The notes beneath the pieces were generated by a model. The model was not told the origin of the DNA. It did not search any database and worked only from the letters and a program-made list of their open reading frames with translations. The translations under genes and the position numbers were made by a program. 64,000 nt of DNA, from NCBI RefSeq assembly GCF_027247405.1, contig NZ_CP097463.1, positions 3,844,001-3,908,000 on the forward strand, written 5' to 3'. Positions 1-64,000 of this stretch are shown in pieces (the first letter of the stretch is position 1; every line of letters starts with the position of its first letter). Source of the DNA: Jatrophihabitans cynanchi. Lineage in GTDB: Bacteria; Actinomycetota; Actinomycetes; Mycobacteriales; Jatrophihabitantaceae.

Positions 1-2
1 CA

Positions 3-503
3 GCGCATCCGTACGAGGAGCCGGCCTTCGACCTGCTCGCGGGTGTGCCGTTGCCGAGTGGCCGCGGGACGGGCCGGATCGGCGAACTCGCCGAGCCGAT
101 GACGTTGCGCGGGTTCACCGCGCGAGCGGCGGCGCAACTGCCCGGCACCACGTGGGGTGTCCGCGCGGCCGGGGATCCCGATCGGCAGGTGCGCACTGTC
201 GCCGTCTGTGGCGGGTCCGGCGGGTCGCTGGCCGAGCGGGCGCGCCGGGCGGGCGCGGACGTCTACCTGACCGCCGACCTGAAGCACCATGCCGCCGTCG
301 AAGCGGTGACCGAGCGCGGCGCCGGCGCGATGGCGCTGGTGGACGTGGCGCACTGGGCGAGCGAGGCGCCGTGGCTGGATGAGGTGGCGGATCGTCTGCG
401 CAGCCAGTTCGGCACTACGGTGGAGGTGCGAGTCTCCCGTCGCGTCACCGATCCGTGGACGCTGCACACCCCGTCACCCGAAACGAGTCCGAAGCGCACG
501 TGA
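3..503 (+). CDS. Nif3-like dinuclear metal centre protein, 3' part
   Basis: The reading frame is open from the window edge, so the N-terminus is missing. It starts in a segment AHPYEEPAFDLL that is typical of the Nif3/YqfO (DUF34) family just before its C-terminal metal-binding half. Downstream, VAVCGGSGGSL, DVYLTADLKHH and ALVDVAHWASE are the conserved C-terminal blocks; the His residues of LKHH and DVAHW and a Glu belong to the presumed di-metal site. The biochemical role of the family is still unsettled (GTP cyclohydrolase-like fold, metal-dependent hydrolase suspected). The stop overlaps the GTG start of the next gene by 4 bases (GTGA), as in many actinobacteria where this pair is co-transcribed. 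Confidence 0.85.
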   Translation, partial: AHPYEEPAFDLLAGVPLPSGRGTGRIGELAEPMTLRGFTARAAAQLPGTTWGVRAAGDPDRQVRTVAVCGGSGGSLAERARRAGADVYLTADLKHHAAVEAVTERGAGAMALVDVAHWASEAPWLDEVADRLRSQFGTTVEVRVSRRVTDPWTLHTPSPETSPKRT

Positions 504-1240
504 ACGCAGACCACGCCGTCCAGCTCCGCCTGCTCGATCTGCAGGCCGCTGACACCGTCCTCGCCCAGCTCGCGCACCGGCGCACCAACCTGCCCGAACT
601 CGCCGCGATCGCCGAACGCGGCAAGCACGGTGTCGACCTGCATAACGACGCCATCGACGCTGAGACGCGACTGGCCGACATCGCCGAGGATCAGCGGCGG
701 CTGGAGAACGAGGTCGACACCGTCCGGTCCCGGCAGGCACGCGATGAGCAACGCCTGCAGTCCGGTGGGCTGCCGGCCAAGGAGCTGGAGGGCTTGCAGC
801 ACGAGCTGGTCAGCCTGAAGCGGCGGCAGGCGACGCTCGAGGACGAGCTGCTCGAGATCATGGAGGTGCGCGAGGATGCGGACAGCTCCGTCGCCGAGAT
901 CGGCGCGAAACGTGCGGCGCTCGCGGCCGAGCTGGCCGAGCTCGAAGCGGCGCGGGACGCCGCGTTCGAGGAGATCGACGCGGCTGTCGCGTTGCGCCGC
1001 GCCGAGCGTGACTCGATCGTCGCGGAGATCCCGGCCGATCTGCTGGCTCTCTACGAGCGGGCCCGCGAGCACGGCGGCGGTGTCGGCGCCGCGATGTTGC
1101 GGCACCGACGTTGCGAGGGTTGCCACATCGAATTGTCCGGTAGCGAACTGACCGCGGTGCGCTCCGCCGCACCGGATGCCGTGGTGCGGTGCGAGGAGTG
1201 CCGCCGGATCCTGGTGCGCACGGCCGAATCCGGCCTGTGA
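500..1240 (+). CDS. Coiled-coil protein with C-terminal C4 zinc ribbon (zf-RING_7 type)
   Basis: This 246-residue protein is chosen to start at the GTG that overlaps the upstream stop codon. Residues about 10-190 are heptad-rich, charged and Glu/Arg/Leu dominated, predicting a long helical hairpin or coiled coil. The C-terminus has two Cys pairs, CEGCH around residue 212 and CEEC near residue 236, giving a four-Cys zinc ribbon. This architecture matches a conserved actinobacterial and Chlamydia-type family of proposed nucleic-acid-binding proteins that sits next to the Nif3-like gene. The precise role is not known. Translational coupling with the Nif3-like gene is likely. Confidence 0.85.
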   Translation: MNADHAVQLRLLDLQAADTVLAQLAHRRTNLPELAAIAERGKHGVDLHNDAIDAETRLADIAEDQRRLENEVDTVRSRQARDEQRLQSGGLPAKELEGLQHELVSLKRRQATLEDELLEIMEVREDADSSVAEIGAKRAALAAELAELEAARDAAFEEIDAAVALRRAERDSIVAEIPADLLALYERAREHGGGVGAAMLRHRRCEGCHIELSGSELTAVRSAAPDAVVRCEECRRILVRTAESGL

Positions 1241-1256
1241 GCCGGTGCGGCGGTCG

Positions 1257-1343
1257 TCAGAACGGCGGCGGCTCGTCGTCGAGGTCCGGGCCGGCAGGGG
1301 TGGCGGGTGCCGTCGGGGGCAGCAAAGGCGAACCCACCGGCAC
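1257..1343 (-). other. Short ORF ending in an SSB-like acidic tail
   Basis: A 28-codon frame with a GTG start lies 17 bases after the transporter stop on the same strand. It is Pro/Ala rich and ends in LDDEPPPF, close to the DDxPF tail with which single-stranded-DNA-binding proteins recruit partners. No SSB core precedes it, so it may be chance, a remnant, or a micro-protein. No clear ribosome binding site was seen. Confidence 0.2.
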
Positions 1344-1360
1344 TGAGTCGCTCCGCTGCC

Positions 1361-2608
1361 TCACACGCCCACGAGGCGCACGCCGAGCCAGAGCCCGGCT
1401 GTCGCGACGGCGACGATCAGCGGCACGCTAAGCAGCCCGAAGGCGTGGAACTCGCGCACCCGCGGCCGTTCCTCCGCAGGCAGCATCCGCCGCCACAGCA
1501 GTGTCGCGAGTGAGCCGCCGAAGGTCGCGTTCGGCCCGACGTTCACGCCGACCAGCATCGCGAGTACCGCCGCCGGGTTTGCCGCAACCAGCGGCAGCAG
1601 CACGAGCGTGGCCGGCAGGTTGTTCACGACGTTCGCCAGCAGCGCGGCCAGGAACGCGATGCCGAGCAGTGCGGCGAGGGAACTGCCCGACGGGACCAGT
1701 TGTGCCAGCGCCGACCCGAGGCCGTGCCGCGCGACGGCGTCGACCACGACCGCGAGCGCGAGCACGAACGCGCAGAAGCCGAGACTGGCCTCGTCCAGCA
1801 GACGTCGCGGCGAGATGTCGCGCCGGGCGAACCGTGGTGCGAGCAGCAGGAGGCATCCGGCGCCGGCCGCCCACGCGACCGGAACGTCGAGCGAGGACAG
1901 CAGCACGAACCCGCACACGGTGACGACGAGCACGGCCAGCGCGTAGCGCGGCGCCGCCGGCTGCGCGAGTTCCGGTGCCTCGCCGGCATTGGGCAGGTCG
2001 CGCCGGAAGTACGTGCGCACCCCCAGCCATTCGCCGGAGCAAGCGAGCAGCCACGGCAGCAGCATCAGGGCGGCGAAGCGCCCGAAGGACAGATCGGTGG
2101 TGGAGAACGCGAGCAGGTTGGTGAGGTTGGAGACCGGCAGCAGTAGTGAGCCGCTGTTGGCCAGTCGTACGCACGCATATGCATAGGGGCGAACCGCGAC
2201 TGCTGATCGTCGCGTCACCGCCAGCACGACCGGCGTCAACAGCACGACTGTCGCATCCAGCGTGAGCACTGCCGTCACGGCGGCGGCGAGCACCACGACC
2301 AGCACCAGCAGGCGTCGTGGTCGCGTGCGGGCGGCGCGGGCGGCGCTCGCGCCGAGATAGGCGAACACGCCCGCCTCGTCGCACAGATGCCCGAAGACGA
2401 GCACCCCGGCGAGGAAGCCCACCGTCGGTGCCAGTTCGCGCAGCGTGCGTCCGGCCGCGTCTGCCGGAACGATTCCGAGCAGGACGACCAGTCCGGCAGC
2501 CGGTACTGCGACGACGGCCTCGCTGACCCCACGAGGCCGAAACACCGCCACCGCGAGACTGAATGCGAGTAGTGCGACGGCAACGACTTCTGCGGGGGCG
2601 CCGTGCAC
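1361..2608 (-). CDS. SLC13/ArsB-type ion transporter
   Basis: The 415-residue product is almost entirely hydrophobic with about ten to eleven predicted membrane helices. Conserved family features are visible: LTLDATVVLLTPVVLAV in the first half and NVVNNLPATLVLLPLV with NVGPNATFGGSLATLLW in the second half, the two re-entrant segments that form the substrate and ion site in the arsenite/divalent-anion (ArsB, CitM, SLC13) superfamily. Substrate cannot be assigned from sequence; no arsR or ars gene is nearby. It is divergent from rnpB, with about 50 bases between the start and the first P1 base. Confidence 0.75.
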   Translation of the reverse strand: MHGAPAEVVAVALLAFSLAVAVFRPRGVSEAVVAVPAAGLVVLLGIVPADAAGRTLRELAPTVGFLAGVLVFGHLCDEAGVFAYLGASAARAARTRPRRLLVLVVVLAAAVTAVLTLDATVVLLTPVVLAVTRRSAVAVRPYAYACVRLANSGSLLLPVSNLTNLLAFSTTDLSFGRFAALMLLPWLLACSGEWLGVRTYFRRDLPNAGEAPELAQPAAPRYALAVLVVTVCGFVLLSSLDVPVAWAAGAGCLLLLAPRFARRDISPRRLLDEASLGFCAFVLALAVVVDAVARHGLGSALAQLVPSGSSLAALLGIAFLAALLANVVNNLPATLVLLPLVAANPAAVLAMLVGVNVGPNATFGGSLATLLWRRMLPAEERPRVREFHAFGLLSVPLIVAVATAGLWLGVRLVGV

Positions 2609-2661
2609 CTGGGCAGGCTACCCGGGCCGGCCGGACCCTCACGTCGCGTAGCATGTGCGTC

Positions 2662-3073
2662 GCGACGGACGAGTCGACCGGGCGACCGCGTCGGGGTTCT
2701 CACCAGAACTCCGCCGAGGAAAGTCCGGGCTCCACAGGGCAGGGTGGTTGCTAACGGCAACCCGGGGTGACCCGCGGGACAGTGCCACAGAAAACAGACC
2801 GCCAGCGGGTCCGCCCGCTGGTAAGGGTGAAACGGCGGTGTAAGAGACCACCAGCGGTGCGAGTGATCGTGCCGGCTAGGTAAACCCCACCCGGAGCAAG
2901 GTCAAAAGGCCCGGCCGGGAAACCGGTCGGGCTGCGCAGGCGTTCGAGGGCGGCCCGCCCGAGCCTGCGGGTAGACCGCTGGAGCCTGCCGGCAACGGTA
3001 GGCCGAGATGGATGGTCGCCTCGGCGCGCGAGCGCCGGACAGGACCCGGCTTACAGGTTGACTCGTCCGTCGC
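2662..3073 (+). ncRNA. rnpB: RNase P RNA (class A)
   Basis: This is the catalytic RNA that removes 5' leaders from tRNA precursors. The conserved blocks are present in order: GAGGAAAGTCCGGGCTCC near 2713, ACAGAAAACAGACCGCC near 2787, a GGTGAAA-GGCGG block with GTAAGAGACCACC near 2825-2855, GAGCAAGG near 2893, and TAGACCGCTGG followed by GAGATGGATGG. The P1 stem is visible: GCGACGGACGAGTC at 2662-2675 pairs perfectly with 3060-3073, which sets both ends. Confidence 0.95.
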
Positions 3074-3082
3074 CTCGCGCTG

Positions 3083-3499
3083 TCAGGGAGTGCCCGTCGG
3101 GGCGGGTGATGACGCTTCGGTGGGCGACGGCGTCGGCGGCACCGAGGTGTTCGTCGCGGTCGCCGGGCCCGAGGACGCCGGGGACCCAGAGGTCGTGCTC
3201 GACGGCGCAGGCGGTGCGGTCGGCCTGCTGGGCGCAGCCGACGTGGGGTGGCGCGTCGGCTGCTTGCTCGGCACGTGCGTGGGCGTCGATGTGGGAGCCG
3301 GCCGGTTCGGCTGGTACTGACCACCGGTGCCGGTCTCGGGTGCCGGCGCGGGACGAACCGCGAAGTAGAGGACGAGCACCCCGACGAACAGCGCGCAGAG
3401 AATCACCGTCGAGCGCCGCAGGGTCCGGGCACGCAACACGAACGCGCGCGTGCGTTGCCACAGCCCGCGGGTGCGCGATGGACCGGGTGTCGCTGCCAT
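3083..3499 (-). CDS. Membrane-anchored Pro/Thr/Ser-rich protein
   Basis: The product has 138 residues: a basic N-terminus of about 30 residues, one membrane helix (STVILCALFVGVLVLYFAV, about residues 31-49), then a low-complexity Pro/Thr/Ser/Ala tail expected to lie outside the membrane. Its ATG overlaps the stop of the upstream mscS gene by ATGA, so the two are translated together. No catalytic domain is present. It could be a channel-associated or wall-spanning stalk; this is inference from context only. Confidence 0.65.
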   Translation of the reverse strand: MAATPGPSRTRGLWQRTRAFVLRARTLRRSTVILCALFVGVLVLYFAVRPAPAPETGTGGQYQPNRPAPTSTPTHVPSKQPTRHPTSAAPSRPTAPPAPSSTTSGSPASSGPATATNTSVPPTPSPTEASSPAPTGTP

Positions 3500-4416
3500 C
3501 AGTCGCGCTCCTCGCGGTCGTCACTCGTCGGTGGGGCCGAGTCGACGGTCGTCGACACGTTCAGGCCGGTCGCGGCGAAGGCGTTGGTGATGCGCGCGCG
3601 CAGTGCGCGACCTACCTCGAACTGCCGACCGGGCAGCGTGCGCGCGATCACCCGCACGTTGAAGCTGTCGACGTCGATCGACTCGACGCCCATGACCGAC
3701 GGTGCGTCCAGCAGCAGCGGACGCAACCGCTCGTCGCGGTAGGCCTGCTCACCGACCCGCTTGAGTACCTCGTTCGCGCGGTCCACGCCGACGGTGGCAG
3801 GCAACGGGACGTCGACCACCGCGCGTGCCCAGTCGCGTGACAGGTTCGTCACCTGCACGATCTGGCCGTTCGAGGTGATGATGACCTCCCCGTCGAGCGA
3901 GCGGATCTGCGTGATGCGCAGCGTGACCTCCTCGACGGTGCCGGTCACCGGGGTGCCGACACCGAGCACGTTGATGCGGATGACGTCACCGAAGCCGTAC
4001 TGCCGCTCGGAGATCAGGAAGAAGCCCGCCAGGATGTCCTGCACGATGCGTTGCGCGCCGAAGCCGAGTGCAACGCCCGCCACGGTCGCCGGCGCGACGA
4101 TGCCGGAGAGCGGGATTCCGAACCGCTGCACGACGAGCACCGCGGCGAGGCAGTAGATGACGACCAGGCTGACCCAGGTGATGACCTGAGCGAGCGCATG
4201 CCGATGCTTCGCCGCTTCGGAGCGGACTAGTACGTCCTCGCCGCTGTTGAGCTCGTCGATGTGGCTCGTGATCCGTGCGCCCGACCAGTTCGCGAAGCGG
4301 GTCAACAGGATCGCGCCGAGCACGATCAGGATGATCTGCAGGCCGTTGGTGCGTGCCCACAGACCGACGTCGGTGAGCGGTGTCAACGACAGATGTCGTA
4401 CCGATGCGGTGGTCAC
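3499..4416 (-). CDS. mscS: MscS-family mechanosensitive channel
   Basis: A 305-residue small-conductance mechanosensitive channel, opening under membrane tension to release solutes on hypo-osmotic shock. Three membrane helices lie at about 25-45, 78-100 and 105-135. The third carries the pore-lining Gly/Ala pattern GVALGFGAQRIVQDILAGFF. The following cytoplasmic beta domain contains GDVIRI, GTVEEVTLRITQIRSLDG and the IITSNGQI motif typical of the family. It overlaps the downstream Pro/Thr-rich membrane protein, suggesting a two-gene operon. Confidence 0.9.
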   Translation of the reverse strand: MTTASVRHLSLTPLTDVGLWARTNGLQIILIVLGAILLTRFANWSGARITSHIDELNSGEDVLVRSEAAKHRHALAQVITWVSLVVIYCLAAVLVVQRFGIPLSGIVAPATVAGVALGFGAQRIVQDILAGFFLISERQYGFGDVIRINVLGVGTPVTGTVEEVTLRITQIRSLDGEVIITSNGQIVQVTNLSRDWARAVVDVPLPATVGVDRANEVLKRVGEQAYRDERLRPLLLDAPSVMGVESIDVDSFNVRVIARTLPGRQFEVGRALRARITNAFAATGLNVSTTVDSAPPTSDDREERD

Positions 4417-4546
4417 TTATGCAGCCATGACGGTGTCGCGGAGAACAGATGCACGGCATCCTCTACCCCGTTCACCGCACCGCTCAAACGAGAGCGAGGG
4501 TGCAGCTCAGATGGTGCTCAACTGCGGACTGCGACACGATGGTCGC

Positions 4547-4744
4547 ATGACCAGTCGTGAACTCGCGGGCGAGTTCTGGTTCTGCATGAAGCACCGTCGC
4601 GTCGAGAAGTTGGAAGACACCGACAGCGCGAATCGCATCGGACCGTTCCCGACCGAAGAACAAGCCGCGCACGCTCTCGAGACGATCCACGAGCGAGAAA
4701 AGGCTTATGACGCCGAGGATTCCGCGTGGGAGGACGGCGACTAG
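4547..4744 (+). CDS. Small conserved actinobacterial protein (SPOR-like, about 65 aa)
   Basis: A 65-residue acidic protein. It begins with [15 protein letters not shown] and continues with [21 protein letters not shown]. Small proteins of this pattern (aromatic strand, GPF turn, then an Ala-rich helix) are common in actinobacteria and resemble SPOR-type folds. The ATG at 4547 is chosen because upstream sequence lacks coding character. Function unknown. Confidence 0.6.
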
Positions 4745-4880
4745 CTCGGCAACTGCACGATGCACTCGCAACTGCGCGCGTACAACGCATCGGCGTGTTG
4801 CGTTGACGCTGGTAGGTACGGCATCGTCCACTTGATCGCAACGAATACAGATTCGTTGATGGCTGCCTAGGAGGCAACGC

Positions 4881-5309
4881 ATGACCGCACCGAGAAAGGC
4901 CGCGAAGAAGACCGCGGCCAAGAAGGCTCCGGCCAAGAAGGCCGCGGCGAAGAAGGCGCCGGCCAGGAAGGCGGCGGCCAAGAAGGCTCCGGCCAAGCGC
5001 GCTGCTGCGAAGAAGACCGCGGCGAAGAAGGCTCCGGCCAAGAAGGCTGCCGCGAAGAAGACCGCGGCCAAGAAGGCTCCGGCCAAGCGCGCTGCCGCGA
5101 AGAAGACCGCAGCCAAGAAGACCGCAGCCAAGAAGACCGCGGCGAAGAAGGCTCCGGCCAAGAAGGCTGCTGCCAAGAAGACCGCGGCCAAGAAGACCGC
5201 GGCGAAGAAGGCTCCGGCCAAGCGCGCTGCCGCGAAGAAGACCGCAGCCAAGAAGGCTCCGGCCAAGAAAGCTGCCGCGAAGCGGGCTCCCGCCAAGCGC
5301 GCACGCTGA
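4881..5309 (+). CDS. Lysine/alanine-repeat histone H1-like protein
   Basis: The 142-residue product is composed almost only of Lys, Ala, Pro and Thr in repeated [16 protein letters not shown] and KRAAAKK units. This resembles eukaryotic histone H1 tails and the C-terminal arm of actinobacterial HU proteins, but there is no HU core here. It is expected to bind and compact DNA or act as a polycation. A strong AGGAGG ribosome site lies 7-8 bases before the ATG. The DNA is a degenerate repeat of about 15-24 bases, prone to length change by slippage, so the exact repeat number may vary between strains. Confidence 0.7.
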
Positions 5310-5336
5310 ACCATTCGACACAGCGCAACCAGCTTC

Positions 5337-6740
5337 GTGGGTTCGCATCGAGTCGCCGGCGCACCTGTCGACTTCGCTGCACTTCGCAGCGAGCTTCAGG
5401 TCGCCGGCGATTTCGCGCCCGAGGTGAGTGCCGAAGCCGAACGTGCCGCGACGCACCTCGACCTTCCCGATGCCGACGCCACCGACATCGCGTTCGTCAC
5501 CGTCGACCCCGCCGGCAGCCGCGATCTGGACCAGGCCGTGCACATCGCCCGCAACGGCGACGGCTACCTCGTCAGCTACGCGATCGCCGATGTGGCGTCG
5601 TTCGTGTCACCCGACTCCGCGCTCGACGAGGCCACCCACCGCCGCGGGGAGACGCTCTACTTCCCCGACGCACGCGTCCCGCTGCATCCGCCGGTGCTCA
5701 GTGAAGGCGCAGCCAGCCTGTTGCCCGGCCAGGTACGCCCCGCGGTGCTGTGGCAGTTCACGCTCGATCACGCCGGCGAGGTGTCCGAGGTACAGGTACG
5801 CCGCGCGCGCGTACGCAGCACCGCGCAGCTCGACTACGACGGACTGCAGGCGGCGCTGGCCGACCGCACCGCACCTGACGCGGTGTCGCTGCTTGCCGAG
5901 GTCGGCGAACTGCGTCTGGCGCTCGCGCGGCGGCGGCACGCGATCAACTTGGATCTGCCCGAACAGGTCGTGGCCCGCGACGGTATGACTGGCTGGACGC
6001 TGAGGTTGCGCGTTCCGTTGCCGGTCGAGTCGTACAACGCAGAGATCTCGTTGCTCACCGGCATGTGCGCCGCGCGGATCATGCTCGACGGCGGCTACGG
6101 CATCCTGCGCACCGTGCCGCCGCCTGCACCCGGTGCGGTCGACGCGCTGCGAAGGGCCGCGCGTGCGCTCGGCGTGCAGTGGCCCCACGGGGCGCAGCCG
6201 GGCGACGTGCTCGCCGCCGTGGACCGGTCCAGTGGCAGACAGGTCGCCTTCATCGAGCACGCGGTCGCGTTGCTGCGCGGTGCGGGCTACACCACCGTTG
6301 ACACGAGGCCTCCCGAGCAACCGCTGCACGCGGGCATCGGCGCGCCGTACGCCCATGTCACGGCACCGCTGCGCCGCCTGGTCGATCGCTACGGCAGCGA
6401 GATCTGCCTGGCGCTGCACGCCGGCGAACCGGTCCCGACCTGGGTGCGGGACCGGTTGCCGCAACTGCCCGAGGAGATGGCCGAGGCCGACCGGCGGGCG
6501 CACGAGATCGATCGAGCGGTCGTCGATGCGACCGAGGCCTGGCTACTGCGCGGACGCGTCGGCACGGTCTTCGCGGCTACCGTGATCGACGCGAACGAAC
6601 ACTCCGGCACGATCGTCATCGACGAACCGGCGGTGCGAGCGCCGTGCGACGGTCAGCACCTGCCCGTCGGCGAACGCGTCTCCGCACGACTCGTCGAGGC
6701 CGACGTCGTCAAGCACCGCGTCCGGTTCGAGCGGGCCTGA
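5337..6740 (+). CDS. RNB-domain ribonuclease (RNase II/R family)
   Basis: A 467-residue 3'-5' exoribonuclease-type protein starting with GTG. The RNB catalytic block [16 protein letters not shown] holds the Asp residues that bind Mg ions (about residues 57-70), followed by [10 protein letters not shown] and [25 protein letters not shown] and [15 protein letters not shown] are later RNB signatures. It lacks the N-terminal cold-shock domains of full RNase R and has only a short C-terminal tail, as in the compact actinobacterial RNB proteins. It ends 4 bases from the convergent panB stop. Confidence 0.88.
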
Positions 6741-6743
6741 GCC

Positions 6744-7580
6744 CTACTGGTATTCGTGTTCCGCGGCGGGGTAGCTGCCTGCGCGGACCTCGTCGCCGTA
6801 CCGGGTCGCGGCATCGCGCAGCACGCCGGCGACGTCGGCGAACTCCTTGACGAACTTGGCCGGCTTGCCCGCACCGCGCAGCCCGGCCATGTCCTGCCAG
6901 ACGAGCACCTGCGCGTCGCACGACGGGCCGGCACCGATACCGATGGTGGGGATGTGCAGCGCCTTGGTCACCTGCGCGGCGACGTCCGACGGCACGACCT
7001 CCATGACGACCGCGAACGCGCCGGCGTGCTGCAGCGCCTTCGCGTCCTGCAACAGCCGGTGCGAGGCCTCATCGCCGCGGCCCTGAACCCGGTAGCCGCC
7101 GAACGCGTTCACCGACTGCGGGGTGAGCCCGATGTGCGCCATCACCGGAATGCCGGCGGCGACGAGCGCCTCGACCTGCGGGACCACTCGCTGGCCGCCC
7201 TCGAGCTTGACCGCCTGCGCGCCGCCGTCCTTCATGAACCGCGCCGCGCTGTCCAGCGCCTGCGCCGCAGAGCTCTGGTAGCTGCCGAACGGAAGGTCGG
7301 CGACGACGAGCGCGCGCTTGGTGCCGCGTACCACGCCCCGCACGAGCGGTAGCAGCTCCTCGACGGTCACCGGCACGGTCGTGTCGTAGCCGTAGACGAC
7401 GTTCGCGGCCGAGTCGCCGACGAGCAGCACCGGGATGCCGGCCTCGTCGAACACGCGCGCGGTCGAGTAGTCGTACGCCGTGAGCATCGGCCAGCGTTCG
7501 CCGCGCTCCTTGGCCGCTTGCAGGTCGCGGATGGTGATCCGCCGGGTGGACACGCCGCCGTACAGGCTGGGCTGGGTCAT
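6744..7580 (-). CDS. panB: 3-methyl-2-oxobutanoate hydroxymethyltransferase
   Basis: PanB transfers a hydroxymethyl group from 5,10-methylene-tetrahydrofolate to 2-oxoisovalerate, the first committed step to pantothenate. The 278-residue protein shows the family blocks [42 protein letters not shown] (metal Asp), AVKLEGG (metal Glu), [17 protein letters not shown] and [19 protein letters not shown]. The ATG at 7580 (MTQPSLYGG) is favoured over one four codons upstream. The gene stands alone; panC and panD are not in the window. Confidence 0.95.
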
Positions 7581-7697
7581 GTGGTGCCTCACTTCTCTCC
7601 TCGGGGCCGGCTCTCCGGTCCCCGGGCACGTCAGGTGGACAAGGCCAATCGTGCGCTCATCCGCGACGTTTGTCTGCCCCGAGTCACGAGATGATGG

Positions 7698-9458
7698 TCA
7701 CTGACCGCCGGTCTGCTCGTCCCGCCAGCGGTTGGTGATGGGCAGCCGCCGGTCCTTGCCGAAGGACTTGAAGCTGATCTTCGGCCCCGGCGGGTACTGC
7801 CGCCGCTTCCATTCGGCGCGGTCGACGAGCGCGGCGACCCGGACGACGAGCTCCGCGTCGAACCCTGCGGCGACGATCTCGGCGACGCCCTGATCGCCGT
7901 CCACGTAGCGTTCGAGCACCGCGTCGAGGATCGCGTAGTCCGGCAGCGAGTCGGTGTCCAGCTGTCCGGGCCGCAGTTCGGCCGACGGTGGCTTGCCGAT
8001 CGAGTTCTCCGGGATCGGCGGTCGCCGGCCGGTGTCTGACGCGTGCTCGTTGCGCCAGCGAGCCAGTTCCCACACGAGGGTCTTGGGCACGTCCTTGATC
8101 GGCGCGAATCCGCCGACCGCGTCGCCGTAGATCGTCGAGTAGCCGACCGCCAGCTCACTCTTGTTCCCTGTCGCCAGAACCAGGTGCCCCTCGGCGTTGG
8201 AGATCGCCATCAGCGTGGTCCCGCGCACGCGGGCCTGCACGTTCTCCTCGGCGAGCCCGCTCAAGGCCAATGCCGACACGAACGCGTCGACCATCGGGGC
8301 GATCGGCACGACGCGATAGCTCGCGCCGAGGCGTTCGGCCAGGTCGGCAGCGTCCGTCTTGGAGTGCTCGGAGGAGTACGAACTGGGCAGCGAGACACCG
8401 TGCACGTTCTCGCCGCCTATCGCGTCGGCGGCGATGGCCGCGACGACGGCGGAGTCGATTCCGCCGGAGAGCCCGAGCGTCACCGAGCGGAAGCCGTTCT
8501 TGCGGACGTAATCACGCAGCCCGGTGACGAGGGCGCCCCAGACCTCGGCGCAGTCCGGGGTCCGCGGCGCCACCTGCGCGGCGATCGGCGTCACCGCGTC
8601 GCGAGCGGTGGGCAAGGCCGACGGGGCCTGGGTGGCGAACCGCTGCACGGTCATCGCCGCGCCGACGGACAGCGGCGGGTCGGCCGGTGCCGCGGCCAGG
8701 TCGATGTCGGCGTAGTACACGTCCTCGACGTACTGCGGCGCGCGCAGCGCCACCTCGCCGTTCGGCCGGACGAGCATCGAATCACCGTCGAACACCAGCT
8801 CGTCCTGCGCGCCGACGGTGTTCACGTACAGCACCGGCGCACCGGCCTCTGCCGCGCGCCGCTGCAGCAGCGGCAGCCGGCTGTCGTCCTTGTCGCGCTC
8901 GTACGGCGAGCCGTTGATGTTGACGACCAGCCCCACGCCCGCCGCGCCGGCCACCGCGAACGGGCCGCCGTCCTGCCAGACGTCCTCGCAGATCGTGAGC
9001 GCGATGTCCACGCCCAGGTGCCGGACCACGACGAACGTCGAGCCCGAGGTGAAGTAGCGACGCTCGTCGAAGACGCCGTAGTTCGGCAGGTGGTGCTTGA
9101 AGTACCGGGCCACGACCGTGCCGCGGTGCACGAATGCGAGCGCGTTGCGCGCGGCGCCGTCGTCGTCGAGGTAGCCGACCAGGACCGCGGTCTCGCCCAG
9201 GCCGGCCGCCTGCAGGTCGGCCGCCAGCGTCCGCAGCGCCTGCTGCGAGGCGCGCCGGAAGGACGCCCGCAGCACCAGGTCCTCGGGCGGATAGCCGGTG
9301 AGCGTCATCTCCGGGAAGGCGATCAGGTGCGCTCCTGCGGCGGCCGCCGCCTTGGTCCGTTCGAGCACCATCGCGGCGTTACCGGCGAGGTCGCCGACGG
9401 TGTAGTTGACCTGCGCCAGAGCGAGCCGTAGAGAGGGCACCTGATCAGTGTGGCGCAT
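7698..9458 (-). CDS. nadE: Glutamine-dependent NAD+ synthase
   Basis: This enzyme amidates nicotinic acid adenine dinucleotide to NAD+ using glutamine and ATP. The N-terminal nitrilase-like glutaminase domain (about residues 1-270) shows Glu in AFPEMTLTGYPPEDL, Lys in YFKHHLPNYGVFDE and the nucleophile Cys in TICEDVW. The C-terminal synthase domain carries the ATP loop LGLSGGIDSAVVAAIAA and ATGNKSELAVGYSTIYGD. At about 586 residues it is shorter than the mycobacterial octameric form (about 680), so it belongs to the shorter two-domain type. Start could also be the GTG at 9440. Confidence 0.93.
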   Translation of the reverse strand: MRHTDQVPSLRLALAQVNYTVGDLAGNAAMVLERTKAAAAAGAHLIAFPEMTLTGYPPEDLVLRASFRRASQQALRTLAADLQAAGLGETAVLVGYLDDDGAARNALAFVHRGTVVARYFKHHLPNYGVFDERRYFTSGSTFVVVRHLGVDIALTICEDVWQDGGPFAVAGAAGVGLVVNINGSPYERDKDDSRLPLLQRRAAEAGAPVLYVNTVGAQDELVFDGDSMLVRPNGEVALRAPQYVEDVYYADIDLAAAPADPPLSVGAAMTVQRFATQAPSALPTARDAVTPIAAQVAPRTPDCAEVWGALVTGLRDYVRKNGFRSVTLGLSGGIDSAVVAAIAADAIGGENVHGVSLPSSYSSEHSKTDAADLAERLGASYRVVPIAPMVDAFVSALALSGLAEENVQARVRGTTLMAISNAEGHLVLATGNKSELAVGYSTIYGDAVGGFAPIKDVPKTLVWELARWRNEHASDTGRRPPIPENSIGKPPSAELRPGQLDTDSLPDYAILDAVLERYVDGDQGVAEIVAAGFDAELVVRVAALVDRAEWKRRQYPPGPKISFKSFGKDRRLPITNRWRDEQTGGQ

Positions 9459-9687
9459 CGCTGTGATCACGCTGCGAACCCCTCAGGCGCTGTCGGTGGC
9501 TTAGGGCACACTGAGCCCGCGGATCCGGGTCGTGCGGCGGATCGGCAACGTTTCGGGACGGTACCGCGTCATTGTTGTGAGTCGATCGTGACGTGTTATT
9601 CGCCCGGCGGGCGGCCTCGGTCGGTGATACTTGGACAGACCGGGCGGAGTACCAGCCGCACGGGCGGAGCTAGCAGCAGGAGTTCGC

Positions 9688-11034
9688 GTGGGAGTGGCCG
9701 GGCCGTTCGGGACCTCGACGATCAAGGCGCGCGTGGTGCGGCGTCCGCGCCGGGCCGGCCTGCTGGCCGCTGCCGGACTGCTCGCCGCGCTGACCGCGCT
9801 CTCCTCGTGCACCACCGGCGGTGCCACCGCCGCCGAGAACTCCAGCGCCGCGCAGCACACCACGGCGCCGGGCACGAGTGCCCCGGCCGATCCCGGCACC
9901 GCCGGCTCGTCCAGCTCGCGGCAGGACGGTGCGCCGCTGGCCGTCATCACCACCGCGTCCCTGGGCAAGGCAGTCAACCCGGTCACGCCGGTCACCGTCA
10001 CCGCCACCGGCGGCACCCTCACCGCGGTCACCCTGCGCAACGCCGAAGGCAAGCGGGTGAGCGGCGTGATCGCCCCCGACGGCAGCAGCTGGAAGAACAC
10101 CGAGGTCCTCGGCTACAGCAAGAGCTACTCGCTGTCGGCCACCGCGGTGAACGCCAGCGGCACCAAGACGGTCAAGCGGGCCTCGTTCACCACCCTCACT
10201 CCGGGCAACATGACGATGCCCTACCTGAACACCATCTACGGCTCCAGCCTCGAGAACGGGGCGACGTACGGCGTGGGCATGATCGCTGTCGTCAACTTCG
10301 ACGAGCCGATCCCGAACCGCGCCGCGGCCGAGCGGGCGCTGCAGGTCACCACCACCCCGCACGTCGACGGCGCGTGGACGTGGCTGGACGACCACACCGC
10401 GCACTGGCGGCCGGAGAAGTACTACCCGCCCGGCACCACGGTCACCGTCAACGCGAAGGTCTACGGCGTCGAGGTCGGGCCCGGGCTGTACGGGCAGGCC
10501 GACCAGAAGGTGTCGTTCAAGATCGGCGCCAAGCAGATCGCGATCGCCAACGCCAAGACGCACAAGGTGCACGTGTACTTCAGCAACAAGCTGGTGCGCA
10601 CGATGGACACGTCGATGGGCCAGGGCGGCTGGGTCGACGGCAAGAACGGCAAGATCTCGCTCTGGACGATGCCGGGCACGTACACCGTGATCGGCCACGA
10701 GAACCCGGCCACCATGTCGTCGGACAGCTACGGGCTGCCGGCGAACTCACCGTACGGCTACGCGCCGGAGAAGGTGCCGTTCGCGACCAAGATCAGCACC
10801 GACGGGATCTACCTGCACGAACTGGACAGCACGGTGGGGTATCAGGGGCACCAGAACGTCTCGCACGGCTGCCTGAACCTCAACTACAGCAACGCGAAGT
10901 GGTACTACAACACCTCCCGCGTCGGCGACCTGGTCAAGGTGGTGAACTCCGGCGGGCCGGCCATCAAGCTGTGGCAGGGCGGCGACTGGAGCGTGCCGTG
11001 GAGCAGCTGGCTCAAGGGCAGCGCGCTGCACTGA
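9688..11034 (+). CDS. Lipoprotein L,D-transpeptidase (YkuD, Ig-like domains)
   Basis: The enzyme makes 3-3 cross-links in peptidoglycan. The GTG start gives a 448-residue precursor: a basic N-terminus, a hydrophobic stretch and a lipobox ending LTALSSC, so it is a predicted lipoprotein. After a Ser/Thr/Ala linker come two Ig-like domains (about residues 90-310) and a YkuD domain with the catalytic motif HELDSTVGYQGHQNVSHGC (His and the nucleophile Cys). The arrangement matches mycobacterial LdtMt2/LppS proteins. The stop codon lies inside the first unit of a 25-base tandem repeat. Confidence 0.92.
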   Translation: MGVAGPFGTSTIKARVVRRPRRAGLLAAAGLLAALTALSSCTTGGATAAENSSAAQHTTAPGTSAPADPGTAGSSSSRQDGAPLAVITTASLGKAVNPVTPVTVTATGGTLTAVTLRNAEGKRVSGVIAPDGSSWKNTEVLGYSKSYSLSATAVNASGTKTVKRASFTTLTPGNMTMPYLNTIYGSSLENGATYGVGMIAVVNFDEPIPNRAAAERALQVTTTPHVDGAWTWLDDHTAHWRPEKYYPPGTTVTVNAKVYGVEVGPGLYGQADQKVSFKIGAKQIAIANAKTHKVHVYFSNKLVRTMDTSMGQGGWVDGKNGKISLWTMPGTYTVIGHENPATMSSDSYGLPANSPYGYAPEKVPFATKISTDGIYLHELDSTVGYQGHQNVSHGCLNLNYSNAKWYYNTSRVGDLVKVVNSGGPAIKLWQGGDWSVPWSSWLKGSALH

Positions 11035-11100
11035 GCTCACCGGCAGCGCGCTGCACTGAGCTCACCGGCAGCGCGCTGCACTGAGTTCACCGGCAGCGCG
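11017..11100 (+). repeat. 25-bp tandem repeat, about 3.4 copies, over the transpeptidase stop
   Basis: The unit begins GGCAGCGCGCTGCACTGAG and runs to CTCACC. Copies occupy 11017-11041, 11042-11066, 11067-11091 (one C-to-T change) and part of a fourth to 11100. The first copy encodes the last five residues (GSALH) and the stop codon, so each later copy also repeats that coding end. The array probably arose by slippage. GCAGCGCGCTGC is self-complementary, so each unit could also form a small hairpin. Confidence 0.85.
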
Positions 11101-11149
11101 GTCCGGTCTGTAACCTGCCGGTAACCGGACGAGAGCAGACTGGAGCGTC

Positions 11150-12508
11150 GTGGACCGTCAACAGGAGTTCGTGCTGCGCGCCCTCGAGGAGCGCCAGATC
11201 CGGTTCGTCCGGCTCTGGTTCACCGACGTGCTCGGAACGCTGAAGTCGGTGGCCGTGGCACCGGCCGAGCTGGACGGCGCGTTCGAGGAGGGCATCGGCT
11301 TCGACGGCTCGGCGATCGAGGGCTTCGCCCGCGCCAGCGAGAGCGACATGATCGCCCGTCCCGACCCGGCCACGTTCCAGATCCTGCCCGAACCGGACGG
11401 TTCGCCGGCCGACTCGGCGCGGATGTTCTGCGACATCCAGATGCCCGACGGCTCGCCGTCGTGGGCCGACCCGCGGTACGTGCTGCGGCGCCAACTGTCC
11501 AAGGCGGCCGAACTGGGCTTCACCTTCTACACGCACCCGGAGATCGAGTTCTTCCTGCTGAAGAACCGGCCCAGCGACGGCTCGGAGCCGCTGCCGATCG
11601 ACAACGGCGGCTACTTCGACATGACCGCGCACGACACCGCCCACGACTTCCGCCGCGCAGCAGTCAGCGCGCTGGAGGGGTTGGGGATCTCGGTGGAGTT
11701 CAGCCACCACGAGGTCGCCCCCGGCCAGCAGGAGATCGACCTGCGCTACGCCGACGCGCTGTCGATGGCGGACAACATCATGACCTTCCGGCATGTGATC
11801 AAGGAGGTGGCGATCGCGCACGGTGCGCACGCCACCTTCATGCCCAAGCCGTTCCGGCTTCAGCCCGGCAGCGGTATGCACACCCACCTGTCGCTGTTCG
11901 AGGGCGACCGCAACGCCTTCCACGACGCCTCCGACGAGCTGTACCTGTCCAAGACCGCCAGGTCGTTCATCGCCGGCCTGCTCACCCATGCCCGCGAGAT
12001 CACCGCCGTCACCAACCAGTGGGTCAACTCGTACAAGCGGCTCTGGGGCTTCGGCGGCCCGGGGCAGCTGGTCGAAGCGCCGACCTACGTGTGCTGGGGC
12101 CACGCCAACCGCTCGGCGCTGGTGCGAGTGCCCATGTACAAGCCGGGCAAGGCGAACTCGACCCGGGTCGAGCTGCGTTCGCTCGACTCGGCCTGCAACC
12201 CGTACCTCGCCTTCGCGCTGCTGCTCGCGGCGGGGATGAAGGGCATCGAGGCGGGTTACGAGCTACCGCCCGGGGCCGAGGACGACGTGTGGGCGCTGTC
12301 GGACACCGAACGCCGCGCGCTCGGCTACGACGAGTTGCCGCACAACCTCGCCGACGCGCTGCGGGCGATGGACTCCTCCGAGCTGGTCGCCGAGGCGCTG
12401 GGCGAGCACGTCTTCGACTTCTTCCTGCGCAACAAGCGCGAGGAGTGGACCGAGTACCGCGCCGAGGTCAGCCCGTTCGAGCTGCGCCGCTACCTGCCGA
12501 CCCTCTGA
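11150..12508 (+). CDS. glnA2: Glutamine synthetase type I, GlnA2-like
   Basis: A 452-residue ligase forming glutamine from glutamate, ammonia and ATP. It starts with GTG 50 bases after the repeat array. Visible are the beta-grasp domain, FDGSAIEGFARASESDM, the metal and glutamate blocks (HPEIEFFLL, EFSHHEVAPGQQEIDLRY, PGSGMHTHLSLF) and NSYKRLWGFGGPGQLVEAPTYVCWG. The C-terminal region YELPPGAEDDVWALSDTERR differs from the adenylylation loop of the glnA1 product. This matches the GlnA2 paralogue encoded near glnE in mycobacteria. Such paralogues are often not adenylylated, which fits but is not shown here. Confidence 0.88.
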   Translation: MDRQQEFVLRALEERQIRFVRLWFTDVLGTLKSVAVAPAELDGAFEEGIGFDGSAIEGFARASESDMIARPDPATFQILPEPDGSPADSARMFCDIQMPDGSPSWADPRYVLRRQLSKAAELGFTFYTHPEIEFFLLKNRPSDGSEPLPIDNGGYFDMTAHDTAHDFRRAAVSALEGLGISVEFSHHEVAPGQQEIDLRYADALSMADNIMTFRHVIKEVAIAHGAHATFMPKPFRLQPGSGMHTHLSLFEGDRNAFHDASDELYLSKTARSFIAGLLTHAREITAVTNQWVNSYKRLWGFGGPGQLVEAPTYVCWGHANRSALVRVPMYKPGKANSTRVELRSLDSACNPYLAFALLLAAGMKGIEAGYELPPGAEDDVWALSDTERRALGYDELPHNLADALRAMDSSELVAEALGEHVFDFFLRNKREEWTEYRAEVSPFELRRYLPTL

Positions 12509-12514
12509 TTCGGG

Positions 12515-15127
12515 TTATTCCAGGCGGAGGATCTCGGCGGGCTTGGCGCGCTCGGCCAGCGCGTGCGTCGCCAACGACGCGGCCAGCACCACCGCGGCGG
12601 TGACCAGCGCCGTCAGAGCGAGGGTGGCGGCGGGCAGCACGAACGACATCGGCGGGGGAAGCGCCGGGTACACGTCCAGAGCCCGATAGATCACCCCGAA
12701 CGCGGCGGCGCCCACGCCCGAACCGGCCAGCCAGCCGAAGCCGACCACCAGCACCAGCTCGAGCACGAGCGAGCGCACATGGGTCAGCTTCGACATGCCC
12801 ATCCGGCGACTCAGCACGTACGAGACGGTGCGCCGGCGGGTTCGGGCGGCGAGGGCGAAGATGAGTCCGGCGATCGCGACAACCCCGATCAGCACCGCGA
12901 GCGCACGCAGGTAACCGAAGATCCAGGTCACCGGAAGCAGCCCGGTGGTCCCGATGACCACGTCCGAGGTGAGCTCGGTCAGCACGCTGAAGCCCTCCTG
13001 CTGCATCAGCGCGTACGCCGAGCCCAACTCCTTGTCCGACGTCCACCACTGGTTGAGCCGGTCGGCGTCCGGGTCGACGGACACCAGGGCGCTGGTCGGG
13101 ACGACGATCATCGGCCGCGAGCCGTTGCGCAGCCCCGGGAACACCGCCGAGCGCGCCACGACGTCGAGCGGGATCGTGGTGCGGCGGATCGACACATTGC
13201 TCGCGTCCGTGCCGGCCGGGGCGTTCACCAGGATCGCGGGCACGTCGGCGCCGGCCGGCACCCCGTGCAGCTTGGCCACTGCCGCGCGCTGGCCGGAGTC
13301 GAGGAACGCGAAGTCGGCGAACGTCTTGGGGTCGATGCCCAGCACATACGCCTCGTGATTTCCGGGCAGGCGTGGCTCGGCCTGGAACACGGCCACCAGC
13401 GTGCCGCGTCCGCCGGTGGCGGGGTTGCTGTCGTGGACGCCGTAGACGGACAGCACGTGCTCGGCCCCGAGGTTGGTGCGGTACTTGGCGTCGACCTCGT
13501 GGCTGACCCCGTTGGTGACCGTGCTGCCGTAGGTGAGCAGGCAACACGGGAGCGCGGTGCCGACGATCAGGCCGACCACGACGGCGCGCGAGCCGGCCAG
13601 CCGGCGCAGCGCGAAGTAGCCGGCGACGCCGCGGCGGTGGGCGATGCGGCCGATCTTGGGCAAGAGCCAGGCGATGAGCCGGCCCGCCAACAGCAGCACC
13701 GCGGTGGAGCCCAGGATCGGGAACACGAACGCGAGGGGGCTGACCCGCACGATCGTGTGGTCGACGGTGACGCCCGAACCCGAGCGGATCAGGATGCCCA
13801 TCCAGGCGGCGACCGCGAGCAGGCCCAGTTCCCATGGCACGAACCGCGGCCAACTGCGCGCCGAACCGATCGCCCTCTCGCGGCCGGACAGGCCGCCGAT
13901 GACGCCGATCAGGGCCAGCCCGCCGACCAGCACCCCGACCGCGACGAGGAATCCGAGCAGCGGGGTGCCTGGCTCGAACACGGCCGCGGGGCCCACGGCA
14001 CGAACCAGTCCCAGTGCCGCGAAGTAGCCGCCGGTGGTGCCGATCAGGGCGGGCAGCAGCGTCTCGAGCACCGCCTTGAAACCGAGCGCCACTGGGCCGA
14101 CCCCGTGCGCCACCAGCAGCCGCACCTCGCGGGAGCGGTGCGTCGCCCAGAACACGCCCGCGCCGCCGATCAGCATCAGCGCGACCACGATGCCGGCGAT
14201 GTCGATGGGCAGCACCGAGCCGCTGACGCCGTTGCGCGCGTGGTGCGCGATCTCGGTCTTGATCGGCAACTTGCTGCCGGCGTCGACAACGGCCCCGTAC
14301 TGCGCCCCGATGAGGCCGGCGGCCTGCTGTGCCTCGGCTTGCGCCTTGTCATAGCCGCTGAGCGGAGTCACGGTCGTGGACAGGGGCGCGTACCACGACA
14401 GCAGCACCGGGCCGTCGCTCGCCGACGCCACGGTCGCTTCGTCGGCCAGCAGCATCGGCGCCTGCCGGTAGTTGATCGGTGTCGCCGCGATCGCCTGGTC
14501 CGACGCGGCTGTCGGCACGATCTGCGCCTTCCAGGTGCAGAAGAAGCGCGGCAGGTTGGCGAGCTTGAACGGGCTGGGTGCGAGGTCCTGGTAGATGCCG
14601 GCGACCCGGATCTTCGCTCCGCTGACGGTCGGCACCAGCTCTCCGGGCCGCGCGCCGATCTTGTTGGCGAACACGTCGGGGAACCAGGCTCCGGCGCCCG
14701 CACCCGCGACGGGCGTCAAGGTCCTGACGTGCTCGAGCGCGCCCTTGCGGTTCAGCAGGTGGACCGAGCTGTCCTGGATCCGCGACGAGCCCACCTCGGC
14801 GGTGTAGGGCGTGGGCAGGCCCTGGGACCGGAACCGGGCGGTACCGCCCGCCCGGACCCCGGCAAGTTGGCTGCCCGGGATGCTCGCGGTCGCGGACGGC
14901 AGGCTGGACTCCGGGCAGTCGGCCGCGGCCTGTGCCTGCAGGCTGGCAGTGCCGAGGGTGGACAGGAACAGCACGCCGGATGCCGCGGCGATCGCGAGCA
15001 CCACAGCGGCGCCGACGATCGCGAGGAACACGCTCGGTCGCCTCAGCAGCAGCAGCGGCGCACGCGTCCACGGGCTGGTGCTCAGGACGCCGCCACGCGC
15101 CTGCGGACGCTCGTGCGTGCTCATCAT
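12515..15127 (-). CDS. ABC transporter permease, FtsX/MacB type
   Basis: An 870-residue membrane protein. Helix 1 is at about residues 33-58, followed by an extracytoplasmic domain of about 230 residues with few helices, then FtsX-like helix groups near 295-430 and 470-540, a second extracytoplasmic segment, and a last FtsX module near 720-870. The start ATGATGA overlaps the stop of the upstream ATPase gene, so the permease is translationally coupled. With two ATPase genes it forms a three-gene exporter operon. Substrate unknown; related systems move lipoproteins, peptides or drugs. It converges with glnA2, with 6 bases between the stops. Confidence 0.82.
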   Translation of the reverse strand: MMSTHERPQARGGVLSTSPWTRAPLLLLRRPSVFLAIVGAAVVLAIAAASGVLFLSTLGTASLQAQAAADCPESSLPSATASIPGSQLAGVRAGGTARFRSQGLPTPYTAEVGSSRIQDSSVHLLNRKGALEHVRTLTPVAGAGAGAWFPDVFANKIGARPGELVPTVSGAKIRVAGIYQDLAPSPFKLANLPRFFCTWKAQIVPTAASDQAIAATPINYRQAPMLLADEATVASASDGPVLLSWYAPLSTTVTPLSGYDKAQAEAQQAAGLIGAQYGAVVDAGSKLPIKTEIAHHARNGVSGSVLPIDIAGIVVALMLIGGAGVFWATHRSREVRLLVAHGVGPVALGFKAVLETLLPALIGTTGGYFAALGLVRAVGPAAVFEPGTPLLGFLVAVGVLVGGLALIGVIGGLSGRERAIGSARSWPRFVPWELGLLAVAAWMGILIRSGSGVTVDHTIVRVSPLAFVFPILGSTAVLLLAGRLIAWLLPKIGRIAHRRGVAGYFALRRLAGSRAVVVGLIVGTALPCCLLTYGSTVTNGVSHEVDAKYRTNLGAEHVLSVYGVHDSNPATGGRGTLVAVFQAEPRLPGNHEAYVLGIDPKTFADFAFLDSGQRAAVAKLHGVPAGADVPAILVNAPAGTDASNVSIRRTTIPLDVVARSAVFPGLRNGSRPMIVVPTSALVSVDPDADRLNQWWTSDKELGSAYALMQQEGFSVLTELTSDVVIGTTGLLPVTWIFGYLRALAVLIGVVAIAGLIFALAARTRRRTVSYVLSRRMGMSKLTHVRSLVLELVLVVGFGWLAGSGVGAAAFGVIYRALDVYPALPPPMSFVLPAATLALTALVTAAVVLAASLATHALAERAKPAEILRLE

Positions 15128-15789
15128 GCCGGGACGCCGAGCACGCCGTCGGTCATCGCCAGCAGCCGGTCCGCGTGATCGAGCGCGTGCCGGTGGTGGC
15201 TGACCATGATGCAGGCGCCGCCGTCATCGGCGTATCCGCGGAACGAGGCGAGCACGACCTCGGCCCAACCGTGGTCTTGATGAGCGGTGGGCTCGTCGAC
15301 CAGCAGCAGTCGCGGCCGTAGCAGCAGTGCCCGGGCGATCGACGTGCGCTGGCGTTCTCCCAACGACACCTGGTCCGGGAACCGTTGGGCCAGGTGGTCG
15401 ATTCCAAGGCGCGTCATCAGCTCCGCGCCGCGCTCGGTGTACTCCTCGGTGCGCTTGATCAGTCGCGCCGGCAACAGCACGTTCTCCTTGATGGTGAGGT
15501 CCTCGAGCAGCCCGAGCGTCTGCGGAACCAGCGCGAGTTCGGACCACGGCAGGTCAATGGCCGCGCCGCCCACGTGCATGAGGTCGCCCGCTTCGGGGGT
15601 TTCCCAGCCGCAGAGCACCGCGAGCAGTGTGGACTTGCCGGACCCGGACGCGCCGGAGATGCCGAGGATCTCGCCGGGCGTGACCTCGACGTCCACGCCA
15701 CGCAGCGCGTGCACCGTCTCGGCGTCGCGCCGGAACGACTTGTGCAGCGCGCTCGCGCGCACGACCGGACTCGGCTCGGCACTCACCAT
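15124..15789 (-). CDS. ABC transporter ATPase (second of pair)
   Basis: The 221-residue ATPase has Walker A GASGSGKST (about residue 43), a degenerate signature SLGERQR in place of LSGGQ, Walker B LLLVDEP and a switch His in IMVSHH. Its ATG at 15789 overlaps the stop of the upstream ATPase gene. The altered signature suggests one of the two ATP sites of a heterodimer is weaker. It is the middle gene of the ABC operon. Confidence 0.85.
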   Translation of the reverse strand: MVSAEPSPVVRASALHKSFRRDAETVHALRGVDVEVTPGEILGISGASGSGKSTLLAVLCGWETPEAGDLMHVGGAAIDLPWSELALVPQTLGLLEDLTIKENVLLPARLIKRTEEYTERGAELMTRLGIDHLAQRFPDQVSLGERQRTSIARALLLRPRLLLVDEPTAHQDHGWAEVVLASFRGYADDGGACIMVSHHRHALDHADRLLAMTDGVLGVPA

Positions 15790-16475
15790 GACTCGACGAT
15801 CCTCCCGTGGTCCAGCCGGAGCAGGTGATCGGCGCGGGCGATCACCCGCGGGTCGTGCGACGCGATCGCGATCGCGGCACCGGTGTCGCAGAGCACCCCG
15901 AAGCCGTCCAGCACCTGCTCGACCGCGACCGAATCCAGTTCTGCGGTCGGCTCGTCCGCCACGACGAACGGCGGCCGCGCGACCATGGCACACGCGATCG
16001 CCGTGCGCTGCTGCTCGCCGCCGGAGAGCCGGTGCGGGGTGTGGTCCAGGCGGTGGCCCAGGCCGAGCCGGCCGAGCATCTCGGCGACGTCGGCATCGCT
16101 CACCCGCTGCCCGCGCAGCCGCGCGTTCAGCCGCAACTGGTCCGCGGCGGTGAGGTATTCGACGAGGTTCTCGATCGGGTCGGCGAAGATGTAGGCGATC
16201 GAGTAGCGGCGCAGCCGGCGGCGCTCACGGGCGCCGGAGTTCGCGACCGACTGCCCGGCGATCTCCAGAGAGCCGGTGTCCGGACGGTCGACGCAGGCCA
16301 GGATCCGAAGCAGGGACGACTTGCCCGATCCGGACGGTCCGGCGATCACGGTCAGGCTGCCGCGCGGGAACTCCTTCTCGACGCGCTCGAGCGCCTGCAC
16401 ACGCTCGCGATCGACCCGGTACACCTTGCTGATGTTGTGGCAGAAGGCGCCCAGCTGAAGTGTCGTGATCGACAT
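15783..16475 (-). CDS. ABC transporter ATPase (first of pair)
   Basis: A 230-residue MacB/LolD-type ATPase with Walker A GPSGSGKSS, a canonical LSGGEQQR signature, Walker B FVVADEP and switch region IAIASHDPRV. It is the promoter-proximal gene of the three-gene operon. The ATG at 16475 (MSITTLQLG) is chosen; 79 bases separate it from the divergent amidotransferase gene. Confidence 0.86.
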   Translation of the reverse strand: MSITTLQLGAFCHNISKVYRVDRERVQALERVEKEFPRGSLTVIAGPSGSGKSSLLRILACVDRPDTGSLEIAGQSVANSGARERRRLRRYSIAYIFADPIENLVEYLTAADQLRLNARLRGQRVSDADVAEMLGRLGLGHRLDHTPHRLSGGEQQRTAIACAMVARPPFVVADEPTAELDSVAVEQVLDGFGVLCDTGAAIAIASHDPRVIARADHLLRLDHGRIVESW

Positions 16476-16554
16476 GACGCTCACTCTAAGGGAGCGTGCG
16501 CCCGCGATCGTGACCGCGCGAACCGACCGTTGCCGGATCGATAGGCTGGGGCGC

Positions 16555-17421
16555 ATGAGCGGCGAGCGGTTGCTGATCCTGCAACTCGCCGCGTCCGATC
16601 CGCCCGGGCGGCTCGCCGACTGGCTCGCCGACGCCGGTCTGGACCCGGACATTCAGGACCTGTCGGCCGGTGGCGCGCTACCGGCCCACCTGACCGGTCA
16701 TGCCGGTGTGCTGGTGCTCGGCGGGCCGATGGGTGCGGGTGACGACCAGCGGGCGCCGTACCTGCCGGCCGTGCGCGGGTTGCTGCGCGAGGCCGTCTCG
16801 CGGGAGGTGCCGGCGCTCGGGATCTGCCTCGGTGCGCAACTGCTCGCCGTCGCGCACGGCGGCCAGGTCGCCCGCAATCCGGACGGCCCCGAGCTGGGCG
16901 CGCAGCTCATCGCCAAACGGTCGGCGGCCGCGACCGACCCGCTGTTCGGCCCGATGCCGATCACGCCGGACGTCATCCAGTGGCACTACGACGCGATCAC
17001 CAGGCTGCCGCCGGGCGCCGTTCAGCTCGCCGGCTCACCGACCTGCGAGAACCAGGCGTTCCGGCTCGGGCGCCTCGCCTGGGGCATCCAGTTCCACATC
17101 GAGACGACGCCGGACGTCGTCCGCGCCTGGGCGGCCGCGGACGCCGCCGAGCTGACCGGCTACGACCTCGAGCGGATCGTGCAGCGCGCCGCCGCCGTTC
17201 ATGACGACGTCCTCGAGGTGTGGCGGCCGTTCGCCGCCGCGTTCGCGGAGGTGGTGCGCGCGCCGGAGCAGGTCGCGCCGCCGCGGGGGGTACGCACCTC
17301 GACCGCGGCACCGGTCACCGACCCGGCGGCGATCCGCGCGGCCCTGGCCGCCGAGGCGGCTGCGGCCAGCCGGCCCGGCGTGCTGCCGATGCCGGGCGTC
17401 CGTCCGCCCGACGATGAGTGA
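16555..17421 (+). CDS. Class I glutamine amidotransferase (GATase1)
   Basis: A 288-residue GATase1-fold protein. The nucleophile elbow GICLGAQLLA (Cys about 89), HGGQVARN and the catalytic His-Glu pair in GIQFHIETTPD form the triad. The C-terminal 90 residues are Ala-rich and not recognisable. Stand-alone GATase1 proteins may hydrolyse glutamine or gamma-glutamyl compounds such as gamma-glutamyl polyamines. The stop lies within the start of glnE (overlap of 8 bases), which links its expression to nitrogen control. Confidence 0.83.
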   Translation: MSGERLLILQLAASDPPGRLADWLADAGLDPDIQDLSAGGALPAHLTGHAGVLVLGGPMGAGDDQRAPYLPAVRGLLREAVSREVPALGICLGAQLLAVAHGGQVARNPDGPELGAQLIAKRSAAATDPLFGPMPITPDVIQWHYDAITRLPPGAVQLAGSPTCENQAFRLGRLAWGIQFHIETTPDVVRAWAAADAAELTGYDLERIVQRAAAVHDDVLEVWRPFAAAFAEVVRAPEQVAPPRGVRTSTAAPVTDPAAIRAALAAEAAAASRPGVLPMPGVRPPDDE

Positions 17422-20407
17422 AGCGGCTGGCGGGCGCCGCGTCGGGCTGCGCCTGGCCCGGCTCTCGTTCACCGATCCAGCGGCGGCCGCGGACCTGCTG
17501 ATCGCCGCACCGCTGTGCTGGTGGGACGCGGCGAGCAACGCGCCGACGGGCGAGGACGCTGCCGCCGTCGTCGCCGCGCTGGGCCGCACGGCAGATCCGG
17601 ACGCTGCCCTGCGGGCGGTGGCCGCGATGGTGGGGGACCCGCGGGGGGAGCAGCTGCGGGACGCGTTGGGGCGAAGCGGCTCGTTGCGCGCCCGGCTGCT
17701 GAACCTGCTCGGTGCGTCCGCTGCGCTGGCCGAACATCTGATCGGGCACCCCGGGGACTGGCAGGCGCTGACGGGTGACTACGACGCCGCCGGTGTCCCC
17801 GGCCGGCTGACGACCGCAGCGACGGGTCCGGCCGCGGTCGACGTGTTGCGCGCCGCCTACCGGCGCGAGCTCGTCGCTATCGCCGGCCGGGATCTGGCGG
17901 GTGACCTCGATCTGCGCCAGGTCACCGCGGCGCTCGCCGACCTGGCCGGGCACACGCTTCAGGCCGCGCTCGACATCGCGTCGACCGGGCTGCCCGCGAG
18001 CGCCGAACCGTGCCGGCTGGCGATCATCGCGATGGGCAAGGCAGGCGGCCGCGAGCTGAACTACGTCTCGGACGTCGACGTCGTGTTCGTGGCCGAGCCG
18101 GGCGCGGACGAGGGCACCGCGGCCGACCCGGATCGTGCGCTGATCACCGCGGCCCACCTGGCGCGCGAGACCATGCGGATCTGCCACGCGGTCGCCTGGG
18201 AGGTCGACGCCGCGCTGCGTCCGGAGGGCAAGGACGGCCCGTTGGTGCGCACGCTGGCCAGCCACGAGAACTACTACCGGCGGTGGGCGAGCACCTGGGA
18301 GTTCCAGGCGCTGCTGAAGGCGCGCGCGGTGGCAGGTGACCGCGACCTGGGCGAGCGGTACGTGGCCACGATCGCGCCGTTCGTGTGGAGCGCCGCGGAG
18401 CGCGAGGATTTCGTCGCGGACGTGCGCGCCATGCGCACCAGGGTGGTGGAGCACCTGCCGCCGTCCATCGCACCGCGCGAGATCAAGCTCGGCCCCGGCG
18501 GGCTGCGGGACGTCGAGTTCGCGGTGCAGTTGCTGCAACTCGTGCACGGCCGCGGCGACGAGTCGCTGCGAGTGGGCGACACGCTCGGCGCCCTCGATGC
18601 GTTGCGCGACGGCGGTTACATCGGCCGCGACGACGCGCACAGCCTGATCGACGCCTACACCTTCCTGCGCGCCACCGAGCACCGGTTGCAGCTGCGCAAG
18701 CTGCGCCGCACCCACCTGATCCCGGAGCACGCGGCCGACCGCGCCTGGCTCGCCCTCGCGCTGGGCTACCGTGCCGACGCCCGCGGTGATGCCACCGCGG
18801 TGTGGGAGGCCGAGTGGGCGCTGCACGCACGCGAGGTGCGCCGGCTGCACGAAAAGCTGTTCTACCGGCCGTTGCTCGAAGCGGTCGCGCGGGTGCCGTC
18901 CGAAGCGCTGCGGCTGACGCCGCTGGAGGCCGGCCGCCGGCTCGCCGCGCTCGGCTTCGGCGATCCGTCCGGCGCGCTGAGGCACATCGAGGCGCTTACC
19001 GCCGGCCTCTCGCGGCGAGCCGTCCTGCAGCGCACCCTGCTGCCGGTGATGCTGTCCGAGTTCGCCGACGCGCCGGACCCGGACGGCGGCCTGCTCGCGT
19101 ACCGGCGGATCTCCGAGGAACTCGGCAGCACGCACTGGTACCTGCGCCTGCTACGCGACGAAGGGGCGGTCGCTACCCGGCTCGCGCACCTGCTCGGCAC
19201 CAGCCGGTACGTCGCGCGGCTGCTGACCCGCGCTCCCGAGGCGCTCACCCTGCTCGCGGATGACGAGGAGTTGCGCCCGCGCAGCCCCGCCGACGTGGCC
19301 CTCGAGATGAGCGAATCGGCCGCGCGTCAGGACGACGCCTCGGCATCCGTGGCGGTGGTCCGCGGGGTGCGCCGTCAGGAGCTGCTGCGCACCGCGTTCG
19401 CCGACCTGCTCGGCATGCTCGACGTGACGCAGGTGTGCTCGGCGGTCAGCGTGATCACCGACTCCACACTGGAGGCGGCGCTGCAGATCGCCACCCGCGC
19501 GGTCGCGGCCGAGCTCGGGCTCGACCGGCTGCCCGTCCGGTTCGCGGTGATCGCGATGGGACGCCTCGGTGGCGGGGAGGCCGGCTACGGGTCGGACGCC
19601 GACGTCATGTTCGTCTACGAAGACGTCGAGGAGCCGGCGACCGGTGACGGTGCCCGCGTGGCGCACGAGCTCGCCGGCCGGCTGCGGTCGCTGCTCGCCT
19701 CGCCGTCGTCCAGCGACCCGCCGATGGTGGTCGATGCCGACCTGCGCCCGGAGGGACGCAACGGTCCGCTGGTGCGCTCGCTGGCCTCGTACGAGCAGTA
19801 CTACGCGCGCTGGTCCGAACCGTGGGAGGCCCAGGCCCTGCTGCGCGCCCGGCCCTTCGCCGGCGACATCGCGCTGAGGGAGCGCTTCACCGCGCTCATC
19901 GACCCGATCCGCTACCCGGCCGGCGGCCTGACCGCGCGGGAGCTGACCGAGATCCGGCGGGTGAAGGGCCGCATCGACAGCGAGCGGCTGCCCCGCGGCG
20001 CCGACCCGAACACGCATCTGAAGCTGGGGCGCGGCGGCCTGGCGGACGTGGAGTGGACGGTCCAGCTGCTGCAGTTGCAGCATGCGGGCGAGCTGCCCGC
20101 GCTGCGGACCGTGCGCACGGTCGACGCGCTCGGCGCAGCCGCCGGAGCCGGTTTGCTCGCCGCCGAGCAGGCCCGAGCGCTGCTGGACGCCTGGCGCGCG
20201 GCGACCCGGCTGCGCAACGCGATCGTGCTGGTCCGCGACAAGCCAGAGGACCAGCTGGCGCACCTGGGCGGCGCGCTGGCCGGCGTCGGCGCTGCGGCCG
20301 GTTACCCTGCCGGGTTCGACCCGGGGCAGGTGGTCGACGACTACCGGCGCGCGGCGCGGCGGGCCCGGGCCGTCGTGGAGCAGGTGTTCTACGGACCGCA
20401 GCGCTGA
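17414..20407 (+). CDS. glnE: Bifunctional glutamine synthetase adenylyltransferase/removase
   Basis: GlnE attaches AMP to, and removes it from, a Tyr of glutamine synthetase, so it sets GS activity to nitrogen supply. The protein has 997 residues with two nucleotidyltransferase domains: removase (about 190-300) with GKAGGRELNYVSDVDVVFV, and adenylyltransferase (about 690-800) with GRLGGGEAGYGSDADVMFV. Each is followed by a helical GlnD/PII-uridylyl-like module (IKLGPGGLRDVEFAVQLLQL and LKLGRGGLADVEWTVQLLQL). The ATG overlaps the amidotransferase stop. Its natural target glnA1 lies 37 kb away because of the inserted element. Confidence 0.95.
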   Translation: MSEAAGGRRVGLRLARLSFTDPAAAADLLIAAPLCWWDAASNAPTGEDAAAVVAALGRTADPDAALRAVAAMVGDPRGEQLRDALGRSGSLRARLLNLLGASAALAEHLIGHPGDWQALTGDYDAAGVPGRLTTAATGPAAVDVLRAAYRRELVAIAGRDLAGDLDLRQVTAALADLAGHTLQAALDIASTGLPASAEPCRLAIIAMGKAGGRELNYVSDVDVVFVAEPGADEGTAADPDRALITAAHLARETMRICHAVAWEVDAALRPEGKDGPLVRTLASHENYYRRWASTWEFQALLKARAVAGDRDLGERYVATIAPFVWSAAEREDFVADVRAMRTRVVEHLPPSIAPREIKLGPGGLRDVEFAVQLLQLVHGRGDESLRVGDTLGALDALRDGGYIGRDDAHSLIDAYTFLRATEHRLQLRKLRRTHLIPEHAADRAWLALALGYRADARGDATAVWEAEWALHAREVRRLHEKLFYRPLLEAVARVPSEALRLTPLEAGRRLAALGFGDPSGALRHIEALTAGLSRRAVLQRTLLPVMLSEFADAPDPDGGLLAYRRISEELGSTHWYLRLLRDEGAVATRLAHLLGTSRYVARLLTRAPEALTLLADDEELRPRSPADVALEMSESAARQDDASASVAVVRGVRRQELLRTAFADLLGMLDVTQVCSAVSVITDSTLEAALQIATRAVAAELGLDRLPVRFAVIAMGRLGGGEAGYGSDADVMFVYEDVEEPATGDGARVAHELAGRLRSLLASPSSSDPPMVVDADLRPEGRNGPLVRSLASYEQYYARWSEPWEAQALLRARPFAGDIALRERFTALIDPIRYPAGGLTARELTEIRRVKGRIDSERLPRGADPNTHLKLGRGGLADVEWTVQLLQLQHAGELPALRTVRTVDALGAAAGAGLLAAEQARALLDAWRAATRLRNAIVLVRDKPEDQLAHLGGALAGVGAAAGYPAGFDPGQVVDDYRRAARRARAVVEQVFYGPQR

Positions 20408-20422
20408 GCGGCGTCGCGGACC

Positions 20423-20457
20423 AGAGCAAGCCCGATCAGAGCAAGCCCGATCAGAGC
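20423..20457 (+). repeat. 15-bp tandem repeat after glnE
   Basis: AGAGCAAGCCCGATC occurs twice in a row (20423-20437 and 20438-20452) followed by AGAGC. It lies between the glnE stop and the convergent membrane-protein stop. Confidence 0.7.
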
Positions 20458-20792
20458 GCGACGAGCAGCGTGCCGAGCGCGGCGAACGCCCAGCACCCGC
20501 CGGCCACGGTGAGCACGTTCCACAGCCGGTCGGCCGGCCGCGACGTGTGCCAGGCGAGACGGATCAGGACGACCGATGCCACCGCGACGCCGAGCACCGA
20601 CAGCAGGTCGGCGACGGTGATGCCACGGTCCTGGCTGAGCACGAACAGCACGCTGCCCTCGAGCCGGTGGTCGGCCGACAGCCACGCGATGCTGAACAAC
20701 AGCAGGCCGCAGGCGGGAACCGCGGAACGCCGGACGATGGTCGCGCCGAGGCAGAGCAGCAACCCGCAGAGAGTGATGAGCGCAGCAGCCAT
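20451..20792 (-). CDS. Small four-helix membrane protein
   Basis: A 113-residue hydrophobic protein with about four membrane helices (residues 2-18, 25-40, 62-80, 92-110) and no recognised domain. It follows the PAP2-type gene on the same strand with 24 bases between, so it may share its transcript. Function unknown. Its stop is 44 bases from the convergent glnE stop. Confidence 0.55.
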   Translation of the reverse strand: MAAALITLCGLLLCLGATIVRRSAVPACGLLLFSIAWLSADHRLEGSVLFVLSQDRGITVADLLSVLGVAVASVVLIRLAWHTSRPADRLWNVLTVAGGCWAFAALGTLLVAL

Positions 20793-20816
20793 GGTGACGA
20801 GTGATCGATGCCGGGA

Positions 20817-21737
20817 TCAGGGCTGCGGCGTGCTCGGGGTGGTGGGCCCGGTCGCGTGCTCGCGAGCGTCCTCGGTCAGCGAGAAGTCCGGCGCGTCCAG
20901 CGGCGGCGTGAACGCGCCGTGCCCCGACAGCAGCCATTGGATGGCGAAGCCGACGCCGAGCACGAGCGCGCCGCCGACCGCGTCGATCACGAAGTGGTTC
21001 GCGGTGCCGACGATGACCAGGAGCGTTCCTACCGGGTACAGCAGGCCGAGGACGCGCACCCAGCGCCGCCAGGCGCAGGCCCAGATCGCGATGCCGCACC
21101 ACATCGCCCACGCGATGTGCAGGCTCGGCATCGCGGCGTACTGGTTGGAGTGCTGGGCGACCGACGGATCGGCCAGCGAACCCCAGGTGTGGAACTTGGC
21201 GAGCGTGTCGACGTAGTCGAAGTTGGGCAGCAGCCGCGGCGGTGCCAGCGGGTACAGGTAGAAGCCGAGCAGACCGAGCAGCGTGGACGCGACCAGCACC
21301 GAGCGCGCGCCGCGGTAGACGTGCGAGCGCTTGCGGAACAGCCACACCATCACCGCGATCGTCACGATGAAGTGCAGCGTCGCGTAGTAGTAGTCCATCA
21401 CCTGCGCGAGCCACTCGGTGGCCGCGACGAAGTGGTTGAACGACAGCTCGAAGTTCAGGTGCAGGACGTCCTGCAGGTGCTGCACGGAATGCCCGTGCCG
21501 GAGGGCGATCTCCGCCTGTTCCGGCACCGCGTTGCGGCCGATCGTGTAGAGCCAGTAGCCGATGGCGATGATCGCCAACTCCTGCCACCACACCGGCCGC
21601 CGCCAGCGGAGCATCCGGTGGGGGAGGAGGCCGGTGAAACCGCGGCGGTTCTGTGCGGCGGCAGTGTCCGTGGACGGCTGCACTGCGACCATGCCGCAAT
21701 CATCGCACCCGGTACCGTCGCATTTGCGGCACAGCAC
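20817..21737 (-). CDS. PAP2-type membrane phosphatase/transferase with N-terminal Cys cluster
   Basis: The 306-residue protein has about six membrane helices and the PAP2 blocks PLAPPRLLP, AAMPSLHIAWAMW and GTANHFVIDAVGG, whose His and Arg/Lys residues make the phosphate site, as in the inositol-phosphotransferase-like PAP2_3 group. The GTG at 21737 is preferred: GAGGA lies 6 bases before it and it is 9 bases after the glycerate kinase stop. This adds an N-terminus CRKCDGTGCDDC with two CxxC pairs, a possible zinc knuckle. The alternative ATG at 21692 would remove it. Confidence 0.78.
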   Translation of the reverse strand: MLCRKCDGTGCDDCGMVAVQPSTDTAAAQNRRGFTGLLPHRMLRWRRPVWWQELAIIAIGYWLYTIGRNAVPEQAEIALRHGHSVQHLQDVLHLNFELSFNHFVAATEWLAQVMDYYYATLHFIVTIAVMVWLFRKRSHVYRGARSVLVASTLLGLLGFYLYPLAPPRLLPNFDYVDTLAKFHTWGSLADPSVAQHSNQYAAMPSLHIAWAMWCGIAIWACAWRRWVRVLGLLYPVGTLLVIVGTANHFVIDAVGGALVLGVGFAIQWLLSGHGAFTPPLDAPDFSLTEDAREHATGPTTPSTPQP

Positions 21738-21746
21738 GGCGCGTCC

Positions 21747-22754
21747 TCAGTTACCGCCGGTGCCGCGTACGCGGGCCAGCAGGTCGGCGACCGCCTCGCG
21801 GACGCAGGCGGCGGTGTCGCGCTGTGCACGCTGGCCGAAGCGGGCGGTCAGGTCCACGACGTCCGCCCCGCCGACGCTCGTCCCGCGGGCCACCTGCCCG
21901 GCAACGACGGCGACCGGGCGGCCCACCTTGCGGCACAGCGCGACGACGCCGCCTACCGCCTTGCCGGACAGGCTGGTCGGGTCGAGCTTGCCCTCGCCGG
22001 TGACGACCAGGTCGGCGGCCGCGATCTTCGCCGCCAGGTCGAGGTGGTTGGCGACCAGGTCGAAACCGGGTACGACCGACGCCCCGAGTGCCGCGAGGCC
22101 GCCGGCAAGCCCGCCGGCCGCTCCGGATCCCGCGATCGCGCCGACGTCGATCCCGAACTCGTCGCGGTACCGCGCGGCCAACTCGTCCAAACGTTCGGTG
22201 AGCGCGGCGACCTGGCCGGGATCGGCGCCCTTCTGCGGCGCGAACACCTCGGCGGCGTCGCGGAACCGGGTGGTGACGTCGGTGGCGACGCGAACCGTGT
22301 AGCCGCGCGTGCCGTCGAGCGGGGCGTACTTGCGCAACACGTCCAGCGCACCGAGCCCGCCGTCCGTGGTGACCGACCCGCCCGCGCCGACGATGACGTC
22401 GGTGGCACCCGCCCGGATCGCGGCCGCGATCAACTCGCCGGTGCCGGTGGTGGTTGCCGTCGTCGGGTCGTGGTCGTCCCCGGCCACGGGCTGGCCGGAC
22501 GCGAGCGCCATCTCGATCACCGCGCGGGCGCCGTCGAGCAGCCACTGTGCCGTCACCGGCGCGCCGGACGGGCCGGTGACCTCGGTGTCCCGGTTGGCGC
22601 CGCCGAAGCAGTCCAGCAGGCCCTCGCCGCCGTCGGCGATGGGGGCGCGGTCGCTGTCCCATCCCAGGTCGGCAGCCGCCGCGACGACGGCATCGGCGAC
22701 CTCGGTGGCGGTTGCGGTGCCCCGGAACTTGTCCGGGAGGGCGAGCACGCGCAT
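21747..22754 (-). CDS. glxK: Glycerate kinase
   Basis: A 335-residue enzyme of the GarK/GlxK family that phosphorylates D-glycerate to 2-phosphoglycerate. Family blocks are LALPDKFRGTATATEVA, PIADGGEGLLDCF, GTGELIAAAIRAGATDVI, GAGGSVTTDGGLGAL, GSGAAGGLAGGLAALGA and VVTGEGKLDPTSLSGK. No glyoxylate-pathway neighbours are seen. It is followed closely by the PAP2-type gene. Confidence 0.92.
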   Translation of the reverse strand: MRVLALPDKFRGTATATEVADAVVAAAADLGWDSDRAPIADGGEGLLDCFGGANRDTEVTGPSGAPVTAQWLLDGARAVIEMALASGQPVAGDDHDPTTATTTGTGELIAAAIRAGATDVIVGAGGSVTTDGGLGALDVLRKYAPLDGTRGYTVRVATDVTTRFRDAAEVFAPQKGADPGQVAALTERLDELAARYRDEFGIDVGAIAGSGAAGGLAGGLAALGASVVPGFDLVANHLDLAAKIAAADLVVTGEGKLDPTSLSGKAVGGVVALCRKVGRPVAVVAGQVARGTSVGGADVVDLTARFGQRAQRDTAACVREAVADLLARVRGTGGN

Positions 22755-22771
22755 CCGCCGATTGTGCAGCA

Positions 22772-22803
22772 CACCCCGCCCGGAGCGGAGTCCGGGCGGG
22801 GTG
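22772..22803 (-). terminator. Strong hairpin after alkaline phosphatase
   Basis: CACCCCGCCCGGA (22772-22784) and TCCGGGCGGGGTG (22791-22803) form a perfect 13-bp stem with a 6-base loop. It lies between the phosphatase stop and the glycerate kinase start on the same strand, so it would end the phosphatase transcript. Confidence 0.7.
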
Positions 22804-22821
22804 CCCGTCGCGCGGAGTGGA

Positions 22822-24198
22822 TCAGGTCAGTCGCAGTGCCCGGCCCATGGTGGCGAACAGGTCGGTCTGATTGGTCACGCCGAGCACGTTGGCCGCCTGC
22901 GGTCCCTTCGCCGCGATGCGGACTTCGGTGCCGGTGTGCTGCTGCGAGCCGGTGATGTCGGCGGTCGCGTAGCTGACGGTCATGTCCGCACCGTCTTGGG
23001 TGCGCAGCGTTGCCGTGTAGCCCTTCGTGGTGCTACCGGTCTCGACGATCTGGCTGGTGTGGCCGTGATCGGCGGTGACGACGACGAGCGTGTCCGGGTG
23101 TGAGCGCTGGTAGTTCAGCGCCGCGCGCACGGCCTTGTCGAACTCGACCGTCTCACCGATCTGGCCGCACGGGTTCGCCGCGTGGTCCTGCTTGTCGATC
23201 GAGGCGCCCTCGATCTGCAGGAAGAAGCCCTTGCGCGAACCGGCCGAGGCCTTGTCGAGCAGCGAGATCGCCTTGCTCGCCATGTCCGACAGGTGCGGCT
23301 GCGATGCGGCGCGCGCGGTGTTCACGGTGCACCGGCTACTGGCGGTCCCGGTGCTGGTGGGCTTGGGGCCGGCCCACTCCAGGTCCATGTTGTTCTTCGC
23401 GAACGTGCCGAGAAGCGGCTTGCCCGGCCTGATCGACCTGATCTTCGCCAGCCCCGCGGCGTCGGTCGCGATCTGGTAGTCGTTCACCTGGGCCTGCTGC
23501 AGGACGCTCAACCCGCGGTACCGGCCGGCCTGGACGGTCTGGTCGAAGTACTGCTTGCCGCCGCCGAGCATGACGTCCGGGGCGAGCGCGACCATCTGCT
23601 CGGCGATGGATCCGGCGCCGCCGTTCTGCTTGGCGTTGACCGCGCACGCTGCCATCGACTGCGGGCCCTTGCAGTCGCGGCTCACGACGTGCGAGGCGAG
23701 CACGGCCGGTGTGGCGTCCTGCAACTCGGCGGTCGTGACGTCGCCGGTGCGGTAGCCGGCGCGCTTGGCCAGTTCCAGGATCGTGGTGACCGGTTTGCCG
23801 TTGGGCAACACGGAGATGGCGCCGTTGTACGTCTTGTGCCCGGTGGCCCACCCGGTGCCGGAGGCGGCGGAGTCGGTGACGTAGTCGGGCAAGCGCGGGT
23901 TGTCCTTCTGGACCGCGTAGGTGGTGTACTCGCCGGTCATCGGCAGCGTGTCCATCGCCAGGCGGCCGTTCGCGCCGACCTGGTAGTTGCGGGCGATGGT
24001 GATCTCACTGTCGCCCATGCCGTCGCCGATCAGCAGGATCACGTTGCGGGCCTTGCCGCCGATCACCTGCTTGCGCAACTCGCCGGTACGGTCACTCGCG
24101 TTGCTGCCTGCGTAGGCGAGCGCCGGGATCGCGACGGCTGCAGCCGCGATGGTCGCCGTGATCGCCAGCTTGGCCCGGCGGCGATGCGTGCTTGTCAT
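22822..24198 (-). CDS. phoA: Secreted alkaline phosphatase (PhoA family)
   Basis: A 458-residue phosphomonoesterase with a signal peptide (basic start, hydrophobic core, ALAYAGS) for export. The metal and catalytic motifs are VILLIGDGMGDSEI, YVTDSAASGTGWATG (the phosphorylated Ser), FFLQIEGASIDKQDHAANP and VTADHGHTSQIVE. It supplies phosphate from organic esters outside the cell. It is single-gene, closed by the hairpin at 22772-22803. No Pho box was identified. Confidence 0.92.
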   Translation of the reverse strand: MTSTHRRRAKLAITATIAAAAVAIPALAYAGSNASDRTGELRKQVIGGKARNVILLIGDGMGDSEITIARNYQVGANGRLAMDTLPMTGEYTTYAVQKDNPRLPDYVTDSAASGTGWATGHKTYNGAISVLPNGKPVTTILELAKRAGYRTGDVTTAELQDATPAVLASHVVSRDCKGPQSMAACAVNAKQNGGAGSIAEQMVALAPDVMLGGGKQYFDQTVQAGRYRGLSVLQQAQVNDYQIATDAAGLAKIRSIRPGKPLLGTFAKNNMDLEWAGPKPTSTGTASSRCTVNTARAASQPHLSDMASKAISLLDKASAGSRKGFFLQIEGASIDKQDHAANPCGQIGETVEFDKAVRAALNYQRSHPDTLVVVTADHGHTSQIVETGSTTKGYTATLRTQDGADMTVSYATADITGSQQHTGTEVRIAAKGPQAANVLGVTNQTDLFATMGRALRLT

Positions 24199-24423
24199 GC
24201 AGACTCCCCTTGTTCAGTGGATGGTGAGGACGCTGCACACGCAATCAGTCGTGGACGTCGCCGGGCGGACGCCGACGTTTAGCGGTAGTGGCCGCTCGAT
24301 GAACGTCGAGAGTGAACGACCGTCCTGCGATCGCGGGCCCAGGACCCCGCAATCGCATGTCGGAGCGGTAGATCAGGACGACCCGGTGGCGTGATCCGTG
24401 CTCTGATCGAATGTGACCCGCCG

Positions 24424-25250
24424 TCAGAGCCGAGCTGCGGATCGTTCGGTCTCCCGCCAGAGCCGGGCGGCGGTCGCCGTGTCGTAGGAGGCGTCGGAGG
24501 ATCTGACGGGGCTGAACCGGTTGTAGTAAGCGCCGCCGTTGATGCCGGCGGCGGTCGCGAGGTGGACGAGCGGTTCTGCACCCTTGCGTGCGGAGAGGGA
24601 GATGGCGTGCATGGCGGCGACGCGGATCCGCGGGAAGTGGCGGCCAAGGTCGGTGCGGACCATGCCGGGGTGCACGGCGACGACGGTAAGTTCAGGATGC
24701 CGGCGCTGAAACTCGTAGCTGTCGAGCAGGTTGGCGAGCTTGCTGCGGCTGTAGGTCAGGAAGGGGTCGTAGCCGCGTTCGCAGTTCAGGTCGGTGAAGT
24801 CGATCTCGACCGGTGCCGTGCCGAACAGCGCCGCCCGGTGGCCTTCTGAGTTGACGTGCACGACCCGCCCGTCGCCTCGTCGCAGCAGCGGCAGCAGTTC
24901 GCGGGTGAGCCGGTGGGGCGCGAGGTGGTGCACGGCGCGATTGAGTTCGACGCCCTCGTCGCTGAGCTGCCGGTCGGGCAGCATCAGCCCGGCGTTGTTG
25001 ATCAGCGTGTCGAGGTGGTCGGCGCTGGCCGTGATCGCGGCGACGCGCGGGACACGCCGGTCGCAGTAGCCACGTCGGCGGTGATGACGGTCGCGGAGGG
25101 GAGTTCGCCGCGCAGGTGCTCGGTGCGGCTCGGGTTGCGGCCGATGAGGACGAGACGGTGGCCCTCGGCGGCAAGCCGGCGGGCCGCCTGGTGCCCAAGG
25201 CCCGAGGTCGCGCCGACGACCACGATCGTCCGAGCCGGGCTGCCGCTCAT
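24424..25250 (-). pseudogene. Short-chain dehydrogenase, frameshifted
   Basis: The first part, from ATG at 25250, reads TIVVVGATSGLGHQAARRLAAEGH, a Rossmann TGxxxGxG region. At about 25050-25060 the frame changes and the rest continues as DHLDTLINNAGLMLPDRQ, HVNSEGHRA and LTYSRSKLANLL (the Tyr and Lys of the active site) to the stop. Both parts are well conserved, so one small indel in a GCGCG run separates them. It could be a recent mutation or a base-calling error. The start overlaps the upstream SDR stop by ATGA. Confidence 0.75.
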
Positions 25251-26110
25251 CGGGCGCTGGCGGGAGTCGTGCGGCGCAGCCCGAACACGGTGGTGAGCAG
25301 GCGCTCCCGCAGTCCGGCCGGCAGGTGGGCGAGCACGCCGAACAATGCGACCCCCTTGCCCGCGGCGTAGTGGCGTTTCGGTCGGCGGGCACCGACGGCC
25401 TTGACGATGACCTTCGCGACCGGCTCGACCTGGCCGAGCTTCTGCTTGGCGGCGGCGGCGCCGAACGCCGCGAGTTGGTTGCGGTAGAGCGCGGCCCGGT
25501 CCGGGTCGGCGGCGGCCAGCCAGGTGCGCATGTCCGTCTCAGCCTTGGCGAAGATCTCGGTCTGCGTCCCGCCGGGTTCGACGACAACCACCGGGATGCT
25601 CCACGCGGCGAGCTCGAGGCGCAGCGCGTCTGACAGCGACGCCACCGCCGCCTTGCTCGCACCGATCGGCGCCATGAACGGCACCGCGACCCGGGCCGTC
25701 GGAGCGCTGATGTTGATCAACCGGCCTGACCCTGCCCGCAAGAGCGGCAAGAATGCCTGCGCCACGTAGGCCGGACCGAAGGTGTTCACCTCGAACTGGC
25801 GCCGCAGCTGCTCCGGCGGGATCAGTTCGAGCGGACCCTGCACGATCAGCCCGGCGTTATTGATCACAGCGGACAGGCCGGCGGCCCCGACGTGCGCGCT
25901 GACCTGCTCGGTCGCCGCGGCGACACTGTGCGGGTCGCTGACGTCGATCGGCACCAGCCGGACATCGGCAAGCTGCTCGAGCGTCCCGACGTCCTTGTGC
26001 ACGCCGGCATACACCGTGTAGCCGGCGGCGACCAGCAGGCGGGTTGTCGCCGCGCCGACGCCGGCGGCAGCGCCAGTGATGAATACGTTGCCCAGGTGGG
26101 GCCGGGTCAT
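25247..26110 (-). CDS. Short-chain dehydrogenase/reductase with altered active-site Tyr
   Basis: A 287-residue SDR with the nucleotide motif TGAAAGVGAATT, the structural NNAGLIVQGP and the catalytic Ser in INISAPTARV. The usual YxxxK reads IGASK, so the Tyr acid is replaced by Ile; activity is doubtful or unusual. The ATG at 26110 is chosen. It begins 23 bases from the PadR-type inverted repeat and is translated with the following SDR gene through an ATGA overlap. It is expected to be repressed by the divergent PadR protein. Confidence 0.8.
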   Translation of the reverse strand: MTRPHLGNVFITGAAAGVGAATTRLLVAAGYTVYAGVHKDVGTLEQLADVRLVPIDVSDPHSVAAATEQVSAHVGAAGLSAVINNAGLIVQGPLELIPPEQLRRQFEVNTFGPAYVAQAFLPLLRAGSGRLINISAPTARVAVPFMAPIGASKAAVASLSDALRLELAAWSIPVVVVEPGGTQTEIFAKAETDMRTWLAAADPDRAALYRNQLAAFGAAAAKQKLGQVEPVAKVIVKAVGARRPKRHYAAGKGVALFGVLAHLPAGLRERLLTTVFGLRRTTPASAR

Positions 26111-26132
26111 GACCACTCCAAACGTTGATTGC

Positions 26133-26154
26133 GACATGTTGATTGACACATGTC
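26133..26154. promoter_or_regulatory. PadR-type operator 1
   Basis: GACATGT (26133-26139) and ACATGTC (26148-26154) form a perfect inverted repeat with an 8-base spacer. It contains ATGT-N8-ACAT, the consensus reported for PadR-family repressors. It lies between the SDR operon start and the padR start. Confidence 0.75.
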
Positions 26155-26173
26155 AGCGTGCAGGAATGGATCT

Positions 26174-26195
26174 GACCTGTCAAGATGAACATGTC
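26174..26195. promoter_or_regulatory. PadR-type operator 2, overlapping the padR start
   Basis: GACCTGT (26174-26180), 8 bases, then ACATGTC (26189-26195): the same layout as operator 1 with one mismatch. It covers the first codons of padR, as expected for autorepression. The two sites are 41 bases apart centre to centre, roughly four helical turns. Confidence 0.65.
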
Positions 26196-26829
26196 AGCCA
26201 TCGAGAGTCGACCGGGCGGAGGTGCGACGGTGTCGCTGCGTCACGCGTTGCTCGGGCTGCTCGCCGAACACCCGGCCAGCGGATGGGACCTGAGCCGGCG
26301 CTTCGACGATGTGCTCGGATCCGTCTGGCCCGCCGGGCACCCGCAGATCTACGGCGAACTACGCAAGCTGCGCGACGACGGGCTCATCGCCGTCGATGAC
26401 GAAGGGCCGCGCCGCCGCACCGCCTACCGCGTCACCGACGCCGGGCTCGCCGAGGTCCGCCGCTGGCTCACCGAGACCACCGTCGATCACACCTTGCGCC
26501 TGGAGCCGCTGTTGCGCTCGGTGTTCTTCTGGCTCATGACCCCCGGACAACTCGCCGCGCACCTCGACCGCGAAGCCAGCTACTACCACCGACTCGCCGC
26601 GACCTACCGCGACCTCGCGGCCGCCAAAGACCGCGGCGAGTACGGCGACAGCCCCCAAGCCCGGTCGCTGCGCATCGCCGCAGAAGCGGCCGCCCGGCTC
26701 AACGACACCCTCGGCGACTGGGCGGACTGGGTGAAGACGCACGAATCGGAGCAGACATCACGCCCGAGAACCCGACCGGCCAAGAAAGCCGCTCACCACG
26801 TCGACGACCGAGCTGACGATCCGCGCTGA
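26185..26829 (+). CDS. PadR-family transcriptional regulator
   Basis: A 214-residue repressor-type protein. Residues about 15-90 form the winged helix (LRHALLGLLAEHPASGWDLSRRF, PQIYGELRKLRDDGLI, RRRTAYRVTDAGLAEV). Residues about 95-180 are the helical Vir_C-type dimerisation part (HLDREASYYHRLAATYRDL). It is divergent from the two SDR genes with two PadR-type operators between. PadR proteins usually respond to small phenolic or hydrophobic ligands. The start may be the ATG at 26185 or 26191. Confidence 0.9.
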   Translation: MNMSAIESRPGGGATVSLRHALLGLLAEHPASGWDLSRRFDDVLGSVWPAGHPQIYGELRKLRDDGLIAVDDEGPRRRTAYRVTDAGLAEVRRWLTETTVDHTLRLEPLLRSVFFWLMTPGQLAAHLDREASYYHRLAATYRDLAAAKDRGEYGDSPQARSLRIAAEAAARLNDTLGDWADWVKTHESEQTSRPRTRPAKKAAHHVDDRADDPR

Positions 26830-27003
26830 CAGCGATCCAGGCGCCCAGCACCCCCGGCCGGACCTGACCAGGAGCCACCACGGCCACTGAGCACGCCGAT
26901 CAGTCCGCGCCAGGGTCAGCCCGCTCGAAAGTGAGTTGGCACGAAGCGGAATGTCTGCGTAGCGCCGCAGGCCGACCGGATGCTCACCAGGTGACCGGTA
27001 AAG

Positions 27004-27035
27004 CGCTGGAGGCCCGGCATTCGCGGCCTCCAGCG
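27004..27035. terminator. Native glnA1 terminator hairpin, left of the element
   Basis: CGCTGGAGGCC (27004-27014) pairs perfectly with 27025-27035 around a 10-base loop. Flanking bases (TAAAGCGCT before, AGCGTCA after) match those around the hairpin next to glnA1 at 57041-57073. The simplest reading is that this was the terminator of glnA1 before the element entered. Confidence 0.65.
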
Positions 27036-27043
27036 TCAGCCTG

Positions 27044-27070
27044 CTCAGCAGTCGTAGTAGAGCTCGAACT
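27044..27070. repeat. attL core, 27 bp
   Basis: Identical to 57082-57108. On the minus strand it encodes the end of GlnA1 (ELYYDC and stop). Similarity continues about 45 bases to the left with a hairpin and a few changes, whereas to the right it stops at once. Confidence 0.9.
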
Positions 27071-27100
27071 TCCCGGCGGTGATTGGCAGAGATCGGCAAG

Positions 27101-27133
27101 CGTTGGAGGCCCCAGTTTCTGAGGCCTCCAACG
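27101..27133. terminator. Hairpin just inside attL
   Basis: CGTTGGAGGCC (27101-27111) pairs perfectly with 27123-27133, 11-base loop. It shares the GGAGGCC stem with the two other hairpins near the att sites. It could be a terminator or part of the attP structure. Confidence 0.5.
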
Positions 27134-27173
27134 TTGGTCCGAGGTGGGCGCGTATGGCAGTTCGCGGTTCTCC

Positions 27174-27192
27174 TGCGTACCCGTTGCGTACC
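27174..27192 (+). promoter_or_regulatory. Candidate integrase arm-type sites, left
   Basis: TGCGTACC occurs at 27174-27181 and 27185-27192 (period 11). The same pair with the same period is found at 56996-57014. In the excised circle the two pairs would flank the att core, the layout of arm sites for tyrosine integrases. The rest of 27193-27474 shows no gene; TTACGCGTAA near 27217 is a palindrome of unknown role. Confidence 0.5.
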
Positions 27193-27474
27193 GGCCAAGA
27201 TCGACTGCGAGCACCGGTTACGCGTAACGCGTAGTGTCTCGCTCAACGTTCCGGTGCGCGCCAGCGAAATCGGGCGGGTCTTGCGGGATTCTCTGCGCCC
27301 GCTGCGCGGGAGCACGTCGTCGGGTGTCGGGGCGGCTCTGTCGTGATCCCGGTGACCGTTCCCTTCGGGAATCGCGCAGTGGAGCAAACGGACCTGAGTG
27401 GTCACGGCCGGCCTGCGGATGGACTGCCCGGCAGCTGGGAACCTACTGCGTCGAGCATGGCGTGTGCTTCGTGC

Positions 27475-28042
27475 TCAAGGTCGGGGGATGAGGGCGAGTG
27501 TGGCGGCCTGTTCGAAGCGGGCGTCAATGCGATGCCAGGCTTCGGCCGCGGCGGCGAGTGTGTCGAGGTCTCGATTCAGGCGGCCGCTCGCGCGGAGGAG
27601 GCAGGCGGCGGCCCAGTCGTTTTCGGCCGCGGCAGGCATGGCGGCGGAGAGCCGTTCGGCAGCGTCGGGGGTATGGCTGACAACGGCGAGTTCGGCACCG
27701 GGGGCGCGGGCGAATGTCTCGTCCCGCGGTGTCGAAGGTCTCGAAGGCGGCGGCGATCTGCGCGGCGGCTTGACCGACTTGGTTGGTGTGGACGGCGATC
27801 CGGGCGACGATCGCTTCGAACGGTTTGCGGTACCGGGCGTAGGCGTTGGCTCGGGGCCCGCGATCGTGCGTGCTCGGTCGCGCCAGCGTTCGTAGTGACC
27901 GTCCCCGAGTAGTCCATGGGCGAGAGCGGCGGACACTACGCGGGATATCCAGGAGACGATCGGTGATCCGGCCGCCCGCCATTCCTGCCACAGCAGGTCG
28001 GCCTGCAGGCTTCCTCGAATCGGCCGCTGAGTGCGAGGGTGG
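27475..28042 (-). pseudogene. LuxR/ATPase-type regulator, C-terminal remnant
   Basis: Three reading frames together give one protein end: PTLALSGRFEEA, LQADLLWQEWRAAGSP, VSAALAHGLLGDGHYERWRDRA, PFEAIVARIAVHTNQVGQAA, AELAVVSHTPDAAERLSAA, NDWAAACLLRASGRL and AWHRIDARFEQAATLALIP. This is the TPR-like tail of large ATPase/LuxR-type regulators. At least two frameshifts break it. The IS3-type element begins right at the upstream edge, and the preceding part of the same gene lies beyond it at 32787-33046. Confidence 0.65.
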
Positions 28043-28070
28043 GTTTCCCCCGAAATCGTGAAGGACTTCG

Positions 28071-28375
28071 TTATGCCGCTGCCGGTTGGTCAGCGGTGAT
28101 CTTCTCGAACTCGGCTGGGGCTAGCAACGCGGCGCTGCTGTGCCGTCGTCGGGTGTTGTAGAACTTGTGGCACCAGGCGAGCACGACGGCGCGGGCCTGG
28201 GCCTTCGTCTCGAAGGTGTGCCGGGACAGGACCTCGTGTTCCAGGGTGGAGAAGAACGACTCGGCGGCGGCGTTGTCGAAGCACGAACCGACCCGGCCCA
28301 TCGACTGCCGGATCCCGAGTTTGTCCTTGCACAGCTTGGTGAATTCGCCCGCGGTGTAGGTCGATCCTCGGTCGG
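28071..28375 (-). pseudogene. IS3-type OrfB transposase, C-terminal half
   Basis: The frame reads ADRGSTYTAGEFTKLCK, then MGRVGSCFDNAAAESFFSTLE (catalytic Glu region), AWCHKFYNTRRRHSS and LLAPAEFEK. It is the end of the integrase core (rve/rve_3) of an IS3-family OrfB. The upstream end meets the RIT element; the other half is at 31861-32476. Confidence 0.85.
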
Positions 28376-28376
28376 C

Positions 28377-28398
28377 GCTAAGCCGAATTCGGCTTAGC
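28377..28398. repeat. 22-bp perfect palindrome at one end of the RIT element
   Basis: GCTAAGCC-GAATTC-GGCTTAGC is fully palindromic. It lies between the interrupted transposase codons and the left inverted repeat. No counterpart exists at the right end, where the repeat directly meets the OrfB sequence. Confidence 0.8.
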
Positions 28399-28400
28399 AG

Positions 28401-28486
28401 CGATTATGCCGAGGTCTGCGTTATGCCGAAGGTCGGCGGGATCCCCTTTGCTGGCAGGGCTGCGTGACTGATTCCTCGGCTTAACG
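28401..28486 (+). repeat. RIT left inverted repeat, 86 bp
   Basis: It is the reverse complement of 31777-31862 with 4 mismatches. It contains a short direct repeat TTATGCCGA (28404-28412 and 28421-28429), a possible recombinase binding site. Confidence 0.85.
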
Positions 28487-28495
28487 ATCCGGCGG

Positions 28496-29539
28496 TTAGC
28501 GGAGGCTGTAGAGGGCCTGCAGTCGCTCCTTCGTGAGTCGGCGCGCCTGGGGTGTCGTGACGGCTGGGGTGGCGGCATCGACGGCTTTGCGCATCATGTC
28601 GACGGTGGCGAAGGCGTAGAACGCCGAGGTGGTCGACATGTTCTCGTGGCCGAGGAGTCGCATGATGATCGGCAGCGCGATGCCCTGCTGGTAGAGGTCC
28701 ATCGCTTTGGTCTTGCGCAGCATGTGGCAGTGGATGTCTTCGGGAATCGAGGGACATCTTCGGCGTGCGGTTGTGGCGGCGCGTTTGAGCACTGCGGCGA
28801 CGGTGTCGGTCGACAGCGCGGTCGGTGCCCCGTTGTGCAAGCTGTAGAACACCGGGCGGGTCGTTTCGGTTCGGGCGATGCCGGGGTGGAACTCGGCGAG
28901 GTAGACGTCCAGGTGTTCGATCGTCTTCGCGGTGAGCGGGACGACGCGGGTCTTGTCACCTTTGCCGGTGAGGACCACATGGCCGGGCCGGTGCAGGTGC
29001 AGGTCGGCCAGCGTCATGGCGGTGAGCTCACCGACGCGGGCGGCGGTGTCGTAGAGCAGGATCAGCAGCATCCGGTTCCGCCGCGATTTCGGGGTGCGGC
29101 CGGTGAATGCGGCGAGCACCGCGCTCGTCTCGGGTTCGGTGAGGTACTCGATCGGTTCCCTCGCCGCGGTGGGTGCGCGCAGCGTCTTGGCTTGCTGGCT
29201 GACCGTGACGAGGGTGAGGTCTTCGGCCGCGCAGTAGGCCAGGAACGCTTTGACGGCGGTGAGCCGCAGGCCGATCGTCCGTGGCGCGTAGTGCTGCTGC
29301 CCGCCCATCCAGGCGAGCCATCCTTTCAAGTGCTGCCGGTCGAGATGGTCGAAGCTGACGTGTGCGCGGGCGACGTGGTGCTGTTCGGCGAGGTAGCGCA
29401 GGAGGCATTCCAGGCTGATCCGGTAGGCCTCGACCGTGTTCGCCGAGCGGTGCGCCATCGTCGGCAGGTAGACGTGCAGGTAGTCGCGGGCGTAGCGGTA
29501 GAAGTCCGGTTCGCGGGTCGCTCGGTCATGCTTGGTCAT
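28496..29539 (-). CDS. RIT tyrosine recombinase 3
   Basis: A 347-residue phage-integrase-family recombinase, last of the trio. A SAM-like N-terminal domain (about 10-110) precedes the catalytic domain with Arg in DTAARVGELTAM, HCHMLRKTKAMDLY (H-x-x-R), the His of LLGHENMSTTSAFYAF and its Tyr nucleophile. The ATG at 29539 gives a 14-base overlap with the gene before it. It ends just inside the left inverted repeat. Confidence 0.88.
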   Translation of the reverse strand: MTKHDRATREPDFYRYARDYLHVYLPTMAHRSANTVEAYRISLECLLRYLAEQHHVARAHVSFDHLDRQHLKGWLAWMGGQQHYAPRTIGLRLTAVKAFLAYCAAEDLTLVTVSQQAKTLRAPTAAREPIEYLTEPETSAVLAAFTGRTPKSRRNRMLLILLYDTAARVGELTAMTLADLHLHRPGHVVLTGKGDKTRVVPLTAKTIEHLDVYLAEFHPGIARTETTRPVFYSLHNGAPTALSTDTVAAVLKRAATTARRRCPSIPEDIHCHMLRKTKAMDLYQQGIALPIIMRLLGHENMSTTSAFYAFATVDMMRKAVDAATPAVTTPQARRLTKERLQALYSLR

Positions 29540-30512
29540 CGAATCCGACCTCCGGCAGCAGCGACTGGCCTGCGGTGGTGAGTCCGTCGTAGGCGTGCAG
29601 GAACTCCGGCGAGGTGTGGATGTAGTAGAACGTCGACTCGATGCTGGCGTGGCCCATGTAGCGGGCCAGGTAGGGAAGCATCGCCATGACGTCCTTGCCC
29701 TGCGCCATCCAGCGATCGACGTTGGCGTAGGCGAAGTGATGCCGGAAGGCGTAGGGCGTGGGCTGCACCCCGCCGCTCGGCCGTGAAAGAGCGGCCTGGT
29801 GCCAGATACGCCGGAAGATCTCATCGATGGTCGCGCCTGTGACCTCGTTGCCGGTCCTCGAGATGAAGAAGGTGGCCCGTGACGGTCCGAAATGCGCACG
29901 CGTGATGCGGTCGCACTTGGCCAGAACCCTCGTGACGTCGGCAGTGAGCGGGAGCCTTCGCGACCGGTTGCCCTTGGAGTCGACCACGTCGAGGGTCCTG
30001 TCGCGCAGGTGCACGTGCTCGGGGCGTAGCCGCCGGGTCTCCCCGGTCCGCAGCCCGCAACAGTGCATCAACGTGAAGAACGCGACCGACTGCCACCGCC
30101 ACGGCGACGCCGCCCGCACCGCCGCCGCAGTAGCGAAGAACGCCTCGATCTCCGCCTCGCCGAGCAAGTAGGGGTGCGTGGGCAGGCGTTGAGCCTTCCA
30201 CCGGTCCGACAAGACGTAGGCGTCACACTGCCCGTGGGCCTGCAGCCAGCGGCCGACATCGCGGATGTAGGACATCCAGGACCGGTAGGGGCCCGTGCGG
30301 GCCAGACGCTCGCTGACCCATCCCTCGACCGTGTCGCGGTCGAACACCGTCCGGTCGTGAGAGGTGCAGTAGGCGTCGAACTGCCTCAGGTACCAGACCC
30401 TGGAGGCGCCGTAGAACCCCATCTGCTCCTTGAACGCGAGGTAGGCGGCAAGGTGCGGTGCGAACGCGCTGGTGAAGTCATGGCCGTTCGCGGCCAGCGC
30501 CTTCGTGCTCAT
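29526..30512 (-). CDS. RIT tyrosine recombinase 2
   Basis: A 328-residue tyrosine recombinase, the middle gene. The catalytic Arg is in CCGLRTGETRRLRPEH; the H-x-x-R position reads YAFRHHFAYANVDRW (Tyr instead of His); the last box is YMGHASIESTFYYIHTS with the Tyr nucleophile. The ATG overlaps the upstream stop by ATGA. The three proteins likely act as one complex. Confidence 0.88.
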   Translation of the reverse strand: MSTKALAANGHDFTSAFAPHLAAYLAFKEQMGFYGASRVWYLRQFDAYCTSHDRTVFDRDTVEGWVSERLARTGPYRSWMSYIRDVGRWLQAHGQCDAYVLSDRWKAQRLPTHPYLLGEAEIEAFFATAAAVRAASPWRWQSVAFFTLMHCCGLRTGETRRLRPEHVHLRDRTLDVVDSKGNRSRRLPLTADVTRVLAKCDRITRAHFGPSRATFFISRTGNEVTGATIDEIFRRIWHQAALSRPSGGVQPTPYAFRHHFAYANVDRWMAQGKDVMAMLPYLARYMGHASIESTFYYIHTSPEFLHAYDGLTTAGQSLLPEVGFDDQA

Positions 30513-31714
30513 GGCCGCGCGCCGGCGGGGACGTCGAGGACGCAGTCGAGCAGGCGCACGACATCGACGCTCAGATACAGGTCAGTCGATTTCGGCCGCG
30601 CGTGGCCGAGCACGGCCGCGATGGTCGGCAACGGCACCGACGCCCTCAGCAGCCGTGTCGCGGCGTTGTGCCGCAACAGACGCGTGCTGCCCAGCACGTC
30701 CGCGACGCCGGCCCGACGGAACACCGTGGTGATCACCCGGTGGACCGTGGCGTGGTCGGCCAGCCGCGTGTGCGGGGCCACCGAACGCACGAACAGATGC
30801 TCGTCCGGCGAGTCTGGCCGCTGGTCAAGGACGTACTCGGCAAGCCGGTCGACTACCAGATCGGTCAGCGGCACTGTCAGCGGGTTGTGGGTCTTCTGCT
30901 GCACGAGGCTCGCGGTCCGTGCCCGCCAGTCGATGTCGTCACGAAGCAGACTGATGATGTCGCATGCGCGCAGCCCCGTCGTGACCGCAAGCAGCGTGAT
31001 GGCAGCATCCCGTGCCGGTATAGCCGGCGTTGCGCATGCCTGCACGATCAGGCGCTGCGCCTCGTCCGGCAGCGCCGGCACGATCCGGTGAGAGCGCTTG
31101 AGGCCAGCCAACCCGAGCGCGTCGACCAGGTCGCTGCGGCCGGTGAACTTCAAGAACGGGCGGAAGTTCGACACGACCCAGAACAGCGACGACGTCTTCC
31201 ACGTAGCCGTCAACGAGTTCAGGTAGCTCAGCACGCTCGCCCCGTCGGCGTCACGGAGACGGCGGATCCCGCCTGCCTCCAGGAACACCAGGTAATCGCG
31301 AGCGACCCGGCCGTAGGCATCCCGGGTCGCGGACGCGAGAGCCCGGTCAGCCATGTCGGCCTCCCACGCGCCAACAAGCCGGACGAACTCCCGCGAGACA
31401 GGACGGGGCCCGCCCCCGCCACGGGTGCAGCAAGCCAACTCGACCCGGCCCGTGGTGACGTAGGAGTTGAACACGCGGACCAGCCGTCCGTAGTCGAACC
31501 GGCGCTGCACGCTGAACCTGCCCGTCCGCGGGCTGATCGTCATCGCCGCGAACTCCGCACCCAGCGCCGGTGTGTACTTGCCGCCCCGCCCGTCGGCGAG
31601 TTGCGTCAACGCCCTGATCGACTTCTCGTAGTTGCCGATCGTTGACTCCATATAGCCGGCCGCGCGCAGCTCCGCGACAACAACCGACCCGATCCCCGTG
31701 ACCGTCATGTCCAT
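30509..31714 (-). CDS. RIT tyrosine recombinase 1
   Basis: A 401-residue tyrosine recombinase, the first gene of the trio. The ATG at 31714 has GGAGGAGA just upstream, and is preferred to one 16 codons earlier. Catalytic boxes are TTGLRACDIISLL, STRLLRHNAATRLL and VLGHARPKSTDLYLSVDVV. It is the largest and most divergent of the three, with an extra N-terminal part of about 100 residues. Confidence 0.86.
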   Translation of the reverse strand: MDMTVTGIGSVVVAELRAAGYMESTIGNYEKSIRALTQLADGRGGKYTPALGAEFAAMTISPRTGRFSVQRRFDYGRLVRVFNSYVTTGRVELACCTRGGGGPRPVSREFVRLVGAWEADMADRALASATRDAYGRVARDYLVFLEAGGIRRLRDADGASVLSYLNSLTATWKTSSLFWVVSNFRPFLKFTGRSDLVDALGLAGLKRSHRIVPALPDEAQRLIVQACATPAIPARDAAITLLAVTTGLRACDIISLLRDDIDWRARTASLVQQKTHNPLTVPLTDLVVDRLAEYVLDQRPDSPDEHLFVRSVAPHTRLADHATVHRVITTVFRRAGVADVLGSTRLLRHNAATRLLRASVPLPTIAAVLGHARPKSTDLYLSVDVVRLLDCVLDVPAGARP

Positions 31715-31776
31715 GGCCGTCTCCTCCTCCGCATCGCGAATGGACACGGCGGACGCTGCCACCGAACAGGCCCAAA

Positions 31777-31862
31777 CGTTAGCCCGAGGAATCAGTCACG
31801 CAGCCCTGCCAGCAAAGGGGATCCCGCCGATCCTCGGCATAACGCAGACCTCGGCATAATCG
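31777..31862 (-). repeat. RIT right inverted repeat, 86 bp
   Basis: Reverse complement of 28401-28486 with four differences. The last two bases (CG) are shared with the interrupted OrfB sequence. The promoter of the trio must lie between this repeat and 31714. Confidence 0.85.
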
Positions 31863-32476
31863 GTGTGGAAGATGACGCTCTCGATGTTCTCGCGGCCGCC
31901 CCGGGTGGCGGCGGCGATCTTGATCGCGTCCATCGCCAGCCACCGGTCCGGGTGCTCGGACATCGGGCAGGCCAGCAGTCGACGCGAGTACAGGTCGATC
32001 ACCGTGGCCATGAACAGCTTGCCCTCGCCGGTCGGGATCTCGGTCATATCCCCGCACCACTTCACGTTCGGTGCCGGCGCGGAGAAGTCCCGCCGCAGCA
32101 GGTCAGCGAACTTCGGCGCTGCCTTGTCCTGCCTGGTCAGGCCCTTGCGCCGCTTGGGTTTGCGGCCGAACAGGCCCTGCCGGCGCATCGACTCGGCGAC
32201 GGTGTTCTCGCCGACCTGCCAGCCGGCCTCGACCAGGTCCCGATGGATCCGCGGCGAGCCGTAGGTCCGTCCCGAGTTCTCGAACTGCTCAGCGACGGCA
32301 GCATCGAGCTCACGCCGCCGCGTGAGCTGCGCGGTGACCGGGGCCTTGACCCACTTGTAGAACCACGAGACGGACAGCCCGAAAATCGCGCAGCAGACCG
32401 CGACGGGAACGCGGTAGTTCGTCCTCTGGTCGGCGATGAAGCGTGCCACGCTCACTTCGTCGCCTCCTTCACCCAC
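31861..32476 (-). pseudogene. IS3-type OrfB transposase, N-terminal half
   Basis: The frame reads VPVAVCCAIFGLSVSWFYKW (HTH_21 type), RTYGSPRIHRDLVEAGW, VKWCGDMTEIPTGEGK (first catalytic Asp), MATVIDLYSRRLL and SVIFHTD (second Asp), where the RIT element cuts in. The remaining C-terminal half is at 28071-28375. As in other IS3 elements its beginning overlaps orfA in another frame, so a programmed frameshift would have made the fusion. Confidence 0.85.
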
Positions 32477-32742
32477 AGGACCACGGAGCGCTTGAGGACA
32501 TCGCGCTCCATCCGCAGCTCGGCGTTCTCCGCACGCAGCCGCTTCAACTCATCAAGATCATCACGGGACAGGCCGTCTCGGCCCTCACGTGCTACGCGGT
32601 CACGAGCGACCCAGTTGCCCAGCGTGCCCTCGTTGACCCCCAGGTCACGAGCGATCTGCGCGATCGGCTTGCCGGTCTCGTGCACCAGCCGCACCGCGCC
32701 CTCGCGGAACTCCGCATCGAACTTCCTGCGCTTCTCTGGCAT
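32452..32742 (-). CDS. IS3-type OrfA
   Basis: A 96-residue helix-turn-helix protein (KFDAEFREGAVRLVHETGKP, IAQIARDLGVNEGTLGNWV) followed by a leucine-zipper region (LKRLRAENAELRMERDVLK). It binds the element ends and, fused to OrfB, forms the transposase. It looks intact although the OrfB part is broken. Confidence 0.88.
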   Translation of the reverse strand: MPEKRRKFDAEFREGAVRLVHETGKPIAQIARDLGVNEGTLGNWVARDRVAREGRDGLSRDDLDELKRLRAENAELRMERDVLKRSVVLWVKEATK

Positions 32743-32786
32743 GACTACTCCTCATAGTGCATGCCTCCACGGTTTCGGGGGATTTC

Positions 32787-33046
32787 CAAGGGGGACGAGT
32801 ACGCGGCTTGGCGATGTAGGAGCGCTGACCTACTGGATCCTGTTCGTGTGCTTGACGGGCGAGGTCGAGCGCCGCGTTCAGGTCGCCGGTGAACACGGCG
32901 TACGTGGATGCGGTGTAGAACGCGTCCGTGATCTCGACTGCGGCCTGGGTTGGTCGGGCGGCAACGTCGCGGCGAGGTCGGGGCGGCGGGTGGCGATCTG
33001 GCGGGCGCGCAGCCGGCCCGCGTTGGCGGCCACCCGAGTTGGGTCA
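32787..33046 (-). pseudogene. LuxR/ATPase-type regulator, internal remnant
   Basis: Two frames give TRVAANAGRLRARQIATRRP, DLAATLPPD and AVEITDAFYTASTYAVFTGD, LNAALDLARQAHEQDP, RSYIAKPRTRP. Joined to 27475-28042 across the IS3 element it gives YIAKPRTRP-PTLALSGRFEEA, a natural TPR-like stretch. The upstream part has been cut off by the IS1634-type element. Confidence 0.6.
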
Positions 33047-33052
33047 ATCGGC

Positions 33053-33891
33053 TTAGTGCCTTGAATCGGGTGTCGTCAGCTCGGTGAGGGTCTTGGCCAG
33101 TTCGGGTCTGATCTCGGGCGCGAAGGTTTGGGTGACGCCGTTGATCTCGATGTCGGCTGATCGCAGTGGCTTGAGGGTAAGCAGCACGCGTCGTAGCGAT
33201 AGGCCGGTGCGGTTCTGCACGGTCCGGGAGACCGCGAGCGCGGTGAACACGATGGTCAGGTGCGCCTCGATGGCGTCGCGGGTGCGGGCGAACAGCGGCC
33301 GGGCGGCTAGGTCGGACCATCCGGAACGACTGCTCGACGCGCCACAGGTCGTGGTAGCTGGCGATCACCTCGCCGGCGGGCATGACGTCGGGTTCGATGT
33401 TGGTGACGTAGCCCTTGAGCCCAGCCAGGCGGCGGGCGCGCGCGAGCGCACGTTCATCGAGGGCGAGGTCGTCGTTTGCTGTCTTGACGAACCGGGGCTT
33501 GCGGGCCGTCTTCTCGCCCTCGACCACGGCGCGGGCACGGTTCTCTTGCGCGGTGAGGGTCTTGTTGTCCCGGACGGATCGCTTGGTGGAGTAGGCCCAG
33601 ATCGCCCGCCACGAGCCTGAATGCTCGGTCGGGTTCCATACCGGTTCGGCCCGCTTGAGCACGTCGTTGTCGTCGTTGCGGCCGATCTTCGGGGTGATGG
33701 TGTCGATCACCTGACCGTCGGTGAACAGTTCGCCGTGCCAGCGGAGGTGAGACTCCAGGTCGATCGGCGCCTTCGTCTGTCGGGAGTCGACGATGAACTT
33801 GTAACCGGCCTCATCCAGGGCGGTGAGGTTCTTCGCGGACAGCATCCCGGCATCGGCGACCACCACCATGTGCTCGATCTGATGCCGCCCC
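33053..33891 (-). pseudogene. IS1634-type transposase, C-terminal piece
   Basis: The frame reads HMVVVADAGMLSAKNLTALD (catalytic Asp), KFIVDSRQTKAPIDL, DNKTLTAQENRARAVVEGE, AGLKGYVTNIEPDVMPAGE and YHDLWRVEQSFRM (catalytic Glu). A frameshift near 33310 then moves it to DLAARPLFARTRDAIEAHLT and SRTVQNRTGLSLRRVL. So the gene is broken by the IS30 insertion and by this indel. Confidence 0.85.
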
Positions 33892-35214
33892 GGATTCAAG
33901 GAGTCGTCGCAACACCCGAGTTGATTGGTGTTGTGACGGATGAGATCGAGTCGAGCACGCCGGTCGAAGCTGGGGTCGCTGGGTCCGCCGACGGTTCGGC
34001 AGGACGTGCGGCGGCGGTTCTGGAAGCTGATTGCCGAGGGTTGGCAGAATTCGGCGGCCGCGGCTGGAGTGGGCGTGTCGGAACCGACGGGCTGGAAGTG
34101 GTTCACCGAGGCTGGCGGCATGTGTCCGATCGATCTTGCCGAGCCGTCTGGTCGGTATCTGTCGTTCGCCGAGCGAGAAGAGATCGCGATGCTGTTCGCG
34201 CAGAAGCTGGGAGTGCGTGAGATCGCACGGCAGGTCGGCCGGAGTCCCTCGACGATCTCGCGGGAGTTGCAGCGCAACGCGGCCACCCGGGGCAACCGGT
34301 TTGACTACCGAGCCTCAACGGCGCAGTGGCATGCCGAGCGGCGCGCGCGCCGGCCGAAGCTAAGCAAGCTGGCCACCAACGACCGGTTGCGTGAGCACGT
34401 GCAGGCCAAGCTGAGCTGCCGCGAGCACTGGAGCCCGGAACAGATCGCTCGTCGGCTGGAGCTCGACTTCCCCGACGATAGCTCTATGCGGGTTTCCCAC
34501 GAGGCGATCTACCAGGCGTTGTATGTGCAGGGCCGCGGCGCGTTACGCCGCGAGTTGACCGCGTGCCTGCGCACCGGGCGGGCGGTCCGTAAGCCCCAGC
34601 GGCGACCCGGGGTGCGCGGCAAACGGGCCATCCCGCCCGAGATCATGATCAGTGAACGGCCGGCCGAAGTCGAAGACCGCGCCGTGCCCGGCAACTGGGA
34701 AGGCGTTCTGATCATCGGCTCAGCGAGCTCGGCGATCGGCACGCTGGTCGAACGCAAGACCAGGTTCACCATGCTGGTGCACCTGCCGCGGCTGCCCGGA
34801 CTCGCCCAAGGCGAGCGGGGCTGGAGCGGGCGGGGCGCCGAAACCGTGCGCGACGCGCTAGCCGCCACCATCGCCACGCTGCCTCGCGAACTGCGCCGCA
34901 CGCTGACCTGGGACCAGGGCTCGGAGATGTATCAACACGCACAGCTGAAGATCGCCGCCGGCATCGAGATCCACTTCTGCGACCCACACAGTCCGTGGCA
35001 GCGCGGCGCGAACGAGAACAACGGCCTGCTGCGCCAGTACTTCCGAAAGGCACCAACCTGACAGCGCACACCGCTGACGATCTCGCCGAGGTCGCCGCCG
35101 CGCTCAACCGCCGACCCCGCAAGACACTCGGCTGGAAGACCCCCGCCGAAGTCTTCAACGAAGAACTACTATCGCTAGCGAACTGACCCGTGTTGCGACG
35201 ACCACTTGAATCCG
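33892..35214 (+). mobile_element. IS30-type element
   Basis: Inverted repeats of 24 bases: GGATTCAAGGAGTCGTCGCA at 33892 onward and its complement ending at 35214. It contains one transposase gene on the plus strand, opposite to the IS1634-type gene it interrupts. Length is about 1.3 kb. Confidence 0.82.
33940..35186 (+). pseudogene. IS30-type transposase, frameshifted near its end
   Basis: The first frame (to 35061) has the HTH_38 domain (LSFAEREEIAMLFAQKLGV, REIARQVGRSPSTISRELQR), then [20 protein letters not shown] and [15 protein letters not shown] with [20 protein letters not shown], the DDE residues of IS30 transposases. At about 35045 one C is missing (TTCCGAAAGG where TTCCCGAAAGG is expected). 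The end continues in the next frame as [20 protein letters not shown] and [16 protein letters not shown] to 35186. Confidence 0.85.
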
Positions 35215-36016
35215 CCCGCGCCTGGAACTGTCTTATGATCGGCACGATGGTCAGCTGCTCGGCCTTGTTCCCTTCGAAACACCCGATCTCCAAAGGGAAA
35301 CCGGCTCGGTCGACCAGCAGCCCGACCACGATCTGCGTGTCGACACGGCGTTCCTTGGAGAAGCCGACCTTACGCAGCTCGTCCTCGTTGTCGGCCTCGA
35401 AGTACAGCGTCGTCACGTCATATAACACAAGGCTGATGTCGCCGTGCGTGGCCGCGTGGGTGAAGCACAAGGCCGCGAGCTGGTCGCGATACTGCCCGTC
35501 GACGCACCGTCGCAGGGTGCGCTTGCGAGTGGACAGGCTCACCGAGACCCGGCCCATCTCGGCCAGCACCCGATCGACGTCGGACAGGCTGGTCGGCTCC
35601 ACCACGCGGGCGATCACCAGGTCGCGGAACACCGGATCGCCGAGCGCGTCGAACCCGAGACTGGAGTAGACGCCGGCGAGCGCGTCGAACAACACCTGCG
35701 AATTGGTCCTGACGACCCGCGCCCGCGCCACCCGGTGCACCGGCGGCGAGTCCGGCGCGAACAGCGCGGCAGAGGCTGGCTGGCCGACCAGCGTGGCCCG
35801 GCTGACCGCAGGGGTGAGTCCGAGATCCAGAACGCCCTGACCGTCATCTTCGAGCAGTCGGTGCGCCTGCTCGATCAGCAGCCCCAGCTCGGCCTCGTCG
35901 CGGGCCGACCCGACATGACGCACGATCCGCCGACTGACTCGGCGATCTGCACCGCGGTCGCTCCCGAGGCCGTCGGCACCCGCCGAACCCACGCCACCAG
36001 CCGAGCCTACGGGCAC
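35215..36016 (-). pseudogene. IS1634-type transposase, N-terminal piece
   Basis: From a GTG at 36016 the frame reads HVGSARDEAELGLLIEQAHR, GVYSSLGFDALGDPVFRDLV, IARVVEPTSLSDVDRVLAEM, SLVLYDVTTLYFEADNEDEL and GFPLEIGCFEGNKAEQ, ending at IIRQFQAR where the IS30-type element begins. These are the conserved blocks of IS1634-family DDE transposases. Confidence 0.85.
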
Positions 36017-36469
36017 GAATTAGTGCCTAGAACACGCACTACGAACAATCAAAATCCCCAGAAACACTGGGTTTCATACGCGAACCGGCTCTCACGTGAC
36101 CCAACAGCGCGGCATCCATCGCCGGGCCGACCAGGGTGGGGGTGAGTCAGCCTTGCGGACGCGTTGTTTCCAAGGCCGAGCGCTCGCGAGCACCGCGAGC
36201 AGCGCAGGGTCGGGGATGTCGCAAAGCGTTCGGCTTCCGCGAGCATCGCGTCGGTCTGCCGGGCCGGGACCTAGTCGCTGAATCCGGCCGGGAGGCGGTC
36301 GGCGGCAAGCCCGGCGTGTCCGAGCGCGGTGGATGCCACGGCCGTACGCGCGAGTTCGGCCGCGCGCTCGCGCCGCCTTCGACGGCCGCGGCGGGGCTGG
36401 CCGTGTCACGGAGGTCAGCGACAGTGTCGTAGACACCCGCGGGGCGCGGCATGCGGCGGCAACGCTCGG
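36017..36469 (-). other. Decayed region without an intact gene
   Basis: Fragments of apparent coding sequence occur in several frames on the minus strand (for example ARTAVASTALGHAGLAADRL and TDAMLAEAERFATSPTL), with stops and frame changes. They may be the upstream part of the LuxR/ATPase-type gene cut by the IS1634-type element, but this is uncertain. Confidence 0.3.
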
Positions 36470-37081
36470 CTACTGCTTGAGCGATTCGGTTTGCTCGCAT
36501 TGAAGCCCAACGACCGCACTACCGGCAAAGGAAACGACGGCAAGCAAGCCGTACACCAGTGCCGCGTGTCGCGACGCTGCGTAGCTGGCTGCACAGATCT
36601 TCGGCCGGTCTGGGCTGTAGAGACCCTGCGGATCCACTCGGCTGAGTGTCGAACCGCACATCTCCGAGTTCTTTCCAATCAGCAGGTAGGCAGCAGCGAT
36701 GCTTGCAAGTGCAACGGACAGCAGGCAGATTCCAGCGGCAATCGCGCTGGCAGCTGCTTGTCTGCGGCGAACCTCGTGTCTCTTTCGTCGAACGACGAGC
36801 GCAAGCCCAAGTAGGGCGATCGCCAGTATCGCGACGACGATGATCCAGTGCCAGCGTCGCGTCGTAACGACCGAACACCCATCACCAGCTGGTGGGTTCA
36901 CTGCGGTTTGGCAATAAGTATCGGGCAGTTCCCACAGCGGCGTGAATATCAGGAGACATTCCAGAGCTGCGCAAAACACCACTACAGTGAGCAGCAGCGA
37001 GTAAACGATATGAGCCCAGCCCACTGGGCCGCGCAGGGCAAGACGATATCGATTTCTACTCGGCGCTCGCGCCACTCGCAC
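36470..37081 (-). CDS. Four-helix membrane protein of the secreted-protein cluster
   Basis: A 203-residue membrane protein with helices at about 20-48, 78-98, 112-135 and 170-195. The extracytoplasmic loops hold Cys residues (DTYCQTAVNPPAGDGCSVV and MCGSTLSRVDPQGLY..ICAAS), so disulfides outside the cell are likely. It is the last of five co-directional genes. Base composition is visibly lower in GC than the chromosomal genes. No known family was recognised. Confidence 0.6.
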   Translation of the reverse strand: MRVARAPSRNRYRLALRGPVGWAHIVYSLLLTVVVFCAALECLLIFTPLWELPDTYCQTAVNPPAGDGCSVVTTRRWHWIIVVAILAIALLGLALVVRRKRHEVRRRQAAASAIAAGICLLSVALASIAAAYLLIGKNSEMCGSTLSRVDPQGLYSPDRPKICAASYAASRHAALVYGLLAVVSFAGSAVVGLQCEQTESLKQ

Positions 37082-37091
37082 AGCCTTTCGC

Positions 37092-37736
37092 TCAGGCCTT
37101 GAGTATCTCCGACGAGGTGCGATCGCTCATCGAAGAACCGTCGGGCAGATACATCGTATAGCAGTCGCCAGCTCCGTAGCCGCAGTCGATATACTTTCCG
37201 GCGCCGTATAGGCCATTGTTGTAGTTTGAATCAATGTAGTGGTAGAAGTGGTTGCAGCCACTGGAACTTAGAGCCGATGATACTTTGTCGTTCCAGCCAG
37301 GAGGCATGGTTGGCACGTAAAAGGCATAGGTGGACGAGCATCCTTGAGTTGCGTACCAGTAGTAGTAGTTTCCGCCGTAGTGCGTATCCCAATAGTCTGC
37401 ACCCAGAAGGTATTGCGAGTCTGCTGACAGCCGCCCATTCGCAGCGATGGTGGCCGCAAATTCCTCCCTGACCTTGTCGTCCGACATCGACAAATAGTTT
37501 GTGTTTCCAGTCGCAGTTGCAAGCGCTTCCCCTTGCGTCGCGAAGCACTGGGCTATCGTTCGCGCCGCCTTGTCGTTGGGTATCAGCTCTTGTGCGCAGT
37601 AGGACCCCGTCAGGGCCCGTGTCGACAATTCCTGACTCGACAGTGCGACGGCGGGAAATGCGCGAACTGCGGGCGCAAGTGTCACCGCGAGAGCAGCAGT
37701 AACCAGAAACCCAATCAATGACCGTCGCATGATCAT
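37092..37736 (-). CDS. Secreted Tyr/Asn-rich protein, inhibitor I36/crystallin-like
   Basis: A 214-residue precursor with a clear signal peptide (MRRSLIGFLVTAALAVTLAP, cleavage near AVRAF). The mature part has a helical region and a C-terminal part rich in Tyr, Asn and Gly: HYGGNYYYWYATQGCSSTY, PPGWNDKVSSALSSSGCNHF and GLYGAGKYIDCGYGAGDCY. The WNDKVSS block is like that of actinobacterial peptidase inhibitor I36 / beta-gamma crystallin-type secreted proteins. Four or more Cys suggest disulfides. Role unknown. Confidence 0.6.
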   Translation of the reverse strand: MIMRRSLIGFLVTAALAVTLAPAVRAFPAVALSSQELSTRALTGSYCAQELIPNDKAARTIAQCFATQGEALATATGNTNYLSMSDDKVREEFAATIAANGRLSADSQYLLGADYWDTHYGGNYYYWYATQGCSSTYAFYVPTMPPGWNDKVSSALSSSGCNHFYHYIDSNYNNGLYGAGKYIDCGYGAGDCYTMYLPDGSSMSDRTSSEILKA

Positions 37737-37751
37737 GCTCCTAACGTCTTC

Positions 37752-38771
37752 TTATGGACTGGATTGGTGGCACCTATTACGCCGTACTCCAGTGACCAAT
37801 AAACATCCAACGACAAATGCGACAGCTAGTGTCGCCAATAGGATGTATTCTGTCGCCCAGCTACGGGCAGCGGCGACATCAAAGCGCACGAGTTTACCGT
37901 CGCGTGTCCGGTGTCCGTCGGTCAGCAGCTTAACGAGCATTCGCTGAGTTCCCTTAGCTGTCGTGCGGATTTCGAATTCGCCGGATCGCGAGCCAATCAC
38001 TGCGGCGACCGGGATCAGGGGAGGGCCCGCAAGCGATAGCCCGGAATCCACGATTTCGATCGATAGCTTGATATTCGTTGCGGGCTTCGTGTCTGCGTTC
38101 TTCACAGTGTACCGAATTCTCACCAACTGTCCGACGCTGGGCGGACTGAGCGGAGGCGCAACTTCCAGGCTAAGGTCGTCGGGGCCGTCTGAGTTCCATA
38201 TGAGGCCGCTGCCTGCCGAGAAGATCTCGACGCTGTCTAAACTGGACGAAATTGATTGCGACAGTGATTCTAAGTCGAACGATATAGTGCTTGGCCCGGG
38301 CCGGATTCCGGCTACTTGCACATAGTTGCTAAATGTAAAGTCGACCGCATGCGTCGCGGACTCATGATCCACTTGTCCATTAATGTCAACCGTATTCCAT
38401 GCCATGCCGCCGTTTGGCCCTTGGTCCAGATCGAACATGACCGAGGCAGAAGCAGCTCCATTCACTTTGGCGGTGAGGTATGAAATCCCTCGGGCGTGCG
38501 GAAGGAACGAAACCCGTGCGTGGAGGAAGATCTGCCACCAGCGCGTCGGGCCTTGCTCAGCCCCCCGCGGCAGGGTGATTGCCACTGCCTGCTGTGGCGT
38601 CGAGCTCGTAATCTTGATGTCCTGGTAGCCGAGCCTCGCTAGGGACCACTGACCTGGCGTAAGGATGGCGTGATTCGACTGCGGTTCGGCCGCTGCCGGG
38701 GGTATGAGGACCAGTGTCATGAGACCCGCGGCGGCAGAAGCCAGCACGCGCCTTGCGCGCCCGAGAGTCAC
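37752..38771 (-). CDS. Extracytoplasmic protein with C-terminal membrane anchor
   Basis: A 339-residue protein. The GTG at 38771 overlaps the upstream stop (GTGA). A signal peptide (VLASAAAGLMTLVLIPPAAA) is followed by two beta-rich regions (about 35-195 and 200-290); the second, VGQLVRIRYTVKNADTKPAT, looks like a CARDB/NEW3-type Ig-like domain. A final helix (TEYILLATLAVAFVVGCLLV) with an Arg-rich end anchors it in the membrane. It is likely the surface partner of the secreted proteins encoded beside it. Confidence 0.6.
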   Translation of the reverse strand: MTLGRARRVLASAAAGLMTLVLIPPAAAEPQSNHAILTPGQWSLARLGYQDIKITSSTPQQAVAITLPRGAEQGPTRWWQIFLHARVSFLPHARGISYLTAKVNGAASASVMFDLDQGPNGGMAWNTVDINGQVDHESATHAVDFTFSNYVQVAGIRPGPSTISFDLESLSQSISSSLDSVEIFSAGSGLIWNSDGPDDLSLEVAPPLSPPSVGQLVRIRYTVKNADTKPATNIKLSIEIVDSGLSLAGPPLIPVAAVIGSRSGEFEIRTTAKGTQRMLVKLLTDGHRTRDGKLVRFDVAAARSWATEYILLATLAVAFVVGCLLVTGVRRNRCHQSSP

Positions 38772-39442
38772 GGGATGACGCAGCGATGCAGGTTCCCGTC
38801 GTTCTGCCAGATATGGCTCCCGCCATCGTCGTACCGTATAGGCTCTGAGTTTCCGATGCCGACGGCGTTGGCCGCACAGGAGTATCCCTTGCCCACGAAA
38901 AAGGTACGGATATCGTTCGATACGCTCTCGCTGTACCCGTAATAGGTGCCGCATCCCGAAGATTCGTAGTAGTCGTAGTGGGTAGTTCCAACTACGTAGT
39001 AGCCATCGGTCGGGTTATATAACCGATCGTCGCCGTCTGCGTAAAGACGGATGTGTTTGTCGATGGTGTTGCATCCGTTTGGCGTCTTTCGACCCCCATC
39101 GGAATCCCATGCGTAGCCGGATCCATCATTGAGGTACATACGCATCGTGCTTCCGGTGTCTGGATACGTGCTACCCAGGACACCTTTCACCTTGTTGATG
39201 GTGGCATTGCTCTTGAAGAACATCGTTGTCGTCCAGTCGACGTTCGTCCGCTTGTTTGGATCAGAGGTATCGGTGTGGTCGTATGAACCGATGACGTCGC
39301 CTCCGGCGAAGCTGACGTATAGATTATTACCGGCACGGGCGGTCGCCGCGTTCGACGGCGCGGCGGCGGTCATCGCGAGTGCGCCGGTTACCGCCACAAC
39401 GGCGAGCAGTGAGATTGTCCGACGCGTCGAGGACGTACGCAT
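38768..39442 (-). CDS. Secreted protein of unknown family
   Basis: A 224-residue precursor with a signal peptide (SLLAVVAVTGALAMTAAAPS, cleavage near SNA). The mature domain is rich in Tyr, Asp, Gly and Asn: YVSFAGGDVIGSYDHTDTSD, MRMYLNDGSGYAWDSDGG, YADGDDRLYNPTDGYYVVG and DYYESSGCGTYYGYSES. Four Cys could make two disulfides. The Asp/Gly loops suggest calcium or sugar binding, but no family was recognised. Stop overlaps the next start. Confidence 0.6.
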   Translation of the reverse strand: MRTSSTRRTISLLAVVAVTGALAMTAAAPSNAATARAGNNLYVSFAGGDVIGSYDHTDTSDPNKRTNVDWTTTMFFKSNATINKVKGVLGSTYPDTGSTMRMYLNDGSGYAWDSDGGRKTPNGCNTIDKHIRLYADGDDRLYNPTDGYYVVGTTHYDYYESSGCGTYYGYSESVSNDIRTFFVGKGYSCAANAVGIGNSEPIRYDDGGSHIWQNDGNLHRCVIP

Positions 39443-39457
39443 AGTGAGGCCCTTCGG

Positions 39458-40048
39458 CTAACTGTTCGCCGGCACGCCGGCTCCTGGGAGTAACGCGATG
39501 ACGTCGCCGGTCGTTAGATTGACGAGGACGCCTATCGAACTCACTTCTTGTCCCGTGTCGCTGCTGAGTTCGGTGGCTTCGTCAATAGGCAGTTGCGTGC
39601 CGCCTTCTGGAACGAACTTAAGAACTGGGACGCCCGCCGGGAACACAACACTGTGGGAGAGATCAACTATCACGCCCGCGCCCACAAAGTCCTTTGGCCC
39701 ATCTACGCCGGTCATGGGCCCGGTCTGCGTCGAGTCGACCGCTACGGACGCGCTACCAGCGACCCTCGTAACCAGTGGCGAGTTCAGTGCGATCTGCTCG
39801 GCGGCGGCGGCCTGTTCGGGTGTGAGCCCGCTTGGCGGTCCCGAGGGCGCGGGACTCGGCGGCGTCGTTGTGCCAATAGACTCGACGGTCGGCTGCTGTG
39901 CTCCATCGACTGAGCCGGAAAGCGCGGACGTCGTAGATAACACTGCAACCGCAGCTATAACCGATGCAACGATGAGACCGATGCCCGTCCGTCTGCGGAG
40001 CCTGTCGCCGCCTGCTGACGCGTATAGACGCTTCATGTAACACCCCAT
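39458..40048 (-). CDS. Membrane-anchored or secreted protein, first gene of the cluster
   Basis: A 196-residue protein (or 192 if the second Met is used). A basic start and a hydrophobic helix (GIGLIVASVIAAVAVLSTTS) lead to a Pro/Ser/Thr linker and a compact domain of about 110 residues containing FVGAGVIVDLSHSVVFPAGV and VSSIGVLVNLTTGDVIALLP. No Cys in the mature part. The next gene is 15 bases away on the same strand, so this is probably the promoter-proximal gene of the operon. Confidence 0.55.
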   Translation of the reverse strand: MGCYMKRLYASAGGDRLRRRTGIGLIVASVIAAVAVLSTTSALSGSVDGAQQPTVESIGTTTPPSPAPSGPPSGLTPEQAAAAEQIALNSPLVTRVAGSASVAVDSTQTGPMTGVDGPKDFVGAGVIVDLSHSVVFPAGVPVLKFVPEGGTQLPIDEATELSSDTGQEVSSIGVLVNLTTGDVIALLPGAGVPANS

Positions 40049-40620
40049 AGCTCATTGAGGTTATGTATGCAACAGGTATGCCCGAGATAGGAACTGGGTG
40101 AGAAGTAGATCATTTGATTGCTGTGAAGTCAACAGTCTGGTACACGGATCTGCACTCGTAGAACGAGTGCGGTCACGGTAGGACCGGATCAAGTCTCCAA
40201 AGCAGCCCAGGACGCCGGTGCGAACACATGCCGTGATCGGCTAAGGAGCGAGCAGTGCTGTCCCCGGCGCAAAAAAGTGGCGTCCCATCGTCGGTGCCGC
40301 TAGCGGAAGGCTGCGAGCTTGCACGGCGATTCAATGTCCACGGTCCCGCGAACGACGCCGAATGCTTCGACGTCCAGGGAATTGACCCCTCCACGCTGGG
40401 CAGCCGCGCTGCCCAAGCTGCCGTCATGCAATGCGAGGCGAGTGCGACCTCAGCCCTGGAGGCGATGATCGAGGCGTATGAGGGAGGATCGGGCTCTCCC
40501 TCCGCGCGTAACTCGGCTGAATTGCATGCCCTGCAGGCAAGGCGGCTCGGATCACAACGGGCGAATGAGATCACCGCGATCTGGTGTCGCTAGCCACCGT
40601 CATGGGACCGGCTTGAGTCG
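40049..40620. other. Region upstream of the secreted-protein cluster
   Basis: The first 110 bases are AT-rich and should contain the promoter for the cluster. A 112-codon frame on the plus strand (40255-40593, ALEAMIEAYEGGSGSPSARN) and one on the minus strand overlap each other; neither has a recognisable domain or ribosome site, and no gene is called. Confidence 0.3.
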
Positions 40621-40622
40621 AG

Positions 40623-40790
40623 TTGTCGCGCACGCACCGGGATCGGGCGATGGTGTTGGCGATGGTGCTGGGCGCGCTGCACCGCTGCGAGGTCTTGGGC
40701 TTGCGACCGGCTGATCTGAGGATCGGCGAACGACGCGTGTTCATCGGCGAAGGCAAGGGCGGACAAGATGTCGGCGCGGGCCGGCGCGAC
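40623..40790 (+). pseudogene. Tyrosine recombinase fragment
   Basis: RDRAMVLAMVLGALHRCEVL, GLRPADLRIGERRVFIGEGK and GGQ match the region around the first catalytic Arg of XerC/D-like recombinases, with the central GGLRRCE-type motif. Nothing of the other catalytic boxes is present, so it is a relic of about 55 codons. Confidence 0.6.
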
Positions 40791-40996
40791 GACGTTGACC
40801 AGCAACACACGGGCGATCGCGGCGGAGTTGGCAGGCTGCGTCTTCGTCTGAGTCCGTGTTGATGTGCGTGACGCTGACGTCGCGGGCGTGCTGAGCGAGA
40901 CACGGCGGTTACTGCGTTGTAGCGCGCGGTAGACAGTAGAGCGGGCGACACCGAACAGGTCCCCGACCTCGCCGGTCGTCTACTCACCCGACCCGA

Positions 40997-41475
40997 TCAG
41001 TTCACCAAGTGCGCTTCCTGTCTCGGGCTGGGCTTGGGCTGCGTGCCGCGCAGGTGGCCTTTGGCCCTCGCGACCTTCATAGCCTCCCTCGTGCGCATCC
41101 TGATCAAGTCAGACTCGAACTCGGCGACCATCGCCAGCGCGTTGAACAACAGTCGGCCCACGGGGTCAGTTGGGTCGTAGACCGAACCGCCCAGGCTGAG
41201 CTTCACCTTGCGGCGGGTGAGGTCTTCAGCGATCGCCCGCGCGTCGGGCATCGACCGGGCAAGCCGGTCGAGCTTGGTGAAGACGAGCGTGTCGCCGGCC
41301 CGGCACGCGGCCAGGGCCTCGCGCAAGCCGGGCCGTTCCCGGTTGGTGCCGGTCAAGCCGTGGTCGACATAGGTGCGCGACGGTTCCACACCCAACTGGG
41401 CCAGGCCATCACGTTGCGCGGTGAGGTCCTGTTCCTTGGTCGACACTCTGGCGTAGCCGACGAGCAATCCGCCCA
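40997..41475 (-). CDS. Serine resolvase/invertase, C-terminus truncated
   Basis: The N-terminal catalytic domain is complete: LVGYARVSTKEQDLTAQRDG with the Ser nucleophile, YVDHGLTGTNRERPGLREAL, DTLVFTKLDRLARSMPDA and ALAMVAEFESDLIRMRTREA. The frame stops after RQEAHLVN. The missing helix-turn-helix can still be read in another frame just downstream (TTGEVGDLFGVARSTVYRAL, about 40885-40975), with a stop between. So the DNA-binding tail has been lost by an indel. Confidence 0.8.
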
Positions 41476-41615
41476 TGGCTGCCTCCTTCAGACGACCGCG
41501 CCAGCGCGCACCGCGTCGGCTCCGGCGACGGCATTTGCCGCTCCCACCAGTGGACCGCTCGTGCGCATCAACGATGGGCGCTTCAGCGTCGCGGTCAGGC
41601 ACGCTGCCGAACGGC

Positions 41616-42206
41616 TCAGCCGCAGTGGACGGCGTGCCAGGCGTTGATCTGTCCGAGTTGCACGTCGACATCGTCGGCCGCGTTCAGATCCTCCCGGCCG
41701 GCCAGATTCGCGTCCAGGCCTCGCGCCAAGCCCCGCAGGTAGCTCCTGGGCGGATCGGGTGCCTCCTTCGCCAGCGTGTTCGCCGAGGAGACGGCCGCTC
41801 GCATGCTTGCGGTCTCCTCGGCGGTGTACGGATCGCTGCTCCCGCCCTGGACCACCTTGAGGATGTTGCCCGCGTACAGGCCGGACAACGCGCCGCCGAG
41901 GTCGGAGCAGAACGTCTGCCGGCTCGCCGTGCCGCCGGAACCGCCACCACCCGCCGCGACGGCGATCACCACCACCACGACACCGGCGGTGACCAGGGCG
42001 CCCAGGGCCCACCAGAGCCGGCGCGGACGTCGCGGACCGGCGCTCGGACCGGGCGGACCCGATGGCTCGTTCGAGGCGCGAAGCGCAGCCGGGTCCACCC
42101 ACTGCGTGCCGTTCCAGACCTGCTGGGCCGTCCACGCCGACCCGGTCCAGAACCGCTGTACCCGCGGATCGGCCGGATCCGCGTACCACCCTGTCGGAGC
42201 GCTCAT
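41616..42206 (-). CDS. DUF2510 membrane protein
   Basis: A 196-residue protein. The start ATG at 42206 is followed at once by TGWYADPADPRVQRFWTGSA, the DUF2510 domain common in actinobacterial membrane proteins. A Pro/Arg linker, one membrane helix (LWWALGALVTAGVVVVVIAV) and an extracytoplasmic helical domain of about 85 residues with two Cys follow. Function unknown. Confidence 0.75.
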   Translation of the reverse strand: MSAPTGWYADPADPRVQRFWTGSAWTAQQVWNGTQWVDPAALRASNEPSGPPGPSAGPRRPRRLWWALGALVTAGVVVVVIAVAAGGGGSGGTASRQTFCSDLGGALSGLYAGNILKVVQGGSSDPYTAEETASMRAAVSSANTLAKEAPDPPRSYLRGLARGLDANLAGREDLNAADDVDVQLGQINAWHAVHCG

Positions 42207-42408
42207 CGTGACCGTCCCCCGAACTGCGGCCAGCTTGGACCGCGCCATTCGAGCAGCACCGGATCCGCGCGCGCAATAGTCGTGGCGTGCATTCGCCGCT
42301 AAGTGCGCGCAGACCGCGGATCCCTGCCAACGACCGCCAGCAGGCGGTCCTGCGGGTCGGCCGACCTGAGCTCGATCCGGGACGGCGTTCGACGACGCGA
42401 TCGCGACG

Positions 42409-42627
42409 GTGACGCGCTGGCTGTCCTTCCTCGCAGCTGAGGCGCGCGCCGCCCGCCCGGACCTGTCGAAGGTTGCTGCGCGTGATCTGGCCACGGTGCT
42501 CAACGGGATCGCGATGTCCGTCAACCAGGAGATCCAACTGCTTGCCGATCCTTCGGCCGGTCGGCGTGCGCGCCGCCTGATGCGCGCCGCCGTCGACACG
42601 TTCGCGTCGCGACCGCGGGAGAGCTGA
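42409..42627 (+). CDS. Small protein or remnant, possibly a TetR-type C-terminus
   Basis: A 72-codon frame with GTG start: RWLSFLAAEARAARPDL, ATVLNGIAMSVNQEIQLLAD and RRARRLMRAAVDTF. The helix pattern recalls the ligand domain of TetR-type regulators, but the DNA-binding part is missing. It may be a remnant. No strong ribosome site. Confidence 0.35.
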   Translation: MTRWLSFLAAEARAARPDLSKVAARDLATVLNGIAMSVNQEIQLLADPSAGRRARRLMRAAVDTFASRPRES

Positions 42628-42833
42628 CGCCGATCATGCGGTCACTCTTCCCCGAGCGGACGGGTCCACCGAATCGGCTCTGTCCGCGGTGCGGGACTTC
42701 GCGGTGTTCCTGACCATCCAGCGCGGCAAGCAGGACTGGGCGTTGGTCGAGTCGGCGATGTCGAACCGTTCCTCGCCGCGCACCCCAGGATGCGTGGACG
42801 GCACCTCAGCGTGCTCGGTCAGGTTCTTCCGCT

Positions 42834-43478
42834 TCAGCCGGCGGTGCCGGGTTGCAGGCCGTGTGTCTCGCTCGCCCGCGTGGTGGGGCCGGTGGGCCCA
42901 GGTTGCTGGTGGGCCAGGATCGAGGCGAGATCGCGGTCGGCGAAGCGGCCGGCCAGCGCAGCGGTGCCCAGCGCCTGATCAACTGCGGCGGACCCGTGCA
43001 GCTTGGCGAAGGTGACGGCCTCGGCCATCTTCGACCGGACCCTGCTCGCGCCGGTGGCGGCGGCCTCGATCAACCATGCCCCGTCGCCGATGGCCAGAAA
43101 CGCTTCCTCGGCCGGGTTCGCGGCCCGCGGTGTCCGGTCACCGGGCACCGCCCGGCGCCCGGGGTGATCGGGCGGGTAGCGCGCGTCGATGACGCTCGGC
43201 CGCCCGCGCGAGTGCCGGGCGATCTCGCGAGCTCCGGCCGGCTCGTTGATGGTGACCACGAGTTCATCGCCGGCCCACCGGACCCAGACCCACTCATCGA
43301 CATGCTGGTGCGGCACCGAGTAATGCGCGCCGTCGACGCTGATCGTGGCGTCCCACCCGACCCGGCGGGTCTGCCCGAACGCGACCGTCACCGGCTGGAC
43401 CGGCAGCGAACGCGCATGACCCCTGCCCTCCCGCCATCCCAAACCTTCACCCGGACCTGCATGGCGCATTCCGTTCAC
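42834..43478 (-). pseudogene. IS21-type IstA transposase, C-terminal fragment
   Basis: VTVAFGQTRRVGWDATISVD, HYSVPHQHVDEWVWVRWAGD, RTPRAANPAEEAFLAIGDGA, SKMAEAVTFAKLHGSAAVDQ and GRFADRDLASILAHQ are the C-terminal Mu-transposase-like part of IS21 IstA proteins. The N-terminal HTH and DDE core and the partner istB are absent, and the last residues run out of frame. Confidence 0.75.
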
Positions 43479-43540
43479 CTATTCGGCATTTCCAACGCGT
43501 ATTCACTATTATCAAGCCTTTCGCAAGAACGGCACGCATG

Positions 43541-43580
43541 CTACCAATAATGGTAGGAAGGTCACCCCTTCCGGGGTGAC
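43541..43580. other. Paired hairpins before the relaxase, candidate oriT
   Basis: CTACCA-ATAA-TGGTAG (43541-43556) and GTCACCCC-TTCC-GGGGTGAC (43561-43580) are two perfect inverted repeats 4 bases apart, in a stretch of about 130 bases that is clearly AT-rich. They end 40 bases before the relaxase start. MobF origins of transfer usually lie beside the relaxase gene and contain such hairpins. A terminator role for the second hairpin is possible. Confidence 0.4.
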
Positions 43581-43620
43581 ATGAAATGCATTGTTGGTTG
43601 TTATTGAATGGTGTTGGTTA

Positions 43621-46600
43621 ATGCACGGCGGGATGAAGACGTACCGGGGTTCACCGGCTGCTGCACGCAACTATGTGGAGGCCGGTCGGGGCCGCGCGGA
43701 CGACTACTACCTGACCGAGGGCGCCGGGATCGCGGAGCGTTTTGCGGTCTCCCCAGATACCGGGGTGCGCCGGTTGGAGCCGTTGACCGGTGCGGCATAC
43801 GAGAGCTGGGTGGCCGGGGTGGATCCGGACACTGGCGTACCGAAGGGCCGGCTGCGCCATGACGAGAAGGCGGTTCGGTTCGTCGAGGTCGTCGTGAACG
43901 GACCCAAGTCCTGGTCCCTGGCCGCAGAATTACATCCCGATATCTCGGAGGCCTATGACGCGGCGCAAGAGCGCGCCGCGACGCAGATTATCGCGTGGTT
44001 GGCGCAGCACGCGACCACCCGGGTGGGTCCACGGGGCGCGCAGGTGCAGGTGCCGGTGCAGCAGCTGGAGGCGGTGACGGTGCGGCACCACACGTCCCGG
44101 GCCGGGGATCCGCATCGGCATCTGCATCTGCAGATCAACGCCCGGGTGTTCGCCGCGGGACGCTGGCGCGGTCTGCACACGGTCGGGGTGCGTGACTCGT
44201 TGGATGCGATCAACGGTATCGGGCACGCCGCGGTCATGACCGATCCGCAATTTCGCCAGGCGCTCGCCCGCAACGGTCTGACCGTCAATCCCGACTCGGG
44301 CGAGGTCACCGAGCTGGCCGAATTCGTCGGTCCGTTCAGTGCCCGGGCGGCACAGATCGGCCGCAACATCGAGCGCTACGAAGCCGACTGGCGCGCCGCA
44401 CACCCCGGACACGAACCCGGCCCCGCGCTGCGCCGCGGCTGGGATACGCGGGCCTGGGCAGAGGACCGTCCGGACAAGATCGTGCCGCGCGACGGGGCCG
44501 AGTTGACGGGGCGGTGGGTCGAGGAACTGCGTGCGCTCGGGTATCGGGACAGCCACGTGAGGGGGCGTGTGGATGCGGCTGCGGTCGGTGAGCTGGACCG
44601 CGACCGCGCAGTCAGCGAGGTGTTGGCACGGCTCGCGGCGCGCCGCTCGGGATGGAACGCCGCCGACATCCGCGGCGAGGTCGAGCAGCTGCTCGCGCGC
44701 CGCAACATCGTCACCGAACCCGGCGTGCGCAGCGAGTTGGCCGAGGATCTGACCGCCCGGGCGCTGGCCGAGTGCGTGCCGCTGCTCGACCGCCTTGAGG
44801 TTCCCGAGCACATCCGGGCACTCAGCTCCCGGCAGGTGCTCGAGGTCGAAGCCGACCTCACCGCTCGCCTTGCCGCACGCGCCAACACCACGCAGACCAC
44901 TGTGCGGGAGGGCCGCGAAGACGCTCTTGAGGACGGTTTCGAGGGCCTTGACGGGGCACAGCGTGAGGTCGTCGCCGCGCTCAGCGGTGACCGCCGGCTG
45001 GTGGTCGTGGAGGGCGCCGCCGGAGCCGGGAAGACCACCACCCTGGCCGCCGCCCGCACCGCCATCGACGCGCAGGGCGCCCGGCTGATGGTGGTGACCC
45101 CGACGTTGAAAGCCGCCAACGTCGCCGCCCGGCAGGTCGGCTCGCGGGCGTCGTCGGCGGCGTGGCTGGCCTATCAGCATGGTTTCCGGTGGGACGAGCA
45201 CGGTAACTGGACCCGCCTCGCCGTCGGCGAGATTGACCCGCACACCGGTCTCGCCCACGCTGGCCCGCGCCTGGACGCGAGGCTGCGTGCGGGCGATCTG
45301 CTGCTGGTGGACGAGGCCGGCATGCTCGATCAGGACACCGCCCGCGCGCTGCTGATCATCGCCGACGAGCACCAGGCGCGGCTCACCTTCCTGGGTGACC
45401 GGCACCAACTGCCGGCAGTCGGACGCGGTGGTGTGCTCGATCTCGCGGCCCGCTGGAGCGACCCCGCCGGCTGCCTCACGCTGGACACGGTGCACCGGTT
45501 CACCTGCACCGGTCCGGACGGCGCCCGGGTGAGCGTTCCGGACGAGCAGTACGCGCAGCTGAGTCTGGCGATGCGCACCGGCGAGGACCCGGGCGCGGTG
45601 TTCGACGCACTGCTGGCCCGCGATCAGATCCGGGTCCATGCCGGCGACCCGGATCGCGTCGCTGCGCTCGCCGACACCGCCGTCCAAGCCCTCGATGCCG
45701 GGTCGCCGGCAGCTGTCGTGGCCGACACCCGCGAACAGGTCACCGGGCTGAATGCGGCGATCCGTGAACGCCTGATCGCCCTCGGGCTCGTCGACGACCG
45801 GCGCACGGTTACGACTCGGGCGGGGGAGCGGATCGGGGTCGGGGACCTCATCGCGACCCGCCGCAACAACACCGAGCTGGGTGTCGCGAACCGCGACACC
45901 TGGACCCTCACCCAGCTCGCAGCGGACGGGCAGGTCACCGTTACCGGACAGCACGGCGACCGGACGCTGCCTGCGTCTTATGTGCGTGAGCATGTCGAGC
46001 TCGCCTACGCCAGCACGGTGCACGGCGCGCAGGGCGAGACCATCGACAGCGCGCACCTGCTGCTCGGTGAGCACACCAGCGCCGCGTCGGCCTACGTCGC
46101 GATGACCCGCGGCCGGCACACCAACACCGCCCACCTCGTCGCCGACAGCACCCAGGACGCGCGGGAGCAGTGGCTCGCGGCCTTCGGCCGCGACCGCGCC
46201 GACCTCGGTCCGGCCCACGCCGCACAGCTCGCCGCGCAGCAAGCGAGCCGGTACGCGACCGGCCGCCCTGTCGAACAAGTGCTGGTCGAGCTACGGAAGG
46301 AATGGGACACCGAGGCCCGCTGCCGTGAACGGCTCGACCGGGCCGTGCCGATCCGCGACCAGCTGAGCGAGATCGTGGTACTGCGCCGCGACCACAGCAG
46401 CCAACTCGCACCACTCGCGGCGCAGTACGAGGAGGCCAAACACGCCGCCGCCGACGCGGCCGCCCGCGCAGCGCACGCCGCGGCCGCCATCGCGGCCCAG
46501 GCCGATCACCTGCGCGGACGCCTTCAGGCCCAATGGGACGCCCAACGCGATGCGGCCCGCAGCCAGGCGCGGATCGTCTTGGCCGGTCCCGGCCGCCTTG

Positions 46601-47241
46601 GACTGCGGCTGGTCGCGGTGAACCGGGCCACCGAGCAGCTGGCCCGCTGGTCCCTGAGCTGGCAACCGATCCTGCCCGACATGCCCACCAGCACCCGCCA
46701 GATCGCCTACTACGCCAACCGCTACGACAACCCGGCCAGCCTGCACGCCGCCTTCGAGCGGTACGCCCACGAACAAGCCGAACAGGCCCACCCCGACGAC
46801 GGGCAGCTGCTCGCCGCCGTCGAGGCGACCATTCGCGAGCGCGAGCACGCCTGGCGCCAGCTCCACGACACCCGCCGCGCGCACGCCGCGCAGCTCGGCC
46901 GGTACGGACGGCTGGCCCACACCGAGAACCCGGGCGAGCGGATCGAGCAACTCGACCACGACATCAATCACGACCGCTCCCACCTGGCTACCGCTCGGGC
47001 GCGCATCGCCCAGCTCACCGCCGAGCCCGCGATCCACAGCCGGCCACCGGAGTTCCTCACCACCGAACACCAGAGCTGGAAGACCGACCGCGACAGCGAA
47101 CGCGAAGCCGCGCAACTCATCCGCGCGGCCCGCGCCGCCGCCGAATCCGAAGCAGCCGCCCGCGAGCGGATCCGCTACACCGCCAACCAGGACCGGTACC
47201 AGAGCCCAGCGCCGCACCACGGGCCCAGCATCGGCCGCTGA
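43621..47241 (+). CDS. MobF relaxase-helicase (TrwC/TraI type)
   Basis: A protein of about 1206 residues that would nick oriT and unwind the transferred strand. The relaxase domain (about 1-300) starts MKTYRGSPAAARNYVEAG, has Tyr residues in DDYYLTEG, NGPKSWSLAAELHPD and the metal-binding three-His motif in DPHRHLHLQINAR. The helicase part (about 440-850) has Walker A VVEGAAGAGKTTTL, Walker B LLLVDEAGMLDQ and AYASTVHGAQGETIDSAHLL. The C-terminal 300 residues are Ala/Arg/Glu-rich and helical. It appears intact, the largest gene of the element. Confidence 0.92.
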   Translation: MHGGMKTYRGSPAAARNYVEAGRGRADDYYLTEGAGIAERFAVSPDTGVRRLEPLTGAAYESWVAGVDPDTGVPKGRLRHDEKAVRFVEVVVNGPKSWSLAAELHPDISEAYDAAQERAATQIIAWLAQHATTRVGPRGAQVQVPVQQLEAVTVRHHTSRAGDPHRHLHLQINARVFAAGRWRGLHTVGVRDSLDAINGIGHAAVMTDPQFRQALARNGLTVNPDSGEVTELAEFVGPFSARAAQIGRNIERYEADWRAAHPGHEPGPALRRGWDTRAWAEDRPDKIVPRDGAELTGRWVEELRALGYRDSHVRGRVDAAAVGELDRDRAVSEVLARLAARRSGWNAADIRGEVEQLLARRNIVTEPGVRSELAEDLTARALAECVPLLDRLEVPEHIRALSSRQVLEVEADLTARLAARANTTQTTVREGREDALEDGFEGLDGAQREVVAALSGDRRLVVVEGAAGAGKTTTLAAARTAIDAQGARLMVVTPTLKAANVAARQVGSRASSAAWLAYQHGFRWDEHGNWTRLAVGEIDPHTGLAHAGPRLDARLRAGDLLLVDEAGMLDQDTARALLIIADEHQARLTFLGDRHQLPAVGRGGVLDLAARWSDPAGCLTLDTVHRFTCTGPDGARVSVPDEQYAQLSLAMRTGEDPGAVFDALLARDQIRVHAGDPDRVAALADTAVQALDAGSPAAVVADTREQVTGLNAAIRERLIALGLVDDRRTVTTRAGERIGVGDLIATRRNNTELGVANRDTWTLTQLAADGQVTVTGQHGDRTLPASYVREHVELAYASTVHGAQGETIDSAHLLLGEHTSAASAYVAMTRGRHTNTAHLVADSTQDAREQWLAAFGRDRADLGPAHAAQLAAQQASRYATGRPVEQVLVELRKEWDTEARCRERLDRAVPIRDQLSEIVVLRRDHSSQLAPLAAQYEEAKHAAADAAARAAHAAAAIAAQADHLRGRLQAQWDAQRDAARSQARIVLAGPGRLGLRLVAVNRATEQLARWSLSWQPILPDMPTSTRQIAYYANRYDNPASLHAAFERYAHEQAEQAHPDDGQLLAAVEATIREREHAWRQLHDTRRAHAAQLGRYGRLAHTENPGERIEQLDHDINHDRSHLATARARIAQLTAEPAIHSRPPEFLTTEHQSWKTDRDSEREAAQLIRAARAAAESEAAARERIRYTANQDRYQSPAPHHGPSIGR

Positions 47242-47663
47242 CCCTCACACGCAGCCGCTGACACTGCCGTCGGCCGCGCCGTGCAGCAATCGGCGTACCG
47301 ATTGCACCGATCGCGCGCCCCACCTGACCAGCGACGACAACCAGCCACCGCAGCGACCCACGTCCTTTCCCCGACGCCAAACCCTTGTCAGTAGCAACAG
47401 CACCCCAGCACCAACAGGTAACGATTTCACGATCGGAGAATTCGCAGCTGCCGCATCCAAGCGTGCTGGAGGCACGTGACCCGCATACAGCGATCGACCA
47501 CTACCCCGACGCGTCAACGTCGACGACGGCGCGCACTCGATGACACTCGATGATCACGATCCGCTAACAGTGGGGCGCCGGGTGGCGCCAATCGGCCCGA
47601 TTTTGCACCTGTCCCTAGTGATAGCCCCACCGCTGATGAACCACCCACCACGAGGAGGAACCG
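47242..47663. other. Spacer between relaxase and excisionase
   Basis: Neither strand has a frame with a recognisable domain. ACGAGGAGGAACCG just before 47664 is a strong ribosome site for the excisionase. The promoter of the excisionase is probably here; nothing more could be identified. Confidence 0.4.
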
Positions 47664-47900
47664 ATGAACCCGCAATCGCACGACGAGCGTCCCCACGACC
47701 CGCGCGGACAGAACGACCAACTGCTCACCATCACCGAAGCCGCCGAACTGCTGCGCGCACCCGTCGCGACCCTGCGCTACTGGCGCCACCTCGGCACCGG
47801 ACCACGAAGCTTCCGAGTCGGCCGCGGCGTGCGCTACTGGCGCCACGACATCCTCGACTGGCTGCACCACCAAAGCGACGACGGACCCCACGCCGCCTGA
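47664..47900 (+). CDS. Excisionase-like MerR/HTH_17 DNA-binding protein
   Basis: A 78-residue protein with LLTITEAAELLRAPVATLRY, WRHLGTGPRSFRVGRGVRYW and HDILDWLHH, the small winged-helix fold of excisionases and AlpA-like proteins. It would bend att DNA and direct the integrase towards excision. A consensus ribosome site precedes it. The integrase is 8 kb away, separated by later insertions. Confidence 0.85.
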   Translation: MNPQSHDERPHDPRGQNDQLLTITEAAELLRAPVATLRYWRHLGTGPRSFRVGRGVRYWRHDILDWLHHQSDDGPHAA

Positions 47901-47974
47901 CGTAGACGCGACCCGCCGCCATGGCAATTAGCCAAATATGTGCGATACCGTGCTGTTCTTGTACGGTAATGCAC

Positions 47975-48544
47975 ATGACGGCGTATGACGACGTACTCGA
48001 GGTTGCGGTCGACAACCATGGCTACGTGACCACGCGCGATGCCGTCACCGCGGGTATCGATCCGGTCGTGCTGCGCAAACTGGCCGCAGCTGGCCGCCTG
48101 GAACGTACCGCGCAGGGCGTTTACCGGGTCCCGATCCTCGCCGGCGGCGCGCACTCCGCGTACGCGGAGGCCGTTGCCTGGACACGGGGGCGCGGAGTCA
48201 TCTCGCACGAGTCGGCACTCGATCTGGTCGATCTGTGCGATGTGAACCCGCCACTGATCCACCTGACCGTGCCGAGCAACTACGCCCCACGTCGCCGAGG
48301 CGGCGATCAGTATCGCGTATGGCGGCGCACCCTGGACCCGGCGTCGATCATCATCTATGACGGGCTGCCGGTGGTGCGCCCGGCCGACTCGATCCGGGAA
48401 TGTCTTGCCTACGGCACCGACGCGCAGTTGCTGCGACAAGCATCCGAGGCCGCGGTGCGCGAGGGATTCCTGACGCGAGGCGAGCGGGCGTCACTCGACG
48501 CAGAGATCGACTCGCGACGACAGGCAGGAGGTCGGCGACGATGA
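47975..48544 (+). CDS. AbiEi-type antitoxin family protein
   Basis: A 189-residue protein with an N-terminal winged helix (LEVAVDNHGYVTTRDAVTAG, LRKLAAAGRLERTAQGVYRV) and a C-terminal part with YAEAVAWTRGRGVISHESAL, HLTVPSNYAPRRRG and DGLPVVRPADSIRECL. This is the layout of AbiEi (type IV antitoxin, transcriptional autoregulator). The start ATG at 47975 fits the domain. The following gene overlaps by ATGA but does not encode a full AbiEii toxin. Confidence 0.8.
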   Translation: MTAYDDVLEVAVDNHGYVTTRDAVTAGIDPVVLRKLAAAGRLERTAQGVYRVPILAGGAHSAYAEAVAWTRGRGVISHESALDLVDLCDVNPPLIHLTVPSNYAPRRRGGDQYRVWRRTLDPASIIIYDGLPVVRPADSIRECLAYGTDAQLLRQASEAAVREGFLTRGERASLDAEIDSRRQAGGRRR

Positions 48545-48687
48545 CCGAGTCAACGCCGGGAACGCCGATCGAGCCGCCTTCGAGCCTGACCTCGCTGCGC
48601 GCTCGGCTGCGCAACCACGCCCGAGGGTTGCATCAGCTCGAGACGCGCGTGCAGCGTCGATTGGCTGCGGCGAGGATGCACGCCTGA
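48541..48687 (+). pseudogene. Truncated partner of AbiEi
   Basis: The ATG overlaps the antitoxin stop, where the AbiEii nucleotidyltransferase gene normally begins. Only 48 codons are open: SLTSLRARLRNHARGLHQLE and so on, the first part resembling an AbiEii start. A further stretch in another frame (TRFEEYARASSPGLLRMGSN, 48689-48800) may be more of the relic. No nucleotidyltransferase motif is left. From 48830 to 49006 nothing was recognised. Confidence 0.45.
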
Positions 48688-49006
48688 GACGACGAGGTTC
48701 GAGGAGTATGCCCGGGCGAGCTCGCCTGGGTTGCTCCGGATGGGATCGAACGATCGCCGGCTCGCGCCACCGGTTGAGGCGCTGGTTGACCAATTGATCT
48801 TTCTCGGAGTAAACCGTGTGTTACCTCCATCCTGACGGTTGCAGAGCAGCCCCATCTGGAGCGGGTTGTCTCCGTTACGCGCGGCCAGCCTGTCGTGCCT
48901 GTCGTGTACGCATCGGCGTCGTCACCAGAGGGGGATGCGGTCATGGACGAAGGTCCCGAGGCACGCTCTTTATACGAAGCGCGGCGTGGTTCTATGCAGC
49001 ATTGCA

Positions 49007-50596
49007 GAGCCTGTCAAGTCTTCTGTGTAAGTGGTCAAGATCGTTGGGTTAGAGGCCGGCGGGGAGCCGGCCGGGGTAGGCCAGGTCGAGGGCGTTGATG
49101 GCGGCGCGCCAGCCGGTGGTGGTGGCGCCTTCGATCAGGCGGGGCGGGGCGGTGCGCTTGTTCGCCGGCTTGCCTTTGTCCTTCTCTCGCAGAGCGGCGC
49201 GCTTGTCTTCGATGTCGAGGATGGCCAGCCAGATGAGCTTGATGATGGCGTCGTCATTGGGGAACTGGCCACGGTTCTTGATGATCTTGCGGAGCTGGTA
49301 GTTCAACGACTCGATCGAGTTGGTGGTGTAGATGACCTTGCGAACCTCCAGTGGGAAGGCCAGGAACGGCACGAACCGGTCCCAGGCTCGTTCCCACGCT
49401 GCGACGGTGGCGCCGTACTTCTTGCCGAGTTCGGAGTCGGCGAACGTGGTGAGCTCGTCGAAGGCGGCGTCGGCGTTGACCGCGGTGTAGATCGGCTTGA
49501 GCGCCGCAGCGACGGCCTTGCGGTCGTTGTAGGACACGTAACGCAGCGAGGCGCGAATCAGGTGGACCACGCAGGTCTGCACCACTGTCTGCGGCCAGGT
49601 CGACTCGACCGCCTCTGGCAGCCCGACCAGGCCGTCGCAGCAGGCGATCAGCACGTCGCGCACTCCGCGGTTGCGCAGCTCGCCGAGCACCTGGTTCCAG
49701 AACCGAGCGCCTTCTTGCTGCTGAACCCACAAGCCCAGCACGTGCTTCACGCCGTCGGTATCGACGCCGATCACCACGTGACAGGCCTTGTTGCGCACTA
49801 CGTTCTGGTCGCGGACCTTCACCACCAGGGCGTCGATGAAGATCACCGGATAGACCGCGTCCAGGGGACGGGTCTGCCAGGCCTTGACCTCTTCGAGGAC
49901 CTCGTCGGTGATCTTGGAGATCGTGTCATGGGACAGCTCGGTGCCATAGACCCGCTGCAGGTGGTGGCCGATGTCGCGCACCGTCATCCCACCGGCATAG
50001 AGGCTGATGATCATGTCCGACAGGCCGCCGAGGCGGCGGGTCCCCTTCGGTACCAGCCGGGGCGTGAAGCTGCCGACCCGATCCCGCGGCGTGTCCAGAT
50101 CGACCGGCCCGACCTCGGTCAACAACGTCTTCGGCGTCGACCCGTTACGGGAGTTGCCAGACCCGGCCCCGGCCGGGTCACCACGCTCGTAGCCCAAGTG
50201 ATCGGTGAGCTCGGCCTCGAGTCCACGCTCGAGCACCGCCTTGATCATCTCCGGCAGGAACCCGCCGTCGCCGGTCAACGCGACACCGTCGTCACCGACC
50301 TTCGACATCAGATCGTCCAGCCAGCCCTGCCCGGCCATCTCGGCCACCAGCTTGCGCGCCGCCACCCGCGCCGGTGGCACCGGCTCGTCCTTGCGGCTGC
50401 GCTTGGCCATGTCCTCCAGTGTCGCCGACACCAGCTGATCGGCCACCGCCGACGGCACCTCGTTCACCGCAGCGGCCCGGCCGCCCGGCATCATCGTGAT
50501 CGTCATGATCGTGTTCTCCGATCTGTGCGACAGCTCCCGCAGGAGCCTCCCGCACGGGGTTAGCTCAACCCCTCACACAGACCATCTGACACGCCC
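49007..50596 (-). mobile_element. IS256-type element 1, with 8-bp target duplication
   Basis: The ends are imperfect inverted repeats of about 29 bases (GAGCCTGTCAAGTCTTCTGT at the left; the right end reads GGGCGTGTCAGATGGTCTGT on the minus strand). GCATTGCA flanks both sides (48999-49006 and 50597-50604), the 8-bp duplication expected for IS256. Length 1590 bases. All parts look intact, suggesting a recent insertion. Confidence 0.92.
49049..50506 (-). CDS. IS256-type transposase
   Basis: A 485-residue mutator-type DDE transposase. Blocks are TPKTLLTEVGPVDLDTPRDR, LYAGGMTVRDIGHHLQRVYG, YPVIFIDALVVKVRD (Asp), VLIACCDGLVGLPEAVESTW (Asp), TCVVHLIRASLRYVSYNDRK and VIYTTNSIESLNYQLRKIIK, with the catalytic Glu in between. 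Full length and without frameshift. Confidence 0.95.
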   Translation of the reverse strand: MTITMMPGGRAAAVNEVPSAVADQLVSATLEDMAKRSRKDEPVPPARVAARKLVAEMAGQGWLDDLMSKVGDDGVALTGDGGFLPEMIKAVLERGLEAELTDHLGYERGDPAGAGSGNSRNGSTPKTLLTEVGPVDLDTPRDRVGSFTPRLVPKGTRRLGGLSDMIISLYAGGMTVRDIGHHLQRVYGTELSHDTISKITDEVLEEVKAWQTRPLDAVYPVIFIDALVVKVRDQNVVRNKACHVVIGVDTDGVKHVLGLWVQQQEGARFWNQVLGELRNRGVRDVLIACCDGLVGLPEAVESTWPQTVVQTCVVHLIRASLRYVSYNDRKAVAAALKPIYTAVNADAAFDELTTFADSELGKKYGATVAAWERAWDRFVPFLAFPLEVRKVIYTTNSIESLNYQLRKIIKNRGQFPNDDAIIKLIWLAILDIEDKRAALREKDKGKPANKRTAPPRLIEGATTTGWRAAINALDLAYPGRLPAGL

Positions 50597-50721
50597 GCAT
50601 TGCATGCGCTTCAGACCATCTGCACGCGGTGGCAGGGCTCCACCGAATGTGCATTCTCGCCTCATGACGATAGATGGCCAAACATTGGCGCCAACGCGCC
50701 GCATAGATCGAAAGGTTTAGC

Positions 50722-51288
50722 ATGAAGAAGTTCTCCGCTTTACCCGGCGCGGTTCTTGCGCTGGGCGTCCTTGCGGCCGGTCTGCTCATAGCGACCGTGC
50801 CGGCCTCGGCAACACCCAGCGCGTCAACAAGCCAGCCCGACCCGGTGAGTTTCCGGAAGGTTATTACGATCGCTCACGGCCCAGACTCCGAGGCGGTCGT
50901 TGAAGTTCCTGTCGATGCGACGGGCGCTGCATCGACGATGGTGACTACTGATGTCGACACCGGCTGCCCATCGGGCTATGCCTGCCTATATACCGACAAC
51001 ACGGATATCCTGGGCCCTACGCATCCGCATACCAATTACTACTACTACGGATACGACAACTTCAGCAATGTCACGGGGAACCACTATATTGTCAATAACC
51101 AAACCGGTGGCGCTCGCGTTTACCTGTGCACAGGCTACAACGGTACGAATTGCACGACACCGAATCCTCCGTTCTACACCCCTGGATATGGGAATCTCAA
51201 CTACATCAAGGCGGGCTACTTCACCAACTACAACTTTACCCCTATCAATTCGATGGTCCTGTGCGCAGGCGCAGGCAGTTGCCCCTGA
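50722..51288 (+). CDS. Secreted peptidase inhibitor I36-like protein
   Basis: A 188-residue precursor with a signal peptide (LALGVLAAGLLIATVPASA) and a ribosome site GAAAGG. The mature part contains GCPSGYACLYTDNTDILGPT, YYYYGYDNFSNVTGNHYIVN, ARVYLCTGYNGTNC and INSMVLC: the CPxGxxCLY start and Tyr/Asn-rich strands of the I36 / beta-gamma crystallin-like secreted family of actinobacteria. Six Cys would form disulfides. Together with the cluster at 36470-40048 the element carries at least two proteins of this style. Confidence 0.75.
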   Translation: MKKFSALPGAVLALGVLAAGLLIATVPASATPSASTSQPDPVSFRKVITIAHGPDSEAVVEVPVDATGAASTMVTTDVDTGCPSGYACLYTDNTDILGPTHPHTNYYYYGYDNFSNVTGNHYIVNNQTGGARVYLCTGYNGTNCTTPNPPFYTPGYGNLNYIKAGYFTNYNFTPINSMVLCAGAGSCP

Positions 51289-51507
51289 TCTCGCTACCCC
51301 AATGTCGGTGTAACAGCTGAGCGGTGGGGACCGGCGCCGCGCGACCCACGCCGCCGGTCCCCACCAACAGTCCATCCGGCTGCGCGCCTCGTGGGTGTCG
51401 GCGGGTACGGGCAGGGCCTGGCTCGCCGCCGATCGTGCATCTCGGGATGTAAACATTTCGCGCGTCCGGGCGCGTTAGATGGAGAGACACCGGATCCGAA
51501 TCGAGGT

Positions 51508-52002
51508 GTGGGCTTGGACTTCGAGACCTATGTAGCGCAGTCGCGAACTGGCTTGCTGCGTCTGGCGATCGTCGTTACGGACGATCGTGAACTCGCCCAG
51601 GATGTGGTCCAAGAAGTGCTGATGAAGGCCGGCCAACGATGGGCCAAGATTGGCCGTCTCGACCACCCGCATGCGTACGTGCGGCGGATGCTGAGCAACG
51701 AGATCATTTCCTGGCACCGCAAATGGGGACGCGTGGAGAGCCGTCCTGCACTGGAACTCGATCGCGCAATTCCCGACCCGGCCGGGGCGGTGGATCGCCG
51801 AGAAGCGCTCCTGCGGGAGGTGGCACGGCTTCCCGTCCAGCAGCGAAGTGCGATCGCCCTACGCTATTTCGAAGATCTCTCTGATGAACAGATCGGCGTG
51901 GTGCTCGGCTGCCGTCCCGCGACGGTCCGGGCGCACCTTCATCGAGCGCTTAAGACTCTGCGCGTCGAATCCACGCTCGAAGCACTGAACCCGATTCGCT
52001 GA
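51508..52002 (+). CDS. ECF sigma factor (SigE-like group)
   Basis: A 164-residue sigma factor. Region 2 is DFETYVAQSRTGLLRLAIVV, TDDRELAQDVVQEVLMKAGQ, HPHAYVRRMLSNEIISWHR; region 4 is LPVQQRSAIALRYFEDLSDE, QIGVVLGCRPATVRAHLHRA. The GTG at 51508 is used (TTG at 51514 is possible). It is followed after 21 bases by a membrane protein that may act as its anti-sigma factor. Target promoters are unknown; the secreted-protein gene next to it is one candidate. Confidence 0.88.
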   Translation: MGLDFETYVAQSRTGLLRLAIVVTDDRELAQDVVQEVLMKAGQRWAKIGRLDHPHAYVRRMLSNEIISWHRKWGRVESRPALELDRAIPDPAGAVDRREALLREVARLPVQQRSAIALRYFEDLSDEQIGVVLGCRPATVRAHLHRALKTLRVESTLEALNPIR

Positions 52003-52023
52003 CAGAGTACGCAGGAGGTACCG

Positions 52024-53112
52024 ATGTACACCGAAGCCGAACTGCGCGATGCGCTACAGCATTCGGCAGCGCGCGTTGACGATCTGATTGCTGCCGCGGT
52101 CGACGGCCACGTGAGCTCCCACGCTATCCAGCCGGGCGACCTGGCCCTTTCTGCGCACATCTTCGCTGCCGCCGGTCGGCACCGCAGGTGGCGCGCCGCG
52201 TCGGCTGCGGCGATCGGGGTCGCTGCCATCGGCGTCGGAACGTTCGTCGCCATCGGCATTGGTAGCTCCGATTCACCAAGTGCCGGTCCGCCGCCTGCAG
52301 CGTCGACTGCCGCCGCATCACACGTGCTGCACCCGCCTGCCCGAGGCGGTGCGACATCTCGCCCATCGAGTGCGAAGATCGCGCTCAACAACTTGATCAC
52401 CCTCGGCGGGAGGACTAGCACCGATTACAGCTTCGGCCCAATTGGCAAAGCTCAAATCATCATGGTGGGCGGCAAGAACGCGGTGAACGTGATTGCCCTG
52501 CCTGCGTCTGCGCCCTTTGACCCAGCCACCCAGATCCACTCAGCACAGCGAGTCCAGGTAGCAGGAACAACGGGCTATTACGGCGCCGTTGCCGCGGGCG
52601 TTTCCGGCGCAAGCATGAAGTACGGACCGTCGAAGGCCACCCTTGCCTGGCAAGCGCCAAACGGCACATGGCTCTTCATACAAGGAATGAACGAGGGCGT
52701 AAACCTGCCTGCCGCGACTCTCGTGAGCCGCGCCCAGGAATTGAACGTCGTGGCGGCACCAGCCCCCCTGCCCCGGATCCCGTTCCGCGTCGGATGGCTC
52801 CCAGCGGGGCTGACCGTGACCTCCGTCGAAGCACAGCCTGGCGCTGCGGGCACCGTCGTGGGGCTCACTTCGGGAAGCAACACCGTCACGATCAATGTCG
52901 CCGCCGGTACGGTCGGTGCCGAAGCGGGCCGGCTTGACGGCACATCTGATGACACCAGCGCCCAACGCAGTGTCGGGAACGTCGCCATAACGATCCACGC
53001 CCACGGCTACACCCAGTCCGACACCCAGAAGATCCTCAACAATCTCGATCTCAGCAAGCTCCCCGGCGCCCCGTCGACCTGGTGGAGCCTGACCGAAGCC
53101 TTCAACGACTAA
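52024..53112 (+). CDS. Membrane protein paired with the ECF sigma factor
   Basis: A 362-residue protein with a cytoplasmic N-terminus of about 60 residues (ELRDALQHSAARVDDLIAAA), one membrane helix (AASAAAIGVAAIGVGTFVAI) and a large extracytoplasmic beta-rich domain without Cys. A strong AGGAGG site is 6 bases before the ATG. The layout fits an anti-sigma factor or sensor for the upstream sigma factor; there is no zinc-binding anti-sigma motif, so this is inferred from position. Confidence 0.65.
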   Translation: MYTEAELRDALQHSAARVDDLIAAAVDGHVSSHAIQPGDLALSAHIFAAAGRHRRWRAASAAAIGVAAIGVGTFVAIGIGSSDSPSAGPPPAASTAAASHVLHPPARGGATSRPSSAKIALNNLITLGGRTSTDYSFGPIGKAQIIMVGGKNAVNVIALPASAPFDPATQIHSAQRVQVAGTTGYYGAVAAGVSGASMKYGPSKATLAWQAPNGTWLFIQGMNEGVNLPAATLVSRAQELNVVAAPAPLPRIPFRVGWLPAGLTVTSVEAQPGAAGTVVGLTSGSNTVTINVAAGTVGAEAGRLDGTSDDTSAQRSVGNVAITIHAHGYTQSDTQKILNNLDLSKLPGAPSTWWSLTEAFND

Positions 53113-53675
53113 ACTCACCGGCTGATGTTCATACGCGCCAACGGGCAACGCACAGGATCGTGCGGGAAGTCGATCTCACGTACCACCGCTCGGAACGTCG
53201 AACGACGGTATGGCGCCGCAGAACGCTTATCCGCGCTTACGGCCGTTCGACGTATCCGCGAACCCAGACCTTCCCGGTTCGAATCGCATCGACCGCTACA
53301 CTCGGTCCGGCGTGGGCCTGACCTACCTGGAATGGTTTGCTTCGCCAAGCGGCCAGGTCTGCGCCTCGCCGAGTGCCCATGGTGTTGCCCGGTGATGTCG
53401 GCGGGAATCTACCCAGGCGGCCACCGGCCGATTGTCAGTTATCGACATCACCGTGCCGTGCGCTTTGGCGACGTCGCTGATGGCAGCGGGCTCGTTGCAG
53501 TGCGGGCCAGTTGCCTCCAGCGTCGACATCGCAGGAGCACCCAGCCGCGCCCCCAGGCCGTCGCACCGGCCGAACTCGCCGGCAGAACTGCCAGAGCAAC
53601 AAGGTCATCACCTGTTCGATCGCGGCGCGGCTCGTGAATTCGTCGATGTCGACGCCGCCGAGGACCAGTGGCTGG
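53113..53675. other. Region without a clear gene
   Basis: A 170-codon frame on the plus strand is Arg/Pro-rich and without domain similarity. The right end merges into the decayed sugar isomerase gene. A TTCGAATC motif near 53280 recalls a tRNA T-loop but no cloverleaf could be drawn. Confidence 0.3.
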
Positions 53676-53735
53676 CCCTGGAGTAGAAGCTGTTCCTGAC
53701 GGCGTCCGACACGATGGAAGTGCCAGACTGCGGCA

Positions 53736-55203
53736 GAGGTTGTCCCGGGTCTCGTAGAAGTTGAGGTGGCGGTCCCCCGCTCGATGCCTGCCGCGTGGTA
53801 GGTGTCGGGCTTCCGCCAAGAAGTTCGACAAGAAGGGGACCGCCGTGACCAAGAACTACCAGAAGAAGACGCCGATGACGAGCGCCGAGCTGCGGCTCGC
53901 GTTGCCGGAGACGGTGAGTGTGGCGATGGCCGAGATCGCCGAGAACGTGCAGGATGGGCTGCTCGCGCTTGCGGTTGGTGCTGGCCTGCAGGTGATGGCG
54001 ACGATGATGGCCGAGGACGTGAGTGCGGTGTGCGGGCCGAAGGGCAAGCACGACCCGGCGCGCACCGCGGTGCGCCACGGCACCGAGGCCGGCTCGGTCA
54101 CCTTGGGCGGGCGGCGGGTGCCGATCGAGCGGCCGAGAGTGCGCGCGAGCGACGGGAGCGGGGAGCTGCCGGTGCCGGCGTATGAGCTGTTCTCCTCCAC
54201 CGAGGTGCTGGGCCGGATGGCGATGGAACGGATGCTCGGCGGCTTGTCGTCGCGTCGTTACCCGGTCGGGCTGGAACCGGTCGGGCAGCGGGTCGAACGC
54301 TCTGCTCGTTCGACGAGCAAGTCCGCGGTCAGCCGCCGGTTCGTCGCCGCGACCGAGACCGCGCTGGGCGAGCTGTTGTCCGCGGACCTGTCCGGCCTGG
54401 ACCTCGTCGCGTTGATGATCGACGGCGTGCACGTCGGCGAGCACTTGTGCGTGGTCGCGCTCGGGATCGGCATCGACGGCGTCAAGCATCCACTCGGACT
54501 GGCCGAGGGCTCCACGGAGAACACCAGCGTGGTCACCGATCTGCTGACCGGACTGCGCGATCGCGGCCTGGACACCACCCGCCCGATCCTGGTGGGCATC
54601 GACGGCGGCAAGGCCCTGCGCGCCGCAGTCATCCGAGTCTTCGACCACCCGGTGATCCAGAGATGCCAACTGCACAAGTTGAGGAACGTGGCCGACAAGC
54701 TGTCCGATCACCTCGCCTCGACGGTGACCAAGCGGATGCGCGCGGCCTACCACGCCGAGTCCGCGATCGTCGCCGAGGCGCAGCTCGAGGCGCTGGCGAA
54801 GGAGCTGGAGCGAACCCACCCCGGCGCTGCGGCGTCGCTGCGCGAGGGCCTGGCCGAGACGTTGACCGTGCTGCGGCTGGGCGTGTCGCCGACGCTGGCT
54901 CGCACGCTGCGTTCGACCAACAGCATCGAGTCGATGATCTCGATCGCCCGCAACCACTCGATGAACGTGAAGAACTGGCAGAACGGCACCATGGCGCTGC
55001 GCTGGTGCGCCGCCGGGATGAACGAGGCGAGCAAGCAGTTCCGCCGCGTCAACGGCCACCTGCACCTGCCCGCACTACGCGCCGCACTCGACGCGCACGT
55101 CGCCGCGCAAACTGTCGGTGCCCTGCGTCATGATGAACCCGTGATCGCCGCCTGACGATCATGCCGACCGCCACCGAAATTCAACGGAGCGCGGGACAAC
55201 CTG
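53736..55203 (+). mobile_element. IS256-type element 2, with 8-bp target duplication
   Basis: Inverted repeats: left GAGGTTGTCCCGGGTCTCGT and a right end whose complement reads CAGGTTGTCCCGCGCTCCGT, both followed by a shared GGTGGCGGTC. CTGCGGCA flanks both sides (53728-53735 and 55204-55211). Length 1468 bases. Removing it restores the reading of the isomerase gene. Confidence 0.9.
53845..55155 (+). CDS. IS256-type transposase (second subgroup)
   Basis: A 436-residue mutator-type transposase, distinct from the one at 49049-50506. Blocks: GLQVMATMMAEDVSAVCGP, RVPIERPRVRASDGSGELPV, DLVALMIDGVHVGEHLCVVA (Asp), PILVGIDGGKALRAAVIRVF (Asp), CQLHKLRNVADKLSDHL and TLRSTNSIESMISIARNHSM. The GTG at 53845 fits the element. 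Full length. Confidence 0.92.
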   Translation: MTKNYQKKTPMTSAELRLALPETVSVAMAEIAENVQDGLLALAVGAGLQVMATMMAEDVSAVCGPKGKHDPARTAVRHGTEAGSVTLGGRRVPIERPRVRASDGSGELPVPAYELFSSTEVLGRMAMERMLGGLSSRRYPVGLEPVGQRVERSARSTSKSAVSRRFVAATETALGELLSADLSGLDLVALMIDGVHVGEHLCVVALGIGIDGVKHPLGLAEGSTENTSVVTDLLTGLRDRGLDTTRPILVGIDGGKALRAAVIRVFDHPVIQRCQLHKLRNVADKLSDHLASTVTKRMRAAYHAESAIVAEAQLEALAKELERTHPGAAASLREGLAETLTVLRLGVSPTLARTLRSTNSIESMISIARNHSMNVKNWQNGTMALRWCAAGMNEASKQFRRVNGHLHLPALRAALDAHVAAQTVGALRHDEPVIAA

Positions 55204-55617
55204 CTGCGGCACGTCGTACGCGCACTGCCCTGCGCCTGGGCGAGCGGCCAAGGTGTGCGTCGACACCGGGCATCACGCGCCAGGAACGAACATCGAGTTC
55301 ATCGTCGCGTTCTTGCTGCGCGAGCAGAAAGCTCGGCGCGTACGACTTCAGTTGCCGGCTCTACACGGCACACGACACGATCGTCGGCGCCGCCGACCGG
55401 TCCAGCTGTTCCGGATCCTGTTCGAGGCGCGGGTTCGCGGCGGATTCGAGCCGGGCGCAGGCATTGCGTTCATGCTCGACCAATGCCAGAACACCAATGC
55501 CACAACATAGAGCCCAAAAACCCGCGGTCAGATCCGGTCGGTGCTGAACGTGCAGGAGGCGACGGAGAAGGTGCTGATCGTTTGACCTGGACGCGCTCGC
55601 GGCGCGGGGGCCTAAGC

Positions 55618-55746
55618 GTGCCGTCGCTCTACGACGAGGCGATCACCACTCCGGGCGGCGACGTTCTGACCGACGTCGACGAAGCCGCCGAGCGGCTCCG
55701 CGAAATCCTGCGCGCGATCGAGGCGTCGGCGGATGATGCAAGATGA
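55618..55746 (+). CDS. Small acidic ORF upstream of the integrase
   Basis: A 42-residue product from a GTG: LYDEAITTPGGDVLTDVDEA then ERLREILRAIEASADD. The composition is acidic and helical. It lies about 110 bases before the integrase in the same direction and may be a small regulator. It could also be the out-of-frame end of the isomerase relic. No family recognised. Confidence 0.4.
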   Translation: MPSLYDEAITTPGGDVLTDVDEAAERLREILRAIEASADDAR

Positions 55747-55859
55747 GGCCGAACCTGCACCGGTTCGGCGGCGAAGGAGGCCTGCAGCGCGCGCGCACGG
55801 CTTGCACGGCGAGCGCTAGGTACGGGACAAGAGACATACCTCAGTGTTAGGACTTGGCC

Positions 55860-57038
55860 ATGGACACGGTTGATCAGGAGCATGGCGGTCTTCGGCCCCG
55901 CCGCCGACGAGCTGCTGTCGAGGATTTGTGGCGCAAGCGCGACGGCAGCCCGTCCGCTCGCGCGGGCCGCGGGCTGCGCTGGCGCGCCCGGTACGTCGAC
56001 GACACGGGAACCGAGCGCAGTCAGGCATTCGAGCGCAAGGTCGACGCACAGCGCTGGCTCGATGCCGTCACCGCGTCCCTGATCCGCGGCGACCACGTCA
56101 CGCCGAGGTCGGCCAGGATGACGGTGGGGGAGTGGGCCGATACCTGGCTCGCCGGGTACAGCCGCCGGGCCTCGACCATTCGGCAGGCCGAGGTACACAT
56201 CAAGGTCATCAAGGCCACGTTCGGCAGGGTGCCGCTGTCCGCGGTGAAGCCGTCCGACGTGAAGCACTGGACGAAAACACTCAAGGTCGCGGGCCGCTCG
56301 GACTCCTACGTCTACGCGTTGCACTCCCGGCTCTCACAGCTGTTCAGCGATGCCGTGCATGACGGGATTATGCCGCGTAACCCGTGCTCACGGCGCACGT
56401 CACCGGGCACCGGGAAGCCGCGTCCCTACGTCGCGACGACGGCGCAGGTGTGGGCGCTGTACTACGCCGTACCGGACGGGATCCGGCCGGCCATCCTGCT
56501 CGGCGCGCACGCTGGCCTGCGGCTGGCCGAAGCGGCCGCGCTGCGGCCCGAGGACATCGACTTCATGCGCGGCATCGTCTCGCCAGTGATCCAGTGGCCG
56601 GCCGAGCCGCTGAAGTCCGACGCCAGTAGGACGCCAATCCCGATCCCCAACGAACTGGCACTGGAGTTGTCCGCCGCTGTAGCAGCGGGAGAGGGTCTGA
56701 CGATCGTGACTAACGAACTGGGCCGTCCAGCAGGACCATGGGCAATCGAGCGGGCCATGCGTGAGGCGCGCGTCGAGATCGAGGGCCTGCCTGCCGGCTT
56801 CCGATTCCACGATCTGCGGCATTACTTCGCCAGCCTGCTGATCGCCTCCGGACTCGATGTCAAAACCGTCCAGGCCCGAGTGCGGCACGCCTCGGCCAAG
56901 ACCACCCTGGACACCTACGGGCACCTGTGGCCGGACAGGGACGAGTCGTCGCGCGCGGCTGTCGCGGCCGTCTACGCAGCGAGGAGCGACTCTCCTGCGT
57001 ACCCACTGCGTACCGGCGACGCTGAAGGCGGCCAATAA
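55860..57038 (+). CDS. int: Tyrosine integrase of the element
   Basis: A 392-residue site-specific recombinase. An N-terminal arm-binding-type domain (GLRWRARYVDDTGTERSQAF) and core-binding domain (MTVGEWADTWLAGYSRRAST) precede the catalytic domain: Arg in LLGAHAGLRLAEAAAL, His-x-x-Arg in FRFHDLRHYFASLLIASGL, and RHASAKTTLDTYGHLW with His and the Tyr nucleophile. It ends 43 bases before attR. The last codons overlap the paired TGCGTACC repeats. The ATG at 55860 is chosen. Confidence 0.93.
   Translation: MDTVDQEHGGLRPRRRRAAVEDLWRKRDGSPSARAGRGLRWRARYVDDTGTERSQAFERKVDAQRWLDAVTASLIRGDHVTPRSARMTVGEWADTWLAGYSRRASTIRQAEVHIKVIKATFGRVPLSAVKPSDVKHWTKTLKVAGRSDSYVYALHSRLSQLFSDAVHDGIMPRNPCSRRTSPGTGKPRPYVATTAQVWALYYAVPDGIRPAILLGAHAGLRLAEAAALRPEDIDFMRGIVSPVIQWPAEPLKSDASRTPIPIPNELALELSAAVAAGEGLTIVTNELGRPAGPWAIERAMREARVEIEGLPAGFRFHDLRHYFASLLIASGLDVKTVQARVRHASAKTTLDTYGHLWPDRDESSRAAVAAVYAARSDSPAYPLRTGDAEGGQ
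56996..57014 (+). promoter_or_regulatory. Candidate integrase arm-type sites, right
   Basis: TGCGTACC at 56996-57003 and 57007-57014, period 11, inside the last codons of int. The pair matches 27174-27192 closely, including flanking TCTCC or GGTTCTCC and CGGC. Two differences lie in the spacer. Confidence 0.5.
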
Positions 57039-57040
57039 AG

Positions 57041-57073
57041 CGCTAGAGGCCCCGGAATTCGGGGCCTCTAGCG
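57041..57073. terminator. Element-borne terminator shared by int and glnA1
   Basis: CGCTAGAGGCCCC (57041-57053) pairs perfectly with 57061-57073 around a 7-base loop (GGAATTC). It lies 2 bases after the integrase stop and 9 bases from the glnA1 stop, so it would end both converging transcripts. It differs in sequence from the hairpin at 27004-27035 but takes its place. Confidence 0.75.
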
Positions 57074-57082
57074 TCAACATCC

Positions 57083-58507
<1,425 letters not shown>

Positions 58508-58610
58508 GCATCCTCTTCTCGTGCCGGGTGGTTGCTGCCGAAGCACTGTGAAAGCTACGTAGTGAGGGTTGCCGGGCGTTTTCCCGGATGTTTCGGCGAT
58601 GTTTCGCGGG

Positions 58611-59069
58611 TCATCGCCCGTCCCGGATGACGGCCGTGGTGCTCAGCCGGTCGTGCAGCCCACGCCCGTCCCGGTCCCAGACCAGCGCCGGGATCAACAG
58701 GAACAGCAGCGCCGTGCGGATCACGATCTGCATCGGGTTGACCGGGACGTCGCGATCGACCCGGATCACGCGCAGCCCGAACAGGTACATGCCCAGCGTG
58801 CGGCCGGCGAACAGCACGCCGGCCACGTAGTCCAGCGCCAGCGGGATCAGGCTCCACGAGCCGGGCAGGTGCCCGGCCACGCCGGCACCGCCACCGGCTT
58901 GCACGAACAGCGCAGCGACCAGCGAGGAGGCCAGCGCGTCGACGATGAATGCGCCGAGCCGGATGCCAGTGGTGCTCAGCGAGCCCGGACCGGACTCCGG
59001 CAGCCCCAACCGCTCGCCGCGGTAGCGCTGCGGGACGTTCCGGTTGTCCGCGCTGGTGGGGGTGCTCAT
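58611..59069 (-). CDS. RDD-family membrane protein
   Basis: A 152-residue protein with an N-terminal loop and RDD domain: [20 protein letters not shown] (Arg, Asp), [40 protein letters not shown] and [18 protein letters not shown]. Three membrane helices are predicted. The ATG overlaps the stop of the DUF4191 gene. The same pair precedes glnA1 in mycobacteria. Function unknown. Confidence 0.85.
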
Positions 59070-59821
59070 CAGGAGCGGCGTCGCACCGTGCGCTGCATGT
59101 TGCGCATCTTCGCGCCCGGCGGCATCGGGCCCTGGGGGAGTGGCGCACGGCCGGCGTTCAGAGCCGACAGCCGCTTCTCCAACGCCTTCACCTGCTCCTT
59201 GGACAGGTTCGCCGGCAGCTTGACCAGGTACCGGGTCAGCTTGCCCAGCCGGACGTCGCTCTCGTTGGTCCCCACCACGACGTCGTAGATCGGCGTGTCG
59301 CCGGCGATGCGTGCGACCTTCTTCTTCTCCTGCGCGATCAGGCCGCGCACCCGGTGCGGCGCGCCCTCGCCCACCAGGACCACGCCGGGGCGGCCGATGA
59401 GCCGGTGGACCGCGTCCAGCTGGGTCGTGCCCGCCACCGCCTGGCTGATCCGCCAGTCGCCCTTGAGTTGCTGCTGCAGCATCCAGCCGGCGGCGCCGGG
59501 CTGGCCCTCCGCCTGGCTGAACATGCTCTTCTGAGCGCGGCGGCTGAAGACGAACATCGCCGCCAACAGCCCGCCGAGGACCGCGACCGGGATCGGCAGG
59601 TACAGCGAGCCGGTGATCAGCATCGTCACGACGTACAGCACGGCCGCACCGAGGACGCCGAACAGGATCAGGTACGGAATCAGCCGGGCGTCGCTCTGCC
59701 GGGTGAGCTTGAAGGCCTGGATCAGGTTGCGCCACGTGTCGCGCCGGGACTGCCGCTTCGCCGCCCGCGCGGCCTTCTTGTCCGCGCGGGTGGGTTTCGG
59801 TGCTCTGGCGCTCTTCGGCAT
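59069..59821 (-). CDS. DUF4191 membrane protein
   Basis: A 250-residue protein with a Lys/Arg-rich start, two membrane helices (LIPYLILFGVLGAAVLYVVT; LPIPVAVLGGLLAAMFVFS) and a cytoplasmic domain with GRPGVVLVGEGAPHRVRGLI and YLVKLPANLSKEQVKALEKR. It matches the DUF4191 family, conserved next to lipA in actinobacteria. It overlaps the RDD gene. Function unknown. Confidence 0.85.
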   Translation of the reverse strand: MPKSARAPKPTRADKKAARAAKRQSRRDTWRNLIQAFKLTRQSDARLIPYLILFGVLGAAVLYVVTMLITGSLYLPIPVAVLGGLLAAMFVFSRRAQKSMFSQAEGQPGAAGWMLQQQLKGDWRISQAVAGTTQLDAVHRLIGRPGVVLVGEGAPHRVRGLIAQEKKKVARIAGDTPIYDVVVGTNESDVRLGKLTRYLVKLPANLSKEQVKALEKRLSALNAGRAPLPQGPMPPGAKMRNMQRTVRRRS

Positions 59822-59973
59822 GGCGCCAATCCTATTCTGCCCGGACCGACAGCTCATGCGGGCGCTGCGGCGGCCGATTGCAGGGACGCTGATTTGGCCT
59901 TTGCTGCCCCGGTATGAATACTCGTCCGGGATGCCCGCACGGGCACACATCCGACCAGGACGGAATCCTCTTT

Positions 59974-60738
59974 GTGAGCAAGCGAGCAGCTCTCGCCCTA
60001 GGTGCCGCCCTCGCCACTCTCGCCAGCATGCTGGTGTTCGCGTCCAGCGCCTCCGCTGCGGCTGCGCCACGCGGGGCGTTGGCGTCGGCGACGCAATACG
60101 GGACGACGATCACGATCACCGGCTGGGCGTATGACCCGGCGCGACGCTCGTCGTCGGTCCGGATGGCCGTCTACCTGGACGGCAAGTACGCCGCCAAGCG
60201 CGTGACGACCCGGTTCAACCGGAACGTCAACCGCGCACTGCACGTCAGCGGCAGGCACAGCTTCCGCTCGGTACTGCACGTGTCGCGCAGCGCCCACACC
60301 GTGCTCATCCGGGTGAGGTCCAAGACCACCGACCGCTGGGTGTCCGTGGCCACAGCACAGGTGCGCCACCCGGCCGCCACCGGAACCCGGATCATCACCG
60401 CGGCGCGCAAGTACTATCGCGCCCGCGTCCCGTACGTCGAGGGCGGTTCGACGCCGCGCGGCTTCGACTGCTCGGGCTACACGCAGTACGTCTACCGCGA
60501 GGCGCGCGTGTCGAAGTTGCCGCGCACCGCGGAGCAGCAGCGGCGCAGCGTGCGTCACATCTCACGCGCGAACGCCCGCCCGGGCGATCTGGTGTTCTAC
60601 CTCAGCGGTGGCAGCGCCTTCCACGTCGCGATCTACGCCGGGCACGGCATGCAGTACGCCGAAGCCACCGTGCAGGACGGGTTGCGCTACCAGCCGGTGT
60701 GGTCCTCTGCCGTGCAGTACGGCACGACGTGGCACTAG
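59974..60738 (+). CDS. NlpC/P60 peptidoglycan endopeptidase
   Basis: A 254-residue secreted protein with a signal peptide (LGAALATLASMLVFASSASA). An N-terminal domain of about 110 residues (ITGWAYDPARRSSSVRMAVY) looks like an Ig-like fold. The NlpC/P60 domain has the Cys in FDCSGYTQYVYREA and His in SAFHVAIYAGHGMQYAE. It would cut peptide stems in the wall. The GTG at 59974 is used; an in-frame ATG at 59914 would add 20 residues of non-signal sequence. Confidence 0.88.
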   Translation: MSKRAALALGAALATLASMLVFASSASAAAAPRGALASATQYGTTITITGWAYDPARRSSSVRMAVYLDGKYAAKRVTTRFNRNVNRALHVSGRHSFRSVLHVSRSAHTVLIRVRSKTTDRWVSVATAQVRHPAATGTRIITAARKYYRARVPYVEGGSTPRGFDCSGYTQYVYREARVSKLPRTAEQQRRSVRHISRANARPGDLVFYLSGGSAFHVAIYAGHGMQYAEATVQDGLRYQPVWSSAVQYGTTWH

Positions 60739-60745
60739 TGCACTA

Positions 60746-61804
60746 GGGCGTGTCCCGCGAATAGTTGGGACCGGGTGCGTTAAGCATGGTTCATGCATGA
60801 TCGGCATGACTTGACCGATGAGGAGTGGTCGCGGCTGGAACCGCTGCTGCCCGGCCAGATCCGCAGCCGTGGTGGTCAATGGGTCGATCACCGCACCGTG
60901 ATCGACGGCGTGATGTGGCGGACCCGGACCGGGTCGCCGTGGCGTGATCTTCCCGCCTGTTACGGCAACTGGAAGACCGTCTACAACCGGCACCGGCGTT
61001 GGTCCGGTGACGGCACCTGGTCGATGGTGCTGACCGGGTTGCGTGCGGACTGCGACAGTGATGTCGATGCGGCCGGTGAGTGGGTGCTGGGCACCGACGG
61101 CACGGTGATCCGCGCGCACCATCACTCGGCCGGTGCCCGGCACGCGCCACCGAAAGACATCGCGCCCGAGGTGCTGGCCCCGGCCGTGTTGGAGGTTTCG
61201 CTGCGGCCGGGCAAGGACACGGGGGGCTCGGTCGAACTACAAGAAATCGGCCACCGCCGATCGCGCACGCCCGCTGGTGACGCCGGATCGAGAGGGCCTG
61301 GGGCGTAGCCGCGGCGGGGTGACGACGAAGATCCACCTGGCTGCTGATGCCCGGTGTCGGCCGGTCGGTCGGGTCACCAGCGCCGGGCAGCGCCACGACT
61401 CGATCGCGTTCACCGCGCTGATGGCCGAGATCCGCATCACCCGCCGCGGCAGTGGCCGACCGCGCACCCGTCCGGACCGGGTCCTGGCCGACAAGGCGTA
61501 CTCCAGCGTGAAGATCCGCACCTACCTACGGGGCCGGGGCATCAAGGCCACCATCCCCGAACCGGTCAACCAGGTGAACGCGCGGATCGCGAGAGGCTCG
61601 GCCGGCGGTCGTCCGCCTGCATTCGACAAGCAGAAGTACCGCGACCGCAACACCGTAGAGCGAGCCATCAACCTGCTGCGTGGATACCGTGCCGTCGCCA
61701 CCCGATACGACAAACGCGAGTTCGTCTACAAGGGAACCGTCGACATCGCCAGCATCAAAATCTGGCTCCGCCACCCCGTGCAACAAGATTCACGGGACAC
61801 GGCC
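60746..61804 (+). mobile_element. IS5-type element (IS427 group)
   Basis: Inverted ends GGGCGTGTCCCGCGAATAG (left) and, reading inward from the right, GGCCGTGTCCCGTGAATC. TA flanks both sides inside CTAG, as expected for this group. It is about 1.06 kb and starts 8 bases after the NlpC/P60 stop. Confidence 0.85.
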
Positions 61805-61807
61805 TAG
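60793..61807 (+). CDS. IS5-type transposase in two frames
   Basis: The first frame (60793-61308) begins DLTDEEWSRLEPLLPGQIRS, has VIDGVMWRTRTGSPWRDLPA and VLGTDGTVIRAHHHSAGARH (first Asp). The second (to 61807, shifted by +1) continues GRSRGGVTTKIHLAADARCR, RVLADKAYSSVKIRTYLRGR (second Asp) and RNTVERAINLLRGYRAVATR (Glu). Frameshifting between two frames is normal in the IS427 group, so it may be active. The crossover lies about 61215-61300; its slippery site was not identified. Confidence 0.82.
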
Positions 61808-63259
61808 CCCAAATACCGTTCAGTTAGTGGGTAGGAGGATGACGGTTGGTGGTGCGGCCGGTTGCGGCCAGCTCGCGTGGTGGGCGCGTTTGACGTGCCA
61901 CTTGGTGTACTTGCGCTTGATCACGCGCGGGTTGGATCGCCGTCGGCGCCCGGGGTTGAGCCTGTTCAGGAGTTGGCGGATCGCCTCGCGCCACAGGCCG
62001 TCACGGCGTCGAGGGGGAAAAGGCGCCGCCCTGGGCGAGGGAGCGGCGGCTGACGCGTAGGGCGGCGACGAAGGAGACCCGGTCTGGGTCTCGACCGCCG
62101 GTGGTGGCGGTGTCGGCCATCAGCGCCCGGATCGCGTAGTGGCAGCACAGGTATCCCCAGATCTCCTGGAGCACCAGGTCCGGCGATTTGGACCGAAGCA
62201 CGATGCGGGGCCCGCGCTGGTGCGTCTTGAGTTCGTCGAAGGTCGACTCGATCTCCCAGCGCTCGGCGTAGGCCAGCGCGAGCTGCTCGCCGGGCGCCTC
62301 GTCGGGATCGGTCAAGGTGGTGAGCAACCGGTAGGTGGTGGTGTTCTCGCGGCCGTCGTCGAGGGTGTAGTCGATGACCCGTACCGGCATCGGCTCACCA
62401 TGGCGGTCGGTGGACCTGCGCAACTGGCCCAGCCAGGACCCGTCGGCAAGATCACGCACGTGTGTCGGGTTCGGCCCGAACCTGTCCGTGCGGACGCGCC
62501 ACAGCAGATCGGCGTTCGTGTCGGTCGCCTTGCGCCACAGCGCGTAGGAGAAGAACCCACGGTCGGCCAGCACCACCATCCCCGGCCCGAACGCCGGCAG
62601 CAGTTTCTCGGTCAGCGTCGCTTCCGAGTCCCGGTATGCACCTACCCGCGCGGCCAGTATCGCGTGCGTGCCGCACTCGGCCAGCGCCACCACCCGGGCC
62701 TGCGGGAACGCGGACTTCTCGCCCTTGTTCACCCCGGGCCGGCCGAAGAACTCATCGTTGACCGGTACATCGGCAACGTCCAGGCAGGTGCCGTCGATCG
62801 CGACCATCCGCCGCCCGGCCAGCCATACCCCCGGCGTGTCCGGGCCGCCCAAGGGCGCAGCGACCCGCTCGAACAATGCCCGCACCGGCTCGGCACCCAG
62901 CCGGGCCCGAGCCTGGAAGATCGCCGACTTTCCCGGAAGCACGAACTCCGAACGCCAGCGATCCGACCATGCCAGCCCATCGGTCAGCTGCGCCAGCACG
63001 TCCTCGTACGACCCGTCGGCGTACAGCGCCATCCCCACCGCGAAGTAGGCCATCACCCGAGCCGGCAACAACCGGGACCGCTGCTGCGTGCGCCCGACCC
63101 GCTCGATCACCTCATCGACCAGATCCGGCGGGAACACCCGCGTCAGCACACCCACCGACACCAGATCCGACAGTCGGCGATCCGACGTCGGCTTCTTCCA
63201 TCCCGCACGAGGCATGCAACCAAACTACACCGGTGTAAGCTTAACTGAACGGTATTGGG
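61808..63259 (-). mobile_element. IS4-type element
   Basis: Ends are inverted repeats: CCCAAATACCGTTCAGTTA (61808-61826) and the complement of CCCAATACCGTTCAGTTA at 63242-63259. CCTAG flanks both sides. It lies directly beside the IS5-type element, almost touching it, and before lipA. Confidence 0.82.
62001..63215 (-). CDS. IS4-type transposase
   Basis: A 404-residue DDE transposase: LVSVGVLTRVFPPDLVDEVI, RARVMAYFAVGMALY-type helical start, MVAIDGTCLDVADVPVNDEF (Asp), GMVVLADRGFFSYALWRKAT (Asp) and ALAYAERWEIESTFDELKTH (Glu, YREK-like box), then LCCHYAIRALM. It appears complete. Confidence 0.92.
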   Translation of the reverse strand: MPRAGWKKPTSDRRLSDLVSVGVLTRVFPPDLVDEVIERVGRTQQRSRLLPARVMAYFAVGMALYADGSYEDVLAQLTDGLAWSDRWRSEFVLPGKSAIFQARARLGAEPVRALFERVAAPLGGPDTPGVWLAGRRMVAIDGTCLDVADVPVNDEFFGRPGVNKGEKSAFPQARVVALAECGTHAILAARVGAYRDSEATLTEKLLPAFGPGMVVLADRGFFSYALWRKATDTNADLLWRVRTDRFGPNPTHVRDLADGSWLGQLRRSTDRHGEPMPVRVIDYTLDDGRENTTTYRLLTTLTDPDEAPGEQLALAYAERWEIESTFDELKTHQRGPRIVLRSKSPDLVLQEIWGYLCCHYAIRALMADTATTGGRDPDRVSFVAALRVSRRSLAQGGAFSPSTP

Positions 63260-63273
63260 CCTAGCCCCGTGCA

Positions 63274-64000
63274 CTAGCCCCGGCGGGCCGCGATCGCTTC
63301 CTGGTACAGCCGGCCCGCGCGGTAGGACGAGCGTACGAGCGGGCCGCTCATCACCCCGGCGAAGCCGATCTCGAGAGCCTCCTCGCGCAGCTCGACGAAC
63401 TCCTCCGGCTTGACCCAGCGGGTGACCGGATGGTGCTTCGGCGAGGGCCGCAGGTACTGGGTGATGGTGATCAGCTCGCAGCCCGAGTCGTGCAGGTCCT
63501 GCAACGCCTGGCTGATCTCGGCGCGCTCCTCGCCCATGCCCAGGATGAGGTTCGACTTGGTGACCAGAGCGTCGTCGCGCGCGGCGCGCAGCACGCCCAG
63601 CGACCGGTCGTAACGGAAACCCGGACGGATCGACTTGAAGATCCGGGGCACCGTCTCGACGTTGTGCGCGAACACCTCCGGCCGGCTGTCGAACACCTGC
63701 TGCAGCAGCTCCGGTACGGCGTCGAAGTCAGGCGCGAGCAGTTCCACGCCGGTCCCCGGGTTCACCCGGTGGATCTGCCGCACCGTCTCGGCGTAGAGCC
63801 ACGCGCCACCGTCCGGCAGGTCGTCACGGGTCACCCCGGTCACCGTCGCGTAGCGCAGTTGCATCGCCTGCACCGATTCGGCCACCCGGCGTGGCTCGTC
63901 GCGATCGAGCGGGCCCGGCTTGCCGGTGTCGATCTGGCAGAAGTCGCACCGCCGGGTGCACTGGTTCCCCCCGATGAGGAAGGTCGCCTCGCGGTCCTCC
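63274..64000 (-). CDS. lipA: Lipoyl synthase, 3' part
   Basis: A radical-SAM enzyme that inserts two sulfurs into octanoyl groups on lipoyl-dependent enzymes. The 5' end is outside the window. The radical-SAM cluster motif CTRRCDFC (CxxxCxxC) is visible, followed by [75 protein letters not shown] and [16 protein letters not shown]. Its genomic place near glnA1 matches other actinobacteria; the two insertion sequences lie just after its stop. Confidence 0.95.

Follow-up and report, generated by a model that had tools for sequence, protein, structure and literature searches.

A five-gene cluster of predicted secreted and membrane proteins on an integrative element of Jatrophihabitans cynanchi, a possible mobile cell-surface module

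A low-G+C gene cluster carried by an integrative element

The window analysed here is a stretch of 64,000 nucleotides from contig NZ_CP097463.1 of Jatrophihabitans cynanchi. Five genes, here called P1 to P5, lie on its minus strand at positions 36470-40048, and the open reading frames listed there in a preliminary description of this DNA are confirmed as real genes (Table 1). They are packed as tightly as that description held, with intergenic gaps of 15, -4, 15 and 10 bases, the negative value being a 4-base overlap of the GTG start of P3 with the stop of P2. The true start of P1 may be the ATG at 40036 (MKRL...). The G+C content of the cluster is 58.4% (0.584) against 68.5% (0.685) for the window, also as described, and the five genes are alike in this respect (0.55-0.62). 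At third codon positions, G+C is 0.61-0.70 in the cluster genes, 0.85 in the nearby relaxase gene and 0.94 in glnA. The proposal that the genes act as one operon agrees with their spacing and with a gene order partly kept in Thermomicrobium roseum (see below), but a simple scan found no sigma-70-like promoter for the cluster and returned 10 terminator-like sites where 3.4 were expected, with four on the minus strand within P3 or P5.

Table 1. Positions of the cluster genes and of the surrounding features in the window
Feature	Position	Strand	Remarks
att repeat, distal element end	27044-27070	.	27-base direct repeat; copy of glnA 3' end
IS30 family transposase	33940-35061	+	downstream of cluster; NCBIfam, 212.6 bits
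IS1634 family transposase piece	34766-36016	-	adjoins cluster; NCBIfam, model positions 2-207 of 483
P5	37081-36470	-	203 aa; membrane protein; possible counterpart of T. roseum T4
P4	37736-37092	-	214 aa; secreted (predicted), Tyr/Asn-rich; two beta-gamma-crystallin-type motifs
P3	38771-37752	-	339 aa; counterpart of T. roseum T3
P2	39442-38768	-	224 aa; secreted (predicted), 4 cysteines; counterpart of T. roseum T1
P1	40048-39458	-	196 aa; counterpart of T. roseum T0
Resolvase N-terminal domain ORF	40997-41671	-	upstream of cluster; E 3.9e-38
TrwC-type relaxase/helicase	43591-47241	+	mobilisation; E 5.9e-50
Tyrosine integrase	55854-57038	+	Phage_integrase, E 2.5e-14
att repeat at glnA 3' end	57082-57108	.	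27-base direct repeat
glnA	57083-58546	-	

The suggestion that the cluster is element cargo is supported by the att repeats, the integrase, the relaxase and a near-identical copy in another genus, which together place it on an integrative element of about 30 kb at the 3' end of glnA. Integrative mobilisable elements with a tyrosine integrase and a TrwC relaxase are a known class, and the element carries the direct att repeats at its flanks, the integrase and the relaxase by which that class is recognised. It further resembles them in having its att site at the end of a housekeeping gene with the integrase beside it, as well as insertion sequences and accessory cargo. It differs in the site used, the 3' end of glnA, and in the absence of type IV secretion genes among the element ORFs searched against Pfam, a scan covering all but some small ORFs. 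No Rfam family was detected at gathering thresholds over positions 27000-57200. The element carries a second low-G+C set at 50722-53112, whose products are an ECF sigma factor, a Tyr-rich secreted protein and one more protein.

The second copy of the element, 99.77% identical, comes from a different genus, where it lies in a metagenome-assembled genome. Identity between the glnA genes of the two hosts is only 85%, suggesting a recent transfer, and the element seems to have passed between genera not long ago. None of the five frames is broken in that copy, which says little on selection because only one difference falls across the whole cluster.

Predicted properties of the five proteins

Segments were called from hydropathy for all proteins discussed here, and each of P1 to P5 has a signal-like or membrane segment, in line with their earlier description as secreted and membrane proteins. 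P1 has one N-terminal membrane segment (25-43), with a second window (169-187) barely over the threshold, and is predicted to be extracellular beyond the N-terminal segment. P2 and P4 each have an N-terminal hydrophobic segment and a Tyr plus Asn content of 14.7% and 13.6%, respectively. P3 has an N-terminal segment and a C-terminal one (310-328) with an ectodomain between them. The four hydrophobic segments of P5 leave two loops on the same side, one holding cysteines 57/69 and the other 142/163, which also fits the earlier account.

No enzyme function had been assigned to any member, and this stands, since no family above cut-off was found for P1 to P5 in Pfam, NCBIfam, PADLOC or PHROGs. None of the five passes any Pfam or NCBIfam cut-off, and all five retrieved zero PADLOC families of known anti-phage defence systems at E-values up to 1. 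The label of P3 as Ig-like has behind it a DUF11 (PF01345) match below the gathering cut-off, at 13.5 bits against 24.6 (E 0.09). The sequences of P1 and its T. roseum counterpart gave the impression of a PepSY-like fold, which we do not claim, as neither has a Pfam or NCBIfam match.

For P2, what we take to be a motif resemblance to LssY_C (PF14067) was the starting point of a profile comparison with that family, whose members were collected from four of 246 genomes of the phylum and none of 61 relatives. The comparison was rejected: hhalign gave an E-value of 0.09 and a score of 16.7, a score that 3 of 100 column shuffles attained and the reversed P2 profile exceeded (18.64). A catalytic site in P2 was likewise dropped, with conserved columns lacking enrichment in charged residues (17/40 vs 46/143, p 0.26). 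This was one of 18 tests of conserved-column composition, among which the two below 0.05, for fewer hydrophobics in P2 (p 0.049) and for W/G in P3 (p 0.005), were left unused. Single-sequence AlphaFold2 models of P2 and P4 had mean pLDDT values of 31.3 and 34.3 and gave no usable structure.

P4 had been described as I36-like. P4 itself retrieved no Pfam family at E-values up to 10, and thus no direct match to Peptidase inhibitor family I36 / beta-gamma-crystallin (PF03995), but a bridging homologue does match that family. A search of 296 genomes of the class with P4 returned its own genome and one other, G268 (28% identity over residues 8-174, E 2.0e-5 per genome), and an open search of a plasmid collection returned a Defluviicoccus protein only. 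In the alignment of these three proteins (A6), one member matches PF03995 at E 7.7e-5, which must be the G268 protein because P4 and the Defluviicoccus protein have no such match. The motifs of P4 are NDKVSS (position 149) and SDRTSS (position 204), together with SSALSS, which overlaps, and both relatives also have two motifs. It should be noted that the motif pattern, [NDS][NDS]x[ILVTM][ST][SA], was drawn up after the sequences were seen. When the C-terminal part of P4 was shuffled 2000 times, two or more motifs arose in only 2 cases, a finding to be read with that in mind. Against solved structures, P4 alone gave six matches, the best being beta/gamma-crystallins at a weak E of 0.98-1, and the A6 profile gave none. 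P4 thus shares with the PF03995 family its two motifs, its signal peptide and a matching homologue, and differs in lacking a direct Pfam match and in sitting in a multigene cluster; inhibitor activity and calcium binding are putative. P4 as a distant relative of I36/beta-gamma-crystallin proteins is supported only indirectly, through the bridging homologue.

Counterparts in Thermomicrobium roseum and occurrence elsewhere

An open search of the plasmid collection with P2 retrieved a protein encoded on the megaplasmid of T. roseum DSM 5159 (E 2e-17, 31% identity over 224 columns). T. roseum is a hot-spring bacterium very distant from the actinobacterial host. The matched gene belongs to an operon of five genes on one strand, all annotated as hypothetical protein and here called T0 to T4 (WP_012642742, WP_041437263, WP_041437260, WP_012643237 and WP_012642904), with gaps of 115 bases between T0 and T1 and of 10, 24 and 2 bases from T1 to T4. 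In direct comparison with this operon, P3 matched T3 at E 6e-7 (25% over 204 columns) and P1 matched T0 with a shuffle Z of about 9. Against their positional counterparts, P1, P2 and P3 gave Z values of 9.1, 33.8 and 10.4, and of the 29 T. roseum proteins in this region each counterpart was the top scorer. T0 and T3 had not been selected for their similarity to P1 or P3. When the plasmid collection, with the T. roseum replicon included, was searched openly by tblastn, P3 had no match and P1 only another record, at E 0.8.

Counterparts of P1, P2 and P3 in the same order in T. roseum are new in this analysis, with P4 outside the T. roseum set, and on these alignments two phyla share the predicted extracytoplasmic core of three proteins, the conserved order being that of a single comparison with one distant operon. 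Judged by these similarities, P2 is the best conserved member of the cluster, and homologues of P1 to P3 in another phylum are stronger evidence than the second copy that the genes exceed chance open reading frames. The comparison of P5 with T4 was not significant (Z 2.0-2.7, with 12 of 200 shuffles reaching the score); a loop of the form CG..DP..Y.PD.P..CA can be aligned, and two of the 29 proteins outscore T4, which ranks third. A stretch of 23 residues gave P4 a Z of 8.2 against T4, the top rank among the 29, and P4 also had Z 4.7 against a DUF1156 protein; this result was left unused. No T. roseum counterpart is established for P4, and none was found in the cluster for T2.

The T. roseum operon resembles the cluster in the order and strand of the three counterparts, in ending with a membrane protein gene, in the absence from T0 to T4 of any enzyme family above cut-off in Pfam and NCBIfam, and in being extrachromosomal. 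It differs in having an extra membrane protein, T2 (four hydrophobic segments; T4 has three or four), between the P2 and P3 counterparts. Its first protein is longer and has no segment above the threshold, and T3 lacks a C-terminal one, so anchoring differs between the two systems. Moreover, P4 has no established equivalent, the G+C content equals that of the surroundings, and MOB-suite types the plasmid as non-mobilizable. The operon adjoins DUF499, DUF3780, DUF1156 and PLD genes, the first three being described for BREX-related defence systems in the excerpt of one paper used here (PMC12839542). This adjacency may be due to chance, as the neighbouring defence genes lie on the opposite strand. 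The operon was not found in literature queried by its accessions and tags.

Elsewhere, matches are few. P3 occurs in two of the 61 relatives, the source genome included; a scan of species genomes returned one relative. Among 394 genomes of the class, five matched P3 at E <= 0.01, namely its own and four weak partial matches (E 0.0013-0.0065), the one of these that was inspected (L012; 28% over 92 residues, pairwise E 9e-6) being taken as chance. P2 was found in its own genome and three others among 396 genomes of the phylum. The best of the three (G205; E 4.6e-5, 31% over 105 columns, pairwise E 2e-9), the only one inspected, begins in the signal peptide within a 741-aa frame and was also taken as chance; the other two are weak. 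Both pairwise E-values describe matches preselected out of many genomes, and they set no standard for comparison. The own genome also gave a further weak match, at E 0.0034. Profile A1 matched its own genome, G011 and one uninspected weak place (E 0.0059) among 397 genomes of the order, and the P1/T0 profile matched only its own among 139 genomes of the phylum; these genome samples overlap. In the plasmid collection, P2 retrieved T. roseum only, P5 had no match, and T0 to T4 retrieved only T. roseum itself. Phage searches with P2 and P4 and five IMG/VR scans returned nothing. Searches of the PDB gave no matches with the P2/T1 and P3/T3 profiles, and with the P1/T0 profile gave five, to designed repeat and leucine-rich-repeat proteins (E 0.04-1.7), taken as chance.

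Possible roles of the cluster

We favour, with a probability of roughly 0.35, the reading of the cluster as an operon that moves horizontally and encodes a cell-surface complex protecting its carrier; we put even odds on a surface complex and, given such a complex, about the same on a protective role. P1, P3 and P5 would be anchored in the membrane, exposing their main parts or loops to the outside, and would keep P2, the secreted core protein, at the cell surface, together with P4 in this cluster. The two crystallin-type motifs of P4 suggest that its folding may be calcium-stabilised. In the weakest step of this reading, the complex might then shield the carrier's envelope from adsorbing phages, incoming elements or attack from outside the cell, rather than perform chemistry. 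The gene spacing with its 4-base overlap and the first-rank matches of P1 to P3 to their T. roseum counterparts argue for a surface-complex operon, as do the signal-like or membrane segments of all five proteins and the absence of enzyme families from both sets for a surface complex; the position of the T. roseum operon beside genes described, in the excerpt cited above, for BREX-related systems was counted for protection. Counted against are the non-significant P5/T4 comparison, the missing P4 counterpart, the differing anchoring, the single distant relative, the failed open plasmid searches with P1 and P3, the non-mobilizable T. roseum plasmid, the low pLDDT values, the internal terminator-like sites and the lack of PADLOC matches.

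The main rival is secreted antagonism, in which P2 and/or P4 would be released to inhibit competitors or their proteases, with P5, P3 and P1 serving self-protection or display. Two small secreted Cys/Tyr-rich proteins stand beside a four-segment membrane protein, a shape that often serves immunity, in one operon that is mobile-element cargo, and P4 has its distant tie to a peptidase inhibitor family. We nevertheless think this somewhat unlikely: no toxin or bacteriocin family matched P1 to P5 above cut-off in Pfam or NCBIfam, the five genes include no exporter, and P4 has no established counterpart in T. roseum. Moreover, conservation is highest, not lowest, in P2, as would be expected of a structural core more than of a toxin that diverges rapidly. 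A part in envelope stress or environmental adaptation, such as adhesion, wall association or desiccation with P4 and P3 wall-associated, would suit the segments found in all five proteins and the second low-G+C set with its secreted Tyr-rich protein and ECF sigma factor. Broadly useful genes would be expected more widely than the two relatives, source genome included, that carry P3, and no adhesion or wall-binding domain was found above cut-off in Pfam or NCBIfam, which makes this role doubtful. Finally, the genes could be unrelated, stacked up as one insertion followed another in a stretch prone to recombination, and without a joint function. IS30, IS1634 and resolvase sequences do flank the cluster, terminator-like sites lie within P3 and P5, and relatives of P4 exist outside operons of this type, none being established in T. 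roseum; the same-order counterparts of P1 to P3 in another phylum, the tight spacing with overlap and the similar base composition make such stacking improbable.

Going beyond the protective surface complex at this locus, P1, P2 and P3 with a multi-helix membrane partner could represent a previously undescribed extracytoplasmic machine. Borne by plasmids and integrative elements of more than one phylum, it would confer immunity at the cell surface on its carrier by excluding phages, conjugation or toxins, and P2 would found a new family of secreted proteins. We regard this as rather unlikely.

The cluster looks like a genuine but undescribed cell-surface module moving between bacteria. Defence catalogues can miss surface modules that lack enzyme domains, and here none of the five proteins matched PADLOC. 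A secreted and anchored set kept in two phyla, and apparently moved recently, would offer a defined three-to-five gene unit for tests of surface exclusion or antagonism. Should it prove to be strain-specific surface decoration, it would still be a clean case of element-borne envelope genes.

Layout of the cluster and its carrier element

The five-gene cluster of the preliminary description is indeed present, as five minus-strand ORFs (P1 to P5 in gene order) in a window that spans positions 3,844,001-3,908,000 of a single-contig genome (4.5 Mb, 99.67% complete), and hydropathy returned the protein layouts proposed there. The distances between genes are 15 bases for P1-P2, a 4-base overlap for P2-P3, 15 bases for P3-P4, and 10 bases for P4-P5. 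The lower G+C content than that of the host was also borne out, at 0.584 for the cluster compared with 0.685 for the window; third-position values were 0.61-0.70, as opposed to 0.85 in the relaxase, 0.83 in the integrase, and 0.94 in glnA.

Features of the element, its cargo, and its surroundings (window coordinates)
Feature	Position	Strand	Remark
Five-gene cluster	36470-40048	minus	
P1		minus	N-terminal anchor (hydropathy)
P2		minus	secreted (hydropathy)
P3		minus	signal and C-terminal anchor (hydropathy)
P4	37092-37736	minus	secreted (hydropathy)
P5		minus	four segments (hydropathy)
Direct repeat (att), 27 bases	27044-27070 and 57082-57108		glnA 3' end
glnA	57083-58546	minus	
Tyrosine integrase	55854-57038		adjoins glnA repeat
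TrwC relaxase	43591-47241		
4.75 kb insert	28039-32789		
Transposase (rve) pieces	31796-32476 and 28071-28301		in insert
Tyrosine recombinases	29526-30512 and 30509-31762		adjacent, in insert
Inverted repeat, 89 bases	28398-28486 and 31777-31865		in insert
Mu-transposase-like ORF	42834-43478		
AbiEi-type antitoxin/regulator domain	47921-48544		E 3.6e-12, beside relaxase
Second low-G+C set	50722-53112		third-position G+C 0.67-0.73
Overlapping direct repeats	4883-5302		outside element; longest pairs 178-283 bases, 78-87% alike

A second copy of the cluster was found in G011, a metagenome-assembled genome deposited as Jatrophihabitans sp. that belongs to the same family and a different genus. Its contig 76 (15,991 bases) is 99.77% identical to window 32789-47777 and 100% identical to 27043-28039, has the att repeat as one terminus, and is without the 4.75 kb insert, in which the rve pieces surround the two recombinases. 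The glnA gene of G011 itself (85% identity over positions 32-1458) is on contig 148, which likewise ends at the glnA 3' end. Between the two genera glnA differs by 15% but the element is near-identical, so it appears to have been transferred recently between them, and it was probably inserted at the same site in both; contigs 76 and 148 are unjoined, and mis-binning of contig 76 is possible. The copies differ by one base within the cluster and by 12 in the relaxase. Seven of these 12 substitutions fall in 49 bases (46551-46599), possibly a small recombination patch, and nine bases of the G011 copy are absent from the window at 43209-43211, within the Mu-transposase-like ORF. By eye, a hairpin of the type downstream of glnA is present twice near the distal att repeat (26999-27130), which suggests that insertions had occurred earlier at this glnA end.

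The second low-G+C set of the element encodes a secreted Tyr/Asn/Cys-rich protein and an ECF sigma factor. A further product of the set has, by eye, a single hydrophobic stretch and may be the matching anti-sigma factor. The secreted protein bears no significant likeness to P4 (17/300 shuffles); the top of its five comparisons was P3 (Z 4.0, 2/300 shuffles).

A distant relative on a Thermomicrobium roseum plasmid

A tblastn search of 72,556 plasmid records with P2 yielded a single match (E 2e-17), on the 918 kb plasmid of T. roseum, within five same-strand genes each annotated as "hypothetical protein" (T0 to T4). In BLASTP searches against seven proteins of this region, P2 matched T1 (31% over 224 columns, E 5e-26) and P3 matched T3 (25% over 204, E 6e-7), and P1 matched T0 at E 0.45 at best; the P1-T0 Smith-Waterman Z is 9.4, a score reached by none of 200 shuffles. 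Among 29 proteins of the region, a set that omits two genes truncated at the ends of the stretch, the top-ranked partners were T0 for P1 (Z 9.1, runner-up 2.6), T1 for P2 (33.8, runner-up 4.7), and T3 for P3 (10.4, runner-up 2.5). Open searches of this plasmid collection gave no match for P3, and for P1 only a different record (E 0.8); the P1-T0 and P3-T3 links thus count only because these genes adjoin T1. Against the 29 proteins, T4 ranked third for P5 (Z 2.7), a candidate pair with an alignable CG..DP..Y.PD.P..CA loop, and first for P4 through a 23-residue match (E 0.002 against seven proteins). This likeness is between CGYGAGDCYTMYLPD in P4 and CGYLLADPPTAYLPD in a loop of the membrane protein T4 (7906-8343 of L013, the plasmid stretch).

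Thus, three proteins, arranged in identical order, are common to the two operons, and each also encodes membrane proteins. They differ in that T2 is without a counterpart in P1 to P5, T0 lacks a hydrophobic segment above threshold, and T3 lacks the C-terminal hydrophobic segment of P3. The T. roseum operon is convergent with DUF499, DUF3780, DUF1156, and PLD genes. The three DUF families are described for BREX-related defence systems in one account, where a standalone DUF3780 gene marks Type 2 (PMC12839542); this proximity to defence genes is no more than suggestive. In the genome paper, acquisition of the megaplasmid is argued to postdate the divergence of T. roseum from other sequenced Chloroflexi (PMC2615216), and MOB-suite typed it as non-mobilizable.

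Rarity and possible function

P3 was present in two of 61 relatives, namely its own genome and G011, and a P3 scan of 84,980 species genomes, which detects close relatives alone, retrieved the same G011 contig. No further convincing relative was found in overlapping samples of 394 genomes for P3, 396 for P2, 397 for the P2/T1 profile, and 139 for the P1/T0 profile, where weak matches arose and part of them were inspected. None of P1 to P5 had a match above the curated cut-offs of Pfam or NCBIfam, the top Pfam matches being CbtA for P5 (17.8 bits against a cut-off of 30.7) and DUF11 for P3 (13.5 bits against 24.6). PADLOC gave no matches at E up to 1, and PHROGs matches were weak (best E 0.038).

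A rival reading, a module for antagonism, gains support from the kinship of P4 with I36. PF03995 (Peptidase inhibitor family I36) is matched by one of three proteins in the P4 alignment (E 7.7e-5), by exclusion the relative in genome G268 (28%, E 2.0e-5), since the other two members are without such a match. The remaining relative, on a Defluviicoccus vanus plasmid (E 5e-3 when searched for, 1e-9 after it had been singled out), is surrounded by metal-resistance and recombination genes; no P1-P3-like set was seen by eye among the ORFs listed around the G268 gene. P4 contains the motifs NDKVSS and SDRTSS, and two or more matches to a crystallin-type pattern, written after the sequences were seen, occurred in 2/2000 shuffles of its C-terminal part. 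In crystallins, motifs of this kind bind calcium. The link is weakened by searches of PDB, in which P4 retrieved nothing below E 0.98 and its alignment profile had no match. P4 seems to be an accessory joined to a core, and antagonism must account for P4 appearing the dispensable part. P1 to P5 are most simply read as a structural surface complex, since they carry no enzyme signature, charged residues are not enriched among the conserved positions of P2, and the best conserved protein is a secreted one.

What can be read from the DNA supports a predicted extracellular or membrane location, a three-gene order common to two phyla, and mobility. The earlier interpretation stands in part; its one-transcript reading is not helped by the predicted terminator-like sites within P3 and P5. 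A simple scan, whose matches are no evidence of function, found ten terminator-like sites where 3.4 were expected, and no sigma-70-like promoter (1.8 expected). Of the ten sites, five are on the minus strand, four of those within P3 or P5. The terminator-like sites, the open P1 and P3 searches, the plasmid typing, and the anchoring of T0 and T3 weigh on the other side, and they leave the odds of the readings as before because these were already based on a single relative. We regard the cluster as a rare mobile operon whose products are secreted or membrane proteins and for which a single distant relative was found. As a surface complex it would protect its carrier, a guess from the mobile-element setting.
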